DNA from: Natronogracilivirga saccharolytica
GTDB taxonomy: Bacteria > Bacteroidota > Rhodothermia > Balneolales > Natronogracilivirgulaceae
Direction of reading: 5' to 3'
Length of the DNA: 58,258 bases
Assembly: GCF_017921895.1 (NCBI RefSeq)
Contig: NZ_JAFIDN010000015.1
Location: 1 to 58,258, forward strand
Shown: positions 1 to 58,258 of the stretch, piece after piece
Position numbering within the stretch: the stretch's first letter is position 1
How the letters are laid out: every line of letters starts with the position of its first letter
Made by a program: the position numbers and the translations under genes
Notes under the pieces: model-generated
Told to the model about the DNA's origin: nothing
The model's input: the letters and a program-made list of their open reading frames with translations, nothing else
Database searches by the model: none

Positions 1-111
1 GGCCGCCTGGCTGATCCCATGCTCACGGCACAAATCCGAGACCTTGCGGCCTTTCTCGTTCTCAGAGAGCATGTTGAGTATCTGAGTTTCGCTGTGTTTT
101 GACTTTTTCAT
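1..111 (-). CDS. IS3-family transposase OrfA, N-terminal part (cut by window edge)
   Basis: The minus strand reads 37 codons from an ATG at 111 down to base 1. The peptide begins MKKSKHSETQILNMLSENEK and continues into a helix-turn-helix with SDLCREHGISQAA, the hallmark start of IS3/IS911-type OrfA, the DNA-binding subunit whose reading frame is joined to OrfB by frameshifting. The rest of the element lies left of the window. A plausible terminal inverted repeat ends near 171, reading TGAAAGCTTCCCCAATA on the minus strand. Confidence 0.85.
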   Translation of the reverse strand, partial: MKKSKHSETQILNMLSENEKGRKVSDLCREHGISQAA

Positions 112-171
112 AGTACCCCAATGTACGTTTTTTTCTATTTATGTGTGTTTCGATTATTGGGGAAGCTTTCA
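112..171 (-). repeat. Probable terminal inverted repeat and leader of the left IS3 element
   Basis: Read on the minus strand from 171, the end TGAAAGCTTCCCCAATA resembles TGACCCCCTCCCAATA, the inverted end seen at 324 on the neighbouring IS remnant. That similarity, and the position just upstream of orfA, suggest it is the IS end. The exact tip is inferred. Confidence 0.4.
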
Positions 172-324
172 ATCTCCTCACAGAGTTGCAATTATAACTC
201 ACTGCGACCCCACAGTTTACTGGATGGATTAACACCGAATCAGTTTTCCGAAAAACAGTTTGAAGCAGCGCCACTTACGTCCGATTCTCTACTTTTAACT
301 GGCTGAAATATTGGGAGGGGGTCA
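172..324 (+). pseudogene. Remnant of an IS3-family OrfB C-terminus with its terminal repeat
   Basis: The plus strand from about 193 to the stop at 304-306 encodes YNSLRPHSLLDGLTPNQFSE, the conserved tail of the IS3-family OrfB integrase (the usual form is YN-x-RPH-x-x-L-x-G-x-TP-x-x-F). Only this tail survives; the DDE catalytic core is missing. The stop is followed by GGGAGGGGGTCA ending at 324, which fits an IS right end. The left IS copy faces the other way and appears to have truncated this older copy. Confidence 0.65.
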
Positions 325-390
325 ATGCACAATAAACAAAAACGTCGTGAACGCTGTGAAAAACGCTGTATACTTCATGTTGTAAAAAGA

Positions 391-1962
391 ATGTTTAAGC
401 AGCTATCCAGATACTATCATACTCTCATACATCTTAAGCCGATACAAATTCGGTATCAAGTGTTTTACAAATTGAGAGATCAACTTTTTCCTGTGGAGGT
501 TCCAGTTGTTAAAAATGCATCCGGGTTTCAGGAGATTAAGTTACACCCGTTTCCAAAACAGTTTAAGCATTATTTTGGCGATGGGAAGTTTTTTTTATTA
601 AATAAAAAGTTTGCATTTGATGAAACCATTTGCTGGAATTACACCGGATATGGCAAGCTGTGGGCCTATCACCTCAACTACTTCGACTTCCTGCATCAAC
701 CCGGAATGATGTGGGATACGGGAAAAGAGCTTATCGACGATTTCTTGAAGGATATCCAAAAACGTAAAATTGGAATGGAGCCGTATCCAATATCCTTGCG
801 CACCATAAACTGGGTCAAGTTTATGACTGTCCATAATTGCTATTCGCAGGAAATTGTAGATTCTCTGAATGCTCATTTTCAGGTTCTGCAAAAAAAATTG
901 GAGTTTCACCTGCTTGCCAATCATCTTCTGGAGAATGGGTTTTCACTTCTATTCGGGGCTGTTTTCTTTCAGGATGAGAAAATCACTCATCTTACGAGAA
1001 GGATCCTGACAAGCGAACTTGAGGAACAAATTTTAGATGATGGGGCACATTTTGAGTTATCTCCGATGTATCATGTCATTTTACTTCAGAGGGCATTAGA
1101 CGGTTACAACCTTCTCATTAACAATTATCATAATCTAAAGGAGGTTCAGGATCTGCTAAAGCATAAGATTCAGATGATGGTTAACTGGCTGAATACTATA
1201 ATATTCAGTAACGGTGACATTCCGATGTTTAACGATAGCACACAAGGTCAAGCTTTAGATCCGAAAACCATCCTGGACTATGCAAAACAGTTCGGATTTC
1301 ATCCTGGACCGCTACAATTGAGCGAATCCGGATATCGAAAATTTGAGGTCGCTGATACTGAAATAGTGACAGATGTTGGGCCCTCCGGTCCGGATTACCA
1401 GCCTGGGCATGCGCATTGCGACATATTTTCTTTTGTCCTTTATCATAATGGTAAACCGGTTATTGTTGACCGTGGAATATCCACCTATCAAAAGAATTAT
1501 CTCAGGGAAGAGGAGAGGGGGACTGCCTCTCATAATACGGTGATGGTTAACGGGGAGGAGCAGTCGGATGTTTGGTGTGGTTTTCGATTAGGACGCCGTG
1601 CAAGAACCACTATTCGAGAAGATCGAAATGATTATTTATCGGCCGAACATGATGGTTACCGGTTTTTAGGTATAACACACCATCGAACATGGTCTTTAAA
1701 GGACAGCATGCTGGAGGTCAATGACCACATTTCCGGTCCGGATCATGATGCCGAGGCATACTTTCACTTTCCGCCTGATATAACACCCCGGCAGCTATCC
1801 GGTCAAAAGTATCAATGCGGTCCGCTTGTATTCCGGTTTCATGGAGCAGAGCATGTGAACACCGATACGTATGAATATTGTCAGGGCTTTAACAAACGAA
1901 CACCCTCAAAAAAGCTTGTTGTCCGGTTCCGGGGAGAGCTGCAAACCGTAATTTCAAAATGA
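391..1962 (+). CDS. Heparinase II/III-family polysaccharide lyase-like protein
   Basis: A protein of 523 residues of the family found in capsule and exopolysaccharide clusters. These proteins have an alpha/alpha-toroid N-terminal half and a beta-sandwich C-terminal half, and act on uronic-acid-containing glycans. Visible landmarks are the toroid segment HLLENGFSLLFGAVFF, DGAHFELSPMYH, FNDSTQGQ, and the C-terminal core PGHAHCDIFSF near residue 340 followed by RGTASHNTVMVNGEEQSD. The reading frame is open from ATG 325, directly after the IS end. I prefer ATG 391 because MFKQLSRYYHTLIHLKPIQI matches the usual N-terminus. No signal peptide is evident. It overlaps the next gene by 4 bp (ATGA), so the two are cotranscribed. 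The IS may have removed its native promoter and upstream neighbours. Confidence 0.85.
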   Translation: MFKQLSRYYHTLIHLKPIQIRYQVFYKLRDQLFPVEVPVVKNASGFQEIKLHPFPKQFKHYFGDGKFFLLNKKFAFDETICWNYTGYGKLWAYHLNYFDFLHQPGMMWDTGKELIDDFLKDIQKRKIGMEPYPISLRTINWVKFMTVHNCYSQEIVDSLNAHFQVLQKKLEFHLLANHLLENGFSLLFGAVFFQDEKITHLTRRILTSELEEQILDDGAHFELSPMYHVILLQRALDGYNLLINNYHNLKEVQDLLKHKIQMMVNWLNTIIFSNGDIPMFNDSTQGQALDPKTILDYAKQFGFHPGPLQLSESGYRKFEVADTEIVTDVGPSGPDYQPGHAHCDIFSFVLYHNGKPVIVDRGISTYQKNYLREEERGTASHNTVMVNGEEQSDVWCGFRLGRRARTTIREDRNDYLSAEHDGYRFLGITHHRTWSLKDSMLEVNDHISGPDHDAEAYFHFPPDITPRQLSGQKYQCGPLVFRFHGAEHVNTDTYEYCQGFNKRTPSKKLVVRFRGELQTVISK

Positions 1963-3170
1963 ACATACTCTTTATAACCGACAATTTTCCGCCTGAGGTT
2001 AATGCACCGGCTACCAGGACCTATGAACACTGCAAGGAATGGGTCAGGCAGGGAGCCCGTGTTACTGTCATCACAGGAGCGCCCAATTTTCCACAGGGGA
2101 AAGTGTTCGACGGGTATAAGAACAAATTATATCAGAAAGAGGTCGTAGACGGCATTCAAGTGGTAAGGGTCTGGACGTACATAACCCGAAACCAGGGGTT
2201 TATGCGCCGGACGCTGGATTATCTCAGCTTTGCTTTTACCTCTTTTCTTGCAGGGCTGTTTCAAAAAGCCGATGTTATTGTCGCAACATCGCCTCAGTTT
2301 TTTACAACCTGGGCGGGATGGGCGCTGTCCAAATTGAAGCGGAAGCCATGGGTTTTTGAGCTCAGGGATTTATGGCCGGAATCCATAAAATCAGTCGGCG
2401 CACTGAATGACGGCAAGCTCTATCAATTTCTCGAGAAAATAGAACTTGGCTTGTACGACAGTGCCGATCACATCATTCCCAATACGGATGCCTTTCGCAA
2501 AAACCTGATTGAACGGGGGGTCGATAAGAACGGCATTTCTGTTATTACCAATGGCTCCAACCTGGATCTGTTTACGCCTCCGCCTAACGGTCAAACCGAT
2601 GCACTGAAAGCCAAATTGGGGATATCGGATAAATTTACTGTCGGATATATCGGCACGCACGGTATGGCTCATGCCCTTGATTTTATTGTTGATTCGGTGT
2701 ATGAAATGCAGGATGCCAACATACATTTTTTGTTTATCGGAGATGGAGCGGAGAAAGAAAACATCAGACAAAAAGTTGAAAAATATAAACTTACTAATGT
2801 GACGATGCTCGATCCCGTTCCTAAAAATGACATGCCGCTGTATTTATCAATTATAGATGTTTCGTTAGTTCCCTTGAAAAAGAGCGATACATTCAAAACA
2901 GTGATACCGTCCAAAATTTTTGAAGCAGCAGCAATGGACAAACCGGTGCTTCTGGGAGTGGACGGACAGGCAAGAAAAATAATTGAAAAGTATGAATCAG
3001 GGTTGTATTTTAATCCCGAAAATAAAGCGGACTTCATCGAGAAAACCCGTTTAATCGCTGACAACAAAGAACTATATAAGTCACTCGCCCGCAACTGCCG
3101 TAGGCTGGCAACCGACTTTGACAGAAAAAAACTTGCTAATGAAATGCTTGAGGTATTGTCAAGAGTTTAA
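1959..3170 (+). CDS. Family 4 glycosyltransferase (WbuB-like)
   Basis: A 403-residue GT-B retaining glycosyltransferase acting at the inner face of the membrane during polysaccharide assembly. The N-terminus DNFPPEVNAPATRTYEHCKE and the motif FELRDLWPESI near residue 134 are typical of WbuB-like GT4 enzymes. The C-terminal nucleotide-sugar domain contains GYIGTHGMAH and the E-x7-E-type stretch PSKIFEAAAMDKPVLLG near residue 320. Its start overlaps the stop of the heparinase-like gene, so translational coupling is likely. Donor and acceptor sugars cannot be told from sequence; WbuB relatives often transfer N-acetylated 6-deoxy sugars. Confidence 0.88.
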   Translation: MNILFITDNFPPEVNAPATRTYEHCKEWVRQGARVTVITGAPNFPQGKVFDGYKNKLYQKEVVDGIQVVRVWTYITRNQGFMRRTLDYLSFAFTSFLAGLFQKADVIVATSPQFFTTWAGWALSKLKRKPWVFELRDLWPESIKSVGALNDGKLYQFLEKIELGLYDSADHIIPNTDAFRKNLIERGVDKNGISVITNGSNLDLFTPPPNGQTDALKAKLGISDKFTVGYIGTHGMAHALDFIVDSVYEMQDANIHFLFIGDGAEKENIRQKVEKYKLTNVTMLDPVPKNDMPLYLSIIDVSLVPLKKSDTFKTVIPSKIFEAAAMDKPVLLGVDGQARKIIEKYESGLYFNPENKADFIEKTRLIADNKELYKSLARNCRRLATDFDRKKLANEMLEVLSRV

Positions 3171-3246
3171 TCCACTCAGTTTCATTAATAAGACCGAGCA
3201 CACGCGAGTCGCAGAATACAAAACTATGTCTAAATATTAAAAAAAA

Positions 3247-3276
3247 TTAATATTTAGCGTTTTTATTTGTATCTTG
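3247..3276 (+). promoter_or_regulatory. Probable promoter of the WecA/TagO-like gene
   Basis: The 169-bp gap before 3340 is AT-rich and contains TATCTTG at 3270-3276, matching the TAnnTTTG-type -7 element of Bacteroidota sigma factors. An AT-rich -33 region lies about 20 bp upstream. This would give a leader of about 55 nt. Confidence 0.45.
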
Positions 3277-3339
3277 CCGCGAACATCAAGAAACAATATT
3301 TGTGATATAACACAATAACTTACTGAACGGTAATACATT

Positions 3340-4515
3340 ATGGAGGTATTTTACAGCCTGCCCATACAAATGATTTTAGCTTTCATCATCGCATCCGGTG
3401 TAGCATGGTATGCTATACCCGTCATCATCAGGGTTTCGTATGAAAAAGGTTTGCTGGATGTTCCTGACGAGGACAGAAAACGTCATAAAAGGATGACGTC
3501 TAACCTGGGCGGTATGGCCATATTCATCAGTGTCAGTTTCACCTATCTGTTTTTTAACAACAACACTCTGAACGAGGGATTCGGCTGGTTCGCCGCCGCA
3601 GTACTAATCCTGTTTTTGTTGGGAATGAAGGACGATATCAACGCCATATCTGCCAGGAAAAAGCTTATCGGGCAAATTGCTGCAGCAGTACTCGCAATTG
3701 GTTCCGGAGCCACTATTACCAGCTTGTACGGACTTTTCGGAATTCACGAAATCCCCTTTACTGTGGGGGCAGTTATCACCGCTGTTGTTATTGTGGCTCT
3801 GGTCAATGCCTATAATCTGATTGATGGCATTGACGGACTGGCCGGATTTACCGGTATCATCAGTTCTGTTTTGCTTGCCGTCTGGTTTGGTTCACAGGGT
3901 TATTTCCCGTTAGCCATTCTTGCCACAACACTGGCAGGTGCGTTATCCGCCTTTCTGATATTCAACTGGCAGCCGGCCCGGATTTTCATGGGTGACAGCG
4001 GATCAATGGTGATCGGATTTATCCTTGCATTCCTCTGCATTCATTTTATTGAGCTGAGTGTTGCCAACGCCAGTGAGGCATTTCATTTCGCTTCCAGCCC
4101 GGTCATTGCCGTCGCCGTGATGTTCATCCCGATTTTTGACACCATACGCGTCATTGTTGTGAGATTTTTGAAAGGGCGTCCCATATTCAAGCCGGACCGC
4201 TATCACATCCACCACTATCTCAAGGATGCCGGACTGAACGATGCCAGGGTCGTGCTGTTGCTGGGTGCTGTTCAGACCATAGCCATTATCATCGCCTTTG
4301 CATTTCAGCCATTTTCGGTATCCGTTGGACTGTTTGCAATGCTGACCTATGCCGCATTTATCAGCTACGGCGCATTTGCACTCAGAAATAATCTGAGAGA
4401 CTCCGTTGCCAGAGCCGAGTACGCACAATTGAACGGAACCGGCTCCTCATCCGGTAGAAAAAATGGTGTCCATCGCAAAGAGCGGCAGGAAGCTTATGAA
4501 TACACAGAAAACTGA
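3340..4515 (+). CDS. MraY/WecA/TagO-family undecaprenyl-phosphate sugar-1-phosphate transferase
   Basis: A 391-residue polytopic membrane protein that starts a glycan chain by moving a HexNAc-1-phosphate from its UDP form onto undecaprenyl phosphate. The family's Mg-binding and catalytic motifs are present in order: DDINAISARKK near residue 97, NAYNLIDGIDGLAG near 155, FMGDSGSM near 215 and the HIHHYL histidine motif near 289 (PDRYHIHHYL), which separates WecA/TagO types from MraY. It has about ten hydrophobic segments and a polar C-terminal tail. It has its own promoter and is followed 17 bp later by the epimerase gene. Substrate is probably UDP-GlcNAc, by family. Confidence 0.92.
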   Translation: MEVFYSLPIQMILAFIIASGVAWYAIPVIIRVSYEKGLLDVPDEDRKRHKRMTSNLGGMAIFISVSFTYLFFNNNTLNEGFGWFAAAVLILFLLGMKDDINAISARKKLIGQIAAAVLAIGSGATITSLYGLFGIHEIPFTVGAVITAVVIVALVNAYNLIDGIDGLAGFTGIISSVLLAVWFGSQGYFPLAILATTLAGALSAFLIFNWQPARIFMGDSGSMVIGFILAFLCIHFIELSVANASEAFHFASSPVIAVAVMFIPIFDTIRVIVVRFLKGRPIFKPDRYHIHHYLKDAGLNDARVVLLLGAVQTIAIIIAFAFQPFSVSVGLFAMLTYAAFISYGAFALRNNLRDSVARAEYAQLNGTGSSSGRKNGVHRKERQEAYEYTEN

Positions 4516-4532
4516 ATAGTCAGTCCTTGTCC

Positions 4533-5585
4533 ATGAATGTATTGGTTACCGGCACTGCCGGATTTATCGGTTATCATACGGTCAACAAGCTTTTGTCATC
4601 GGGGTACCGTGTTACCGGACTGGATCATCTGAACACGTATTATGATGTCAATCTGAAATATGATCGCCTCCGGGAAACGGGTATCGATCCAGAATCTTTA
4701 AATACCGGGGAGGTGGCTGCAAGTGCAACGAACGATAACTACCGCTTTGTCCGGATGGATCTGCAGGACAAAGAGCAGATTTTCAATTTATTCGAGTCAG
4801 AAAAGTTTGACGTGGTAATCAACCTGGCCGCCCAGGCCGGTGTCCGGCACAGCCTTACGCATCCGCAGGAGTACATCGACTACAATATCACCGGCTTTCT
4901 GAATATTCTGGAAGCATGCCGTTTTCATCCGGTCAGGCACCTGATATACGCATCCTCCAGTTCCGTGTACGGCATGAATACCCGGATGCCCTTCTCTGTC
5001 CGTCAGAATGTGGACCATCCGGTGTCGCTTTATGCCGCTACCAAGAAATCAAACGAGCTGATGGCCCACACCTACGCCCATCTGTTCGGCGTTCCAAGTA
5101 CCGGACTTCGCTTTTTTACCGTCTACGGTCCATGGGGCCGTCCCGATATGGCGCTGTTTCTCTTCACGAAGGCCATTCTGGAAGGAAAGCCCATCGATAT
5201 ATACAATCACGGCAAAATGGAGCGTGATTTCACCTATGTCGATGATATTGTCGAAAGTATTTCACGGCTTGTGCCGAAAGAGCCATCCGGCAGTAACACA
5301 TGGTCAGGCGATCAGCCGGACCCGGCTTCCAGCACCGCACCTTATCAGCTTTTCAACATCGGCCATAACAGTCCGGTGTCCCTTATGGATTTCATCCGGG
5401 AGATCGAGCGCGCGATCGGTAAGGAAGCGGTAAAAAACTATATGGACATGCAGCCCGGAGATGTACCCAAAACATGGGCTGATGTCAGCGATCTGTATGA
5501 TTACATCGATTATTCCCCGCAAATCGGGATCCGGGAGGGAATTTCAAATTTTATCAACTGGTACAGGTCGTACTACCGGAAGTAG
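4533..5585 (+). CDS. UDP-glucuronate 4-epimerase (SDR-type NAD-dependent)
   Basis: A 350-residue extended short-chain dehydrogenase. The Rossmann motif GTAGFIG sits at residues 8-14. Other landmarks are NLAAQAGVRHS, YASSSSVYG and the catalytic SLYAATKKSNE, with Tyr near residue 167. The segment GRPDMALFLFTKAI with GKPIDIYNHGKMERDFTYVD is characteristic of UDP-glucuronate 4-epimerases (Cap1J/LspL/GAE group), which make UDP-galacturonate. ATG 4533 is preferred over an in-frame TTG 6 bp upstream. It follows the WecA-like gene closely and is probably cotranscribed with it. Supply of a uronic acid fits the lyase-like gene upstream. Confidence 0.87.
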   Translation: MNVLVTGTAGFIGYHTVNKLLSSGYRVTGLDHLNTYYDVNLKYDRLRETGIDPESLNTGEVAASATNDNYRFVRMDLQDKEQIFNLFESEKFDVVINLAAQAGVRHSLTHPQEYIDYNITGFLNILEACRFHPVRHLIYASSSSVYGMNTRMPFSVRQNVDHPVSLYAATKKSNELMAHTYAHLFGVPSTGLRFFTVYGPWGRPDMALFLFTKAILEGKPIDIYNHGKMERDFTYVDDIVESISRLVPKEPSGSNTWSGDQPDPASSTAPYQLFNIGHNSPVSLMDFIREIERAIGKEAVKNYMDMQPGDVPKTWADVSDLYDYIDYSPQIGIREGISNFINWYRSYYRK

Positions 5586-5954
5586 CCGGTAACAACCGGG
5601 AATCAACTGATTTTGCAGTTGATTACATTATCCAGTGCCTTCCCAAAAGCCAATCCATCAGGGCTATACCTTAAAAACCGGAATCAGGTGAATAACTTTT
5701 GACTCTTTCCCGTCCGTTTTATACCTTGTTCATGTAAAACAATGGGGGAAAGCAAGTTAGTCAGTCTTCGCGAGCGTCATCAAGCCCATTAAAAACAGTC
5801 AGTAATCCCTGCGGGGATGGTTGATCCGGCAGCAGTCGCCGGGGTGTAATCCGGTTGCCTGTTGCTGTTTTGAAGAGAAGGAAGTCCGGGATGAGGGTCC
5901 CGTTCAGTACATATTCGTCAGATGTAAATTTTGCATCCATAATTCATTCACGAG
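5586..5954 (+). promoter_or_regulatory. Promoter and long structured leader before the aminotransferase gene
   Basis: There is no gene in these 369 bp. A Bacteroidota-type promoter is visible: TTTG at 5698-5701, a 20-bp spacer, then TACCTTG at 5722-5728. The implied leader is about 220 nt long and contains two compact hairpins: ATCCC-TGCG-GGGAT at 5805-5818, and CCGGC-7nt-GCCGG at 5826-5842. No T-tract follows, so neither is an evident terminator. The role of the leader is unknown. Confidence 0.45.
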
Positions 5955-7163
5955 ATGTCATCAATCAATAATTCCGGTTTCAATACCATACCCGTCCTTG
6001 ATCTCAAACCCGAAGTCCGCCACATGCGTCATGAGCTTAAACAGGCATGCCATCATGTTATGGAACATGCCCGGTTTGTCATGGGTCCGGAAGTCGAGGA
6101 GCTCGAGGCCCTGGTGGCCGGCTGCATGGACGTCAGGCATGCCGTCGGGGTCAATTCCGGCACCGATGCCCTGCTGATCTCCCTCCGAGCCGCGGGTATC
6201 GGGGAGGGGGATGAGGTCATCACCACCACGTTCACTTCTTTTGCCACCGCCGAAGCCATTGAAATGACCGGCGCCCGTCCGGTGTTTGCGGACATCAGTC
6301 CGAAGGACTGCAACATCGATCCCGATGCTGTAGAGGCCGCCATCACGCCGCAGACCAAAGCCATCGTGCCGGTCCACCTGTACGGCAAGTCCGCCGACAT
6401 GCCGCGCATCATGGAGATCGCCGAAAAGCACGATCTGATCGTCATTGAAGACTGCGCCCAGTCGTTCGGGGCCGCCTGGCATGATCACGGCAGTAAGAGC
6501 GGACAGCAGGCCGGTGCACATCCGGAACGCAGGGAGGCGTACCGGGGCCGCCTGACCGGGACGTTTGGCCTGGCCGGGGCGTTTTCCTTCTTCCCGTCCA
6601 AAAACATGGGCGGATTCGGCGACGGCGGCATGATCATCACCAACGACGACCAGGTGGCCGCTCAGGCAGCCATGCTGCGCATGCACGGCGCCCGGAAGAA
6701 ATACCACAATGAGGTGCCCGGCTACAATTCGCGGCTCGACACCCTCCAGGCATCCATGCTTCAGGTGAAAATGAAGTACTTTTCGGCGTTCAACAGCCGG
6801 CGCCGGAGCGTGGCCCTGCGCTATATCGATGAACTCCGGGATATCGGCAGCATTCAGCTGCCGGAACTTCCCGATGACGGACATGTCTATCATCAGTTCA
6901 CGCTGCAGCTGCTTGAGGGCGATCGCGATATATTTGCCGAATATCTCAAATGCGAGGGGATTCAGACCGCGGTCTGTTATCCCGTGCCGTGCCATCAGCT
7001 TCCGCTCTACAAAGATGAGCCGTGGTCGCTGCCCGTGGCCGAGCGGGTCAAAGACCGTGTCATCAGCCTTCCTATCGGACCCTTTTTGTCCGAAAACGAT
7101 CAGGACCGGGTGATTGCGGCGGTCCGGGAATATCTTCTGGACGTGCAGAAAGAACTGTGCTGA
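5955..7163 (+). CDS. DegT/DnrJ/EryC1/StrS-family sugar aminotransferase
   Basis: A 402-residue PLP-dependent aminotransferase acting on nucleotide-linked keto sugars. The family signature is complete: SGTDALLISLRA, PVHLYGKSADM, the cofactor-binding IEDCAQSFGA (Asp166), and SFFPSKNMGGFGDGG with the Schiff-base Lys216. With the adjoining UDP-HexNAc dehydrogenase and UDP-GlcNAc 2-epimerase, a WbpE-like role in making a 3-amino uronic acid (ManNAc3NAcA-type) is plausible. However, no WbpB dehydrogenase or WbpD acetyltransferase is adjacent. Unusually, about 20 polar residues (roughly 176-196) are inserted between GAAW and GTFG, where relatives have a short loop. Confidence 0.9.
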   Translation: MSSINNSGFNTIPVLDLKPEVRHMRHELKQACHHVMEHARFVMGPEVEELEALVAGCMDVRHAVGVNSGTDALLISLRAAGIGEGDEVITTTFTSFATAEAIEMTGARPVFADISPKDCNIDPDAVEAAITPQTKAIVPVHLYGKSADMPRIMEIAEKHDLIVIEDCAQSFGAAWHDHGSKSGQQAGAHPERREAYRGRLTGTFGLAGAFSFFPSKNMGGFGDGGMIITNDDQVAAQAAMLRMHGARKKYHNEVPGYNSRLDTLQASMLQVKMKYFSAFNSRRRSVALRYIDELRDIGSIQLPELPDDGHVYHQFTLQLLEGDRDIFAEYLKCEGIQTAVCYPVPCHQLPLYKDEPWSLPVAERVKDRVISLPIGPFLSENDQDRVIAAVREYLLDVQKELC

Positions 7164-7236
7164 GAAGCGCGGCAGCCGGAAGTCACCGCATATGCATACG
7201 GGCAATTGCACCCTTGACAGCCCGAATCGTCCGGAC

Positions 7237-7263
7237 ACATTTTCCGCTGATTTTCGTATCTTT
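7237..7263 (+). promoter_or_regulatory. Possible promoter of the nucleotide-sugar dehydrogenase gene
   Basis: TATCTTT at 7257-7263 matches the Bacteroidota -7 consensus and lies 47 bp before the ATG at 7310. The -33 region (TTTTCC) matches poorly. The gap from the aminotransferase stop is 146 bp, so both readthrough and an internal promoter are possible. Confidence 0.35.
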
Positions 7264-7309
7264 TACCGTTGCAACGACAATAAATTCATATAACTATAGA
7301 CTTACTTTC

Positions 7310-8668
7310 ATGACCAGAAACGCTGCTGTTGAAACATCCGAACACACCGTCGCGGGAATCCTGCGGCGCATCGAAGAGAAAACCTACACGGTCGGTATCG
7401 TCGGACTGGGTTACGTCGGCCTGCCGCTGATCGACACGTTTTATCGTAAAGGCTTCCCCGTCATGGGCTTCGACATCGACGAGACCAAGATCGACGCCTT
7501 CCGCGAGGGGCGGAGCTACATCCGCCACTTCAGCAACGAGGCGTTCGCCGAGCTGGGGCGGTCCGACCGCTGCACGCTGACCACCGACTTTTCGCGCGTC
7601 AGCGAGGCCGATGCCATCCTGATGTGCGTGCCCACGCCGCTCGACCATCACCGCGAGCCGGACATGAGCTATGTCGAGGCCACCGTCCGCACCGTCGCCC
7701 CGCACATGCGCAAGGGCCAGCTGCTGATCCTGGAGTCGACCACCTGGCCGGGCACCACCGACGAGCTCATCCGCCCGCTGGCCGAAGAGCTTTCGGGACT
7801 GGAAGCCGGCACCGATTTTTACCTGGCCTACAGCCCCGAGCGCGAGGATCCGGGCAACGAAAAGTACAACACCGGCACCATCCCCAAGGTGATCGGCGGC
7901 GACGGCGAGGATGCGCTGAACATCGCCCGCGAGCTGTATGACGCGGTGATTTCGGAGGTCGTGCCGGTCAGCAACACGCGCACCGCCGAGGCGGTCAAGC
8001 TGCTCGAGAACATTTTCCGCTCGGTCAACATCGCCCTGGTCAACGAGCTCAAGATCGTCTTCCAGCGCATGGGCATCGATGTGCACGAGGTGATCGACGC
8101 GGCGGCCACCAAGCCGTTCGGCTTCATGAAATTCACACCGGGTCCGGGCCTGGGCGGACACTGCATCCCCATCGACCCGTTTTACCTGACCTGGAAGGCG
8201 CGCGAGTTCGGCATCAACACCCGCTTCATCGAGCTGGCCGGCGAGGTCAACACCGACATGCCGCGCTATGTGGTGCAGCGTACGGTGGAGGCGCTGAACA
8301 TCGACCGCAAAGCGATGAACGGCAGCAAGATCCTGATGATCGGGCTGGCCTACAAGCCGAATGTGGATGACGACCGCGAGTCGCCGACGTATGTGCTGAT
8401 GGATCTGTACACCGAGATGGGCGCGGATGTGTCGTATTATGATCCGTATGTGCCGGTGATCCGGCCGTCGCGGGAGTACGGGCACTGGGCCGGAACGAAG
8501 TCGGTGGAGTGGACCGAAGAGGAGATCTCGCAATTTGACGCGGTGGTGATTGCCACCAATCACCGCGATATCGATTACCGGCAGCTGGCGGCGTGGTCGC
8601 AGCGGATTGTGGATACGCGCAATGTGTACGGCAACGCGGATGTGCCGGAGCATGTGACGAAGGCGTAA
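7310..8668 (+). CDS. UDP-N-acetyl-D-hexosamine 6-dehydrogenase (WbpA/TviB/WecC group)
   Basis: A 452-residue NAD-dependent enzyme that oxidises C6 of a UDP-HexNAc to a uronic acid in two steps. The N-terminal NAD motif GLGYVGLPL sits near residue 30. ESTTWPGTT and SPEREDPGN follow, and the catalytic cysteine is Cys285 in GLGGHCIPIDPFYL. The C-terminal UDP-binding half has GLAYKPNVDDDRESP. SPEREDPGN and the GHCIPIDP context point to the UDP-GlcNAc/ManNAc branch rather than UDP-glucose dehydrogenase. ATG 7310 is chosen because the open frame to the left (to 7022) overlaps the aminotransferase gene and has no homology. It is visibly more GC-rich than its neighbours. Confidence 0.9.
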   Translation: MTRNAAVETSEHTVAGILRRIEEKTYTVGIVGLGYVGLPLIDTFYRKGFPVMGFDIDETKIDAFREGRSYIRHFSNEAFAELGRSDRCTLTTDFSRVSEADAILMCVPTPLDHHREPDMSYVEATVRTVAPHMRKGQLLILESTTWPGTTDELIRPLAEELSGLEAGTDFYLAYSPEREDPGNEKYNTGTIPKVIGGDGEDALNIARELYDAVISEVVPVSNTRTAEAVKLLENIFRSVNIALVNELKIVFQRMGIDVHEVIDAAATKPFGFMKFTPGPGLGGHCIPIDPFYLTWKAREFGINTRFIELAGEVNTDMPRYVVQRTVEALNIDRKAMNGSKILMIGLAYKPNVDDDRESPTYVLMDLYTEMGADVSYYDPYVPVIRPSREYGHWAGTKSVEWTEEEISQFDAVVIATNHRDIDYRQLAAWSQRIVDTRNVYGNADVPEHVTKA

Positions 8669-8669
8669 T

Positions 8670-8798
8670 ATGGCTCAATCTCATTCACAATCACACACAG
8701 CAGCAGGTCTGTTGTCAGATTATCAGAACAAGGACCGTATTGAAAAGGAAACATCCGCCTGGTCTGAAGCAGTAAAGGAAAAACATGGAAATACCTGA
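8670..8798 (+). CDS. Possible 42-residue small protein, unknown
   Basis: An ATG one base after the dehydrogenase stop opens a 42-codon frame reading MAQSHSQSHTAAGLLSDYQN and ending AVKEKHGNT. It is hydrophilic, with a helix-forming C-terminal half and no signal peptide. The tight spacing suggests translational coupling. I recognise no family, and it could be a remnant of a larger gene or chance. Confidence 0.25.
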   Translation: MAQSHSQSHTAAGLLSDYQNKDRIEKETSAWSEAVKEKHGNT

Positions 8799-8912
8799 TG
8801 CCAATGTTGTGAGTTTTGACCGGAAGGTGAATAAACTATGCAACTCATAATGAATAGGTTATGACTTTCAGGACATTGCATGTATGTTGCCTGAATACAA
8901 ATGCAGCAAAAA

Positions 8913-8937
8913 GGCGAATTACCGGTTCGCCTTTTTT
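8913..8937 (+). terminator. Rho-independent terminator
   Basis: Stem GGCGAA (8913-8918), 7-nt loop, TTCGCC (8926-8931), then six T residues. An A-run precedes the stem, so it could work in both directions. It closes the dehydrogenase transcript. Confidence 0.8.
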
Positions 8938-9034
8938 GTACCATGCGCTTTTGCCCGCTACAGCCGGATGGCACCCGGGTAATACCGGTAAATAAATGAC
9001 CCCGTAACACGTTAAAAATTTACTACCAGATCTG

Positions 9035-10150
9035 ATGAATATTACACTTATTGCCGGAGCACGGCCCAATTTCATGAAAGTCGCACCGATCATCCATGCC
9101 ATGGATGAGGCCAATTCGCGCAACGACGGGCTGTTTCGCTACCGGCTGATCCATACCGGTCAGCACTATGATAAAATCATGAGCGACACGTTTTTCGAGG
9201 AGCTGAACATTCCGCATCCCGATGCCAATCTGGGCTGCGGCGGCGGTTCCCAGGCGGAACAGACCGCGGCGATCATGGTCGCGTTTGAGAAAGAGCTGCA
9301 AGCCCATCCCGCCGATTTGGTGATGGTCGTCGGCGATGTCACCAGTACCATGGCCTGCAGCATCGTGGCCAGGAAGCTGAACACGAAGGTGGCGCATGTC
9401 GAGGCGGGCATCCGCTCGTTCGACCTGTCCATGCCCGAGGAGATCAACCGCATGGTCACCGACAGCATCACCGATGTCTTCTTCACCACATCCGAATGGG
9501 CCGGTGAAAACCTCAGGAAAAGCGGTGTGAAGGATGAGCAGATCCATTTCACCGGCAATGTGATGATCGACACGCTGCTGGCCAACAGGCACAAATTTAC
9601 CCGTCCGGAGATTTGGGATCGTGCGGGGCTGGAAGAGGGCGGCTATCTCGTGATGACGCTGCACCGTCCGGCCAACGTCGATGAAAAGGAGAAATTTGCG
9701 CGGTTCCTGGAGGCGATTATTGCGTCCAGCGGCGACCTGCCACTGATATTCCCGGTGCATCCGCGCACGGCGAAAATCATCAGGGAGCTTGATGTTGCGC
9801 TCCCCGAACGGTTCCACATGATCGAACCGCTGGGGTATCTGGAGTTCAATTATCTGGTGGAGCGCGCCCGGGCGGTGCTCACCGATTCCGGCGGTATCAC
9901 CGAAGAGGCGACGGTGATGGGCGTGCCGTGCATGACCCTGCGCGACAACACCGAGCGTCCGGAGACCGTGGAGCTGGGCACCAACGAGCTGATCGGCACC
10001 GATCCGGCGAACATTGCCCCGGCATTTGAGCGGCTGCTTGCCGGGCAGTGGAAATCGGGGCGGATTCCCGACAAGTGGGACGGCAAGGCGGCCGGCCGGA
10101 TTGTGGCGGGGCTGGAGGCGATGGTATCGTCGATACCCGCAACGCCATGA
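9035..10150 (+). CDS. wecB: UDP-N-acetylglucosamine 2-epimerase (non-hydrolysing)
   Basis: A 371-residue cytoplasmic enzyme interconverting UDP-GlcNAc and UDP-ManNAc (or, in WbpI-type paralogues, their diamino-uronic analogues). Landmarks are GARPNFMKVAPIIHA at the N-terminus, HTGQHYDKIMSDTFF, VVGDVTSTMACSIVA, HVEAGIRSFDLSMPEEINR and the C-terminal UDP site LTDSGGITEEA near residue 284 with DNTERPETVE. Length is standard. Together with the 6-dehydrogenase it would give UDP-ManNAcA; with the aminotransferase, WbpI-type chemistry is an alternative. A damaged copy of part of this gene lies 0.5 kb downstream at about 10619-10711. Confidence 0.93.
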   Translation: MNITLIAGARPNFMKVAPIIHAMDEANSRNDGLFRYRLIHTGQHYDKIMSDTFFEELNIPHPDANLGCGGGSQAEQTAAIMVAFEKELQAHPADLVMVVGDVTSTMACSIVARKLNTKVAHVEAGIRSFDLSMPEEINRMVTDSITDVFFTTSEWAGENLRKSGVKDEQIHFTGNVMIDTLLANRHKFTRPEIWDRAGLEEGGYLVMTLHRPANVDEKEKFARFLEAIIASSGDLPLIFPVHPRTAKIIRELDVALPERFHMIEPLGYLEFNYLVERARAVLTDSGGITEEATVMGVPCMTLRDNTERPETVELGTNELIGTDPANIAPAFERLLAGQWKSGRIPDKWDGKAAGRIVAGLEAMVSSIPATP

Positions 10151-10234
10151 ACGCGAAGGGAAGAGGGCAGGGCCGGGCAGGTGTGGAAGGCGCAGGACTT
10201 TTGACCACCCTTTTGTGCTGCATGCTTGCCTGTT

Positions 10235-10412
10235 GCTCAAAATAAGCTTGATCTGATTTCCAGGCTCACCGATACTGTAAAAACCGATATAGAACATGGT
10301 AAGACTGATTTTTATAAAGCTTTTGGCGGCTGGATGAAAATGAAAGCGCTGAAAAGTTGATAGACACCATCAAAGGATCCAGAACATGTAACAGAACCAT
10401 TGAAGAGTTTTG
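10235..10412 (+). pseudogene. VapB-like antitoxin remnant (5' truncated, frameshifted)
   Basis: In one frame the sequence reads QNKLDLISRLTDTVKTDIEH then GKTDFYKAFGGW. After a one-base slip it continues DENESAEKLIDTIKGSRTCN and RTIEEF before a stop at about 10412. Together these match the C-terminal shape of Bacteroidota antitoxins that precede PIN toxins (FYKAFG-W, then E-x-x-I/L-x-x-I-x-x-x-R-x-x-R-x-I-E-x-F). No start codon in frame remains, so both the 5' truncation and the frameshift inactivate it. Confidence 0.6.
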
Positions 10413-10697
10413 AATCAATACTTGCTGGATACAAATATATGCATCTATTACATCAAGGGATTGCATAATCTGAAATCGAAATTTAAGGAGGTTGGCCCTG
10501 ATAATTGTTATATATCCGAGATCACTATGGCTGAATTAAAATTTGGAGTCGCAAAAAGCCAGGCAAAAAAGAACAATCAAAAAGCACTCCCTCCAATTTG
10601 CCCGCATTCAGCTCCTGAGGTGATCGGCATCGACGGCGAGGCCGGTTATCTCGTGATGAGGCTGCACCGATCCGGGGAATATTGCCCCGGCATGTGA
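10410..10697 (+). pseudogene. VapC/PIN-domain toxin N-terminus fused to a wecB fragment
   Basis: The open frame begins (TTG 10410, or in-frame nearby) with MNQYLLDTNICIYYIKGLHN, the classic VapC start with the first catalytic Asp, and keeps SEITMAELKFGV with the conserved Glu. It breaks off after about 60 residues, before the third and fourth acidic residues. It then runs into GYLVMRLHRSGEYCPGM, which comes from wecB (GYLVMTLHRP and a second stretch GTDPANIAPAFERL). The hybrid 95-residue frame cannot form a PIN active site. Confidence 0.7.
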
Positions 10698-10711
10698 GCG
10701 GCTGCATGCCC
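10619..10711 (+). repeat. Degenerate partial duplicate of wecB
   Basis: The stretch GGTTATCTCGTGATGAGGCT is near-identical to wecB at about 9641-9660. The following ATTGCCCCGGCATGTGAGCG matches wecB at about 10013-10032. The roughly 330 bp between those two points in wecB are missing here. This is a deleted, drifted second copy of the epimerase gene, adjacent to the intact one. Confidence 0.7.
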
Positions 10712-10801
10712 TGTTTTAACATTTTCTGACGATAATGTAATTGGACACAAGTGGCGGGCGTTATATCTTGCAGCGAAACTTATAATAAAGGAACAATTAC
10801 A

Positions 10802-11011
10802 TTGGATGCACTCATTATTAAAAGCGAAAATTGCAGCGATCTGAAGCTGATATCAGATCTGGTAAAAAAAATGGGGCTTGAATCCAAAAGCCTCTCTGAA
10901 GAAGATATTGAAGATTTTGGGCTCACCATTTTCATGAAGCAGGCTGATCGCACCAGTACCGTTTCCAGAGAAACAGTGATGCCAAAGCTGGACACAGCAT
11001 ACAAACAATAA
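10802..11011 (+). CDS. Small antitoxin-like protein
   Basis: A 69-residue protein reading LDALIIKSENCSDLKLISDL from a TTG at 10802, with AAAGGA about 9 bp upstream; the frame is open further left to 10751. The C-terminal part EEDIEDFGLTIFMKQADRTS with VSRETVMPKL has the layout of the small helical antitoxins that precede RelE/ParE or PIN toxins in Bacteroidota. The following frame starts 1 bp after the stop (TAAGATG) but is broken, so this looks like an orphan antitoxin. Exact family is uncertain. Confidence 0.5.
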   Translation: MDALIIKSENCSDLKLISDLVKKMGLESKSLSEEDIEDFGLTIFMKQADRTSTVSRETVMPKLDTAYKQ

Positions 11012-11012
11012 G

Positions 11013-11105
11013 ATGTATCACCTTTTCAATATACACCTGAAGATCTTGAGCAAGAAATTCAATAAAATGGATCCATGCAGCTTGTATGCAATGCCTCCCC
11101 TTTGA
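11013..11105 (+). pseudogene. Possible truncated toxin partner
   Basis: An ATG one base after the antitoxin stop opens MYHLFNIHLKILSKKFNKMD, the position and character (basic, amphipathic) of a RelE/ParE-type toxin start. After about 20 residues the frame runs into the DUF3368-like fragment in another frame and stops. Calling it a toxin relic rests mainly on position. Confidence 0.3.
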
Positions 11106-11170
11106 TATTTCTGGCAAAAATAGATTTGATTACTATTCATCACGTTGCATCTTGCCAAAATAATTATTAA
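11075..11170 (+). pseudogene. Truncated DUF3368/PIN-like toxin N-terminus
   Basis: ATG 11075 opens a 31-codon frame with MQLVCNASPLIFLAKIDLIT, the conserved beginning of DUF3368 PIN-fold proteins (VCNASPLIFLAKI). The remaining 120 or so residues expected are absent; the frame ends at 11170 in AT-rich sequence just before the Wzi-like gene. Confidence 0.6.
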
Positions 11171-11211
11171 AATTTCTTAATATTTTTCTGGAACGCCAGC
11201 ACCCGCTTGAA

Positions 11212-12822
11212 ATGCATCGCATGCAGCACATTTTCTGTTTTTTTGCCGTATTTATATTTCTGACTGCATCGTTGTTGTCCGCGCAGGACTTGTCCGCCCG
11301 GCCCATGGCGGATACGACCATTTCCAACCACATGCAGCGAAGCATCATTGCATCCGTGCCCGATCAGCCCGCCGGCGGCAGCGCCTCATCGCACGGAGCG
11401 GATCCGGTCTCACTGACCGGCTTCCGGATGCAGATGGCCGGCGGATATAACGGAGAGCTGCCGTTCTGGATTCACAGCAACCGCCACGGCGAACTCGATC
11501 CGCACAGCGGCAATACGGCCCTGCATCTGTTCGGCGCCTGGCGCAGACACTACGACTCCGGCTTCACGCTGTCGACCGGGGCCAACCTGATGCTGCGCGG
11601 GGCAGAGGACGCATCGATCCGCTTCCAGGAGGCTTACGTGCAGCTGGGCTACGGCGATTTTGTGCTGTGGGCCGGACGCAAACATGAATATTTCGGCACG
11701 GTGCACCCCCGCCTGTCGATGGGCACGGCGGATCTGTCCCACAATGCCCGTCCGATGCCCAAGATCACGCTGGCCACCGAAGGGTTCCGCCCGTTCCCCG
11801 GCACGCGCGGCATCGTCGATTACAACGCATCATTTTCCCACGGCTGGATGCGCGACAACGAGCATCGCTATGTGGAAAACCCGATGCTGCACCAGAAGCA
11901 TCTGTACATCCGGCTGTTCAACGACCGCAGCCGCGTGGTTCCGCAGGCCGGCATCAAACATTTCGCCCAGTGGGGCGGGAGCTCGCCGCGGGACGGAGAC
12001 GTGCCGGGCGGCCTCCGGGCCTTCCGCGATGTCGTTTTTTCACGGAGCGCCGATTCCAAAGAGATCCTTAGTGGCGGCCAGCTTGAGAACCGGTATCAGA
12101 ACCATTTCGGGACCTACGACTTTTCGCTGCTCTTCCGGTTCGATGACGTCCATGTGTCGGTCAGCCGCCAGTTCATCCTGGAAGACACGCCCAACGCCCG
12201 GTTCGGCACGCCGTGGGATGGCATGTGGGGTGTTTGGCTGGCATTTCCCTCCGACGACCGTTTCCCCGGCCGCACAGCCTCGGACCGGCCGGTATTTACC
12301 ATCCGCGCGATCAACTACGAGCACATCAACACCATCGAGGGCGTGGACCGGTATCCCCACCGGAACCGATCCTCCTACTTCAACTACTACAACCACTCCC
12401 GGTACCGCGGCGGATGGACTTACGAAGGGCGTTCCCTCGGAAATCCGCTGTTCTTCGGCGATTCGGGGCATGTCGGCGTGGTCAACAACCTGATGCTGGC
12501 CCATCATGCGGGCATTATGGGTCAGGCCGGACGCGTCGACTGGCGGGCATTTGCCACCTACAGCCGGAACTACGGCGCGGCAGGCATCACGAATCTGGAC
12601 GGGCTTCAATACACGGGCGTGACCGACCGGCAGGATCAATGGTCGTTCATGCTTGAGGTGAGCGGGGAACTGCCGGCCATGATGGATCTGCTGCCCGGGG
12701 ACTGGCCGCTTTCCGACCGGTGGGATGCCCTGGAGCTGACGGCCACGATGGCCCTGGACTTGGGCGAGGCGCACCGCAAAAATGCGGGGATGATGGTCGG
12801 ACTGCGCTGGATGCAGTGGTGA
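11212..12822 (+). CDS. Wzi-like capsule assembly outer-membrane protein
   Basis: A 536-residue secreted beta-barrel protein. A signal peptide covers about residues 1-24 (hydrophobic FFAVFIFLTASLL, cleavage near SAQD). The barrel has many amphipathic strands. FRMQMAGGYNGELPFW near the start, WAGRKHEYFGTVHPRLSMG in the middle, and NYYNHSRYRGGWTYEGRSLG with GNPLFF towards the end are characteristic of the Wzi capsule-assembly family in Bacteroidota. By family it holds or organises polysaccharide at the cell surface. A closer start (ATG 11221) is possible. The gene stands alone, bordered by decayed toxin-antitoxin fragments upstream and a tandem repeat downstream, and is GC-rich compared with those flanks. 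Confidence 0.8.
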   Translation: MHRMQHIFCFFAVFIFLTASLLSAQDLSARPMADTTISNHMQRSIIASVPDQPAGGSASSHGADPVSLTGFRMQMAGGYNGELPFWIHSNRHGELDPHSGNTALHLFGAWRRHYDSGFTLSTGANLMLRGAEDASIRFQEAYVQLGYGDFVLWAGRKHEYFGTVHPRLSMGTADLSHNARPMPKITLATEGFRPFPGTRGIVDYNASFSHGWMRDNEHRYVENPMLHQKHLYIRLFNDRSRVVPQAGIKHFAQWGGSSPRDGDVPGGLRAFRDVVFSRSADSKEILSGGQLENRYQNHFGTYDFSLLFRFDDVHVSVSRQFILEDTPNARFGTPWDGMWGVWLAFPSDDRFPGRTASDRPVFTIRAINYEHINTIEGVDRYPHRNRSSYFNYYNHSRYRGGWTYEGRSLGNPLFFGDSGHVGVVNNLMLAHHAGIMGQAGRVDWRAFATYSRNYGAAGITNLDGLQYTGVTDRQDQWSFMLEVSGELPAMMDLLPGDWPLSDRWDALELTATMALDLGEAHRKNAGMMVGLRWMQW

Positions 12823-13269
12823 GGCGGGCCGGGTTGGATGGCAATGCCCTAACGGTGTGCGTTGAGGCGGTTTGTTTTGAGAGGGACTGTATTGGGATGG
12901 TTTGTGTTTCGTCGGTATGCGTTTAACCGGACTGTGTTGAAACGGATTGTGAAAAGACGATCTGTGTGACGGTCTGTGTTGAGGCTGTTTGCGTTGTGAT
13001 GGTCTGTGGCATGGGCGGTTAGCGACGCGGGCAGCTGCGGTGCAGTATGAATTGCGTAAAGCCGGTTTTGTGCCTTGTTTTGCATTCAGGGCTCGGAATA
13101 AGCAGCAGTTATTGAAAATATCCCGGTATATGCTAATTGTCCCCAATATGTGCGAGCAGGTTGTGCCGGTTCGTCGATTTGGTTACTATATTATTGTAAA
13201 GAGCCTCATTTGCAGTAATAAACTTCACTTAAAATCGTGTTAAGTATTCAATCGGCAAAAAAATCACAT
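12823..13269 (+). other. Intergenic region with 15-bp tandem repeat
   Basis: Apart from the repeat at 12855-13016 I see no gene here. The rest, 13017-13269, has neither a convincing hairpin nor an RNA gene. Confidence 0.5.
12855..13016 (+). repeat. Degenerate 15-bp tandem repeat (about 11 units)
   Basis: Eleven consecutive units can be lined up, all 15 bp except one of 12 bp. Examples are GACTGTGTTGAAACG (12930-12944), GTCTGTGTTGAGGCT (12972-12986) and GTTTGCGTTGTGATG (12987-13001). The rough consensus is G-T/A-Y-TGTGTTGARRYG. A multiple-of-three period makes a pentapeptide in every frame, but no frame has a good start or known motif. Confidence 0.8.
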
Positions 13270-13437
13270 ATGGTCACAGTCATAAAAAAAGGAAGCTCGC
13301 TTCGCGATATCAGGCAGGCCTTAAAAAAGCACACCGGTATTAATAAGAAGAATGAATTGCGCAGATTTTGTGGTGTTATTTCCTTGAAAAAAGATCCGGT
13401 TTCCCTGCAAAAAAAATGGCGGAATGAGTGGAAATAA
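13270..13437 (+). CDS. Small VapB-like antitoxin
   Basis: A 55-residue basic protein from ATG 13270 (the frame opens at 13237). It begins MVTVIKKGSSLRDIRQALKK and ends FCGVISLKKDPVSLQKKWRN before EWK. The closing F-C/S-G-V-I-x-L-K-x-DP-L-x-x-Q-K-x-x-R-x-E-W is typical of short antitoxins paired with PIN toxins in Bacteroidota. The downstream toxin start overlaps the end of this gene, but the toxin is destroyed by an internal deletion, so this is an orphan antitoxin. Confidence 0.6.
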   Translation: MVTVIKKGSSLRDIRQALKKHTGINKKNELRRFCGVISLKKDPVSLQKKWRNEWK

Positions 13438-13538
13438 CCTGTTACTCGATTATTAACTCCACCTTGTTAACTGCAGATTTTGACTTCAAAAAAATTGATA
13501 CAGGTAATGTGATTATTTTTGACAGTCCGGAAATGTAA
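13424..13538 (+). pseudogene. VapC-like PIN toxin with internal deletion
   Basis: ATG 13424 overlaps the antitoxin's end and reads MSGNNLLLDY before a stop at 13454. That is the expected toxin N-terminus with LLLD and the first acidic residue. A second frame then gives STLLTADFDFKKIDTGNVII and ends FDSPEM at 13538, the standard PIN-toxin C-terminus (LLTAD-x-DF-x-K-I). Roughly 100 residues between them are missing. Confidence 0.65.
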
Positions 13539-13675
13539 TATGTTCATTCATATAGATATTTCCCTGAAATTGTCCGGACAATATTTCGTAAGTTATTAAA
13601 ATTGTTGTATTATTGTGATTTGAGGCTCCGGTTTTTACATTGTTGCGTTTTTTTTAATGCAAAGACATTGTGATC

Positions 13676-14371
13676 ATGAGCAGGGAAGACATCGATAAAA
13701 AGTTTACCAGGGAGAGCATCCTCAAGATCATCAGCAACGAGCTGGCCGGGCTGAATCTCTCCACCGATGATTACATACAGGTGGCCAATTCAGTGCTGGA
13801 TTCGGCGCTGGTCGGGGAAAACGGCACGGACGGATCGCCCCGCGCGGTACCAAAAGCCGTCACGCGCCTGCCGATTGTCACCGACGACCTCATCATCCGC
13901 GCATGCGACCGGGAGCAGGATTATCCCTGCTTCGAAAAATGGACGCAGGACGATCGCGGCAAAGAGTTTCTGCTGTCACGCCTCGAAGACAATGTCGAAC
14001 ATCCCCGCGACCTGTTTTACAATCCGAACCATCTGTTCGGCATGGTCTGCGAAATCAGCGGCAATCCCATCGGCATAGTAGGATTTCTGAACCGCGACCA
14101 GTCCAACGGTAGGGCGGAGCTCAGAAAACTGATCGGCGAGCCGTCCCTTCGCGGCCGGGGACTCGGGAAAAAAGCCTCGCGATTGTGGGTCAGCTACGGC
14201 CTGAACGCCCTGAACCTGCGCAAAATCTACCTCTACACCTTCGACAGCAACCTGCGCAATATCCGCATCAACGAAGAGCTGGGATTCCGGCTGGAGGGGG
14301 TGTTCCGCGAAGAACACGTGGTCGGCGGCGTACCCAGGGATATCCTGCGCATGAGCCTGTTGCGCTCTTGA
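13676..14371 (+). CDS. GNAT-family N-acetyltransferase (Acetyltransf_3/RimJ-like)
   Basis: A 231-residue protein. Residues 75-231 form a GNAT fold with the acetyl-CoA loop SLRGRGLGKKASRLW (R/Q-x-x-G-x-G/A) and the closing stretch NIRINEELGFRLEGVFREE typical of the RimJ/RimL/PseH branch. The first 70 residues resemble a small helical domain (REDIDKKFTRESILKIISNE), of acyl-carrier-like size but without an evident Ser attachment motif. In this setting it could acetylate a nucleotide-linked amino sugar, which would fit the aminotransferase upstream; a protein substrate is equally possible. It lies in its own short unit between the toxin relics and the first curlin gene. ATG 13676 is chosen over GTG 13670. 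Confidence 0.8.
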   Translation: MSREDIDKKFTRESILKIISNELAGLNLSTDDYIQVANSVLDSALVGENGTDGSPRAVPKAVTRLPIVTDDLIIRACDREQDYPCFEKWTQDDRGKEFLLSRLEDNVEHPRDLFYNPNHLFGMVCEISGNPIGIVGFLNRDQSNGRAELRKLIGEPSLRGRGLGKKASRLWVSYGLNALNLRKIYLYTFDSNLRNIRINEELGFRLEGVFREEHVVGGVPRDILRMSLLRS

Positions 14372-14511
14372 TGATACTGTTGCAGCACTACTCATCGTCC
14401 CGCCTTTTCTTGTTATAAATATCTAACAATTGTATTGGGTTACCGGCCGGAAAGCTGTGAAAACAACCGAAAAACAGATATATGGATACAGTGCCGGTTC
14501 GTTAATCCATT

Positions 14512-14533
14512 TTAATTAACCCTTTCTAACTTG
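14512..14533 (+). promoter_or_regulatory. Curlin-type promoter signature, site A
   Basis: TTAATTAAC (14512-14520), six bases, TAACTTG (14527-14533). TAACTTG fits a Bacteroidota -7 element. The upstream nonamer recurs at exactly the same distance before other curlin genes. It is followed by TGCCCCAA, close to CGCCCCAG after site B. Confidence 0.65.
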
Positions 14534-14661
14534 TGCCCCAATTGGTTGTGCTGTACTATTACTACCGTGTTCGCAGCAGTATGCACTCATGAGTTTTAAG
14601 ACACAATATATTTTGACAAACATCAATTGAGTGTCATAACAAAAAAACCAATAAAAACAAA

Positions 14662-14675
14662 AAAGGTGACCAACG
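14662..14675 (+). promoter_or_regulatory. Conserved translation-start element
   Basis: AAAGGTGACCAACG immediately before ATG 14676. The same element precedes four other curlin genes almost base for base, extending well beyond an AGG-type Shine-Dalgarno core. Confidence 0.65.
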
Positions 14676-15674
14676 ATGAAAAACATTACTACACTACTCG
14701 TACTGATTCTGTTTACCGCGGGAATGGCGGTTGCGCAGAATAATGAGGCTTCCGTAGCTCAGAATGGTAATGACAATGATGCAACTATTGACCAGGTGGG
14801 AGCTGACCATGAGGCTTCAATTACCCAGGTGAGCAGCAGGCACGATGGTACCATTGATCAGGAGGGTGAAGGCCATCAGGCTTCACTTACACAAGAAGAC
14901 GGTAAAAGCGGGTATTCCGGACAAGATTATCAGGTTGGAACCATCACCCAGCGTGGACTGAATCAGATAGCTAACGTAATTATGCGTTCTGACCGGCTTG
15001 GATCCAACGCTACCGTAGATCAGGATGGAGCGGATAACGAAGTATATCTGCGTCAACAACATTCAGGTAACTATACAGCAACGCTGACTCAGGATGGTTC
15101 AGACAACTATATCTGGGCTAATCAAAGAGAATCTTTTAGCCAGTATCTGAACGTATTGCAAGAAGGTGATAACAACCGTTTCTTTGGTTCACTGGGAAGC
15201 GGCAGCAGCAATACCGAAGTAACACAAAGCTCCGATGATAACCTGGTAGTAATTCAGCAGGGCCGTCATAGCGGAGCCGGTGCCGGAGCCGAGGCCATCA
15301 TAGAGCAGAGTGTGGGTAACGGAAACATAGTTGAACTTACCCAGGGCTCTGATGAAACTGCCCTCTTTACTCAGGAAGGAAACAGCAACATGATAGAAGG
15401 ACCCGGTAGTGGCTTTGATTGGGGCTTTGGCTCGGTAGCTGACCTGGAAACAGATGAAGGATCAGCCCGTCAGCGCGGCGGAGCCTTTGCAGAGGTTGAC
15501 CAGTTCGGCGACTATAATACTCTGTGGCTGGATCAGGACGGAGCTTCTGATGCCACCGTTCTTCAGGATGGCGACTGGAACAGCGCTTCTGTATATCAGT
15601 CCGGCGACAACAATATTGCCAATATCACCTCTGACGGCAGCTACAATACTGCTAGTATCAGACAGCAACAGTAA
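14676..15674 (+). CDS. Curlin-repeat secreted amyloid-like protein
   Basis: A 332-residue protein with a clear signal peptide (MKNITTLLVLILFTAGMAVA, then QNNEAS). The mature part is built of curlin-type repeats of about 11 residues following the pattern N-x-A-x-I/V-x-Q-x-G-x-x, for example NDATIDQVGADHEASITQV. Such repeats stack into a beta-helix and polymerise outside the cell, as CsgA/CsgB do. Gln, Asn, Gly and Asp dominate, and Lys/Arg are scarce. The gene is monocistronic, with promoter site A, the shared start element and a strong terminator at 15761. Its signal peptide is the same as in the next curlin gene, so the two are tandem duplicates. No dedicated secretion gene is nearby. Confidence 0.88.
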   Translation: MKNITTLLVLILFTAGMAVAQNNEASVAQNGNDNDATIDQVGADHEASITQVSSRHDGTIDQEGEGHQASLTQEDGKSGYSGQDYQVGTITQRGLNQIANVIMRSDRLGSNATVDQDGADNEVYLRQQHSGNYTATLTQDGSDNYIWANQRESFSQYLNVLQEGDNNRFFGSLGSGSSNTEVTQSSDDNLVVIQQGRHSGAGAGAEAIIEQSVGNGNIVELTQGSDETALFTQEGNSNMIEGPGSGFDWGFGSVADLETDEGSARQRGGAFAEVDQFGDYNTLWLDQDGASDATVLQDGDWNSASVYQSGDNNIANITSDGSYNTASIRQQQ

Positions 15675-15760
15675 GAATGGGCTTTTTGAGATTCGCCGGA
15701 ATCGTAAAGTGAACGTGTAGTTCCGAATCTCATACATCTTACAGTTACAAAATCAATTTG

Positions 15761-15798
15761 CGGGCATAGTGGAAATTTCTGCTATGCCCGTTTTTTTT
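15761..15798 (+). terminator. Rho-independent terminator
   Basis: Stem CGGGCATAG (15761-15769) and CTATGCCCG (15782-15790), 12-nt loop, then eight T residues. It closes the first curlin gene. Confidence 0.9.
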
Positions 15799-15800
15799 GG

Positions 15801-15818
15801 TGCGCCCGGCAGGGCGCA
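15801..15818 (+). repeat. 18-bp hairpin repeat, copy 1
   Basis: TGCGCCCGGCAGGGCGCA folds as TGCGCCC-GGCA-GGGCGCA. An identical copy sits at 17049-17066, each time just downstream of a curlin gene's terminator. Confidence 0.75.
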
Positions 15819-15884
15819 TCCGCCTGGGAGGGAAAGTCTTTTATGCGCCCGACAGTGGGAACATTAGTCGGGGAGATCTGCCTG

Positions 15885-15985
15885 TTTGCCCGGGGCTGCC
15901 ACTGTTGTGAGGCGTTGGAACGGGCCGGCAGAAGTCAGCAGAGGGCATAGTACTGCGGAAAGTACGCAGGGAGGCCTGAACTAAG
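15885..15985 (+). other. Possible group II intron or reverse-transcriptase relic
   Basis: The stretch contains GCAGAAGTCAGCAGAGGGCA followed by TAGTACTGCGG, and a plus-strand frame reads AEVSRGHSTAESTQGGLN. From memory this resembles the segment that precedes or starts reverse-transcriptase genes in some bacterial group II introns. No RT domain or domain V is present, so at most it is a small relic. Confidence 0.25.
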
Positions 15986-16110
15986 GCGGTGCTTTATACA
16001 AGGCCTGAACATTAGAACTCGTTAATAAGCTTTGTAAATCGGTCTTATAGTTTATGGCTAATAAACTAAAAATCAGGTTCTTGTCATTGTTTAATCAAGA
16101 TTACAGTATT

Positions 16111-16132
16111 TTAATTAGCCGATTTTAATTTG
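16111..16132 (+). promoter_or_regulatory. Curlin-type promoter signature, site B
   Basis: TTAATTAGC (16111-16119), six bases, TAATTTG (16126-16132), then CGCCCCAG. One mismatch in the nonamer compared with site A; spacing is identical. Confidence 0.65.
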
Positions 16133-16259
16133 CGCCCCAGCGGGTTATGTTTTTACTTGGTCGTGAGTTCAATACACAAGAACTCATCACAATGCGGAAT
16201 CCGGAAGTTTATTTACATACATCAACAGAGATTGCGCAGATCAAAACCCAAAAAAACAA

Positions 16260-16273
16260 AAAGGTGACCAACG
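16260..16273 (+). promoter_or_regulatory. Conserved translation-start element
   Basis: AAAGGTGACCAACG before ATG 16274, identical to the element before the first curlin gene. Confidence 0.65.
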
Positions 16274-16957
16274 ATGAAAAACATAACTACATTACTCGTA
16301 CTGATTCTGTTTACCGCAGGAATGGCAGTTGCTCAGAATAATGATGCAAGCATTGATCAGGTAGGAGACCTGCACGATGCTGACATTGAACAACTCGGAT
16401 CATCTAACGACGCTTTTATTCTACAAACGGCTAATGAAGGCCGAGAAGGAGATGATGTGTCAACTGCAACAGTGACACAAGAAGGCGATGATAACTATGT
16501 CAACCTCAGACAACGCGCTTTCTTTGGCGACAACGAAGCTAAGATTGTGCAAATTGGAGTTGGAAACAGAGTGCAAGGTACAGATGAATACAGTGCTTTT
16601 TACCAGAACCATGGATTGAACATTCTTGATGTATACATGGAAGGAAATGACAATGTGCTTTATAGTCTTCGTGGTGAAGCGCAGAAAAACGTTAATACAT
16701 TCTTACTGGATATTATGGGTAATGAAAACACAGTTGGAATGCTTCAAGAGTTTGGCTTGGCTGATATTGATGTTGAAGGTAGCTACAACATCATCAAACT
16801 GGACCAAAAATCGGGACAGTTCGCTAACTGGAGTACAGCAACTGTAGATATATTCGGTGATGACAATACAGTTGATGTATTTCAGAGAAATGAAGGAAAT
16901 CAAGCCGTTGTAGACATAGATGGATCTAATAATTCAGCATATATAACACAAAATTAA
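16274..16957 (+). CDS. Curlin-repeat secreted protein, tandem duplicate
   Basis: A 227-residue protein with the same 20-residue signal peptide as its upstream neighbour, then QNNDASIDQVGDLHDADIEQ. Repeats are clear at the N-terminal end and at the C-terminus (DGSNNSAYITQN). The middle (about residues 80-190) is more divergent, with hydrophobic steps such as NTFLLDIMGNENTVGMLQ that keep the repeat spacing. This could be a more specialised or minor fibre subunit. It has its own promoter (site B) and terminator (17011). Confidence 0.82.
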   Translation: MKNITTLLVLILFTAGMAVAQNNDASIDQVGDLHDADIEQLGSSNDAFILQTANEGREGDDVSTATVTQEGDDNYVNLRQRAFFGDNEAKIVQIGVGNRVQGTDEYSAFYQNHGLNILDVYMEGNDNVLYSLRGEAQKNVNTFLLDIMGNENTVGMLQEFGLADIDVEGSYNIIKLDQKSGQFANWSTATVDIFGDDNTVDVFQRNEGNQAVVDIDGSNNSAYITQN

Positions 16958-17010
16958 ATCAATAATTCATTTCTGTTTAGTTATCAGAAACGCTGAATTA
17001 TCCAATTATG

Positions 17011-17043
17011 AACCCTGCACCTTTTTGGTCGCAGGGTTTTTTT
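17011..17043 (+). terminator. Rho-independent terminator
   Basis: Stem AACCCTGC (17011-17018) and GCAGGGTT (17031-17038), then a T-run to 17043. Confidence 0.88.
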
Positions 17044-17048
17044 ATATG

Positions 17049-17066
17049 TGCGCCCGGCAGGGCGCA
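17049..17066 (+). repeat. 18-bp hairpin repeat, copy 2
   Basis: Identical to 15801-15818 and in the equivalent position after the curlin gene's terminator, which supports duplication of the whole transcription unit. Confidence 0.75.
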
Positions 17067-17334
17067 TTCACTTTATATCGAATATCACCGCTAAGGTAAA
17101 TAGTCTGACTTCCGGCTAATTTACGAGAGAAAAAAAAAATTGATGAATCCGTAAAGAATTCAACAAGTATAAGTCTTGTACTGGAGTTTCAGATCATTCA
17201 CGGTTTAATTTGGTTTGCATTATTAAAATATTATTATATAAATAGTCAAGAGTATGCCAGATTTCTATTGCTAATCATTTAAGCTTAAAATATCACAGCA
17301 GTATTTGGCTACATAATACAAGCAGGATGAATAC

Positions 17335-17823
17335 ATGATGTACAGCAAAATGTCCGGTCACTATAGATTAGCAAATACTGTGGAGCCCCTTATTCGAATT
17401 GAAAGTGTTTTACCACTTTTACTTGCTGTGATTTTCACAATCAGCCCGTCTGCCATGGCAGGTGAAAATAACAATGAGGCCATAATCGATCAGATTGGAG
17501 ACAGGCATCAGGCTTCTGCTGCACAGTACGGAGAGGAAAACAGTGTCCATATTGAGCAGAGCGGGAGAGTTTCATCTGTTGCAGTACACCAGGAGGGCAC
17601 CGGCAACGACGCTGGTATCCAAATCAGTTCCGTCAGTGGGATCATCCGAGGGGCGGGCCCCGGCGATGACTTAGGGCAGAACAAATCCGCCATTCACATC
17701 CATCAGGAAGGAAACCATAATCAGGCCGGCATCGATGCCGATTACGGTGCAGGATCAGCAAGCATACATCAGACCGGGAACAACAACCGGGCGGACATTA
17801 CCCAGCGTGCCGCTTCGAACTGA
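17335..17823 (+). CDS. Curlin-repeat secreted protein (short)
   Basis: A 162-residue protein. A hydrophobic segment VLPLLLAVIFTISPSAMA ends a long signal peptide of about 42 residues; starting at ATG 17350 would shorten it. The mature part has repeats such as NEAIIDQIGDRHQASAAQYG and SASIHQTGNNNRADITQ. Several His replace the acidic residues of its paralogues, which could make it a distinct subunit, for example a nucleator like CsgB (inference). It lacks the AAGGTGACCAAC start element and the promoter nonamer, so it is probably controlled differently. Confidence 0.8.
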   Translation: MMYSKMSGHYRLANTVEPLIRIESVLPLLLAVIFTISPSAMAGENNNEAIIDQIGDRHQASAAQYGEENSVHIEQSGRVSSVAVHQEGTGNDAGIQISSVSGIIRGAGPGDDLGQNKSAIHIHQEGNHNQAGIDADYGAGSASIHQTGNNNRADITQRAASN

Positions 17824-17891
17824 TGCATCCGGATTTCGGACGAGCACTTCCAGCCTTCTTCCTGACGCTTGCTTAAGCACCTCGGCACCGG

Positions 17892-17898
17892 TATCTTG
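17892..17898 (+). promoter_or_regulatory. Possible -7 box for the HEPN-MNT pair
   Basis: TATCTTG lies 62 bp before the preferred HEPN start at 17961, with TTGC about 20 bp upstream. Confidence 0.35.
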
Positions 17899-17960
17899 GT
17901 TGTATTAAGCAAATCCGTTTGTACTCCATCCCGCATCAACCATCCGGCATTTATTACCAT

Positions 17961-18365
17961 ATGAATCCGCAGCAACATCCACGTTGGAAAGACCGGTTTA
18001 AAAACTATCAAAAAGCTCTGGCTCAGCTTGAGGAGTTTCTTGAATTGCAGGATATGAACAAGTATGAAGAGCAGGGGTTTGTGAAGGCATTTGAGTATAC
18101 CTATGAGCTGGGCTGGAAAACATTGCAGGACTTTCTCATCGATCAGGGATATCTGCAGATTGCCGGACCCAAACAAGTTATTGAGCAAGCCTATCGTGAC
18201 AATTACATCGACGGAGAAGCCTGGATCCGGATGCATCAGGCCAGAAATATTGCGGCTCATGTCTACGATGAGCATATGATCAGAGATATTGTCCAAAAAA
18301 TCCGCAAGGAGTATCAGGCAACGTTGAAACAACTTCGTGAAACGCTGGCGGACTATGATACATGA
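17961..18365 (+). CDS. HEPN-domain toxin of an MNT-HEPN module (nucleotidyltransferase substrate-binding family)
   Basis: A 134-residue all-helical protein of the HI0074 family. KAFEYTYELGWKTLQDFL is the typical second helix. The RNase-type motif R-x4-H is present as Arg95-NIAA-His100 within MHQARNIAAHVYDEH. In characterised pairs (HEPN/MNT, HepT/MntA) the HEPN protein is a toxic RNase silenced by AMP addition from the partner. ATG 17961 is preferred over the 14-residue extension from 17919. It overlaps the MNT gene by 11 bp. It sits between two curlin genes, unlike the decayed modules further left, and both partners look intact. Confidence 0.85.
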   Translation: MNPQQHPRWKDRFKNYQKALAQLEEFLELQDMNKYEEQGFVKAFEYTYELGWKTLQDFLIDQGYLQIAGPKQVIEQAYRDNYIDGEAWIRMHQARNIAAHVYDEHMIRDIVQKIRKEYQATLKQLRETLADYDT

Positions 18366-18660
18366 GGAATTCGGCCTGAAAGAAGACCATATAGAATGTA
18401 TTCGATCCGTGCTTGACAAGCATCCCCGCGTTGAGCAGGCCATTCTTTTCGGCTCCAGGGCCGGCAACCGGCATCAGCCGGGCTCGGATATTGACCTTGC
18501 GCTGGTCGGCGAACAGCTGACCCTGGATGATCTTCTGATTATTCGCCACGATCTTGAATCCCTCTGGCTTCCGGTAAAATGCGACGTACTGGATTTGAAA
18601 ACCGTGCGCGATCAGGACCTGGCAGAACGCATCCGCAAGGAGGGCAAGCGGATTTACTGA
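18355..18660 (+). CDS. MNT-family minimal nucleotidyltransferase antitoxin
   Basis: A 101-residue nucleotidyltransferase with the full G-S-x10-D-x-D motif: Gly33-Ser34 and Asp45-Ile46-Asp47 within FGSRAGNRHQPGSDIDLAL. A third acidic residue lies in CDVLDLKTV. By family it transfers AMP to a Tyr of the partner HEPN toxin. ATG 18355 is preferred over GTG 18337 because it fits the usual start just before the first helix. The overlapping arrangement, toxin first, is normal for this system. Confidence 0.87.
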   Translation: MIHEEFGLKEDHIECIRSVLDKHPRVEQAILFGSRAGNRHQPGSDIDLALVGEQLTLDDLLIIRHDLESLWLPVKCDVLDLKTVRDQDLAERIRKEGKRIY

Positions 18661-18685
18661 CCGGCTTGCGAATCCACAGGCCATC

Positions 18686-18707
18686 AGGATTAATGCATTC
18701 TAACTTG
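18686..18707 (+). promoter_or_regulatory. Curlin-type promoter signature, weaker site F
   Basis: AGGATTAAT, six bases, TAACTTG (18701-18707). The -7 box matches exactly and the upstream nonamer partly (ATTAA). It lies 85 bp before the curlin start at 18792. Confidence 0.45.
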
Positions 18708-18791
18708 AACCTCTCAGCAATATGTTTTATATATATATCCGTAAATATTCATCAAACCATAAACCTGAAACACAATCACAAGACAGACATT

Positions 18792-19367
18792 ATGGCACGC
18801 TTCAAATACTTGTTGGCAGGGCTATTCGTCGTATTTGCGACATGCGAGATTGTGGCTCAGGACAGAGGCGGGCCGGGAGAAGTATTCATCGATCAGGCCA
18901 ACTTCGAGCACAATGAAGCCGTCAGGGAGTTTACAGCTGATTTTACGCTTGCCTTCTCAGACCAGATGAGCCTGGATTCGTTTGACGGTTTTGACGGCGC
19001 CGGAAATGTGGCTGTCATCAATCAGTTCGGCCAGGGAAATACCGCCACAATGACCCAGCGTGGCATCGGCAACATGGCCCGGATGAATATCATGGGAAAC
19101 AACAACGAAGCCGGACTGCTTCAGCATGGAAATGATAACCGTTTCATTCTGAATATGGAAGGGGATAACAATCAGTACAATGCCGAACAGTTAGGACACG
19201 GCAATGAATTACGGATGGATCTGCCCAATAACGGTCAAGAGCAGGTATTCGTACAAGATGGCACCAACCTGACGATCGAACTTGCTAATACAGGCAACGC
19301 CGGCGGAGTGCCGCTGAATATTCGTCAGACAGGCAACGGAGCCTCGCTGATGATTGAAAATCATTGA
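18792..19367 (+). CDS. Curlin-repeat secreted protein, CsgB-like candidate
   Basis: A 191-residue protein with signal peptide MARFKYLLAGLFVVFATCEIVA, then QDRGGPGE. The mature protein starts with about 50 non-repeat residues and then has curlin units (NVAVINQFGQGNTATMTQRG, NNEAGLLQHGNDNRFILNME). It has more hydrophobic and Met residues than the other copies. Its single, short repeat tract and distinct N-terminal region make it a candidate minor or nucleating subunit, but that is inference. The next gene begins 34 bp downstream, so the two may be cotranscribed. Confidence 0.78.
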   Translation: MARFKYLLAGLFVVFATCEIVAQDRGGPGEVFIDQANFEHNEAVREFTADFTLAFSDQMSLDSFDGFDGAGNVAVINQFGQGNTATMTQRGIGNMARMNIMGNNNEAGLLQHGNDNRFILNMEGDNNQYNAEQLGHGNELRMDLPNNGQEQVFVQDGTNLTIELANTGNAGGVPLNIRQTGNGASLMIENH

Positions 19368-19401
19368 GACCGGTGGCTCAATCAGCCATCCCAACCGCAC
19401 C

Positions 19402-20319
19402 ATGCTGGAATCCTTAGCGCGATTTATCCTGCAACTGATCCTGCCATCCTCGCAGCTGCTGATCCTGCTGGTGATCATAGCCGTACTGATACTGGTTGGA
19501 TGGCATCGCAGGGCCTGGCAGGCCGTCACCGTATGGATCGTACTTTTTCTGGTCTATGCCACTCCGTTTTTATCCGGCATCATGATCGACCGGCTGCAGC
19601 ACACCTGGCCGGTGCTGACAACCGAACGGATGTACGAGCTCGGCTTGCTACACACCGGGCCGGATGAGTCTGGCATGCAAAATTCAGTTCAATCCGGCGA
19701 TTTGCGGGCCGGTCCCGCGGGATCCGTGGAAGACGCGGTAGATGCGGATCTGCCCCCGGATTCACTCCCCGATACCGTGCAGGCGGACACGGTGCACATC
19801 ATCATTCTCGCATCCAGCCACACGCCCGACGAGCGACTGGAGCCAACCCAGATGCTTTCGGATGCCTCCGTGCAGCGGCTGGTCGAGGGACTTCGTGTGT
19901 ACCGGCAGATTCCCGGAGCGCGCCTGATCACATCCGGCCATTACGCATACGGTGAATATTCGCAGGCCGAGGCAACGCGCGATGCGCTGATATCACTGGG
20001 CGTGGACCCCGGTCACATCTTCATCCAGCCGGAAGCGGGATCCACCTGCGAAGAAGCACGTGCCTTCGTACGCGAGCACGGCGACGGCGCGCGCATCATC
20101 ATCTCCACATCAGCCATGCACATGCGCCGCGCCATGATGATCTTCGAACAGCAGGGTGCCCGTCCCGTTGCGGCACCCGCGGCATTCATCCGCAAGCAGA
20201 AGCCGGAGGATCCTGTCCGCCCGTCGAAATGGCTGCCCTCATTCAGTAACATCAGCGAGCTGGAGAGCGCAATCAATGAGCATATCGGATACATCTGGAA
20301 CCGCCGGCAGTGCAGGTGA
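19402..20319 (+). CDS. YdcF/ElyC/SanA-type DUF218 membrane protein
   Basis: A 305-residue protein with two N-terminal membrane helices (QLLILLVIIAVLILVGWH and VTVWIVLFLVYATPFL), a linker, and a DUF218 domain from about residue 125. The domain shows TVHIIILASSH, RLITSGHYAYGEYSQAEA, EAGSTCEEARAF and IIISTSAMHMRRAMMIFE, where relatives have SG-x-H/E and T-x-x-x-H. DUF218 proteins are linked to envelope polysaccharide and undecaprenyl phosphate metabolism in other bacteria. ATG 19402 is preferred; the open frame extends left with only a TTG overlapping the curlin stop. Confidence 0.82.
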   Translation: MLESLARFILQLILPSSQLLILLVIIAVLILVGWHRRAWQAVTVWIVLFLVYATPFLSGIMIDRLQHTWPVLTTERMYELGLLHTGPDESGMQNSVQSGDLRAGPAGSVEDAVDADLPPDSLPDTVQADTVHIIILASSHTPDERLEPTQMLSDASVQRLVEGLRVYRQIPGARLITSGHYAYGEYSQAEATRDALISLGVDPGHIFIQPEAGSTCEEARAFVREHGDGARIIISTSAMHMRRAMMIFEQQGARPVAAPAAFIRKQKPEDPVRPSKWLPSFSNISELESAINEHIGYIWNRRQCR

Positions 20320-20859
20320 GCCGTTAATACAAAAGCAACGCTGCCTGGAATATGAGTACTAGAATCAGTGGGAGAGCGGAGAGACGTAAAAACACTGGGT
20401 TAAGTATCTTGTGATTAATGCCGATAAATAACATAAGGGAAGGGCACGGCATTTTGATTCAGATCTATGAAACATATAGAATGAATGTGTTATGCACACT
20501 CAAAGAATCCAGGCTTTCGGTTTTTTAGTTTATTGATTAACATGCAATAAATCATGTAAATAACTGCGGTTTGTATGAGTAATGCCGGGCAAAAGGCCAT
20601 TATGAAAGCAGCAAGAGGGCAATACCACTGTGACAAATATCATCTTTAGATCCATCAAATTTTTAGATGCCCTTGAGCGTACTCTCGCCCTGACATACAA
20701 ACACATGATTACAAAAGTCATTAACCACTTGAGACGAAAAATTTTAAAGATATTTACACATGAAATGATCATGACCGGCTGAAATCCGGACACACATGAG
20801 CATGATTAAAAACGGTCATGTCATTTTATCTGACATTATAAATCAGAAATTTTAAACAG
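20320..20859 (+). other. Intergenic region, 540 bp
   Basis: There is no supported gene here. Short frames on the minus strand lack start signals and known motifs. TTATCTG near 20826 could serve as a -7 box for the giant protein gene that follows. No terminator with a T-tract is evident after the DUF218 gene. Confidence 0.45.
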
Positions 20860-23800
20860 ATGAAACAGTCGATACCATTCACCCTTATCGTATGCCTCTT
20901 ATTTATAATCAGCTCCTCAGCAACTTATGCCGGGTCTACTGACGGGATGTCCGGCAATAACAGCACGTTCGCAGGTGGTTCAGGGACAGAGGAGGATCCG
21001 TATCAGATCGAAACGGTCGAACAGCTTCAGGAAATTCAAAACTACACAGATAAACATTTTATTCAGATTGTCGATATTGATGCATCGGAGACTGAGGAGT
21101 GGAATGGTGGGAAGGGGTTTAGACCAATTGGTGATGAAGCTTTTAAGTTCTCCGGATCTTATAATGGAGGTGGTTATGCAATTACCGGTCTCCATATCGA
21201 CCGAGCTGACCAAGACTATGTTGGTCTATTTGGATACACATTGGATTCTAAAATTAGTCGAGTCAGAACTATAAATGTATATGTTGAAGGCGGCAAGCGT
21301 ACTGGCGGTCTTGTTGGTTACAATAAAGGTGTTATTACTGACTGTTATGCCCAAGGTTATGTGTCAGGTTATAATTATAGTGGTGGGCTAGTAGGTCGAA
21401 ATACGGGTACTATAAATTCATCAAATGCAGAAAGTGATGTAACAAGCAATACTTGGAACGGAGGTGGCCTTGTGGGATGGAATAGCGGTAGAGTAGTAAA
21501 TTCTTATGCAACAGGGAAGATCATCGCTGGTCGATTTTGCTCATTTGGTGGACTCGTGGGTCGACACAATGATGGGATTATAAAAGATTCTTATGCTGAC
21601 ACAGAAGTCACAAGTGATAATGAAAGAGTTGGCGGGCTAGTGGGATATAATTTTGCTACAATCACTGATTCATATGCAAAAGGAGAGGTGACTGGAGGGC
21701 AATCTGTTGGTGGATTTGTAGGTGAAAATGACAATGGCAATATTACTTATTCATATAGTAAAGCTAATGTTAAAGGCAATAACGAAGTTGGTGGTTTTCT
21801 TGGGAAAAACCGAAACTATGGGGAAGTGACCAACTCATTTAGTACTGGGATACCTTCTGGTAATGAAGATCTGGGAGGATTTGCAGGTCTTAATGCAGCA
21901 AGTATTGAATCGAGTTATTGGGATACTGAAGCCAGTGGAGCATTGAGTGGAATTGGTAGAGGTCCAACAGTAGGTGTTAAAGGATTAATTACCGATCAGA
22001 TCAAAGACATTTCTGCCTACTACTCAATGCCAGCCTTCGATTTCGAAGAAACATGGCATCTCACCGAAGATTACCCAGCCCTTCAATGGCAGGATGATGT
22101 GGAGCCGCTGACGCTGCCACCCCGCAAGGTGACGTTGGCTGCACCCGACAGCGCCGGCACCGGGCTGACCCGCGTCCCGCAACTCACCTGGAACCCCGAC
22201 GATCGTGCCGAAACCTATCGCATCCAACTCTCTGATGGTCCAGATTTTGAAACGCTTCATCTGGATGAGACGACCAGCGCGACCGAATGGACGGTTTCTG
22301 ACTCTCTGGATTTTGAGGCCACATGGCACTGGCGCGTCCGGGCCGTCAACGAAAGCGCCGAGGGTGAGTGGAGCGACTCCTGGTCGTTCACCACGGTGGT
22401 AGAGCCGGGCATGGTCGCCCTGGAAGACCCGGCCAACAGCGCCGGACATGTCAACGCACGACCCGCTTTTTCATGGGCCGGGGCGGATGGTGCGGATTAC
22501 TACGATTTTCAACTGTCTGCGGATTCATCCTTCAGCACTTTGGAAGCAGAGCTGACCGACCTTGCGGAAACATCGGTCCGGTTGGCCGACACACTCAATC
22601 CTTTGTCATCCTATTACTGGCGGGTCAGGAGCGGCAATATTGGAGGCAAGAGCGATTGGAGCGAGCCCTGGTCGTTCACAACCATTGATCTTCCGGATGA
22701 GCCGGTTCTGGTTTCACCGGCCGACAGCAGCCTTCAGCTCGATCCGCCGGTCAGCTTTGAATGGAGCGCAGCCGACCGCGCCGAAGCCTACCGCATCAGG
22801 ATCTACGCTAATGAAAGTGAACCCGAAAACCTTGTGGTCGACTCGCTTCTATCTGACACCACATTTGCATACAGCAATCTGTCCCACACCAACATATATC
22901 TTTGGGAAGTGGCCGGACAAAACAGCGCAGGCGAAGGACCATCCTCCCAATCATCGCTGTTCACGATACGTGTGCAGACTCCCTTGCTGACCTCCCCGGA
23001 ACCGGACCAGCAGAATGTGCCCCGGTATCCGCAGCTGGTCTGGGAGCCTGTCGAAGAGGCAACCACTTATCTTGTCCAATTGTCGCAGGATTCACTTTTT
23101 GAGGAAACCATTGTACAGTATGATGTTTCCGAAAACAACACTGTAGAGCCCGGGCCGCTTAAGTGGCGTTCGACTTATTACTGGCGGGCATACGCCGTAG
23201 CCGGAGAAGACACCAGTCATGCCAGTCCGGCTTCTTCGTTCACCGTTGGAGGGCCTGTCTTTACGTTTGAGCCGGAGCAGCTCGGGTTTGGAACGGTTCG
23301 GACCGGCAACAGCGCAGAACGCAGCATCAGTATCGAAAATTCGGGTACAGACAGCCTGTTCCTTGCTGATATTGCATTGCCCGATGAACGCTTGCAGATT
23401 ATGCTGCCGGACTCCATCGATCCAGATACTCAACCCGAAGGACACCACAATGGTTTGCCGGCCGGGGAGTCGTTGGAAGCCGTTGTAACGCTGGATGGCT
23501 CTTCACCGGGTCATATTGATGGTTATATGGTATTCAGCGACGGACTCGGAACGCGCGACTCACTCCGCATAACAGGGTTCGTGGGAATAGGCGAACTCGC
23601 CTTTGATACCGACACCCTTTCCTTTGCATCCACCCGGGTAGGTGAGATGACCCGCGAGGCGGTGACCCTGACTAATACGGGAAATGACACCCTGTCGGTG
23701 CAATCGGTTACGGTCAGCGACGGCACCTATGGATCAAGCCTGCGCAGCTTTACACTGGCACCGGACGAGGCCATTGTCGACTCCATCACATTTGCACCGA

Positions 23801-25776
23801 CTATGGATCCGGCTTCGACCGGCCATGTTATTTACCGCGGTGCTGACGACCATCGCGATACGCTGCATATCAAAAGTAACACGGTTCCGGTAATCGACCA
23901 TCCCGAAGACCGCAGTCTGACCACCGGCCGGCGGGAGCTGACCACGGAAGTGCCGTTATCGGCAGGCGAGAGTCTGGATCCCGATGGCAGTCAACTGTCC
24001 TATCAATGGCAGCTGCTCCTTGGCAGTAACGATGGCGGTGACCCCGAACTTCTTTCCGGAGAACCGGATTTCACCTTCGATGCACCGGTTGGCACCAATC
24101 AGGTCCGTCTCACGGTTACCGATGCCGCAGGAGCCTCGGATTCTGCCGACTTCCGGGTAGATGTGCGCACATTTGTCCGTGAAATGGATGAGGCCGTGGA
24201 GGCCGGCATCACCGCATACGGAGATTCGGCCGATTATAACCTGTTTATTGCCGATGTGAGTTACACGCCGGGGGATGGTTCGCGTATTTTCGAGGTGGAC
24301 GGACAGCTGCAAAACCGGTTTAATCTGACCGTGCCCCAGGCCATCCGGACCGCAGCGTCAGTATCGGCCGACAGTTCGGTATTCATCACCAACGGCCCCA
24401 ATCTGAACGGATTTGACAACCGCGGAGTGGAATTGTGGTCGACCAAAGGATTGGGAGGAGCGGCCACCGTTACCCCGACCATCGATACCCGCAACCGTAC
24501 CATCTACGTGGGAGTGACCAATAACAACCTGTTTGCCTACGATTATCAGACCGGTGAAAACAGATGGACCTATCGTGTGGATGCACCCATCAGTGCTTCG
24601 GCGGTCATTACACGGGATCAGAAGCTAATTTTCCCCACCGAAGCCGGCACGCTATACGGATTTGATCTGGAAGCGATTGGCGACGCCGACGATGCCGGGC
24701 CTGCCTGGGAACGGAACTTCGAGGATGGTGTGGTGCATGCTCCGGCCATTGATAGCGAAGACAACATTATCGTAGGCACACAGGAAGGCAATCTGATGAA
24801 AATCTCGTTTGGTTCGGCCGGAAACATGGCACTGCTTTGGGATGAATCCGTTTGTGAGCGTGTGACCACATCACCGGTGATCGACGGTGCCGGAGATATC
24901 TACTTCGGCTGCGACGACGGCCAACTCTATAAAGTTGACGGACAGAACGGCAGCGTGGCATGGAGTTATCCATCAGGCGGCACCATAGCGGCTACCCCGG
25001 CCATCTCCGATTACGGCAGGATCTATTTCGGCAATGATGAGGGTCTGCTGACGGCGCTAACTCTGGATGGGGAGAAAGCCTGGGCATTTCATGGCGATGG
25101 CGGCATTCAGGCCGATGTGCTTCACATATCGGGCACTACCTATATAGGAACCATGGACGGTTTTGTGTACGGTTTTTATGATGAGGGAGGCCGTGGCGGG
25201 CAGGTTGCGGCGAAGGCGTCGGCAACATCCGGCAGGAACAAGTCCGGAGATACGGCTGAAGCGGGAGGTAATGCAGCAGCGCGGGATACTTCAGATGCAG
25301 GTGACACTACTGCAGCAGGTGACATTTCAGAAGCGCGAGACTCTTCAGCAGCAGGTGATAAATCGGAATCCGGTGACACTGCTGAAGTTGCAGTGCAGGC
25401 ATCCGCACCGCAGTGGGGCACCTATATGGGCAACAATCGTCGGACCGGGTGGGCGTCGGATCAGGATGATCCCACCGCCACCGAAGCTGAAAGTGATCGC
25501 CGGGATATACCCTCCGAATTCAAGTTGTCACAAAACTATCCCAACCCGTTCAATCCGGTTACGCAGATAGAATACGAGCTGCCCTCGGAGGCCCATGTGC
25601 GTTTGGAAGTATACAACATGCTCGGCCAGCGGGTTCAGGTGCTGGTTGACGAACAGCAGAGTCCGGGAGCGCATACCGCTGAATTTGACGGTACCGCTTT
25701 GGCATCCGGCGTGTATCTTTACCGGATCGTCGCCGACGGATTTGTCAAGACCCGTAAAATGACGATGGTGAAATAA
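20860..25776 (+). CDS. Giant T9SS-exported GLUG/Fn3/PQQ-propeller protein
   Basis: A 1638-residue modular surface protein. The signal peptide ends near TYAGSTDG. Residues about 125-380 are GLUG repeats (GGLVGYN-type units with SYA-x-G-x-V). About 410-800 are fibronectin-III-like repeats (TYRIQLSDGPDFETL, YYWRVR). About 800-1000 are two ASH-like choice-of-anchor domains (FEPEQLGFGTVRTGNS). Then come an Ig/PKD-like segment and a PQQ-type beta-propeller (about 1125-1445, TIYVGVTNNNLFAYDYQTGE). A Ser/Ala/Gly/Asp low-complexity spacer (about 1447-1510) leads to a type A T9SS sorting domain (QNYPNPFNPVTQIEYELP ... SGVYLYRIVADGF). The role is probably adhesion or matrix scaffolding. The GLUG part is visibly more AT-rich than the rest, suggesting domain shuffling. 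Confidence 0.85.
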   Translation: MKQSIPFTLIVCLLFIISSSATYAGSTDGMSGNNSTFAGGSGTEEDPYQIETVEQLQEIQNYTDKHFIQIVDIDASETEEWNGGKGFRPIGDEAFKFSGSYNGGGYAITGLHIDRADQDYVGLFGYTLDSKISRVRTINVYVEGGKRTGGLVGYNKGVITDCYAQGYVSGYNYSGGLVGRNTGTINSSNAESDVTSNTWNGGGLVGWNSGRVVNSYATGKIIAGRFCSFGGLVGRHNDGIIKDSYADTEVTSDNERVGGLVGYNFATITDSYAKGEVTGGQSVGGFVGENDNGNITYSYSKANVKGNNEVGGFLGKNRNYGEVTNSFSTGIPSGNEDLGGFAGLNAASIESSYWDTEASGALSGIGRGPTVGVKGLITDQIKDISAYYSMPAFDFEETWHLTEDYPALQWQDDVEPLTLPPRKVTLAAPDSAGTGLTRVPQLTWNPDDRAETYRIQLSDGPDFETLHLDETTSATEWTVSDSLDFEATWHWRVRAVNESAEGEWSDSWSFTTVVEPGMVALEDPANSAGHVNARPAFSWAGADGADYYDFQLSADSSFSTLEAELTDLAETSVRLADTLNPLSSYYWRVRSGNIGGKSDWSEPWSFTTIDLPDEPVLVSPADSSLQLDPPVSFEWSAADRAEAYRIRIYANESEPENLVVDSLLSDTTFAYSNLSHTNIYLWEVAGQNSAGEGPSSQSSLFTIRVQTPLLTSPEPDQQNVPRYPQLVWEPVEEATTYLVQLSQDSLFEETIVQYDVSENNTVEPGPLKWRSTYYWRAYAVAGEDTSHASPASSFTVGGPVFTFEPEQLGFGTVRTGNSAERSISIENSGTDSLFLADIALPDERLQIMLPDSIDPDTQPEGHHNGLPAGESLEAVVTLDGSSPGHIDGYMVFSDGLGTRDSLRITGFVGIGELAFDTDTLSFASTRVGEMTREAVTLTNTGNDTLSVQSVTVSDGTYGSSLRSFTLAPDEAIVDSITFAPTMDPASTGHVIYRGADDHRDTLHIKSNTVPVIDHPEDRSLTTGRRELTTEVPLSAGESLDPDGSQLSYQWQLLLGSNDGGDPELLSGEPDFTFDAPVGTNQVRLTVTDAAGASDSADFRVDVRTFVREMDEAVEAGITAYGDSADYNLFIADVSYTPGDGSRIFEVDGQLQNRFNLTVPQAIRTAASVSADSSVFITNGPNLNGFDNRGVELWSTKGLGGAATVTPTIDTRNRTIYVGVTNNNLFAYDYQTGENRWTYRVDAPISASAVITRDQKLIFPTEAGTLYGFDLEAIGDADDAGPAWERNFEDGVVHAPAIDSEDNIIVGTQEGNLMKISFGSAGNMALLWDESVCERVTTSPVIDGAGDIYFGCDDGQLYKVDGQNGSVAWSYPSGGTIAATPAISDYGRIYFGNDEGLLTALTLDGEKAWAFHGDGGIQADVLHISGTTYIGTMDGFVYGFYDEGGRGGQVAAKASATSGRNKSGDTAEAGGNAAARDTSDAGDTTAAGDISEARDSSAAGDKSESGDTAEVAVQASAPQWGTYMGNNRRTGWASDQDDPTATEAESDRRDIPSEFKLSQNYPNPFNPVTQIEYELPSEAHVRLEVYNMLGQRVQVLVDEQQSPGAHTAEFDGTALASGVYLYRIVADGFVKTRKMTMVK

Positions 25777-26115
25777 TATCAAACGACCACAAGGGTATTC
25801 ATATCATTGGATAGTTGTGATATAAGCAGTTGTCCAATGATTTGATTCGCGGCATTCCGCTGAATAACCGCCAAGCAGAAAATAGAGCTACAATGATTGT
25901 TTAAATTCATTGAGGCGGTCAGTTTGAGTGGTTGTTTCCCTTTAAAAATATCACAAATTTGGGAAGTATGGTACCGTTTGAGTCCTTCATAAACACGATC
26001 CTGCCGGAACAGGCCTGCAAGTGTATTCGCCAGGCAAACCGAATATCATCGCGCATGTTTGCCTGCTGATTGGTACCTTGTTTAAGCTATTATTCTGCAA
26101 TGCCAGCTCATATTT
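25777..26115 (+). other. Intergenic region with an inverted repeat
   Basis: These 339 bp contain a 9-bp inverted repeat, ATCATTGGA (25803-25811) and TCCAATGAT (25833-25841), that could form a hairpin after the giant gene. There is no T-tract. No gene is seen. Confidence 0.5.
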
Positions 26116-29100
26116 ATGAATCATTCCGCTTCTACTGCCTTTATTCCCGCAACCCTGCATCCCGCACCGGTTATCAAAACCGCATTTTTCCTGCTCCTGC
26201 CTCTGCTTTTCCTGTTTTCCCCGGCCGGCGCACAGCAGCTCCACCTTAACGAAGTCATGAGCGCCAATGCCACCGTCATCGCCGATGAGGACGGGGATTT
26301 TGAAAACTGGGTGGAGATCTACAACCGCGGCGACGAGCCGGTCAGCCTCGAAGGCTACGGACTTTCCGACGACCGGTTCCGGCCGTTTCGCTGGACGTTC
26401 CCCGACGTCACCATCCCCCCGGGTGACTTTCTGCTGGTCTGGGCTTCCGGAAAGGATCGCGCCAATCCCACCGGCGAGCTTCACACCAGTTTCGGCATAT
26501 CGGCCGACGGCGATGAGGTCGTACTGACCGATCCCGATACCAACCGCGTGGATCACCTTCCTCATACGGTCATTCCCGGCAATACCTCCATCGGCCGGCA
26601 GCCGGATGGCATCGGCGGCTGGGTGTTTTTCGCCGATCCGACCCCGGGCAGCGCTAATATCACCGAGGGGCTGTCCGGCAAACTCGATCCGCCGCAATTT
26701 TCCCAGCCCGGCGGCTTCCATTCCGGGCCTGTCGATCTCGAAATTTTTCATTCCGACCCCCGGGCCGCCATCCACTATACGCTCGACGGCTCCCGCCCGA
26801 CCCGCGAATCCCCGCGTTACGAGGAGCCGATCCGCCTGACCGACCGCAGCGACCAGCCTGATGTCTTTTCCACCATCCGCACCACGCCGATTACGCAAGG
26901 AGCGCGCAGATGGATGGAGCCGGCCGGCCCGGTCCGCAAAGCCAATGTGGTTCGGGCAAAGGCGTTCCGTGACGGCAGCCTGCCAACAGGACGCACCCAG
27001 ACTTATTTCGTCTTCAGCGAAGGCGCCGATGCATATGACCTGCCCGTGGTTTCCCTGGCGACCGACAGCACTCATCTCTTCGATTACGATGAGGGAATCT
27101 ATGTGCCCGGCGCGCAATATGTTGATGGTGACTATGGCACCGGGAACTACGTCGAACGCGGCATCGAATGGGAGCATCCGGCCAGTTTCGAGCTTTACGA
27201 AAAAGACGGCTCGCCCGGCCTGGAGCAGGACATCGGCATCCGCATTCACGGGGGATACACCCGCCGCTTCCCCCAGAAAAGCCTGCGGCTCTACGCCCGT
27301 GCAGGATATAACGAGAGCCGGTTCAACTACCGCATGTTCCGGGAGATGGATGACGACAGTTTCAACCGGTTCATTCTTCGCGCCTCGGGCAACGATTTCG
27401 GTTTCACCATGTTCATGGATGCCGCCGCCCAGTCGCTCATCCGCCATTTTAACGTCGACACCCAGGCCTACCGGCCGGTGATCGTTTTCATCAACGGGGA
27501 GTACTGGGGCATCCACAATGTGCGCGAGCGGTACGACCGCCGGTATCTGGAGCGGGTCTACGGCGCCGATCCCGACAACATCGACCTGCTGACCGGCCGG
27601 CAGACCGTCAAAGAAGGCGACCACATCCATTACAGTAACATGTTTGATTATATCGACCGGGAGGATCTGTCCGACCCCGCCCGCTTCGACTCGGTCAAAA
27701 CCATGATGGACATCGACAATTTTCTGGATTACTACAGCGCCAAAATTTATTACGGAAACAACGACTGGCCGCATAACAACATCGATTTCTGGCGGGCAAG
27801 GGAGCCGTACAATCCCGGCGCTCCCAAAGGGCTGGACGGACGCTGGCGATGGCTGCTGTTTGATGTGGACCGGTCGCTCGGCTACTCCACACACTATACC
27901 TTCGACATGATCGAATGGGTCACCGCAGAAAAGAGTCCGGCAATCGATCAGGAATGGCCCAACGTACTGCTGCGCAACCTCCTGGAGAATGAGGACTTCC
28001 ACATCCGGTTCATCAACCGCCTGTCCGATCATCTCAACACGGCCTTTTCCGAAGACCGGGTTCCCGAAGTGGTCGACAGCCTCCGGGCGCCGCTGGCATC
28101 CGTCATCGACGAACACATCCTGCGCTGGCAGAACCACGAGTCGCGTCACCGGTGGGACGGGCTGGTCGAAGATATGAGGGAGTACGGACGTCGGCGTCCG
28201 GCTTTCATGCGCCAACACATGAGCGATCATTTCGATATCGGCAGCGAAGCGGAGCTGACCGTGGATGTATCAGACGATTCCCGGGGATTTGTGCGCGTCA
28301 ATACGACCGATATCCGGGGCGGCGGTTCAGCGGGCACACCCGGCGTTCCGGACGATCCCTACCCGTGGACGGGCATTTACTTCAGCAAAGTCCCGGTCAC
28401 GCTCACGGCCGTTGCGTACGATGGCTACGAGTTTTCCCGGTGGTCGTGCGACGGCGGCCTGCCGGATGGTGTAAATCCCGATGAGGAAAAGATTTCGGTA
28501 TTCGCAGATCCGGAAATCTCCTGTACCGCTCATTTCACACGGGCGGAAGTCAGGGAAGAAAAGGAGCTGGTGTATTACTGGCTGTTTACGGATGATCTTC
28601 CGAACAACACGCCGCTGAAGGTGCTGGAGCCGGCTTATGTGGACGATAATGCAGCGGAAAATGCATCGGAAAATAAACCCGCCATCCGTTATCAGCCGGC
28701 CATCGATCCCTATCCGCCCGAACCAGGTGTTACAGCAGGTATTCTGGACAGGGTCAATGATCCGTCCCCGGTCAATCTGGACAGCACGGTCATGGACGAA
28801 CTGGGGTACAGCGGGGAGGACCTTCGCGGGATTCGCGCGCGCAATCCTTCACTGGTGGATGACCGGGAAAGTGCGCTGATACTGGAGCTGCCGACCACCG
28901 GTATCCATCGTCCCGTGCTTACCTTTGCCGCCATGCGGACCGGAAGCGGTCAGGAACAGATCAAAATTGAGTACAACACCGCACCCGGCGACACCGGCTG
29001 GACCAGCGAAGGGCTGGATCCATCCGTCTTCACCATGTACGAAACCTGGAAGAAGGTGACCATCCCGTTCGGGGAAATTGATCCGGACGGCAGTGGCTCC

Positions 29101-29607
29101 GGCCATGCAGAGGAACATTTTGACCATTCCGGCGGTCCCGCTGATACTGCCGGCAGCAATTCCGGATTTGCGGATGACAATCCCGGGTTCCGCGTGCGGA
29201 TTCTGTTCCGCGGCGATGAGGATGTCCGGCGTGGCGTCAGCGGGAATGTACGCTTCAACAATTTCTCGCTGCATGAATCGGTTCAGCAGACCGGTCCCGG
29301 CAACGGAAATGGCGATGACGACGATAACGGCGCTGATGTCCCCGATGAGTTTGCGCTGCTCGGCAATTATCCCAATCCGTTCAACGAGTCGACCACCATC
29401 GAGTACGCCGTACCCGAGCAGGCGGATGTCACACTGGAACTGTACGATATTATGGGCCGGCGCGTGGCCACACTGGCGGAAGGGCAGCACGAACCCGGCC
29501 GCCATCAGGTGACTCTGGATGCATCGGGGCTTTCCAGCGGCGTATACGTGTGCCGGCTTGCCGGCGGCGGGCATCAGGACACCATCGCGATTACGCTGGT
29601 GAAGTAG
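26116..29607 (+). CDS. T9SS-exported CotH-kinase-family protein with lamin-tail domain
   Basis: A 1163-residue secreted protein. The signal peptide is long (hydrophobic TAFFLLLPLLFLFSPAGA, cleavage before QQLHL). Residues about 40-150 form a lamin-tail domain (LNEVMSANATVIADEDGDFE, SLEGYGLSDD). About 190-290 is a chitobiase-C-like segment (IHYTLDGSRPT). About 300-610 is the CotH kinase-like domain (GIRIHGGYTRRFPQKSLRLY, INGEYWGIHNVRERYD, WRWLLFDVDRSLGY). About 700-815 resembles divergent InlB B-repeats (EFSRWSCDGGLP). A type A T9SS sorting domain (GNYPNPFNESTTIEYAVP ... SGVYVCRLAGG) closes it. CotH proteins of spore coats are protein kinases; whether this extracellular version phosphorylates matrix proteins is unknown. 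It stands alone between two intergenic gaps. Confidence 0.87.
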   Translation: MNHSASTAFIPATLHPAPVIKTAFFLLLPLLFLFSPAGAQQLHLNEVMSANATVIADEDGDFENWVEIYNRGDEPVSLEGYGLSDDRFRPFRWTFPDVTIPPGDFLLVWASGKDRANPTGELHTSFGISADGDEVVLTDPDTNRVDHLPHTVIPGNTSIGRQPDGIGGWVFFADPTPGSANITEGLSGKLDPPQFSQPGGFHSGPVDLEIFHSDPRAAIHYTLDGSRPTRESPRYEEPIRLTDRSDQPDVFSTIRTTPITQGARRWMEPAGPVRKANVVRAKAFRDGSLPTGRTQTYFVFSEGADAYDLPVVSLATDSTHLFDYDEGIYVPGAQYVDGDYGTGNYVERGIEWEHPASFELYEKDGSPGLEQDIGIRIHGGYTRRFPQKSLRLYARAGYNESRFNYRMFREMDDDSFNRFILRASGNDFGFTMFMDAAAQSLIRHFNVDTQAYRPVIVFINGEYWGIHNVRERYDRRYLERVYGADPDNIDLLTGRQTVKEGDHIHYSNMFDYIDREDLSDPARFDSVKTMMDIDNFLDYYSAKIYYGNNDWPHNNIDFWRAREPYNPGAPKGLDGRWRWLLFDVDRSLGYSTHYTFDMIEWVTAEKSPAIDQEWPNVLLRNLLENEDFHIRFINRLSDHLNTAFSEDRVPEVVDSLRAPLASVIDEHILRWQNHESRHRWDGLVEDMREYGRRRPAFMRQHMSDHFDIGSEAELTVDVSDDSRGFVRVNTTDIRGGGSAGTPGVPDDPYPWTGIYFSKVPVTLTAVAYDGYEFSRWSCDGGLPDGVNPDEEKISVFADPEISCTAHFTRAEVREEKELVYYWLFTDDLPNNTPLKVLEPAYVDDNAAENASENKPAIRYQPAIDPYPPEPGVTAGILDRVNDPSPVNLDSTVMDELGYSGEDLRGIRARNPSLVDDRESALILELPTTGIHRPVLTFAAMRTGSGQEQIKIEYNTAPGDTGWTSEGLDPSVFTMYETWKKVTIPFGEIDPDGSGSGHAEEHFDHSGGPADTAGSNSGFADDNPGFRVRILFRGDEDVRRGVSGNVRFNNFSLHESVQQTGPGNGNGDDDDNGADVPDEFALLGNYPNPFNESTTIEYAVPEQADVTLELYDIMGRRVATLAEGQHEPGRHQVTLDASGLSSGVYVCRLAGGGHQDTIAITLVK

Positions 29608-29874
29608 GGGCAGTGGGCGCAGCCCGGGGTATGCCGGTGAAGCTGCGGGGATCGTATCGGGAGCGCCGATGAAGCTACGGCGGTGGTATCTGGTGCGCCG
29701 GCTCCTTTGAAGCGGCAAACTGTGCGGATCGATTGTGCCGGAAAAGTCGGGCAGTTGCTGCGATCAGACCAAAATGAAACAGACCGGCAGGTTATATGTT
29801 GTAAATGAGTCGGCAGGGGGTTGATTTATGGCGCCATAACAGCCGGAAAAATGTAAAAATCGCTTAAAGTGAAC

Positions 29875-29896
29875 AAAATTAAGCGATTATAATTTG
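29875..29896 (+). promoter_or_regulatory. Curlin-type promoter signature, site C
   Basis: AAAATTAAG (29875-29883), six bases, TAATTTG (29890-29896). The nonamer is shifted compared with TTAATTAAC but keeps ATTAA; the -7 box is exact. Confidence 0.5.
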
Positions 29897-29975
29897 TTCG
29901 CGCCTGAGAAAAGTGTTTGTTTTCGTCCAGTCTGAACAAACGATTCAGACAAAGCGTCAATCAGAAACAAATCAA

Positions 29976-29989
29976 AAAGGTGACCAACA
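29976..29989 (+). promoter_or_regulatory. Conserved translation-start element
   Basis: AAAGGTGACCAACA before ATG 29990. It matches the elements of the first two curlin genes except for the last base. Confidence 0.65.
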
Positions 29990-30706
29990 ATGAAGAAACT
30001 GAGTGCACTTTTCATCGCATTGCTATTCTCAGCAGGGATGACTCTGGCTCAAAGCAACGAAGCTTCCATCGAACAGGTGGGAGATGATCACGATGCAGAC
30101 GTTGAACAGAGCGGAGACTATAACGTGGCTAATGTCGACCAGGACGGAGCAGGCGGCATAGCCGACATCGATCAGTACGGTTCCTCCAATGAAGCCTTCA
30201 TTACGCAGGAAGGAGTTACAGGCGGAGAACGAACCTCAGGAAGCATCACCCAAACTGGCGGAGAAAACGAAGCCAGCATCCTTCAGGAAGAGTCCAACGT
30301 CAAATCCTCCGAGATCGTCCAGGACGGATATCGCAACGAGGCAACCGTCGAGTCTGTTGGTGGCGGACGCGCTGATGCAGCCGACATCTATCAGGAAGGC
30401 AACGACAACCAGGCCACCATCCTGCAGAGTCTGACATCCGCCTCCAGCGCCGTGATCAGTCAGTACGGCAATGACAATGAGGCGATGATCGAAAATGACG
30501 GCAGTCCGCTCGATGCCTCAATCATGCAGGAAGGCGATCTCAACGTGGCCAATATCGAAGATACCTTCGGTGCCGGTGGAAACACCGCAGACATCGGGCA
30601 GTTCGGAAACAGAAACACCGCCGATATCTTCATGGACAACAGCGATGGAACCGCTGATATCCAGCAGACCGGCGACAATAACAATGCCTCCATCAGTCAG
30701 TACTAA
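29990..30706 (+). CDS. Curlin-repeat secreted amyloid-like protein
   Basis: A 238-residue protein with signal peptide MKKLSALFIALLFSAGMTLA, then QSNEAS. It is a very regular run of 11-residue units (NEASIEQVGDDHDADVEQSG, NVANVDQDG), with Asp and Glu at the variable positions and few basic residues. It is flanked by its own promoter (site C) and terminator (30776). Of the seven curlin genes it has one of the most regular repeats and could be a major fibre subunit (inference). Confidence 0.88.
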   Translation: MKKLSALFIALLFSAGMTLAQSNEASIEQVGDDHDADVEQSGDYNVANVDQDGAGGIADIDQYGSSNEAFITQEGVTGGERTSGSITQTGGENEASILQEESNVKSSEIVQDGYRNEATVESVGGGRADAADIYQEGNDNQATILQSLTSASSAVISQYGNDNEAMIENDGSPLDASIMQEGDLNVANIEDTFGAGGNTADIGQFGNRNTADIFMDNSDGTADIQQTGDNNNASISQY

Positions 30707-30775
30707 GACGGGATGATTGATTCCTGTCTGAAAGGGAGTAAGGGATTCCGGTAAAACCGGAACCTGATCTGTTGC

Positions 30776-30813
30776 AATCCCGTCATCGCCCTGCGCGGTG
30801 CCGGGATTTTTTT
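30776..30813 (+). terminator. Rho-independent terminator
   Basis: Stem AATCCCG (30776-30782) and CGGGATT (30802-30808) enclosing a GC-rich inner part, then a T-run to 30813. Confidence 0.88.
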
Positions 30814-30911
30814 GATGGTCTCTTGACGAATGATGCTTGACAAATGAGCGTGAATGTACCCATACGTTGCTCAGATGAAGTTAAGAATAAGAGTAAAAAT
30901 ATTAAGCGAGA

Positions 30912-30933
30912 TTAATTAACATATTATAACTTG
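30912..30933 (+). promoter_or_regulatory. Curlin-type promoter signature, site D
   Basis: TTAATTAAC (30912-30920), six bases, TAACTTG (30927-30933). Identical in both halves to site A, with unrelated sequence around it. The gap 30707-31116 holds this and the terminator, and otherwise no gene. Confidence 0.65.
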
Positions 30934-31102
30934 ATCGCTTGCAAGTAAGGTGTTATTTATGCTGTCAGTAAATCACCTGAAAAATCCGGTGAAATAAACA
31001 CAGTGATTTTTGAAGTTGGATTTACGCGAGTTTGTGTTAGATGCTTGCAGATCTTTTCAGAAAGATTACCTGCATCAGACATGGATAAAAATAATAACCA
31101 AA

Positions 31103-31116
31103 AAAGGTGACCAACA
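31103..31116 (+). promoter_or_regulatory. Conserved translation-start element
   Basis: AAAGGTGACCAACA before ATG 31117, the same as before 29990. Confidence 0.65.
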
Positions 31117-32202
31117 ATGAGACAAATAACAACACTTCTTGTAATGATCCTGTTTACCGCAGGAATGTCGTTTGCACAAAGTAATGACGCCAGTGTTGAT
31201 CAGCAGGGCAGTGACAACAGCGCTGATGTCGACCAGCAGGGCTATAGTAACGTTGCAGAAGTAGATCAGTCAGGAAATGATGATGTGGCTGATATTACAC
31301 AGTCGGGAAGCAGCAACGAAGCCTTCATCGATCAGGCAGAGGGTGGCTCCGGAGCCCGTTTCTCTGACGGATCTGTCGACCAGCAAGGCGACGGCAACTA
31401 CGCCTCCCAGGATCAGACCATTCGAAGCGCACACAACACAATCACCGCAGTTATTGATCAATTGGGAAATGAAAACACGGCTACCCAGGAGCAAGAAACC
31501 AGAAGCAGTGCTCATGCCGGAATCAATCAGGAAGGCAGCTATAATGAAGCTAATCAGACTCAGAGCTTTAATTACGGTTATTCTTCCGTCAACATCGATC
31601 AGGTAGGTGATGGAAACTGGGCGGTTCAAACCCAGAACGCCGGATCATCTGAAGCTACCATCATACAAAATGGCGATGACAACCGTGCAGAGCAAACACA
31701 AAGCGGCGGAAACTATGCCGGTAACGCAGCTGATATATTGCAGTCCGGATCTGATGACCACACCCAGGTGCAGGACGGTGAAGGAAATTATGCCGAAGTC
31801 CGGGCATTTGCAGGATCAAACACCGGTGATCAGACCCAGGTTGGTAATGACAACCATATGCAGCTCAACCAGTCCGGCGGCTTCGATGCTGTAATGTCCC
31901 AGGATGGTGACGGCAACGATGCACGTCTGCGCCAGGCCGGTGGCAGCGGAAGCAGCGCTTATCTGACCCAGGATGGTGATGACAATTCCATCGGCGCCGA
32001 GCAGCAGGGAAGCGGCAATGTAATGCATGTCCTGCAGGATGGCAGTGGAAACTACGCCGGATCCGACTGGTGGGCCAACCCCGGACTGGTTCAGGATGGA
32101 AATGACAACATGATTGATCTTTCCCAGACTGGTGACAATCACTCAGCTTCGGTTCATCAGTATGGCGACAATAATACCGCCAACGTAACTCAGTCCAACT
32201 GA
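31117..32202 (+). CDS. Curlin-repeat secreted amyloid-like protein (long)
   Basis: A 361-residue protein with signal peptide MRQITTLLVMILFTAGMSFA, then QSNDAS. The N-terminal end has five uninterrupted 11-residue units (NDASVDQQGSDNSADVDQQG and so on). A central part with Q-x-Q-rich units (NTATQEQETRSS) follows. The last 150 residues (from DDHTQVQDGEGNYAEVRAFA) are shared with the next gene. WWANPGLVQDG interrupts the repeat pattern near the C-terminus in both, suggesting a conserved capping or contact element. Own promoter (site D) and terminator (32286). Confidence 0.88.
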   Translation: MRQITTLLVMILFTAGMSFAQSNDASVDQQGSDNSADVDQQGYSNVAEVDQSGNDDVADITQSGSSNEAFIDQAEGGSGARFSDGSVDQQGDGNYASQDQTIRSAHNTITAVIDQLGNENTATQEQETRSSAHAGINQEGSYNEANQTQSFNYGYSSVNIDQVGDGNWAVQTQNAGSSEATIIQNGDDNRAEQTQSGGNYAGNAADILQSGSDDHTQVQDGEGNYAEVRAFAGSNTGDQTQVGNDNHMQLNQSGGFDAVMSQDGDGNDARLRQAGGSGSSAYLTQDGDDNSIGAEQQGSGNVMHVLQDGSGNYAGSDWWANPGLVQDGNDNMIDLSQTGDNHSASVHQYGDNNTANVTQSN

Positions 32203-32285
32203 TAGGCGGCAATAAACTTCAGAGTACCGGTTTGTTTGCTGGTAATCAGTGAACACGGTACCTGATGATATAAAGGCTGGTATCC

Positions 32286-32319
32286 GGCCCGGTACATGCG
32301 ATGTGTGCCGGGCCTTTTT
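32286..32319 (+). terminator. Rho-independent terminator
   Basis: Stem GGCCCGGTACA (32286-32296) pairs with TGTGCCGGGCC (32304-32314) with one G-U pair, then five T residues. Confidence 0.9.
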
Positions 32320-32495
32320 ATTGAAAGGAAGTCATTTGAAGCAAACACTTCCTGCGAATCACAAACCTCCCGTCATGCAGCCACTCCTCTGCAAGCTTTC
32401 GGAATTACCCGGCGGCTTGGGGAAATACCCGGCCTTGCATGCCGATGTCCCGTAAAGTCATTCAGGATCAACATATTCTACATTATTAAATGATT

Positions 32496-32517
32496 TTAAT
32501 TAACATACTCTAATTTG
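32496..32517 (+). promoter_or_regulatory. Curlin-type promoter signature, site E
   Basis: TTAATTAAC (32496-32504), six bases, TAATTTG (32511-32517). Confidence 0.65.
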
Positions 32518-32711
32518 CATGTATGAAATGAGAGTGATATCTATAGTACAGATTCATATATGTTATTAATGCGTTGCAGGATAATCGAGGTCATTAATAA
32601 CATTACGTAATACATGATGTTGTTCATGGTACATGGTTAACTTTGTTCGAGGTTTGATTTTGTCCTGAAACAACATACATGACCAGTGTAATAAGAAAAG
32701 TTTAACAAAAT

Positions 32712-32724
32712 AAGGTGACCACCC
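32712..32724 (+). promoter_or_regulatory. Conserved translation-start element, variant
   Basis: AAGGTGACCACCC before ATG 32725. The first ten bases are the same as in the other four copies; the last three differ. Confidence 0.55.
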
Positions 32725-33732
32725 ATGAAAAAGTTTACCGCTTTTTTCGTTGCAATTTTGTTTACGGCCGGAGTAACGTTTGCACAGAATAATCAGGCAA
32801 CCGTATCGCAGGAAATTGACGACTCCGAAGTGGATATCGAACAGATTGGAAGCAATAACCAGGCCGACGCCTCACAGTCTCTGGGCAATGATAACATGTT
32901 TATCGACATTCTTCAGGATGGAAGCGCCAACGAAGCAGTGGTCAGTCAGCAGTACGGACAGTGGCACTGGGCCGATGTCGAGCAGGCCGGAACAGGCAAT
33001 CAGCTGAATCTGCTGCAGGATAACACCAGTACCAGAGCGGAAGTCACCCAGGAAGGCAGCGGAAACTTTGCCGATATTTTCCAGAGAAATTACCTTTTCT
33101 CCTTCGGTGATTACTCATCAAGTGTCCTGCTTCTTCAGGATGGTGATGATAATGAGGCCATGGTCAGCTCTGATGGATTCGGCAACATGGTAAACGTGGT
33201 TCAGGAAGGTGATGACAACGTCGCCAGCGCTGCTCAGGACGGTTCCTACAATGAAGCCTCCATCGAGCAGTTCTGGGCAGGCGATGACCACACACAGGTG
33301 CAGGAAGGTGACAATAACTACTCCGAAGTCCGTGCATTTGCCGGACAAAATACCGGTGAGCAGATTCAGACAGGTGACGGCAATCAGTCACAGCTCAACC
33401 AGTCAGGCGGATTTGATGCGACCATCCTCCAGGACGGAGATTACCACAATGCCCGTCTGCGTCAGGCCGGCGGCAGCGGCAGCACTGCTCTGATCAATCA
33501 GTATGGTGAAGGAAACAGCGTCGGTGCCGATCAGCAGGGAAGCGGCAATGTGCTGAACGTAACACAGGATGGCGAAGGCAACGTTGCCGGATCCAATTGG
33601 TGGAGTGATCCCGGCCTGTATCAGAACGGCAACTTCAACAGCATAGATCTGATTCAGGACGGTCAGTACAATTCGGCATCCGTTTACCAGTCAGGAGATA
33701 ATAACTCCGCAACCGTAAACCAGAGCAATTGA
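32725..33732 (+). CDS. Curlin-repeat secreted amyloid-like protein, paralogue of the upstream gene
   Basis: A 335-residue protein with signal peptide MKKFTAFFVAILFTAGVTFA, then QNNQAT. Curlin units include NQATVSQEIDDSEVDIEQIG and NEASIEQFW. From DDHTQVQEGDNNYSEVRAFA to the end it follows the preceding gene closely, including LRQAGGSGSTALINQYGEG and the WWSDPGLYQNG interruption, while the N-terminal half differs. The pair therefore shares a C-terminal half and has divergent N-terminal halves. Own promoter (site E) and terminator (33813). Confidence 0.88.
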   Translation: MKKFTAFFVAILFTAGVTFAQNNQATVSQEIDDSEVDIEQIGSNNQADASQSLGNDNMFIDILQDGSANEAVVSQQYGQWHWADVEQAGTGNQLNLLQDNTSTRAEVTQEGSGNFADIFQRNYLFSFGDYSSSVLLLQDGDDNEAMVSSDGFGNMVNVVQEGDDNVASAAQDGSYNEASIEQFWAGDDHTQVQEGDNNYSEVRAFAGQNTGEQIQTGDGNQSQLNQSGGFDATILQDGDYHNARLRQAGGSGSTALINQYGEGNSVGADQQGSGNVLNVTQDGEGNVAGSNWWSDPGLYQNGNFNSIDLIQDGQYNSASVYQSGDNNSATVNQSN

Positions 33733-34348
33733 TTTTTCAGGATTACAGATTTTCCATTGAGAGAAGCTAATCTTCAGCAGAGATTCAGGATATATTCCTG
33801 AAGAGAAATAGAAGCCCGGCATGCAATCGTGTGCCGGGCTTTTTTTTAAAAAATATTTTTGGCAGTATGCAGTCCTCACGCCCGCAATGAGATGCCGCTG
33901 CTGATTCAGGTCCTTTTGCAGATTATTTCAAAATTATCACTGGTCATAGCCATCGGCGGATTCGTAATAAGTGCATTGCCACGTGCCAATACACACTGAC
34001 AGACCGGGTAAATGAATCTGCAGATTTCAATCACACCTGAAATCACGAATTGAACCTGAAATGCAAATCGCACCTGAACCGCTAAAAAACATGGCTAAGA
34101 AGGACAATATATCCAGCCCTGCAACTGCCATTGTAATGGAGCCCGGTCATAATTTATTCCGGCCGATAAACATAACAGACAAACATAGTGGTAAGTCGGT
34201 GAAATACAAGTAGATGTTGCAATAGTTAAAAGTTCTTAATATTTTTTCCTCAGTTTATCATATTGTGTCGTTTCAATTGTACAAAAGCATGCAGTAAAAT
34301 ACTGATTATCAGAACGATGTCCGGGGTCACCAATACTCACAGAATATT
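33733..34348 (+). other. Intergenic region, 616 bp
   Basis: It contains the terminator at 33813. A 40-codon frame at 34091-34213 (MAKKDNISSPATAIVMEPGH...) resembles nothing I know. The AT-rich stretch TTAAAAGTTCTTAATATTTT near 34225 is close to TTAAAATTTCTTAATATTTT upstream of the Wzi-like gene near 11167; it may be a shared promoter element. Confidence 0.4.
33813..33847 (+). terminator. Rho-independent terminator
   Basis: Stem AGCCCGGCAT (33813-33822) and GTGCCGGGCT (33831-33840) with one G-U pair, then seven T residues. Confidence 0.9.
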
Positions 34349-35095
34349 ATGAAACAGTCAACACTGTATAATAATACACATACACCCGCTGTAACAAAGC
34401 CGGGAAATCCCTGCACCCGCAATGCAAACCCCAGAACGAGGGTCCGTCATTTTGTTGGTGCCAACTGGAAGGGGAGTGAGGAAAAACTTCGTTACCTCTT
34501 TGGTGCAACCAACGAAATGAGCGAATCTCTGACGCCATTCAGCCATGAAGGTATCGTCTGCTATCACAAGATCAATCACGCCCGTCACCTGAACCGGTTT
34601 CTGGCAACCGTTAACCGCTCACTTGTCGACGGCGGGACATTCATCGGGTGTGTTGAGACAGAAAAGCAGCTGAAAAGACGGATCAGAAGGGATTATTCAG
34701 CCCCGATGCAGTGGATATTCCGGATGGTTCATTACATAGTCACCTTTTTCCGTCCCGTATCAAAAATATCCAAAAAATGGTATGCCCTGACGATCAGGGA
34801 TGTCAACCGGGTTTTGCCGATCGATGAAGTCTTTGACCGCCTTCATTCAAACGGATTCGCCATATTCGATTTCGAAGAAATATCCGGCCAGACCTATTTT
34901 GCAGTCCGCAAGATTAAAGATATCGCCGGAATGCCGGCACACGCTGCGCAGTTTGCATCGCACCGATCATCCCATTCTTCGCACGCATTCGGGGATGCAA
35001 TGCAGGAACATACGTATTTCTCAGGCACCATTTGTATGGAATCTCCGGTCAGATGCCGGAAGCAATTGCAATGGCGTCCGTTTCAGAATAACTGA
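34349..35095 (+). pseudogene. N-terminal domain of a sugar-transferase-type protein, catalytic part missing
   Basis: The frame encodes 248 residues. Residues about 65-190 (GIVCYHKINHARHLNRFLAT, GGTFIGCVETEKQLKRRIRR, DVNRVLPIDEVFDRLHSNGF, YFAVRKIKD) match the methyltransferase-like N-terminal half of Bacteroidota exopolysaccharide sugar transferases. In intact relatives a WcaJ/RfbP-type prenyl-phosphate transferase domain (KR-x-x-D, then RVG-x-NG) follows. Here it is replaced by about 55 residues of Ser/His-rich sequence with no family resemblance. I read it as a truncated gene; a stand-alone regulatory domain is the alternative. The start may be GTG or ATG further in. Confidence 0.55.
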
Positions 35096-35236
35096 AACAC
35101 GGTGACAGAATCAAAATAACAGACGGCCCGTTGTACCAATCTTCGCAATGCTGCGTATATAATTTATAAGGCGTTGATTTAAATCAGGATAGGGCAACGG
35201 AGTTAAACAAATCAATCTCAAATTTATCAAAGCAGG

Positions 35237-38128
35237 ATGAATCATTTTACGACATTTTTTACGAAAACGGGGAGAGTGGTATTCCTTATCGGCCTTTCCG
35301 TTACCCTGTTTGCATTTACCGGAACATCACAAAGCGAAGACCTGTCCGGATCAGATAAACTGAACGATATCGGAAGCCCGCAAAACACCGTATTGGCAAG
35401 CGGTGGCCAGGCATCAATGGAAGTGGTCGTGGGTCCGGATGCTTCAAGAACCACAACCGACGCCGCCAACGAGCTGGCTGACTACCTTGGCAAAATCACA
35501 GGCGGGTCATTCAGTGTCACGACCGGAAACGGATCAAGTGGCATAGCCGTCGGAACCTACAGCGATTTCCCCGGTCTTGACCTGGACGATCTTTTCGACT
35601 CCCGGAATCCGGCCCGTGGCGACGAACACCTGGTCCACTCGCACGGATCGGGCGTTTACCTGGTTGGTGCAACCGACCTTGCTTCCCAGCACGCCGTATG
35701 GACCCTCCTGTACGAACTGGGCTACCGGCAATACTTCCCGACCGAAACCTGGGAAATCATTCCCGACAAACCCGACTTGAGTGCCGACATCAGTTCATTC
35801 GAAAGTCCGGATTTTTATAATCGCAATGGACCGCGGGAAGCGGCATATACCCACAGGCAATTATGGCATGAATGGCAGGACCGCAATCGTATGACATCCT
35901 CCTTCGGTGTTGCTACTGGACATGCTTACAATTCAATCATTCGTAGGAATCAGGAAGAGTTTGATGCCAATCCACAATATACAGCAGAATCCAGCTCAAA
36001 ATTTCGTGTTTCTGAGGAAGGATTGGTAGATCTTGTAGTCCAGGATGCCGTCAATCGGATCAAAGACGATCCGGACCGAATGAGTGTCTCAATGGAGCCT
36101 TCTGATGGAGGCGGCTGGTGCGATTCACCCGAGGAGCAGGCAATGGGTTCGATCAGTGACAGAGTGGTCTATCTTGCCAATGCCGTAGCAGAAGCCATCA
36201 ACGATTTGGGTATGGGTGACAGGTATGTGGGTATTTATGCTTATAACTTGCACTCTGCTCCACCTGATATTGAAGTCCATCCCAATGTGGTTGTCAGTGT
36301 AGCTACTGCATATACACATGCAGGCTATTCTGTGGATGAATTGGTGGAAGGCTGGGGCCGGCAAGGTGCGATGATCGGTATTCGCGACTACTATGACACC
36401 TTTGTTTGGGGACAGGGAATGCCGCGCTCAGGTGTGGGTGGCAACATCCCGCGTCTGGCCGACAGACTTTCCGGATTTCATGAAAACGGAGCTCGTTTTA
36501 TGAATGCCAACTCAGTGGACTCATGGCCGGTTAATGGACCAGGGTTTTATTTGTCCTCAAGATTACTTTGGGATATGTCATTGACTGAAAACGTCGAAGA
36601 GATCATCGAAGAATTTCTTGAAAAGTCATTTGGCGAAGCCATGGAACCTATGCGTAAATTTTATGAACTGGTCGGCCGCGGTCGTTCTGTACCCCGTACT
36701 ACCAACGATGTGCTGGCGCATATGTACGAATACCTTTCTGAAGCCAGAGAAATCACTGATGACCCTGAAGTTAGAGCCCGACTTGATGAAATAGTACTTT
36801 ATACTAGATATGTAGAGCTTTATTCAAAAGTCAGTGATGCTGACTCTGACGGAGCCCGTCAAAGTGCTGCAGAAAGTACGTTTCGCCATCTCTACAGAAT
36901 GCAAAGCATCATGATGTCTCCTGTGCGTCATTTATATCATCACTTTCGGAGGTCGGATGTTTCTGTAGAAATTCCAAGAGAAGCGGATCCTGGGCGATTA
37001 CGGGTAGGTCGGGAACTGACAGATATGGAGCCCTGGAAAAGCAGCAAATTATTTACGGATGAAGAAATTGCGGAGTTTGTCAGCAATGGGCTGGAAAAAT
37101 ATGAAAAAGAGGAGCTGGATTTTGATATTGTTACCTACAGTAAGGATCTGGTACCTGCTGATTCATACCTTGACTTGCCGGAAGTGAGAACAGGCAGTTT
37201 CGGACGCGGCTTTCGTGGCGAAAAGAGTATGTTCACATGGCTACGGGCCGGGGAGCCATTGGAGCTGGATGTCCGGGGCGGAACCATATCCCATTACCAG
37301 GACAGGGGAAATGTCCGTTTTCATCTGATGTCACCCAGGGAAGCAACAACGGAAGCGGTGGATTTCGATGATAGTGTGCCGCCGGACGGGGAAACCTATC
37401 AGATAGAATTGACCTCTGAATATGATGGTTTGCATGAGCTGATGTGGAACGACGGTAGAGACCGCACATACCTGGAATGGGACGAAGGCCATCCGATGAC
37501 GGTTCGTGCCAGTTTGGACAGCCCTTTCAGTTTTCAGCGTGACTTCCGACTGTTTTTTTATGTGCCGGAAGGTACAAAAGTTGTTGGGGGATATCTGAAC
37601 CATCACTTCAATGTCACCTTCAGAGATAACAATGGAGACAAAATAGAAGGCTGGCAGAACGAAGAAGAGAGTGGATATTTCGCGTTGCCAGTCAAAGAAG
37701 GACAGGACGGCAGCCTTTGGAGAATATCAGCTGATCGCAACAGAACTTTGAGGCTGATGACCGTGCCCCCGTACCTGGCGCGCAGTGAACAGGAATTGCT
37801 GCTGCCCAAAGAACTTTTTGAGGAAGATGATACGCCGACCTCTGCCGGACAGGAAGAGCAGCCGGATACATACGAGTTGGGACAAAATTATCCAAACCCG
37901 TTCAATCCCGTGACACAGATCCGGTTTGCCGTTCCGGAGCAGTCACACGTCACACTGGAAGTGTATAATGTGCTTGGACAACGGGTGACCACGCTGTTGA
38001 ACGAAGAAAAGTCACCGGGCAGGTACGAGGTAACCTTCGACGGTGCCGGATTGTCCAGCGGGGTGTATCTGTACCGGCTTCAGACCGATACATTCATTGA
38101 AACCAAACAAATGATGCTGGTCAAGTGA
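35237..38128 (+). CDS. T9SS-exported DUF4838 glycosidase-like protein
   Basis: A 963-residue secreted protein. The signal segment VVFLIGLSVTLFAFTG is followed by an N-terminal alpha/beta domain like that of GH20 and alpha-glucuronidases (NELADYLGKITGGSF, YLVGATDLASQHAVWTLLYE). A DUF4838 core follows (DRMSVSMEPSDGGGWCD, YVGIYAYNLHSAPPDIEVHP, NANSVDSWPVNGPGFYLSSR). Residues about 632-866 are a module shared with the next gene. A type A T9SS sorting domain closes it (QNYPNPFNPVTQIRFAVP ... SGVYLYRLQTD). DUF4838 is linked to glycoside hydrolase folds, so it may trim or bind the exopolysaccharide. It lies 31 bp before the next gene, so the two are probably one operon. Confidence 0.84.
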   Translation: MNHFTTFFTKTGRVVFLIGLSVTLFAFTGTSQSEDLSGSDKLNDIGSPQNTVLASGGQASMEVVVGPDASRTTTDAANELADYLGKITGGSFSVTTGNGSSGIAVGTYSDFPGLDLDDLFDSRNPARGDEHLVHSHGSGVYLVGATDLASQHAVWTLLYELGYRQYFPTETWEIIPDKPDLSADISSFESPDFYNRNGPREAAYTHRQLWHEWQDRNRMTSSFGVATGHAYNSIIRRNQEEFDANPQYTAESSSKFRVSEEGLVDLVVQDAVNRIKDDPDRMSVSMEPSDGGGWCDSPEEQAMGSISDRVVYLANAVAEAINDLGMGDRYVGIYAYNLHSAPPDIEVHPNVVVSVATAYTHAGYSVDELVEGWGRQGAMIGIRDYYDTFVWGQGMPRSGVGGNIPRLADRLSGFHENGARFMNANSVDSWPVNGPGFYLSSRLLWDMSLTENVEEIIEEFLEKSFGEAMEPMRKFYELVGRGRSVPRTTNDVLAHMYEYLSEAREITDDPEVRARLDEIVLYTRYVELYSKVSDADSDGARQSAAESTFRHLYRMQSIMMSPVRHLYHHFRRSDVSVEIPREADPGRLRVGRELTDMEPWKSSKLFTDEEIAEFVSNGLEKYEKEELDFDIVTYSKDLVPADSYLDLPEVRTGSFGRGFRGEKSMFTWLRAGEPLELDVRGGTISHYQDRGNVRFHLMSPREATTEAVDFDDSVPPDGETYQIELTSEYDGLHELMWNDGRDRTYLEWDEGHPMTVRASLDSPFSFQRDFRLFFYVPEGTKVVGGYLNHHFNVTFRDNNGDKIEGWQNEEESGYFALPVKEGQDGSLWRISADRNRTLRLMTVPPYLARSEQELLLPKELFEEDDTPTSAGQEEQPDTYELGQNYPNPFNPVTQIRFAVPEQSHVTLEVYNVLGQRVTTLLNEEKSPGRYEVTFDGAGLSSGVYLYRLQTDTFIETKQMMLVK

Positions 38129-38159
38129 TGAATAACTCATCCTTGATGAATATCAAAAA

Positions 38160-41156
38160 ATGATAAAAATTACCCGGAGTTATTTTATGAATACGGTTAT
38201 TACTTACTGTCGGAGAGCAGTTTTATATGTGTTGTTTCCTTTTTTAATGCTGGGCCTCGCAGGGCAGTCAGCCGATGGCAGTGACTGTTTTATCGGAGGA
38301 CCTTATGTTTTGCATGTCGAACACGACAGAGCCCAAATAGTCTGGGTGACCCCGGCCGGTACCGATGCCGGCAGTGTGGCGATTGAAGCTAACGGAGGCG
38401 AAGAACAGCAGAACGTAAAAGCAGTAGTTTCTATACCACTTTTTAGGGATCGCAATTCTGAGGAGGACGAGCTGGATCATCTCAGGCATCTGTCCAAAGT
38501 AGAAGAACTGCAACCCCATACTGAGTATCACTATGAGGTGCAATGCGGGGACGGAGAGTCCACCGCCAGCGGGCGATTCAAGACGCCTCCAAAGCCGGGT
38601 GAGTCTGTACCTGTTGAATTTGTGGCTGTTGGTGATGGGCATGCTAACACCATTAATAGTTCATATATTCGCATATCAGAACCGGTTGGTGAAATTAAAC
38701 CTGACTTTGTCATTCATGCCGGGGATTTGAGAGGAGGAAGAGGTCACGACTGGAGTCGTTGGGAAGGCTACTTAAAAGTTGCCCGTCCATATCTGCAAAA
38801 CAGCATTTTTCTTCCGGTTGTGGGAGCGCATGATGTTCGACCGGCCAGAAACTTCCGATCTCTGTTTGCTTTTAATGATCCGGATGGCAATCCTGATGAT
38901 GAAGACGATGCCGGTACTTACTACACGATGCAATACGGTAATATCCTGGTGATCATTCTTGATCATGTCTATGAAATTGAGGAACAGGTGCAGTGGGTGG
39001 AAGAGGTGCTTTCACAGTCGGAAGCGGAATGGATTATTGTATCCAGCCACGAATCATGGACGAGTGTTGCTAGTCGTGGAAACTGGCTACGCAACGAATA
39101 TTATAAAGACTTTTCAAGGATATTTGAAGAACATGGTGTAGACATCGTAATCACGGCTCATGACCATATGTATGAACGAAGAATTCCCTTCGGATCCAAA
39201 GGAGTCAAACCGGTGCATTATATTACTATCAATTCAAACGGCAATAGCCGTAGTGTACGTCCGAGCCCTGTTGTAGCGGGAGGTATTGGAAAAAGAGAAC
39301 ATGTGTACACCCATTTTCGTGTGGATGGTAACCAGCTTGAGATGGATGTCATAAAATATGACGGAACGGTACTAGACCGGCTGGAGCTAATTAAAGACGA
39401 TGACGGCATGTATCAGGATGAAGTTATGGAACAGGCTGTAGACCTTGATCTTGCTCACAAACTGTCACATATATATACAGGGCAGAGCATGACAGAAGGT
39501 CTGCGATATGAACGGCGTGACATCATGGGTCAATTCAAATCGCAGGCTCCTGAAAATGGTGAGTCTGTTGTTTTGAAGCTGAATACCGGAAATGCAAGTG
39601 ATCATGAAAGAGATGTCAGCCGTTTTCCCTTAGGAAGTAAACTGATTGTTTATGAGCAAAATGACCCGTCCTCATGGCAAACCGAAAAGCAGATTATTGA
39701 GATAACCGGTGATACAACAGAGATTGAAGTGACGGCTCCGGATAATATGATACATGATGTTGAAGGATTTGATCCGCCACTGGAACTGGAAGTTAACATC
39801 CGTGTGGACGGACGTGATTTTGAACGGGCAACGATCCGTCCGACATTGACTGGCAGCGGTGAACTTGACAAAGTGAATCTTGAAGCTCCTTCATCAAACC
39901 AGTGGGTACCCGCCAAACCGGTTTTTGCTTGGGAGGAGATGCCTCAGGCGAGGGAATACCAACTCCAGGCAGGCTTACCCGATTTTGATAATGTTAAAAT
40001 TGATACCATTGTTACGGACACGCATTTTAAATATTCAAATGGTTTGGAGGAAGGGGAAGATTATGTGTGGAGAGTTCGGGCACTGAATGAATTCGAAGGG
40101 CCATGGTCAGATGAAATCCGGTTTCATGTCAACCGATCGACAGAGCAAGGCAACTTTGATCCGGTCTCATTTGGTGACAATCTGGTACCGGCAGTCGATA
40201 AAATAGAAGTACCTTCAGTGAATTTTGGAAGTACAGGAAGATTTCGTGGAGAAAACAGCATGTTCACATGGCTGGAGGCGGATGGGGTGCTACCTTTGAA
40301 GGTGAGAGGTGGAGGAATCTCTCATTTCCAGGATCGAGGTAATGTTCGAATTAATTTGATCAAAGTTGCAAATGCCGATACGGTGGACAGGGATCATAGT
40401 GTGCCGCCTGACGGTGAATTTTATGAAGTTGAGCTGGTATCACCGTCAAATGGACTTCATGAGCTGCAATGGAACGACGGAAACGACAGGACTGCATTGG
40501 AGTGGCCGGAGGGACAACCTATGTCAATCCGTGCCAGCAAAGAACATCCTTTTAGTTTTCAACGCGGTTTTCATCTTTATTTTTATGTTCCTGAAGGAAC
40601 TTCCGTCGTAGCCGGGCACCTTAGTTCACACAGTAGCGTTGATTTTTATGATGGTAGTGGCAATGAATTTACCGGATGGCAGAATACAGAAGATGGCGAA
40701 GGATCCTTTGTTATCCCTGTGCCGGAAGGTCTTGATAATACATTCTGGAGTGTCGAGGGAGAAAGAAACCGCACTTTGAGTTTATATACGGTACCACCGT
40801 ATCTGGCAAGAAGCACGGAAGAGCTGTTGTTACCGGAAGAGCTGTTTGAAACCGAAGATATTCCAACTTCATCAAGAAATGATGAAACTCCGTCCCGGAT
40901 CGAGCTGGAGCAAAATTATCCAAACCCGTTTAATCCGGAGACGATTATAAGCTTTTCACTTCCCGAGCAGGAGCATGTCACCCTGGAGGTATACAATGTG
41001 GCTGGTCAGCGCGTCATGACACTTCTTAACGAAGTAAAACCATCCGGCAGTCATGAAGTCGTGTTTGATGCCTCTGATTTATCCAGCGGTGTGTATCTGT
41101 ATCGATTGCAGACTAATGACTATGTAAAAAGCAGACAGATGCTATTGATCAAATAG
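38160..41156 (+). CDS. T9SS-exported metallophosphoesterase-like protein
   Basis: A 998-residue protein. The hydrophobic signal is VLYVLFPFLMLGLAG. An Fn3-like domain similar to purple acid phosphatase N-termini comes first (VLHVEHDRAQIVWVTPAG). The phosphoesterase domain covers about 150-370, with GDGH (Asp159, His161), HAGD (Asp189), His297 in SSHES and His334-Asp-His336 in TAHDHMYE. The usual GNHD is GAHD here (222-225), so a metal-ligand Asn is missing and activity is uncertain. Then come a jelly-roll-like segment, an Fn3 domain (about 570-655), the module shared with the upstream gene (about 671-901) and a T9SS sorting domain (QNYPNPFNPETIISFSLP). ATG 38187 is an alternative start. Confidence 0.84.
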   Translation: MIKITRSYFMNTVITYCRRAVLYVLFPFLMLGLAGQSADGSDCFIGGPYVLHVEHDRAQIVWVTPAGTDAGSVAIEANGGEEQQNVKAVVSIPLFRDRNSEEDELDHLRHLSKVEELQPHTEYHYEVQCGDGESTASGRFKTPPKPGESVPVEFVAVGDGHANTINSSYIRISEPVGEIKPDFVIHAGDLRGGRGHDWSRWEGYLKVARPYLQNSIFLPVVGAHDVRPARNFRSLFAFNDPDGNPDDEDDAGTYYTMQYGNILVIILDHVYEIEEQVQWVEEVLSQSEAEWIIVSSHESWTSVASRGNWLRNEYYKDFSRIFEEHGVDIVITAHDHMYERRIPFGSKGVKPVHYITINSNGNSRSVRPSPVVAGGIGKREHVYTHFRVDGNQLEMDVIKYDGTVLDRLELIKDDDGMYQDEVMEQAVDLDLAHKLSHIYTGQSMTEGLRYERRDIMGQFKSQAPENGESVVLKLNTGNASDHERDVSRFPLGSKLIVYEQNDPSSWQTEKQIIEITGDTTEIEVTAPDNMIHDVEGFDPPLELEVNIRVDGRDFERATIRPTLTGSGELDKVNLEAPSSNQWVPAKPVFAWEEMPQAREYQLQAGLPDFDNVKIDTIVTDTHFKYSNGLEEGEDYVWRVRALNEFEGPWSDEIRFHVNRSTEQGNFDPVSFGDNLVPAVDKIEVPSVNFGSTGRFRGENSMFTWLEADGVLPLKVRGGGISHFQDRGNVRINLIKVANADTVDRDHSVPPDGEFYEVELVSPSNGLHELQWNDGNDRTALEWPEGQPMSIRASKEHPFSFQRGFHLYFYVPEGTSVVAGHLSSHSSVDFYDGSGNEFTGWQNTEDGEGSFVIPVPEGLDNTFWSVEGERNRTLSLYTVPPYLARSTEELLLPEELFETEDIPTSSRNDETPSRIELEQNYPNPFNPETIISFSLPEQEHVTLEVYNVAGQRVMTLLNEVKPSGSHEVVFDASDLSSGVYLYRLQTNDYVKSRQMLLIK

Positions 41157-41203
41157 CATCTTGGCTTTCAATATCACACTCCGGTCCAGGATACCTATCT
41201 GCG

Positions 41204-41241
41204 AAGGGAGTACAAACAGAACGATTTGTGCTCCCTTTTTT
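41204..41241 (+). terminator. Rho-independent terminator
   Basis: Stem AAGGGAGTACAAA (41204-41216) and TTTGTGCTCCCTT (41225-41237) with one G-U pair, 8-nt loop, then six T residues. It closes the DUF4838-phosphoesterase operon. Confidence 0.92.
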
Positions 41242-41785
41242 AATAATTGAACTCTCTTTATTAGCAATCATTTAACTTCATGAAGAGACAACCCTCCTAT
41301 CACTTCTGTTTCAAGGGGTAAAAAGCGCTTTTCTTCAAAACTGCCTGAAACCATTAAAGAATAACAATATGTTAATGTTTTTGTAGGATGCGGGATAGCT
41401 GTAACTGACTGGTTATTAGTTATTTCTAATTTGCATCATGAGGGCCGGATTAGTAGCTTGATGTACATCAACTTGCAAGGCAAGCCTTGTTTGTTGTACC
41501 GGATTTGTATGCATGTTTTATGGTTTCATTGCATTAATGGCAGCAATGCCAGTAATGATGTTTTGGCATTAAAGCAATCTGTAATAACCTTTGATATCGC
41601 ATATCAGGGTTCGGTTTTACAGGTATGAAGCACTCTGAGATTTCAAAGGATTTTCAGGTGTTTCTGAAGGTAGTGCTGAAGCCCATTAAAAGCTTTTAAT
41701 AATGGGACTTACAAGGCGGAGCTGCACCGGCAAAACGATTCAATATCGATATCTGCAGCATATCAATTAATTAAAGGCTATCACT
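41242..41785 (+). other. Promoter and long leader before the Wzc-like gene
   Basis: These 544 bp hold no convincing gene; a 65-codon frame at 41431 shows no motif. A weak curlin-type promoter sits at 41412-41433, giving a leader of about 345 nt, unusually long. No ops/JUMPstart element (GGCGGTAGC) was seen. Confidence 0.45.
41412..41433 (+). promoter_or_regulatory. Curlin-type promoter signature, weaker site G
   Basis: GTTATTAGT (41412-41420), six bases, TAATTTG (41427-41433). Spacing is the same as for the curlin sites; the nonamer keeps TTA-TTAG. If real, it would link the polysaccharide kinase to the curlin regulon. Confidence 0.4.
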
Positions 41786-44224
41786 ATGGTAGACTCAGAA
41801 CCTCTCTACAACGGCAATCATTCCTCCTCAAACGGAAACGCATCCGGATCCGGGGCGCGACCGGCTACCGGTAAAGGAGCTAATCCAGGCAGCGCCATGG
41901 AGCAGGACCAGGGCAATTACATGCAGCAGAAGATCATGGCAGGACTGCTGCGCTTCAAGTGGCTCATACTGCTGGCTGCACTGGCAGGAGGTGTAGCAGC
42001 ATGGTATTACACTGAGAATATAACTCCGGAATATCTCGCTTCCGGTATGATCATCATTCATCAGGATAGTGAAGAGTCACTCTCTTCGGGCGGCGATATC
42101 ACCAGCAGATTGAACCGGTCTCTTGGTCCGGCAGGCACCAGATCCATGGATAATCACGTCCAGTTACTGAAATCACGCGTGTTTGCAGAACGCATTGCCG
42201 AAAAGCTCATGGAACAGGAAGTAATGAGCAACGGGGAAGTATTTCCGGTGCTCCTTCGTGAAATTGAGGGCAATGAACCTCTGAAGGCTGCCAAAGGGCA
42301 GGTTGTCTCGCGCCTGCGCAGCAAAGCCGATGTGAAACGTGTATCCGGATCTGACGATCTTATTGAAATCAGCTATATTTCTCATGATCCTCTTGAAGCA
42401 AAAGAGCTGGCCAATCTGTTTATGAACGAATTTGTGGAATTGACGGATGAGCGTGCGCGCTCGTCAATTCAGGCAACGCTTCAGTATCTGCAGGATGAAA
42501 TGCTTAACAAAGTTGGGGGACGTCTTGCTGACTCCGAACAGAGAATCGAAGACTTTATGCGAAGTGAACCCGGCGGACTGAATCTGGCCAGTCATACGGA
42601 CAGACTCGTCGGTCAGGTACATACCCTTGAGGAAGAAGCCGAAAGAAACCGGCTGGAACTGGAGTCCATAGAAAACCGGAAAGAACGTGCGCAGGATGAG
42701 CTCAATGAAATTGAACCGGGACTTACCGACCAGATGAAATCCGCAACCACGGCCCGGGTGCGGATGCTTCAGGAAAATATGGCCAACCTGACCATTGAAC
42801 GCATGCTGATGCTTAACAAAAACCCGTCATTGCGCACTAATGAAGATCAGGAGCCCAGACTCAAGGAAATCAACAATGAAATGGATCAGATCAGCAATGA
42901 AATTGATGAGCTGGTATCCGAAGGGCTTGATCAGACCAGGGGTTTCCTGTTTACCGAAGCGGGCGAAATGAACTCCCGTATTCTGGAACTGCAGCGTCAG
43001 ATTGCCGACCTTACCGTGGAAAGAATAAGACTGCAGTCGCTGATCAACCTGGCCGAAAAACGTATTTCCGATTATAATGAAGAACTGGATCAGCTCCCGG
43101 AAAAACAGACACGTATGGCCCGTCTGCAGCGGGAACGAGAGCGTGATGAGAGAATGTACAATGAACTGGCCGGCAGAGCATTTGAAATGGGACTCATGGA
43201 GCAGAGCACACGAGGAAGCGGGCGCATCTTTGAGGATGCCTTGCAGCCTGGCTCACCCTTCAGGCCGGATGTTCCCACGAATCTGCTTCTCGGCATACTG
43301 CTTGGAATGGGACTTGCCGTCTCCGGAGTGTTCCTGAGAGTGATGCTGGATTACCGGATAGACAGTATTGACCTGCTTAAAAAATACGGTCTGCCCGTAC
43401 TCTCGGTCATACCGGACATGAAACCGGTGATCAGGAGTCAGTTTAAAGGTCAGTCACACTACAAGGTAGTGGACAAAAAACTGTCTACACTTCTGGTGCC
43501 GCTTTATGACCCCATTTCCAACGTTTCTGAAAGCTTCCGCAGACTGTTTAACAATCTGAGGTTCAACAATCCGGACAGCAGGAACAAGCTGTTCGTATTG
43601 ACCAGCCCCGGGAAAGGGGAGGGCAAAACCACTACCATCTCCAATCTGGCAATAACCATGGGTGAAAGCGGCAACAGAGTGCTGCTGCTGGATTGTGACT
43701 TCAGAAAACCACATGTACACCGGATGTTCGGACTTGATATGGAACCGGGTATAACGGACTATCTTTTTGATGATACCCCACTGGAAGAACTAATTGTTTC
43801 GGCACAGGCTCCGGGACTGGATATACTGACATCGGGCAAGCAGACGGTGAGTCCGGACCGGGCCATCAACAGCAACAAGATGCGCCGGCTAATAGAAGAA
43901 GTCACAGATAAGTACGATTACATACTTATTGATACGGCTCCTTTCGGAATCATCTCCGATGCGGCACCACTGATCCGGATGTCGGACGGTGTCATTGCAC
44001 TTGTTCGCTTCAACAAGTCAAAAACGCCGGAGCTCGATCATCTGATTGAAAACCTGAACAGTATCAGTGCCGAGGTTGTGGGGACCGTGCTGAACGATTT
44101 CAACCCGAAAGTGGCATCCGGGTACTACACCGACAATCGCAAATATGCCTATAACGACAAAGTGTACAAATCCTACAGCAACAAGGTGAAAAAGCCGGAT
44201 AAAAAAGAGAAGGAAAATGTGTGA
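41786..44224 (+). CDS. Wzc-like polysaccharide copolymerase and tyrosine autokinase
   Basis: An 812-residue inner-membrane protein. A Gly/Ser/Asn-rich N-terminus precedes the first membrane helix (WLILLAALAGGVAAWYY) and a Wzz domain. A long coiled-coil GumC-like periplasmic part (about 250-490) and a second helix (LLLGILLGMGLAVSGVFL) follow. The BY-kinase domain has Walker A SPGKGEGKTT (about 605), Walker A' LLLDCDFRKP (about 633) and Walker B ILIDTAP (about 713). The tail is Tyr-rich (GYYTDNRKYAYNDKVYKSYS), the autophosphorylation cluster. It controls chain length and export. It is followed 75 bp later by the SLBB gene. Confidence 0.92.
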   Translation: MVDSEPLYNGNHSSSNGNASGSGARPATGKGANPGSAMEQDQGNYMQQKIMAGLLRFKWLILLAALAGGVAAWYYTENITPEYLASGMIIIHQDSEESLSSGGDITSRLNRSLGPAGTRSMDNHVQLLKSRVFAERIAEKLMEQEVMSNGEVFPVLLREIEGNEPLKAAKGQVVSRLRSKADVKRVSGSDDLIEISYISHDPLEAKELANLFMNEFVELTDERARSSIQATLQYLQDEMLNKVGGRLADSEQRIEDFMRSEPGGLNLASHTDRLVGQVHTLEEEAERNRLELESIENRKERAQDELNEIEPGLTDQMKSATTARVRMLQENMANLTIERMLMLNKNPSLRTNEDQEPRLKEINNEMDQISNEIDELVSEGLDQTRGFLFTEAGEMNSRILELQRQIADLTVERIRLQSLINLAEKRISDYNEELDQLPEKQTRMARLQRERERDERMYNELAGRAFEMGLMEQSTRGSGRIFEDALQPGSPFRPDVPTNLLLGILLGMGLAVSGVFLRVMLDYRIDSIDLLKKYGLPVLSVIPDMKPVIRSQFKGQSHYKVVDKKLSTLLVPLYDPISNVSESFRRLFNNLRFNNPDSRNKLFVLTSPGKGEGKTTTISNLAITMGESGNRVLLLDCDFRKPHVHRMFGLDMEPGITDYLFDDTPLEELIVSAQAPGLDILTSGKQTVSPDRAINSNKMRRLIEEVTDKYDYILIDTAPFGIISDAAPLIRMSDGVIALVRFNKSKTPELDHLIENLNSISAEVVGTVLNDFNPKVASGYYTDNRKYAYNDKVYKSYSNKVKKPDKKEKENV

Positions 44225-44299
44225 TCCGGAATGCGGCTTGAAATCTGCTGATTGCAGCATTAAACAATCCTCAAAAAAAATTTTAATCACTGAATTAAT

Positions 44300-44845
44300 A
44301 TGATCCCGCTATTCATTAGAACAGCATTTCTGGTTTTACTGTTGGCCACGCTGGCAGCAATACCTGCCAAAGCCCAGGAGCAGGCCCCCTATGCGCGTTT
44401 CTCCCCCGATATTGTCCGGCTTGCACCTCCGGGTGTGCTTGCCGACACCGTCAATGTCTGGGGTGCTGTCAGTCAGAGAGGCCGGTTTATGGTGCCCAGG
44501 GGGACATCGGTAAGTGAAATACTCTCCTATACCGGCGGGCCTGATATATCAAGCGGAAGAAGATCCAGAGGGGGAACCAATGTTCTCGGATACTTTACAA
44601 CTCCTCAGGTGGATGTATATCTTAACAGAAAAGATGAAAATGAAAACGGGGAGTACGTGGAACGATGGACATACCGGCTGAGCGAACCCTTCCCGCCGGA
44701 CATGCGGAATTATCCGTTGCGGAACGGGGAGTATGTAACAGTGTACATCCGGGAGCGTCCGACGACACTGCAGTACATCCTGTTCGGGGTATCAACACTG
44801 GGTTCACTGGCAGGCGGATATTTTCTGCTGGAGCGAATTTTATAA
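44300..44845 (+). CDS. Small SLBB-domain polysaccharide-export-like protein
   Basis: A 181-residue protein with a signal peptide (FLVLLLATLAAIPAKA, then QEQAP), a single SLBB-type domain (TVNVWGAVSQRGRFMVPRGT ... LSYTGGP) and a C-terminal hydrophobic helix (LQYILFGVSTLGSLAGGYFL). A normal Wza/GumB export protein is about 350-400 residues with a polysaccharide-export domain and two SLBBs. This one has a single SLBB and no lipobox, so it is an accessory or reduced partner of the Wzc-like protein. ATG 44300 follows an AT-rich gap. Confidence 0.75.
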   Translation: MIPLFIRTAFLVLLLATLAAIPAKAQEQAPYARFSPDIVRLAPPGVLADTVNVWGAVSQRGRFMVPRGTSVSEILSYTGGPDISSGRRSRGGTNVLGYFTTPQVDVYLNRKDENENGEYVERWTYRLSEPFPPDMRNYPLRNGEYVTVYIRERPTTLQYILFGVSTLGSLAGGYFLLERIL

Positions 44846-44880
44846 CCGGCTTGCAGCCATTCACTTTATAGCTAACGATT

Positions 44881-46677
44881 TTGCTTACGGCACTTAGAAA
44901 AATTATCTATCTGCTTCCGAAAGGGGATCCCGTCAAGCTGGTGATTCTCTTTTTTATGATGATGTTTGCAGCGCTGCTTGAAGTGGCCGGAATTGGAATG
45001 ATACCGGCCTTTGTATCCATAGTAGCCGATCCGGATCGTGTGCTTCAGTATGAACCCGTAGAACGTATATTTGCATCACTGAATATCACTACATCAAGAG
45101 AATTGCTCATATGGGGGGGAGGTGCGCTCATAGTGATTTTTGTTGTTAAAAATCTGTACATGATTGCGTATTTCTATATCCAGGCCCGATTCGTATATAA
45201 AAGAAACTATACCATATCCCGGGAGCTCATGACATCGTACATGCAGGCGCCCTATACGTTTCATTTGCAGCGAAACACGGCGGAATTGCTGCGAAATTCC
45301 ACTCAGGAAGTCCGGATGATTGTCAAACAAGTGTTGAAACCGGTACTTGAATTGTCCAAAGAGCTGGTGATGGTGTTGTCTATTATACTATTTCTGGTCA
45401 TAATGGAACCGGTAATCTCGTTGATCGTATTTCTTGTCATGGGATCAACCGTGGGGAGCTTTCTTTTGCTTACGCAGAAGAAAATGAAAAAATATGGCCG
45501 TGAAGAGCAAAAAATGCGGCGGGAAATGATCAAATCGGTAAATCAGGGTCTGGGCGGGATCAAAGATGCCAGGGTACTCAACCGGGAGGATGAATTTATA
45601 AATGTGTTCCGGAAAGCTTCGCTTCGCAGTTCCCGATTGATGACCGTTCATCAGTTTCTTGCAAAAATTCCCAAACCTGTGGTTGAAACGCTTGCCGTAG
45701 TGGGTATTATGCTGATTGCTGTCACCATGGTCATCCAGGGCCGGCCGATAACTGCGATTATTCCGATTATGGCTCTTTTCGCCATGGCTACCGTCCGGCT
45801 GATGCCCGCAGTTCAGCAAATCACCAGTATTCTTACCCGGCTCCGATATAATATTGTATCTGTTGATCCGGTCTATAATGACATGGTGGAGCTGGCGGAA
45901 TACAGGAAAATCTTAAGTGCTGATCGCGACAGAAAAGAGAGATTTTTACTCAAAAATAATATTGAAATTAAAGATGTTCATTACCACTATCCGGAATCTG
46001 ATGAACAGGCTCTGAATGGGGTGTCATTCATAATCCCGAGAGGAAAAGCGGTAGCTTTTACCGGAAGTTCCGGTGCCGGAAAGACAACGGTGGTGGACTT
46101 GCTGCTTGGCTTGCTTGAGCCGCAAAGTGGAAGTGTCCTGGTTGACGGCAAGGACATAAATGATAACCTTTCTGCCTGGCAACGAAATATAGGCTATATC
46201 CCTCAATTTATCTATCTTGCCGATGAGACTCTGCGGCAGAATATTGCCTTTGGACTCCCCGGGGATAAAATTGATGACAAACAGGTGTGGAAGGCAGTCA
46301 GGTTGGCACAACTAGAGGATCTGGTGCACCGATTGCCTCATGGCCTGGATACGATTATAGGTGAGAGAGGTACAAGATTGTCCGGGGGACAGCGTCAGCG
46401 TGTCGGTATAGCCAGAGCGCTTTATCACGATCCGCAGGTGCTGGTAATGGATGAGGCGACATCAGCCCTGGATAATATCACAGAAAAACAGATCATCAAA
46501 GCTATCGAAGAACTCAAAGGTGAACGAACTATCATAATGATAGCACACCGGCTGACTACTGTAATGAACTGCGATATTTTATACCTCATGGATGCCGGAA
46601 AGATAGTCAAACAGGGAACATATCAGGAGTTGATTTCATCCAGTAAGCAGTTCCGTGAAATGGCCATGGAACAGTGA
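44881..46677 (+). CDS. ABC transporter, fused permease and ATPase (PglK/MsbA-type flippase)
   Basis: A 598-residue half-transporter. The membrane part covers about residues 1-330 and begins LTALRKIIYLLPKGDPVKLV, as in PglK-type lipid-linked oligosaccharide flippases. The ATPase has Walker A GSSGAGKTT (about 395), Q-loop YIPQFIYL, signature LSGGQRQRVGIARAL (about 500) and Walker B VLVMDEATSAL (about 520). The start is TTG 44881: an in-frame stop lies 12 bp upstream and the N-terminal sequence is conserved. With no Wzx/Wzy pair in the window, it may flip the finished or partly finished lipid-linked glycan. Confidence 0.9.
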   Translation: MLTALRKIIYLLPKGDPVKLVILFFMMMFAALLEVAGIGMIPAFVSIVADPDRVLQYEPVERIFASLNITTSRELLIWGGGALIVIFVVKNLYMIAYFYIQARFVYKRNYTISRELMTSYMQAPYTFHLQRNTAELLRNSTQEVRMIVKQVLKPVLELSKELVMVLSIILFLVIMEPVISLIVFLVMGSTVGSFLLLTQKKMKKYGREEQKMRREMIKSVNQGLGGIKDARVLNREDEFINVFRKASLRSSRLMTVHQFLAKIPKPVVETLAVVGIMLIAVTMVIQGRPITAIIPIMALFAMATVRLMPAVQQITSILTRLRYNIVSVDPVYNDMVELAEYRKILSADRDRKERFLLKNNIEIKDVHYHYPESDEQALNGVSFIIPRGKAVAFTGSSGAGKTTVVDLLLGLLEPQSGSVLVDGKDINDNLSAWQRNIGYIPQFIYLADETLRQNIAFGLPGDKIDDKQVWKAVRLAQLEDLVHRLPHGLDTIIGERGTRLSGGQRQRVGIARALYHDPQVLVMDEATSALDNITEKQIIKAIEELKGERTIIMIAHRLTTVMNCDILYLMDAGKIVKQGTYQELISSSKQFREMAMEQ

Positions 46678-46822
46678 CTATATTAGATGCTCTCTTAACT
46701 ATTTTTGATTGTTATTCTTTATATTTACGGCCAGTAAGTTATATATTTTATTATATTTAACATTATTTATTATTATGTATATATACAAAGTATAATTAAG
46801 CTTTAATATCACTATAAATATA

Positions 46823-47614
46823 ATGAAAAGAATTGAATTTATAGGTCCACCAGGAGTGGGGAAAAGTCATTATTACTCTAAATTACTTTCTTATAAAGGA
46901 AGGGCAAATCAATTAATTAACCCACATGACTTAAAATTACACATCGGTAAGAAAGAGTTTCTAAAAAAAAGAGACATTACAGGGCAATTAAAATTGCATA
47001 CATTATCATTAACTGGTTTATTAGAACACAAAATAAAAAAGTCATTTAATATTAATCATCAGCTAGAAATTGTTGACAACAAGCAATGGGAGCCCCTATT
47101 TATAGCTTTAAATGATGCAAATGTTAAATTTCATACTCCCTGGGTAGTTCGTATAAATTGGCTAACTTCTCTTGTTAATTCAATAATTGTTTTTCAAAAT
47201 ACCGAGATTCAAAAAACTGTTATTTTCGATGAATCAGTTTCGCATATGCTTTTATGTCTAAGTTTATGTTGTAAAGAGCCTTTGAAATCGGCTGAAAAGT
47301 TTTTTTATGCGATGCCCAAGCCAAATGGAATTATTGTATTTGAAGCTGATAAAGAGATTATTATTAATAGATGTTCTTCGCGTGACAGGCGTGGAGATAA
47401 TAAAATGGCAAAATATCGATGGGGTAATGAGAACGGAATAACAAAAACTGCAATTCAAATATCCAAGCTTTGTGAGAAAATTGCAAATAACAGGGAGATT
47501 CCACTTTGCATAGTTAATACAAATAGAAACGCTGTTTCAAATCTGAAGATAGGATCAGAGTTTATAGATAATGTATCGTCTAATGAATTAATAAGACAAG
47601 ACTCTGTCCAATAA
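46823..47614 (+). CDS. P-loop NTPase/kinase-like protein of the glycan cluster
   Basis: A 263-residue protein beginning MKRIEFIGPPGVGKSHYYSK, with a canonical Walker A at residues 8-15. A possible Walker B-like IIVFEADKE follows near residue 170, then RCSSRDRRGDNKMA, a basic lid-like segment. The size and layout resemble small-molecule kinases or glycan kinases seen in exopolysaccharide clusters. No specific substrate can be assigned. It is strongly AT-rich and follows an AT-rich 145-bp gap, marking the start of a block with different base composition. Confidence 0.6.
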   Translation: MKRIEFIGPPGVGKSHYYSKLLSYKGRANQLINPHDLKLHIGKKEFLKKRDITGQLKLHTLSLTGLLEHKIKKSFNINHQLEIVDNKQWEPLFIALNDANVKFHTPWVVRINWLTSLVNSIIVFQNTEIQKTVIFDESVSHMLLCLSLCCKEPLKSAEKFFYAMPKPNGIIVFEADKEIIINRCSSRDRRGDNKMAKYRWGNENGITKTAIQISKLCEKIANNREIPLCIVNTNRNAVSNLKIGSEFIDNVSSNELIRQDSVQ

Positions 47615-47732
47615 AAACCTATTTATAGAATCTCCTGAGATGACAAAGTTTGTGTACATTGTTAGCATTTATTCTATATATTAAGACTTCCACTGTGATT
47701 AAAGTTTTTCATAAACTAAAAATTATCTAAAA

Positions 47733-48842
47733 ATGAAAGTGGCAAAAGAAATAGTAAAAAAAATACTAAATGGTTTTAGACGTAGAAGGCACAGACAAGA
47801 ATGTCTTAAGTTATTCAGGGCAAATAACAATATTCATAAAAAGGGAAGTAAAAATTATGAAAAGAGGATTCAGAGTTATTGGAAACAGCATTATGGTAAA
47901 AAAGTAAACCCAATATGGCACTTTGCCTGCGCCAATGTTATTGGAAAAGAAGACGAACGATATTTACCACATACCACATATATCAATGAAATCATCCCAT
48001 TTTTAAACGATTTTTTGCTTAAGCCAGCATATATCGACAAAAATATGGCTGATGTGTTGCTGCATGATGAAACAATAAGAATGCTTAATGTTATTAAGTG
48101 TATGCATGGAAATTACTATGATAAATATAACAATCCAATAGATCGTAATTCAATTATAAATATTCTAATAAATGATAAAGTAGAATCATTTATTGTTAAA
48201 GGGACTAGAACAGATAACGGTGTAGGTATAAAAAATCTAGAAATTATAAATAAAAATCTATATAAAAATAAAAAGCTTATACAGATTGATGATCTTGAAA
48301 AAATATACGGAAAAGAATTTGTTATTCAGCAAAAAATGAGTCAGCATCCGGTTCTTGCTGAACCTCATCCAAGTTCACTGAATACCATTCGGCTTGCAAC
48401 TCTGCGCTGGGAGGGAGAAATATTTACACTTTTGGCCATCGCTAAATTTGGTGTGGATGGTAAAATTACTGATAATGCTGGAACAGAAGGGATATGGTGT
48501 GGAATTAATAACGAAGGCCTCCTGAATGATTCTGCTGTTGATAAAAAAGGTAATCATTTAAGATACCATCCTACTACCGGTTATGATTTCAAAAACAGAA
48601 AAACTATTCCGAAATTTGATGAACTACGGGAATATGGCAAAAAGCTACATCAACAAGTTTACCATTTTGATTTTGTTTCATGGGATTTTCCTGTTGATGT
48701 TAATGGAAATCCTGTATTTCTCGAAATGAATTTAAGAGGCGGAGCCAGCTGGTTGTATCAATTTGCAAGCCGAAAACCAATTTTTGATGAATTTACCAAG
48801 GATATATTGCAGAGAATTAAAAGTTCGGCAAGCAGAAGTTAA
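47733..48842 (+). CDS. Sugar-transfer-associated ATP-grasp protein
   Basis: A 369-residue protein. The ATP-grasp core lies in the C-terminal two thirds: VESFIVKGTRTDNGVGIKNL (nucleotide loop), EFVIQQKMSQHP, PSSLNTIRLATLRWEGEI, and the metal-binding FDFVSWDFPVDVNGNPVFLE near residue 320 with EMNLRGG. This matches the 'sugar-transfer associated ATP-grasp' family (ATPgrasp_ST), which sits in polysaccharide clusters. ATP-grasp enzymes join a carboxylate to an amine or thiol, so it may decorate the glycan with an amino acid or amide (inference). Promoter undefined; the gene is AT-rich. Confidence 0.8.
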   Translation: MKVAKEIVKKILNGFRRRRHRQECLKLFRANNNIHKKGSKNYEKRIQSYWKQHYGKKVNPIWHFACANVIGKEDERYLPHTTYINEIIPFLNDFLLKPAYIDKNMADVLLHDETIRMLNVIKCMHGNYYDKYNNPIDRNSIINILINDKVESFIVKGTRTDNGVGIKNLEIINKNLYKNKKLIQIDDLEKIYGKEFVIQQKMSQHPVLAEPHPSSLNTIRLATLRWEGEIFTLLAIAKFGVDGKITDNAGTEGIWCGINNEGLLNDSAVDKKGNHLRYHPTTGYDFKNRKTIPKFDELREYGKKLHQQVYHFDFVSWDFPVDVNGNPVFLEMNLRGGASWLYQFASRKPIFDEFTKDILQRIKSSASRS

Positions 48843-48905
48843 TAATTGCGTATAGAGTTAATATTTGGTGTGATTTTTTAAATGGATAATTAAAGTCTAA
48901 ATATT

Positions 48906-50696
48906 GTGAGCGACTTTCTTTATTCTTCAAAAATAAAAAAGCTTGGCCAGCTAACGGGGCTTATCCACGATATCTATCAAGATGACCCACCAGAAACAAC
49001 TGAATTCCATGGGAATTGGGGAAGCTTGGCTGTAAGCCGAAATTTGTATAATGGTTTCCAGCCATTTGAAAATAATGAACACTTGGTCGTGGTAATAGGT
49101 GGTCCAGTACTTACGTATCAGAATAATGATTTTCTTACTGGTGACAAATCAAATGTCGGATCATTATCACTGTATGAACGTTTCAATTCAGAGAACTTTA
49201 AATGGGATGAAGACCTCTCCGGACCATTTACAGTTTTGATAGTTGATAAGTTAAATAGTAAAATTCAGTGCATCACTGATCTGATGCTTTCTATCCCTGT
49301 CTATAAATATGTCGACAAAGATCTCATAGCCTTGGGGACCCATATTGATGCGCTTGCCAAATCATGCGGACAACGTGATGAAATCGACAAAGTATCTCTG
49401 ACGGATTTTATCCTGAATGGCGTGATAACTTTTCCCTATACTGCTTATAAAAAACTTAGGCAATGCTACCCCGCTGCTATACATGAGTTTGATCCTAATT
49501 CAAAACCTGTTTCTGAATTAGCCCCTGAGCTCTATTGGGAGCCGATGGAAAAAATAGATTATAAAAATATTGATGAGGCGGCACGCGACCTCAGAAAAGC
49601 CGTTTCCGTTTACATTTCACGGGTAACGGAAGGGATGGATAAAGTTGCATCATTTTTAAGCGGCGGGGAGGATTCAAGGGTGGTGGCCGGTATGTTGCCA
49701 AATCATCTGAAGAAAGAAGCCTTTGTTTTTTTAGACTATATGAACCGGGAAGGAAAAATTGCTCAAAAAATTTCAAAAGCATATGACTTGCAACTGAATA
49801 TTATGTTTCGAAAACCCGGTTACTATTTGAACATTTTGCCTGAAGCATCAGATTTGGTAGGAAGTGGTCAACAGTACCTGAATGCGCACACTCTTGGATT
49901 TCATAAGGAGTGCAAACTGGCAGAGTATGATGCAGTTTTTGGCGGATTCATTGCCAATGCATTGCTAAAAGGGTATGACTCTCGAAAAAACAAGCTTCAA
50001 AAAAAACTATCTGCCATTTATGAGTTTATTACAGTTGAAGAAGGACACAGCAAACCCGTACAAAGTGATTTTTTTAAAAAAAACGTGCTGCTTGAAATAG
50101 ACCGACGCCGTAGTGAATTTCTGAGTTATCTCCGCAAATTTCGAAATAATTCACTCCATGAATGGTTTCATAACTGGCCAAGATCTATGGGACAGGCAAA
50201 TCCCGGATATTTGGTAAATCGTCGTCTTTTTAGAATATATGAACCATTTTTGTCTAATGAAGTGATAAAATTGGCGGCTGGAACTCCAATGCCATGGAAG
50301 TTGAATCGAAGACTGTTTCACAAAGCAATGCGACCCTATCTTAAACCTGCGAAATGGGTGCCTCATGGGAAAGGATGGCTGCCATATCTTTCCTGGTGGA
50401 GCAATATCCCAATCCGTATTTTCATCAGTGCTTGCAGAAGGACGGGAAGGTTAACAGGATTGATTACAGGCTATCATGGTTCATGGGGCGAACGTAGTCG
50501 GTTGCTGGATTCATTGAATACTGAAAAAATTTTATCGTCTTTTGGGTTTGAAATGAATGCTTTGGAATATGTTATTCAAGAACCTGCTGACATTGATAAA
50601 CTTACAAGAAAGCAGCAGTTTAACCTCTTACAGACACTGTATTTGTTAAATAGAAAAACCGGTGAAAAGAAAGAAGTTTTTTTTCATGCCGATTAG
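48906..50696 (+). CDS. Asparagine-synthase-like ligase lacking the glutaminase cysteine (1)
   Basis: A 596-residue protein with a GTG start at 48906. The N-terminal half has the Ntn-fold pattern of AsnB (FTVLIVDKLNSKIQCITDLM, SIPVYKYVDKDLIALGTH), but the sequence begins MSDFLYSS with no Cys at position 2, so glutamine hydrolysis is unlikely. The C-terminal synthetase half keeps the PP-loop FLSGGEDSR (Ser252-Gly-Gly-Glu-Asp-Ser257) and LVNRRLFRIYEPFLSNEVIK. Related enzymes in O-antigen clusters amidate uronic acids. This may use free ammonia or an amine. It is followed by a GT2 gene overlapping by 11 bp. Confidence 0.8.
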   Translation: MSDFLYSSKIKKLGQLTGLIHDIYQDDPPETTEFHGNWGSLAVSRNLYNGFQPFENNEHLVVVIGGPVLTYQNNDFLTGDKSNVGSLSLYERFNSENFKWDEDLSGPFTVLIVDKLNSKIQCITDLMLSIPVYKYVDKDLIALGTHIDALAKSCGQRDEIDKVSLTDFILNGVITFPYTAYKKLRQCYPAAIHEFDPNSKPVSELAPELYWEPMEKIDYKNIDEAARDLRKAVSVYISRVTEGMDKVASFLSGGEDSRVVAGMLPNHLKKEAFVFLDYMNREGKIAQKISKAYDLQLNIMFRKPGYYLNILPEASDLVGSGQQYLNAHTLGFHKECKLAEYDAVFGGFIANALLKGYDSRKNKLQKKLSAIYEFITVEEGHSKPVQSDFFKKNVLLEIDRRRSEFLSYLRKFRNNSLHEWFHNWPRSMGQANPGYLVNRRLFRIYEPFLSNEVIKLAAGTPMPWKLNRRLFHKAMRPYLKPAKWVPHGKGWLPYLSWWSNIPIRIFISACRRTGRLTGLITGYHGSWGERSRLLDSLNTEKILSSFGFEMNALEYVIQEPADIDKLTRKQQFNLLQTLYLLNRKTGEKKEVFFHAD

Positions 50697-51600
50697 ATTA
50701 CATATTTATGTCTTCTCCTATAATCGTGGCAGATACCTTGAGAACTGCCTGAACTCAATTCAGGCATGCATACCCGGAAGCGGTGTAACGATCGTGGATG
50801 ACCATAGTTCGGACAAACATACACTAGATGTCCTTGCTAAATGGAGTAACATGTTTGAAGTTGTAGCTCCGGTTAAGGAAAAATTTGATAAAAAAACCGG
50901 TGGCTTGTATTCCAACATGAACTATGCCATGTGTGATGCGGCTGAAAATAAGAAGGTGCCATATGTCTTGTTCATTCAGGACGATATGCAATTCGTGAGA
51001 ACTGTTTCCGGAGATGATCTGCAAAGCATTGAGACATTTTTTGAAATAAATAGCAGGTCTGTACAATTTTACCCTTGTTTTTTCAAGGCTTCGATAATGA
51101 AAAAAATGGATCAGTGGCATATGGATGAGGCAGGTACGGCATATCTTAAAAATTTGGAATTGTCATACTCGGGATTTTCTGCAGTCGGGATTTTCCATGT
51201 CAATCGTTTTTTAAAAGAAATTGGTTCCTTGGATGGCATGGAAAGAAACATTGATAATATGACCCGTAGAAAAGGTATTCAAAAAGGGTATGCGGTATAT
51301 CCGTTCATGATGTATCTCCCTTTTACAATATCATATCGAAACAGGAAAAGAGCGCTTATGCATAAGCTTTCGGAATTTGTTTCAGGTGCCGGTTTTTATC
51401 CCATTCAGCTGATGGATAGTGTTCAGTGTAAGAAACTGCTGGAACGTGATCCGTACCTTCTGCCATATGCAGAAATGTTCTTGAAAATCGATGGTCTGAA
51501 TGGAATTAAAAAGTGGTCTTTTGCAGGAGGAACATCTGCTTTATATGAACAGGGAGGATATAAGAGATTTATCGGCCGTGTTATTAACCGTTTTAAATAA
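50686..51600 (+). CDS. Family 2 glycosyltransferase
   Basis: A 304-residue GT-A enzyme. The N-terminus IHIYVFSYNRGRYLENCLNS is followed by TIVDDHSSD and FIQDDMQFV, where Asp-Asp is the metal and nucleotide-sugar site. It starts at ATG 50686, within the end of the asparagine-synthase-like gene; a GTG at 50662 is less likely. It ends with a basic, aromatic tail. It probably adds a sugar to the lipid-linked repeat unit; donor unknown. Confidence 0.82.
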   Translation: MPIRLHIYVFSYNRGRYLENCLNSIQACIPGSGVTIVDDHSSDKHTLDVLAKWSNMFEVVAPVKEKFDKKTGGLYSNMNYAMCDAAENKKVPYVLFIQDDMQFVRTVSGDDLQSIETFFEINSRSVQFYPCFFKASIMKKMDQWHMDEAGTAYLKNLELSYSGFSAVGIFHVNRFLKEIGSLDGMERNIDNMTRRKGIQKGYAVYPFMMYLPFTISYRNRKRALMHKLSEFVSGAGFYPIQLMDSVQCKKLLERDPYLLPYAEMFLKIDGLNGIKKWSFAGGTSALYEQGGYKRFIGRVINRFK

Positions 51601-51674
51601 CGCTGAATTGCCTCGTATAAAATACGGGGATTTGATTAAAACAGTTTGATAATTAAAACCTAACCAATGTGCTT

Positions 51675-52745
51675 ATGAATAAAGGTGCCAAGACGTTAAT
51701 TGTCACGGGTGGTGCTGGCTTTATTGGCTCTGCTCTTGTTCGTTATCTCATCAATCAAACGGAACACAGGGTGGTAAATATCGATAAACTAACTTACGCC
51801 GGACATCTTGAGTCACTGGAGGAGATAAGCGGTTCTGACCGATACCATTTTGAAAAATCCGATATCTGCGATGCCACTGATATAAGAAGAATCTACAACC
51901 AGTATGAACCGGATGCGGTAATACATCTGGCAGCCGAGTCCCATGTTGACCGCTCCATTGATGGAGCTGCCGATTTTATCCGTACCAATATTACCGGTAC
52001 CTGGCAGTTGCTGGAGGAGGCTGCCCGGTTCCGGAAGACCCTTCCGGATTCCAGGGCAAATGGATTTCGTTTTCTCCATGTATCCACAGATGAAGTCTAC
52101 GGTTCGCTTGGCAAAGAGGGAATGTTTACGGAATTAACCCCGTACGATCCCCGTTCACCGTATTCGGCCAGCAAGGCCTCTTCAGATCATCTTGTGCGTG
52201 CCTGGTTTCACACATTTGGTCTTCCTGTGTTGATTACCAATTGTTCCAATAATTATGGTCCTTACCAGTTTCCGGAAAAGCTGATTCCCGTAGTTATATT
52301 AAAAGCACTTCAGGGTGAACAGATCCCTGTATATGGCAAAGGAGAAAATGTACGTGACTGGTTATATGTTGACGATCATGTACGTGCATTGTTGCGTGTT
52401 TTGGAGAGGGGTACACCGGGTGAAACTTATAATATCGGCGGACATAATGAAAAACAGAACATTGATGTAGTCCATACAATTTGTGATACTCTGGATAATC
52501 TGGTTCCCAGGCCCGATTCACACAGGTTTCGGGAGCAGATTTCATTTGTCACTGATCGTCCCGGGCATGATTTACGTTATGCCATTGACGCCACCAAGAT
52601 TGAACACGAACTTGGGTGGAAGCCTGAAGAGACCTTTGAAACGGGGATTAAAAAAACGATTCAATGGTATCTTGAAAATGTAGCCTGGTGCGAAACAGTT
52701 ACTAAAAACAACTATGATTTAACACGATTGGGTGCAGGTGCCTGA
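51675..52745 (+). CDS. rmlB: dTDP-glucose 4,6-dehydratase
   Basis: A 356-residue SDR enzyme making dTDP-4-keto-6-deoxyglucose. Motifs: [49 protein letters not shown], and the catalytic [16 protein letters not shown] with Tyr163 and Lys167. Also [20 protein letters not shown] and [15 protein letters not shown], all textbook RmlB. ATG 51675 is preferred over GTG 51669. It is followed by rmlA 25 bp later, with a dead rmlC beyond. Confidence 0.95.
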
Positions 52746-52770
52746 TCTGTCATAATAAAATCAACTCATC

Positions 52771-53652
52771 ATGAAAGGAATTATACTCGCCGGTGGATCC
52801 GGCACACGGCTCTATCCTGTTACAAAGGGAATATCCAAACAGTTGATGCCGGTTTATGACAAGCCGATGATCTATTATCCTTTATCTGTTTTGATGCTTG
52901 CCGGGATACGTGACATTCTCATCATTACCACTCCGGAAGATCAGGCCGGCTTTCAGCGTCTGTTAGGAGATGGGGCGGATTGGGGAGTTCGGCTCTCCTA
53001 TGAAGTTCAACCCAGCCCGGATGGACTGGCACAGGCTTTCATAATAGGTGAAAGTTTTATTGGTAATGACAACGTATGCCTTATCCTGGGCGATAATATT
53101 TTTTATGGACATGGATTACCACCAATGCTTGAAATAGCAGCTAAAGATCCGAATGGAGCTACCGTATTTGGGTACCATGTCAGCAATCCCCAGAGCTTCG
53201 GTGTCGCCGAAATAGGAAAAAACAACCGGGCGATAAGTATAGAAGAAAAGCCCAAAACCCCCAAAAGCAACATTGCGGTGACCGGTCTCTATTTCTATGA
53301 CAATCGAGTGGTTGAAATTGCAAAACAAATTAAACCATCAGCGCGAGGTGAACTGGAAATCACCTCAGTCAATCAGGAATACCTGGATAAAGGTACCCTG
53401 CATGTGCAAGTACTGGGACGTGGGTATGCCTGGCTTGATACTGGAACCCATGAGGCTATGCTCGAAGCCTCTCAGTTTGTGGAGACCATTGAGCGCCGAC
53501 AGGGATTGAAAATATCCTGTCCGGAAGAAATAGCATGGCGTAAAGGCTGGATAGATGATCAAAAAATGCTGGCCATTGCCAAATATTATGAAAAGAACGG
53601 TTACGGGCAGTATTTGCTTCGTTTGGCAAAAGAAAATGGAATAGACATGTGA
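52771..53652 (+). CDS. rmlA: Glucose-1-phosphate thymidylyltransferase
   Basis: A 293-residue nucleotidyltransferase joining dTTP and glucose-1-phosphate. It begins [20 protein letters not shown]. Other landmarks are [67 protein letters not shown] and [15 protein letters not shown]. Full family length. Forms an operon with rmlB. Confidence 0.95.
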
Positions 53653-54150
53653 ATATCATCAATTCAGAATACCGGATGTTCTGATAATTGAACCCAGCGT
53701 TTATAAAGACGACCGTGGATACTTCATGGAGACTTGGAATCAGAGAGCATTTACCGAAGCAGGTAATGCAACCAGGTTTGTACAGGACAAATATAGCCTT
53801 TAGGTGAAGCATAATCTGCGAGGGTTGCACTATCAGGTCAAACAGACTCAGGGCTAACTGGTGAGCGTCTAATAAGAAGAAGTATTTGGTTGATATATAG
53901 GAAAAAACTCCTCAATAATTGGTAAATGGGTGAATAAAATCTGTCAGAAAAAATGAATACAAGAAGTTGATATCCCCGGGGGTTAGCACATGGGTTTTAT
54001 ATTCTGAGCGATGTCGCTTATTTTCAGTACAAATGCACAGAATATTATGATCCATAATATAAATGTACGATATAAAGGAATGATATTACCAACAATATTG
54101 AATGGTATAAAACAAAGTATCATGATACAAACATAGTAGAATTAGAATAA
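53651..54150 (+). pseudogene. rmlC: dTDP-4-dehydrorhamnose 3,5-epimerase (rmlC), inactivated
   Basis: Immediately after rmlA, one frame reads DVLIIEPSVYKDDRGYFMET with WNQRAFTEAG, the unmistakable RmlC start. It continues FVQDKYSL then a stop, NLRGLHYQVKQTQG then a stop, and SIIGKWV, and after a frame change FYILSDVAYFQYKCTEYYD. Remnants such as RNDITNNIEW reach to about 54150. At least six in-frame stops and one or more frameshifts are present. Similarity across the full length shows it was once an intact neighbour of rmlBA. Confidence 0.88.
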
Positions 54151-54341
54151 ATGGTGATTAGCTATATATAGGAATATTTATTTATTAGTTTGTTGTAACA
54201 CAAAAAATACCAATAATAAAATATCATACATAAAATTTACAATTTATAATAAATTAAGAATAATCAAATATATTAACTCTGAAAACTTGTGCTTTATAAA
54301 TATATTGTTGATGTATAAGAGAACAATACACATAAATAAGA
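54151..54341 (+). other. AT-rich gap after the dead rmlC
   Basis: These 191 bp are very AT-rich with no gene. They probably contain the promoter of the kinase-like gene at 54342, but no box stands out. Confidence 0.4.
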
Positions 54342-55481
54342 ATGCATAAAAATTTTATTATAAATAGAGTTTTTAATATATTTCTTTTTCCTATACATAT
54401 ACTTTTTTGGTATTATTTCACAAGGCCTACAGGTGTGAAAATATCTAAACATTTTACACTTGCAGGGTCGAAATGTATGAAATTCTATTTTTATTATTTT
54501 AAACTTTGTAACTCAACTGTAAATAAAAAAAGATTAAAATTACTTTGCAAGGTAGCAAGAGAGTTTGAAAATCATGTTTTATTTGAACGGGTCTGTGAAA
54601 TGTATGCAAATAGTTGTATATTTTCAAATACGCATGTAAAAAAAATATTTATTAGATCAGGTTATGGCGAAGGTGCATTAGGAACTTATAGATATGTTGA
54701 AAATACAAAAGGTGAAAAATTATTCGAAAAGATTGTCTTTGCAAAAAGCAATGATGATAAACATATCGACTTATATTCATCAGTACTTCAAAAATATATT
54801 GTAAATATAAAAATTCCTCTAATTGTAAGTGTAGTAAGAACTAATGAGTTAGTAATATATTATTATGAATATTTGAATAACATTACTGATAAAAGGCAGC
54901 TAAGTAACAAAGAAAAAGAAGAATTATTGCTTTTTTATTTAAAAGAGTTATATAGCTTAAATAATGAGGATGTGGTATTCCATGCATATAATCAGTTTAA
55001 TAATCTATTAGAAGATCAAGTTGTAAAAGAAGGACTATATTATATAAGAAGAGCAAATTATCCAAAATGGATTAATAATGAATCGCTATTAAAGTTTATT
55101 AATGATGTTCTGCTTACTAAGAAGCACATAACTTTATCTCATGGTGATCTTTCATATAAAAATTTCAATAAAGATGGCTATTTATGGGATTGGGATCGAG
55201 CCGGCGTGTATCCAGTAGGTTTTGATTTAGCGTGGGGTGTAGTATCTAGTTTTGAAGAAAAAGATAGCATTAATGATATATATCAAATTGCCTTAAGAAT
55301 TGGAAAAAATGTATATAGTAAAAATATATGTGAAAAAATAATTCAATGTAATGTTTTTGTATTTATATTGATTTGCTATTTTAGAAAATACAAAATAGGA
55401 AAAAATATACCAGAACATGTATTAAGGTTCATAAAAAGTAGGTACAGGAAAATGTACAATATATATATGTTAATAAAATGA
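54342..55481 (+). CDS. Aminoglycoside-phosphotransferase/choline-kinase-like protein
   Basis: A 379-residue protein. The kinase catalytic loop is LSHGDLSYKNF (His267, Asp269, Asn274) followed by LWDWDRAG with the metal Asp near 283-285. This is the HGD-x4-N ... D-x-D pattern of the APH fold. Upstream, GALGTYRYVENTKGEKLFEK looks like the nucleotide-binding strand region with the ATP-site Lys. The first 25 residues are hydrophobic, perhaps membrane-associated. In a glycan cluster it may phosphorylate a sugar or polyol (inference). It is very AT-rich, about the most AT-rich gene in the window by eye. Its stop overlaps the next gene by 4 bp. Confidence 0.65.
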   Translation: MHKNFIINRVFNIFLFPIHILFWYYFTRPTGVKISKHFTLAGSKCMKFYFYYFKLCNSTVNKKRLKLLCKVAREFENHVLFERVCEMYANSCIFSNTHVKKIFIRSGYGEGALGTYRYVENTKGEKLFEKIVFAKSNDDKHIDLYSSVLQKYIVNIKIPLIVSVVRTNELVIYYYEYLNNITDKRQLSNKEKEELLLFYLKELYSLNNEDVVFHAYNQFNNLLEDQVVKEGLYYIRRANYPKWINNESLLKFINDVLLTKKHITLSHGDLSYKNFNKDGYLWDWDRAGVYPVGFDLAWGVVSSFEEKDSINDIYQIALRIGKNVYSKNICEKIIQCNVFVFILICYFRKYKIGKNIPEHVLRFIKSRYRKMYNIYMLIK

Positions 55482-56410
55482 AAATATCTATAGCATTAGC
55501 AACATATAATGGTGTAAAACACTTAAATGAACAACTGGGTAGTTTCGTCAACCAATCAAGATTGCCTGATGAATTAATTATATCTGATGATCTTTCATCG
55601 GATAAAACATTCGAGATAATTAAAAAGTTTGCAGAAGAAGCACCATTCAAGGTTGTCTATTCACAGAATAAAAGTAATTTGGGTTATGCCGGGAACTTCA
55701 ATGTTGCATTGAGTAAAACAACTGGGGACTTGATACTACTTAGTGATCAAGATGATGTCTGGTTTAATAATAAAATAGAAACGATTGAAAAGGTAGCAAG
55801 CAAAAGTACTGAGCTTTTAATAGTTAATGATAAAATGATCACAGATGAAAATCTTAATACTACCGGTATAACTTCATTCAAGATAATATCTTCTAAACCC
55901 AAAAAGTATCAAAAATATCTTTCAGGATCATTTACTTCCATTAAGCGAGAGTTGTTGGACCTGTGCTTGCCAATTCCTGTAGAATTCGGTTCGCACGATG
56001 GCTGGATTTATCATTTTGCAAGTGCTCTGGATAGCAAAAAAGTCGTAAATGAATGTTTGCAGTATTATAGAAGACATGACTCTGCCATCATGAAAAATAA
56101 GAAAAGCCAAAATACAGAAAACAAAAGTATCAAAAATAATGAAATAAAATACGAAAAAAGAATGAGGGAATATGAAACGGTCATCTCAGAAATGGCAAAA
56201 AAAATAAATAATACTGATGATGAAAAAAAAGAAAAAATATTATCGTACATAAAAAAAATAATAGAGATAAGAGAATTCTATGTTCAAAGAAAAAACTTAA
56301 TAAGAAAGCGAAGAATTTGGAGAATTATACCGATTATTATCTTTTTCCTTAATGGCAAATATAAAAATATCAAAGGGGCAAGGAGTGCTGTTCATGATAT
56401 TCTACTTTAA
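55478..56410 (+). CDS. Family 2 glycosyltransferase
   Basis: A 310-residue GT-A enzyme. It opens MKISIALATYNGVKHLNEQL, then ELIISDDLSSDKTFEI, with GDLILLSDQDDVWFNNKIE (the DQDDVW motif of rhamnosyltransferase-like GT2 enzymes) and SHDGWIYHFAS. The C-terminus is a Lys-rich helical tail (KKNLIRKRRIWR) likely to lie on the membrane. DQDDVW-type enzymes often transfer rhamnose or related deoxy sugars, which would fit the neighbouring rmlBA, although rmlC here is dead. Translationally coupled to the kinase-like gene (ATGA overlap). Confidence 0.85.
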   Translation: MKISIALATYNGVKHLNEQLGSFVNQSRLPDELIISDDLSSDKTFEIIKKFAEEAPFKVVYSQNKSNLGYAGNFNVALSKTTGDLILLSDQDDVWFNNKIETIEKVASKSTELLIVNDKMITDENLNTTGITSFKIISSKPKKYQKYLSGSFTSIKRELLDLCLPIPVEFGSHDGWIYHFASALDSKKVVNECLQYYRRHDSAIMKNKKSQNTENKSIKNNEIKYEKRMREYETVISEMAKKINNTDDEKKEKILSYIKKIIEIREFYVQRKNLIRKRRIWRIIPIIIFFLNGKYKNIKGARSAVHDILL

Positions 56411-56422
56411 AGATAAATAATC

Positions 56423-58090
56423 ATGGATATTACTGTTTATTATAGTCAACTATTGAATAATCTCAATTCAAATAAGAGAAACATCACATTCAATGTATCC
56501 GTAGAAAATACAGATAACATAAATGAATACACTCTTAAAAAATACCATATTTACATATTAGGAAATGCTAAACTTGCACACGTTATAGAGGATGAGATCA
56601 ATCATGAAAGACTACTAAGTATCAAAAATGAACTTCAGAATACCGTTGGCAACTTTGCAGTCATAATAATTGGAAGTAACAAATTACATGTAATTACGGA
56701 TGTGTCGGGCAGTATACCTTTGTATTACGGAATAACCCAAAACTGTTTAGCTTTAAGCACAAAACCTGAAAAGGTTGCTGAAAAAATCGGGAATCCTGAA
56801 TTTGATAATGTGTCCATAGCAGACTTCATTGTCAATGAAACCATTTGCCATCCTTATACTACCTATCAAAACATATACGCAATTGATCCAGGTTCCATTA
56901 ACACTTTTACTGACTTGGATATGGAATCGGAATCTTATTACAAGCCCATAGAGGAAACTAGCAATAAAAATTTGGAGGACTGGGCCTTTGAACTCAGAAA
57001 CATGGTTCGGGATTCCGTTCATGAAAACATCTCTGATAAAAAGAATATTCGGGTTCTTTTTTCCGGTGGAGAGGATGCAAGAGTTGTTACATCTTTTATT
57101 CCAAAAGCATATTCATGCAAGCTAACAACCATTCTGGATTTCAAAAATAGGGAATATGCATTGGCTAATATGGTTGCACGAACTTTGAACCGTCCACTGG
57201 AATGGGTGCAAAGACCTGCCGGTTTTTACAGAAACAACTTTAAGGAAAGGATAGAACTCATTGGGTCCGGCAGGGATATCAGACACACGCACTTATTTGG
57301 TGACACAGCAAAGCCGTATGAGAATTCTGATCTTCTTCTGGGGGGATATGCTGCTGATACCTTGTTTAAAACCGCATGGATGAAAAATACCGGGTATAGC
57401 TTTAAAGGTGCCGGGCCGGAAAGAATGTATCCATATAATCCGGATGATATATCCGGGGTACATAGTCCAGATGATCTTGCATGGCTTCATAAGGACTTAG
57501 CGTATGCTATATGGGAAAGAAGGTGGAAATTCCATTTACGATTCAAAGAAATCAGACCGTTGACAGCCGGGAACTGGCACACGTTATGGCCAATGGGAAC
57601 TCACAGAACCACGTACCCTCATTATTTGAGTACGTTACGAGTCGGTCCCAAACTGATAGAACCTTTTTTGGATAACCGGGTATACCAATTGGCTGCAGCT
57701 ATGCCGGATAAATTCCGGATTGACCGGAAAGTCTTCAGGAAAGCATTTCGAAAATCACTTGGAATCGCTGCTTTTGTTCCTGGAAGCAATAATAGGATTC
57801 CTGCGATTGGTGGAACTTTAGGAAGCTTGGCAAGACTTGCCATAATTTCAAACAGAAAAATTATTGATAAGATAACATCCAGGCAGGGAATTCAGGAATC
57901 ATTTGGAAAAGATACTAAAGGGTTCAATTTTTCGATGAATGACTTTTTTAATTCTCAGTCTTTGAATGACTTTAATGACATAATTCGTGGAGAGATAGTA
58001 AATCAAAATCACTATGGTATTGACCTGGATATGATATCAAGTAAATACAAGGTCAGATTATTACAAACACTGTTCGTTATCAACAAATAA
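56423..58090 (+). CDS. Asparagine-synthase-like ligase lacking the glutaminase cysteine (2)
   Basis: A 555-residue protein starting MDITVYYSQLLNN; no Cys2, so no glutaminase. The N-terminal Ntn-like part includes NFAVIIIGSNKLHVITDVSG with SIPLYYG. The synthetase PP-loop is LFSGGEDAR: the usual SGG-x-DS has Ala219 in place of Ser, at a position that normally binds pyrophosphate. The C-terminus has RTTYPHYLSTLRVGPKLIEP with FLDNRVYQLAAAMP. It is a distant paralogue of the enzyme at 48906 and the last intact gene before the IS. Function is probably glycan modification, substrate unknown. Confidence 0.78.
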   Translation: MDITVYYSQLLNNLNSNKRNITFNVSVENTDNINEYTLKKYHIYILGNAKLAHVIEDEINHERLLSIKNELQNTVGNFAVIIIGSNKLHVITDVSGSIPLYYGITQNCLALSTKPEKVAEKIGNPEFDNVSIADFIVNETICHPYTTYQNIYAIDPGSINTFTDLDMESESYYKPIEETSNKNLEDWAFELRNMVRDSVHENISDKKNIRVLFSGGEDARVVTSFIPKAYSCKLTTILDFKNREYALANMVARTLNRPLEWVQRPAGFYRNNFKERIELIGSGRDIRHTHLFGDTAKPYENSDLLLGGYAADTLFKTAWMKNTGYSFKGAGPERMYPYNPDDISGVHSPDDLAWLHKDLAYAIWERRWKFHLRFKEIRPLTAGNWHTLWPMGTHRTTYPHYLSTLRVGPKLIEPFLDNRVYQLAAAMPDKFRIDRKVFRKAFRKSLGIAAFVPGSNNRIPAIGGTLGSLARLAIISNRKIIDKITSRQGIQESFGKDTKGFNFSMNDFFNSQSLNDFNDIIRGEIVNQNHYGIDLDMISSKYKVRLLQTLFVINK

Positions 58091-58165
58091 TTTCAAATCA
58101 CTATTCATCTGCCTACTTCTTCACATGGAACGGGCAGAATAACATTCCAAGTGCCCGATTATGAT

Positions 58166-58258
58166 TTATGAGGTATCGGGTATAGTTAAAGGTTTGAAGG
58201 TATTGAAGAATACTTCAAAAGGCGTTTTATATCCAAGTTTTTTTCGTGGTCTGTTGTT
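58166..58258 (-). CDS. IS30-family transposase, C-terminal end (cut by window edge)
   Basis: The minus strand reads NNRPRKKLGYKTPFEVFFNT and ends FKPLTIPDTS with a stop at 58166. N-x-RPRK-x-LGY-x-TP-x-E-x-F is the diagnostic end of IS30-family DDE transposases. The remaining 300 or so residues lie right of the window. A CGGGCA ... TGCCCG inverted repeat at 58131-58157 lies just past the stop and may belong to the IS end or act as a hairpin between convergent genes. Confidence 0.85.
   Translation of the reverse strand, partial: NNRPRKKLGYKTPFEVFFNTFKPLTIPDTS

Follow-up and report, generated by a model that had tools for sequence, protein, structure and literature searches.

Two adjacent genes of Natronogracilivirga saccharolytica encode a DUF4838 (GH163-type) protein and a purple-acid-phosphatase-like metallophosphoesterase (MPE) protein that share a C-terminal module. 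The genes lie in a stretch of 58,258 nucleotides, which was analyzed as a whole and is referred to as the window (Table 1). The locus raises the question of what this module is, where it comes from and what it does on two otherwise dissimilar proteins. The module proves to be an unnamed domain family of a familiar kind, real and fairly ordinary: a shuffled accessory domain found far more often among PVC bacteria.

BLASTP yields a single real alignment of the two proteins, in which residues 625–963 of the DUF4838 protein and residues 662–998 of the MPE protein share 60% identity (386 bits, E 1e-122). The original prediction of a homologous module in both proteins is borne out, and every motif that it quoted is found. 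Its coordinates were correct within a few residues; the homology begins 7–9 residues earlier and continues through a linker and the T9SS tail, so that the alignment spans ~340 amino acids. The N-terminal parts of the two proteins have no common sequence by BLASTP and, as had been proposed, contain unrelated domains, PF16126 DUF4838 (72 bits) in one and PF16656 and PF00149 in the other. The module was also correctly placed directly ahead of the sorting domain, since each copy is followed by a type A tail. This C-terminal sorting domain identifies both proteins as T9SS substrates (TIGR04183 scores of 41.7 and 46.5 bits with a cut-off of 23). The whole genome of the organism contains two copies of the module, both in the window.

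Table 1. Positions in the window of the two module-bearing genes, their domains and the adjoining chain-length gene
Feature	Position	Strand	Evidence
DUF4838 (GH163-type) protein of 963 residues, bearing module copy 1 and a type A T9SS tail	35237..38128	+	intact ORF, domain search
PF16126 DUF4838 domain, divergent member	35735..36664	+	Pfam
Module copy 1, residues 625-866 of DUF4838 protein	37109..37834	+	BLASTP, profiles, AlphaFold model
First beta-sandwich of module copy 1 (residues 33-132 of the model), fold of generic jelly-roll/GOLD/GH115-C-like type	37202..37501	+	AlphaFold model, structure search
Second beta-sandwich of module copy 1 (residues 133-238 of the model), boundary placed by strand pattern	37502..37819	+	AlphaFold model
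T9SS type A sorting domain of DUF4838 protein (PF18962/TIGR04183)	37889..38107	+	profile match
Purple-acid-phosphatase-like MPE protein of 998 residues, bearing module copy 2 and a type A T9SS tail	38160..41156	+	intact ORF, domain search
PF16656 purple acid phosphatase N-terminal domain of MPE protein	38325..38585	+	Pfam
PF00149 metallophosphoesterase domain of MPE protein	38619..39173	+	Pfam
fn3-like stretch of MPE protein, directly ahead of module, below Pfam cut-off	40032..40121	+	
Module copy 2, residues 662-901 of MPE protein	40143..40862	+	BLASTP, profiles
T9SS type A sorting domain of MPE protein	40917..41132	+	profile match
Wzz/BY-kinase exopolysaccharide chain-length protein, 3' of the DUF4838-MPE pair	41786..44224	+	

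Module profiles were built from 8, 12 and 33 members. In agreement with the view that the module is not a named domain, Pfam-A and NCBIfam profile searches of all 33 members found no family that covers it, and the module thus defines an accessory domain family that lies outside both collections. The best stray Pfam matches are Laminin_G_3 (0.0014) and PPC (0.006), no CBM model is among the Pfam matches of the 33 members, and no PDB chain matches the module by sequence, either with single copies or with profiles. PPC (PF04151) and the ColG collagen-binding domains (5iku) resemble the module as C-terminal β-sandwiches on secreted enzymes. Assignment to PPC was rejected, as only 2 of the 33 members match it (best E 0.006) and the window copy does not, and 5iku aligns to the module with a Z value of 5.7 and an overall rmsd to the tandem of 15.7.

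An AlphaFold2 model of the module, generated from 12 sequences (pLDDT 88, pTM 0.88), contains about 18 strands and is almost helix-free, consistent with the all-β architecture that had been anticipated. The predicted structure is readable as two β-sandwiches. Internal duplication of the two sandwiches was considered and found unsupported (hhalign E 0.04, probability 0.7%). A Foldseek search of the model returned no match at E <= 0.001. VIA-align gave a best Z value of 7.8. Its matches, which include tripeptidyl peptidase II, the GOLD domain of p24, the GH115 C-terminal domain and CBM-type sandwiches, are to generic jelly-rolls and all lie in the module's first half; the search hardly probed the second. 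Because Z values up to 7.8 may reflect just a common β arrangement, no fold family is claimed. A known jelly-roll family, which might have explained the module, was confidently matched in neither the sequence nor the structure searches.

The module is present in 6 genomes among 60 relatives searched, namely that of the window and five further members of its family; scanning a single genome for each species brought in L010 and L011 as additional carriers. The named module-bearing relatives are soda-lake MAGs; the sample codes CSSed and T3Sed were matched by us to Cock Soda Lake and Tanatar-3 (PMC6146748). Across sampled genomes of the window's phylum (395 and 296), the searches returned the window copies, a weak match (L085), another weak match in L019 (E 8e-4) and nothing else. 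The L019 match was taken as a chance match, as its sequence reads as a multicopper-oxidase-type protein.

The PVC soda-lake genome G424 contains 14 module matches, and the module occurs in 12 of 195 or 35 of 289 sampled genomes of its phylum, depending on the profile. The full-length PVC carriers are mostly DUF4838 proteins, most of which end 0–16 residues past the module without a sorting tail, and distant versions of the module end β-helix proteins in PVC bacteria. In one DUF4838 subfamily, the module is the regular C-terminal element. The description of the module as shared by two T9SS proteins holds for the sharing, but its T9SS framing is too narrow, given that the module is also found far outside T9SS proteins. 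The type A sorting domain (PF18962/TIGR04183) follows the module in Balneolales proteins, yet it is a separate domain that is absent from the PVC proteins. A shared accessory role in outer-membrane anchoring had been suggested. The position of the module immediately before the type A domain in both window proteins is compatible with such a role, or with a T9SS accessory that helps the sorting domain. Either role is nevertheless improbable, as the module is the last element, at the extreme C-terminus, in most PVC proteins and the MPE homologue of L010 has the tail without the module. Moreover, the window T9SS proteins at 20860-25776 and 26116-29607 have the tail in a genome with only two module copies.

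The Balneolales copies, whether attached to DUF4838 or to MPE, group in a single clade of the module tree (98/97). The PVC soda-lake MAG protein L017 is sister to this clade (99/97), and the two together are nested in PVC paralogues. The DUF4838 tree separates the module subfamily from 17 canonical Bacteroidota members with a support of 100, and L017 is again the sister. Because the Balneolales copies are nested among PVC copies, horizontal transfer is suggested. The simplest reading is that the Balneolales DUF4838 protein and its module were most likely acquired from a PVC donor, a direction that is read from a midpoint-rooted tree and the sampled genomes. The module would thus probably have crossed between phyla that inhabit the same kind of soda lake. 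A single clade of all MPE-borne modules is neither shown nor rejected (AU p 0.09). The L017 protein itself (4111-10974) has 2288 residues; a pair of LamG-type domains and an extended glycine-rich stretch come after its module, and a sorting tail is absent.

The DUF4838 protein passes the PF16126 cut-off with about 72–76 bits (cut-off 26.6), compared with ~390 bits for canonical Bacteroidota members. DUF4838 is annotated as GH163 (PMC9870897), and a GH163 enzyme of Bacteroides thetaiotaomicron removes the antennae of complex N-glycans through endo-activity on GlcNAc-β-1,2-Man (PMC10154615). The window protein shares the Pfam match and the conserved residues R196, W213, H229, D290, Y336, W373 and Y385 with canonical members. 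However, the CxCxxC motif that almost every canonical Bacteroidota member and the majority of PVC members have after D290 is lost, and the segment reads WC-DS-PEE (residues 290–300, window ~36104-36137). The same loss is observed in the soda-lake Balneolales members, whereas the motif is retained in the sister PVC protein L017. Canonical Bacteroidota DUF4838 (GH163) proteins have no module match and end in other sequence; the window protein belongs to a divergent subfamily. With the conserved residues kept and CxCxxC gone, glycosidase activity of the DUF4838 protein is possible. A search by sequence for a solved GH163 relative gave no more than a weak match to 6q63 (E 0.23).

The MPE protein scores above the Pfam cut-offs for PF16656 (33.3 vs 30 bits) and PF00149 (47.9 vs 21.5 bits). 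The DxH, GD and [GA]HxH motifs are present in the MPE homologues inspected, except that GD is unmatched in L010. The GNH[DE] motif, whose Asn is a usual metal ligand, reads GAHD, GSHD or GGHD in the window protein and in L003, L010, L011, L012 and L057, so that this ligand is missing; catalysis by the MPE protein is presumptive. The PVC genome with 14 module matches also encodes an MPE-module fusion, L057, that resembles the window MPE protein end to end (33% identity; E 1e-128 to the MPE profile) without the fn3 match. The L010 homologue with a tail and no module, together with the differing lengths of several MPE homologues in G002, indicates gain or loss of the module among the MPE proteins. 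In L122, the gene after the PVC MPE-module gene encodes a 1013-residue glycine-rich repeat protein (3575-6616) and is not a DUF4838 gene.

These domain partners bear on the function of the module. The unit moves among glycosidase-like, phosphatase-like and β-helix proteins, always on the C-terminal side, and therefore behaves as an accessory binding or positioning domain. It may be an accessory unit that can be transplanted to the C-terminus of secreted carbohydrate-active proteins and that most likely binds or positions polysaccharide, a reading to which we give an even chance; no binding residues or ligand were found for it. A structural element of the enzyme would also account for the constancy of the module in its DUF4838 subfamily. 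In that case the module, as a C-terminal domain with a structural role, would pack against the catalytic barrel to complete either the fold or an interface between oligomer subunits, and the MPE copy would be a by-product of recombination between neighbors. C-terminal β-sandwiches pack on the barrel in α-glucuronidase-type enzymes such as GH115. The C-terminal domain of the GH115 α-glucuronidase BtGH115A (5by3) is, like the module, an all-β sandwich after a glycosidase barrel and is among the middling structural matches, but it covers only the first half of the module (Z 6.2, rmsd 2.9, 87 residues, 10% identity), leaves the second half without a counterpart and is tied with unrelated folds. 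The fixed position of the module in the subfamily and the existence of the L010 MPE homologue without it also agree with a structural domain. However, Z values of 6–8 are within the range of chance fold likeness, and a module that also ends MPE and β-helix proteins, the PVC MPE fusion included, is hard to explain as a part fitted to one barrel. We consider a structural role quite possible, if not the probable one. A full-length model of the DUF4838 protein was discarded for judging how the module packs (pLDDT 56, pTM 0.33).

In the accessory-unit reading, the module would be native to a GH163-type, glycosidase-like subfamily of secreted DUF4838 proteins that occurs widely among PVC bacteria. 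Horizontal transfer would most likely have brought the DUF4838 protein into soda-lake Balneolales, which would then have appended a T9SS tail to the module; in several lineages, the neighboring MPE gene bears a copy too. By binding or positioning polysaccharide, the module would allow the glycosidase-like and phosphatase-like units to act on one glycan, which may be the exopolysaccharide that the adjoining cluster produces. The module family marks a DUF4838 subfamily that is numerous in PVC bacteria and is tied to metallophosphoesterases in two distant lineages, a link that hints at one common glycan. In a more specific scheme, the module would constitute a new family of glycan-binding domains, through which a phosphatase-like enzyme and a GH163-like glycosidase are both coupled to a single phosphorylated polysaccharide. 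Soda-lake Balneolales would have taken the module from PVC bacteria and used T9SS to direct the two enzymes to their own exopolysaccharide; we regard this full scheme as doubtful.

In the window as in L011, the DUF4838-MPE pair is neighbored by genes for glycosyltransferases and, on its downstream side, for a Wzz/BY-kinase; in L012 the Wzz kinase lies downstream with one gene in between. This arrangement makes exopolysaccharide the likeliest candidate ligand. The original prediction had named the polysaccharide, a plausible ligand, and as an alternative curlin fibers, which are encoded just upstream; curlin-repeat genes do lie within a few kb upstream of the pair. Proximity is the sole argument, however: none of the relatives examined has curlin genes near the module, and the module family resides mostly in PVC DUF4838 proteins. 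Binding of curlin fibers is accordingly very improbable.

Several features of these contigs were observed in addition. The L011 contig, which bears the DUF4838-MPE pair with T9SS tails and the adjoining Wzz kinase, is filed as a Limnochordia (Bacillota) MAG and is probably a misbinned Balneolales contig. In the window, several curlin-repeat proteins are encoded in a row (29990-33732), with another upstream (18579-19367), and the two further T9SS proteins are a 1638-residue GLUG/PKD protein (20860-25776) and a CotH-kinase/lamin-tail protein (26116-29607). A 248-residue ORF at 34349-35095, which we take to be like the N-terminal part of EPS sugar transferases, has family homologues in open frames of 344–407 residues that align over the first 190 residues, and it may be truncated in the window.
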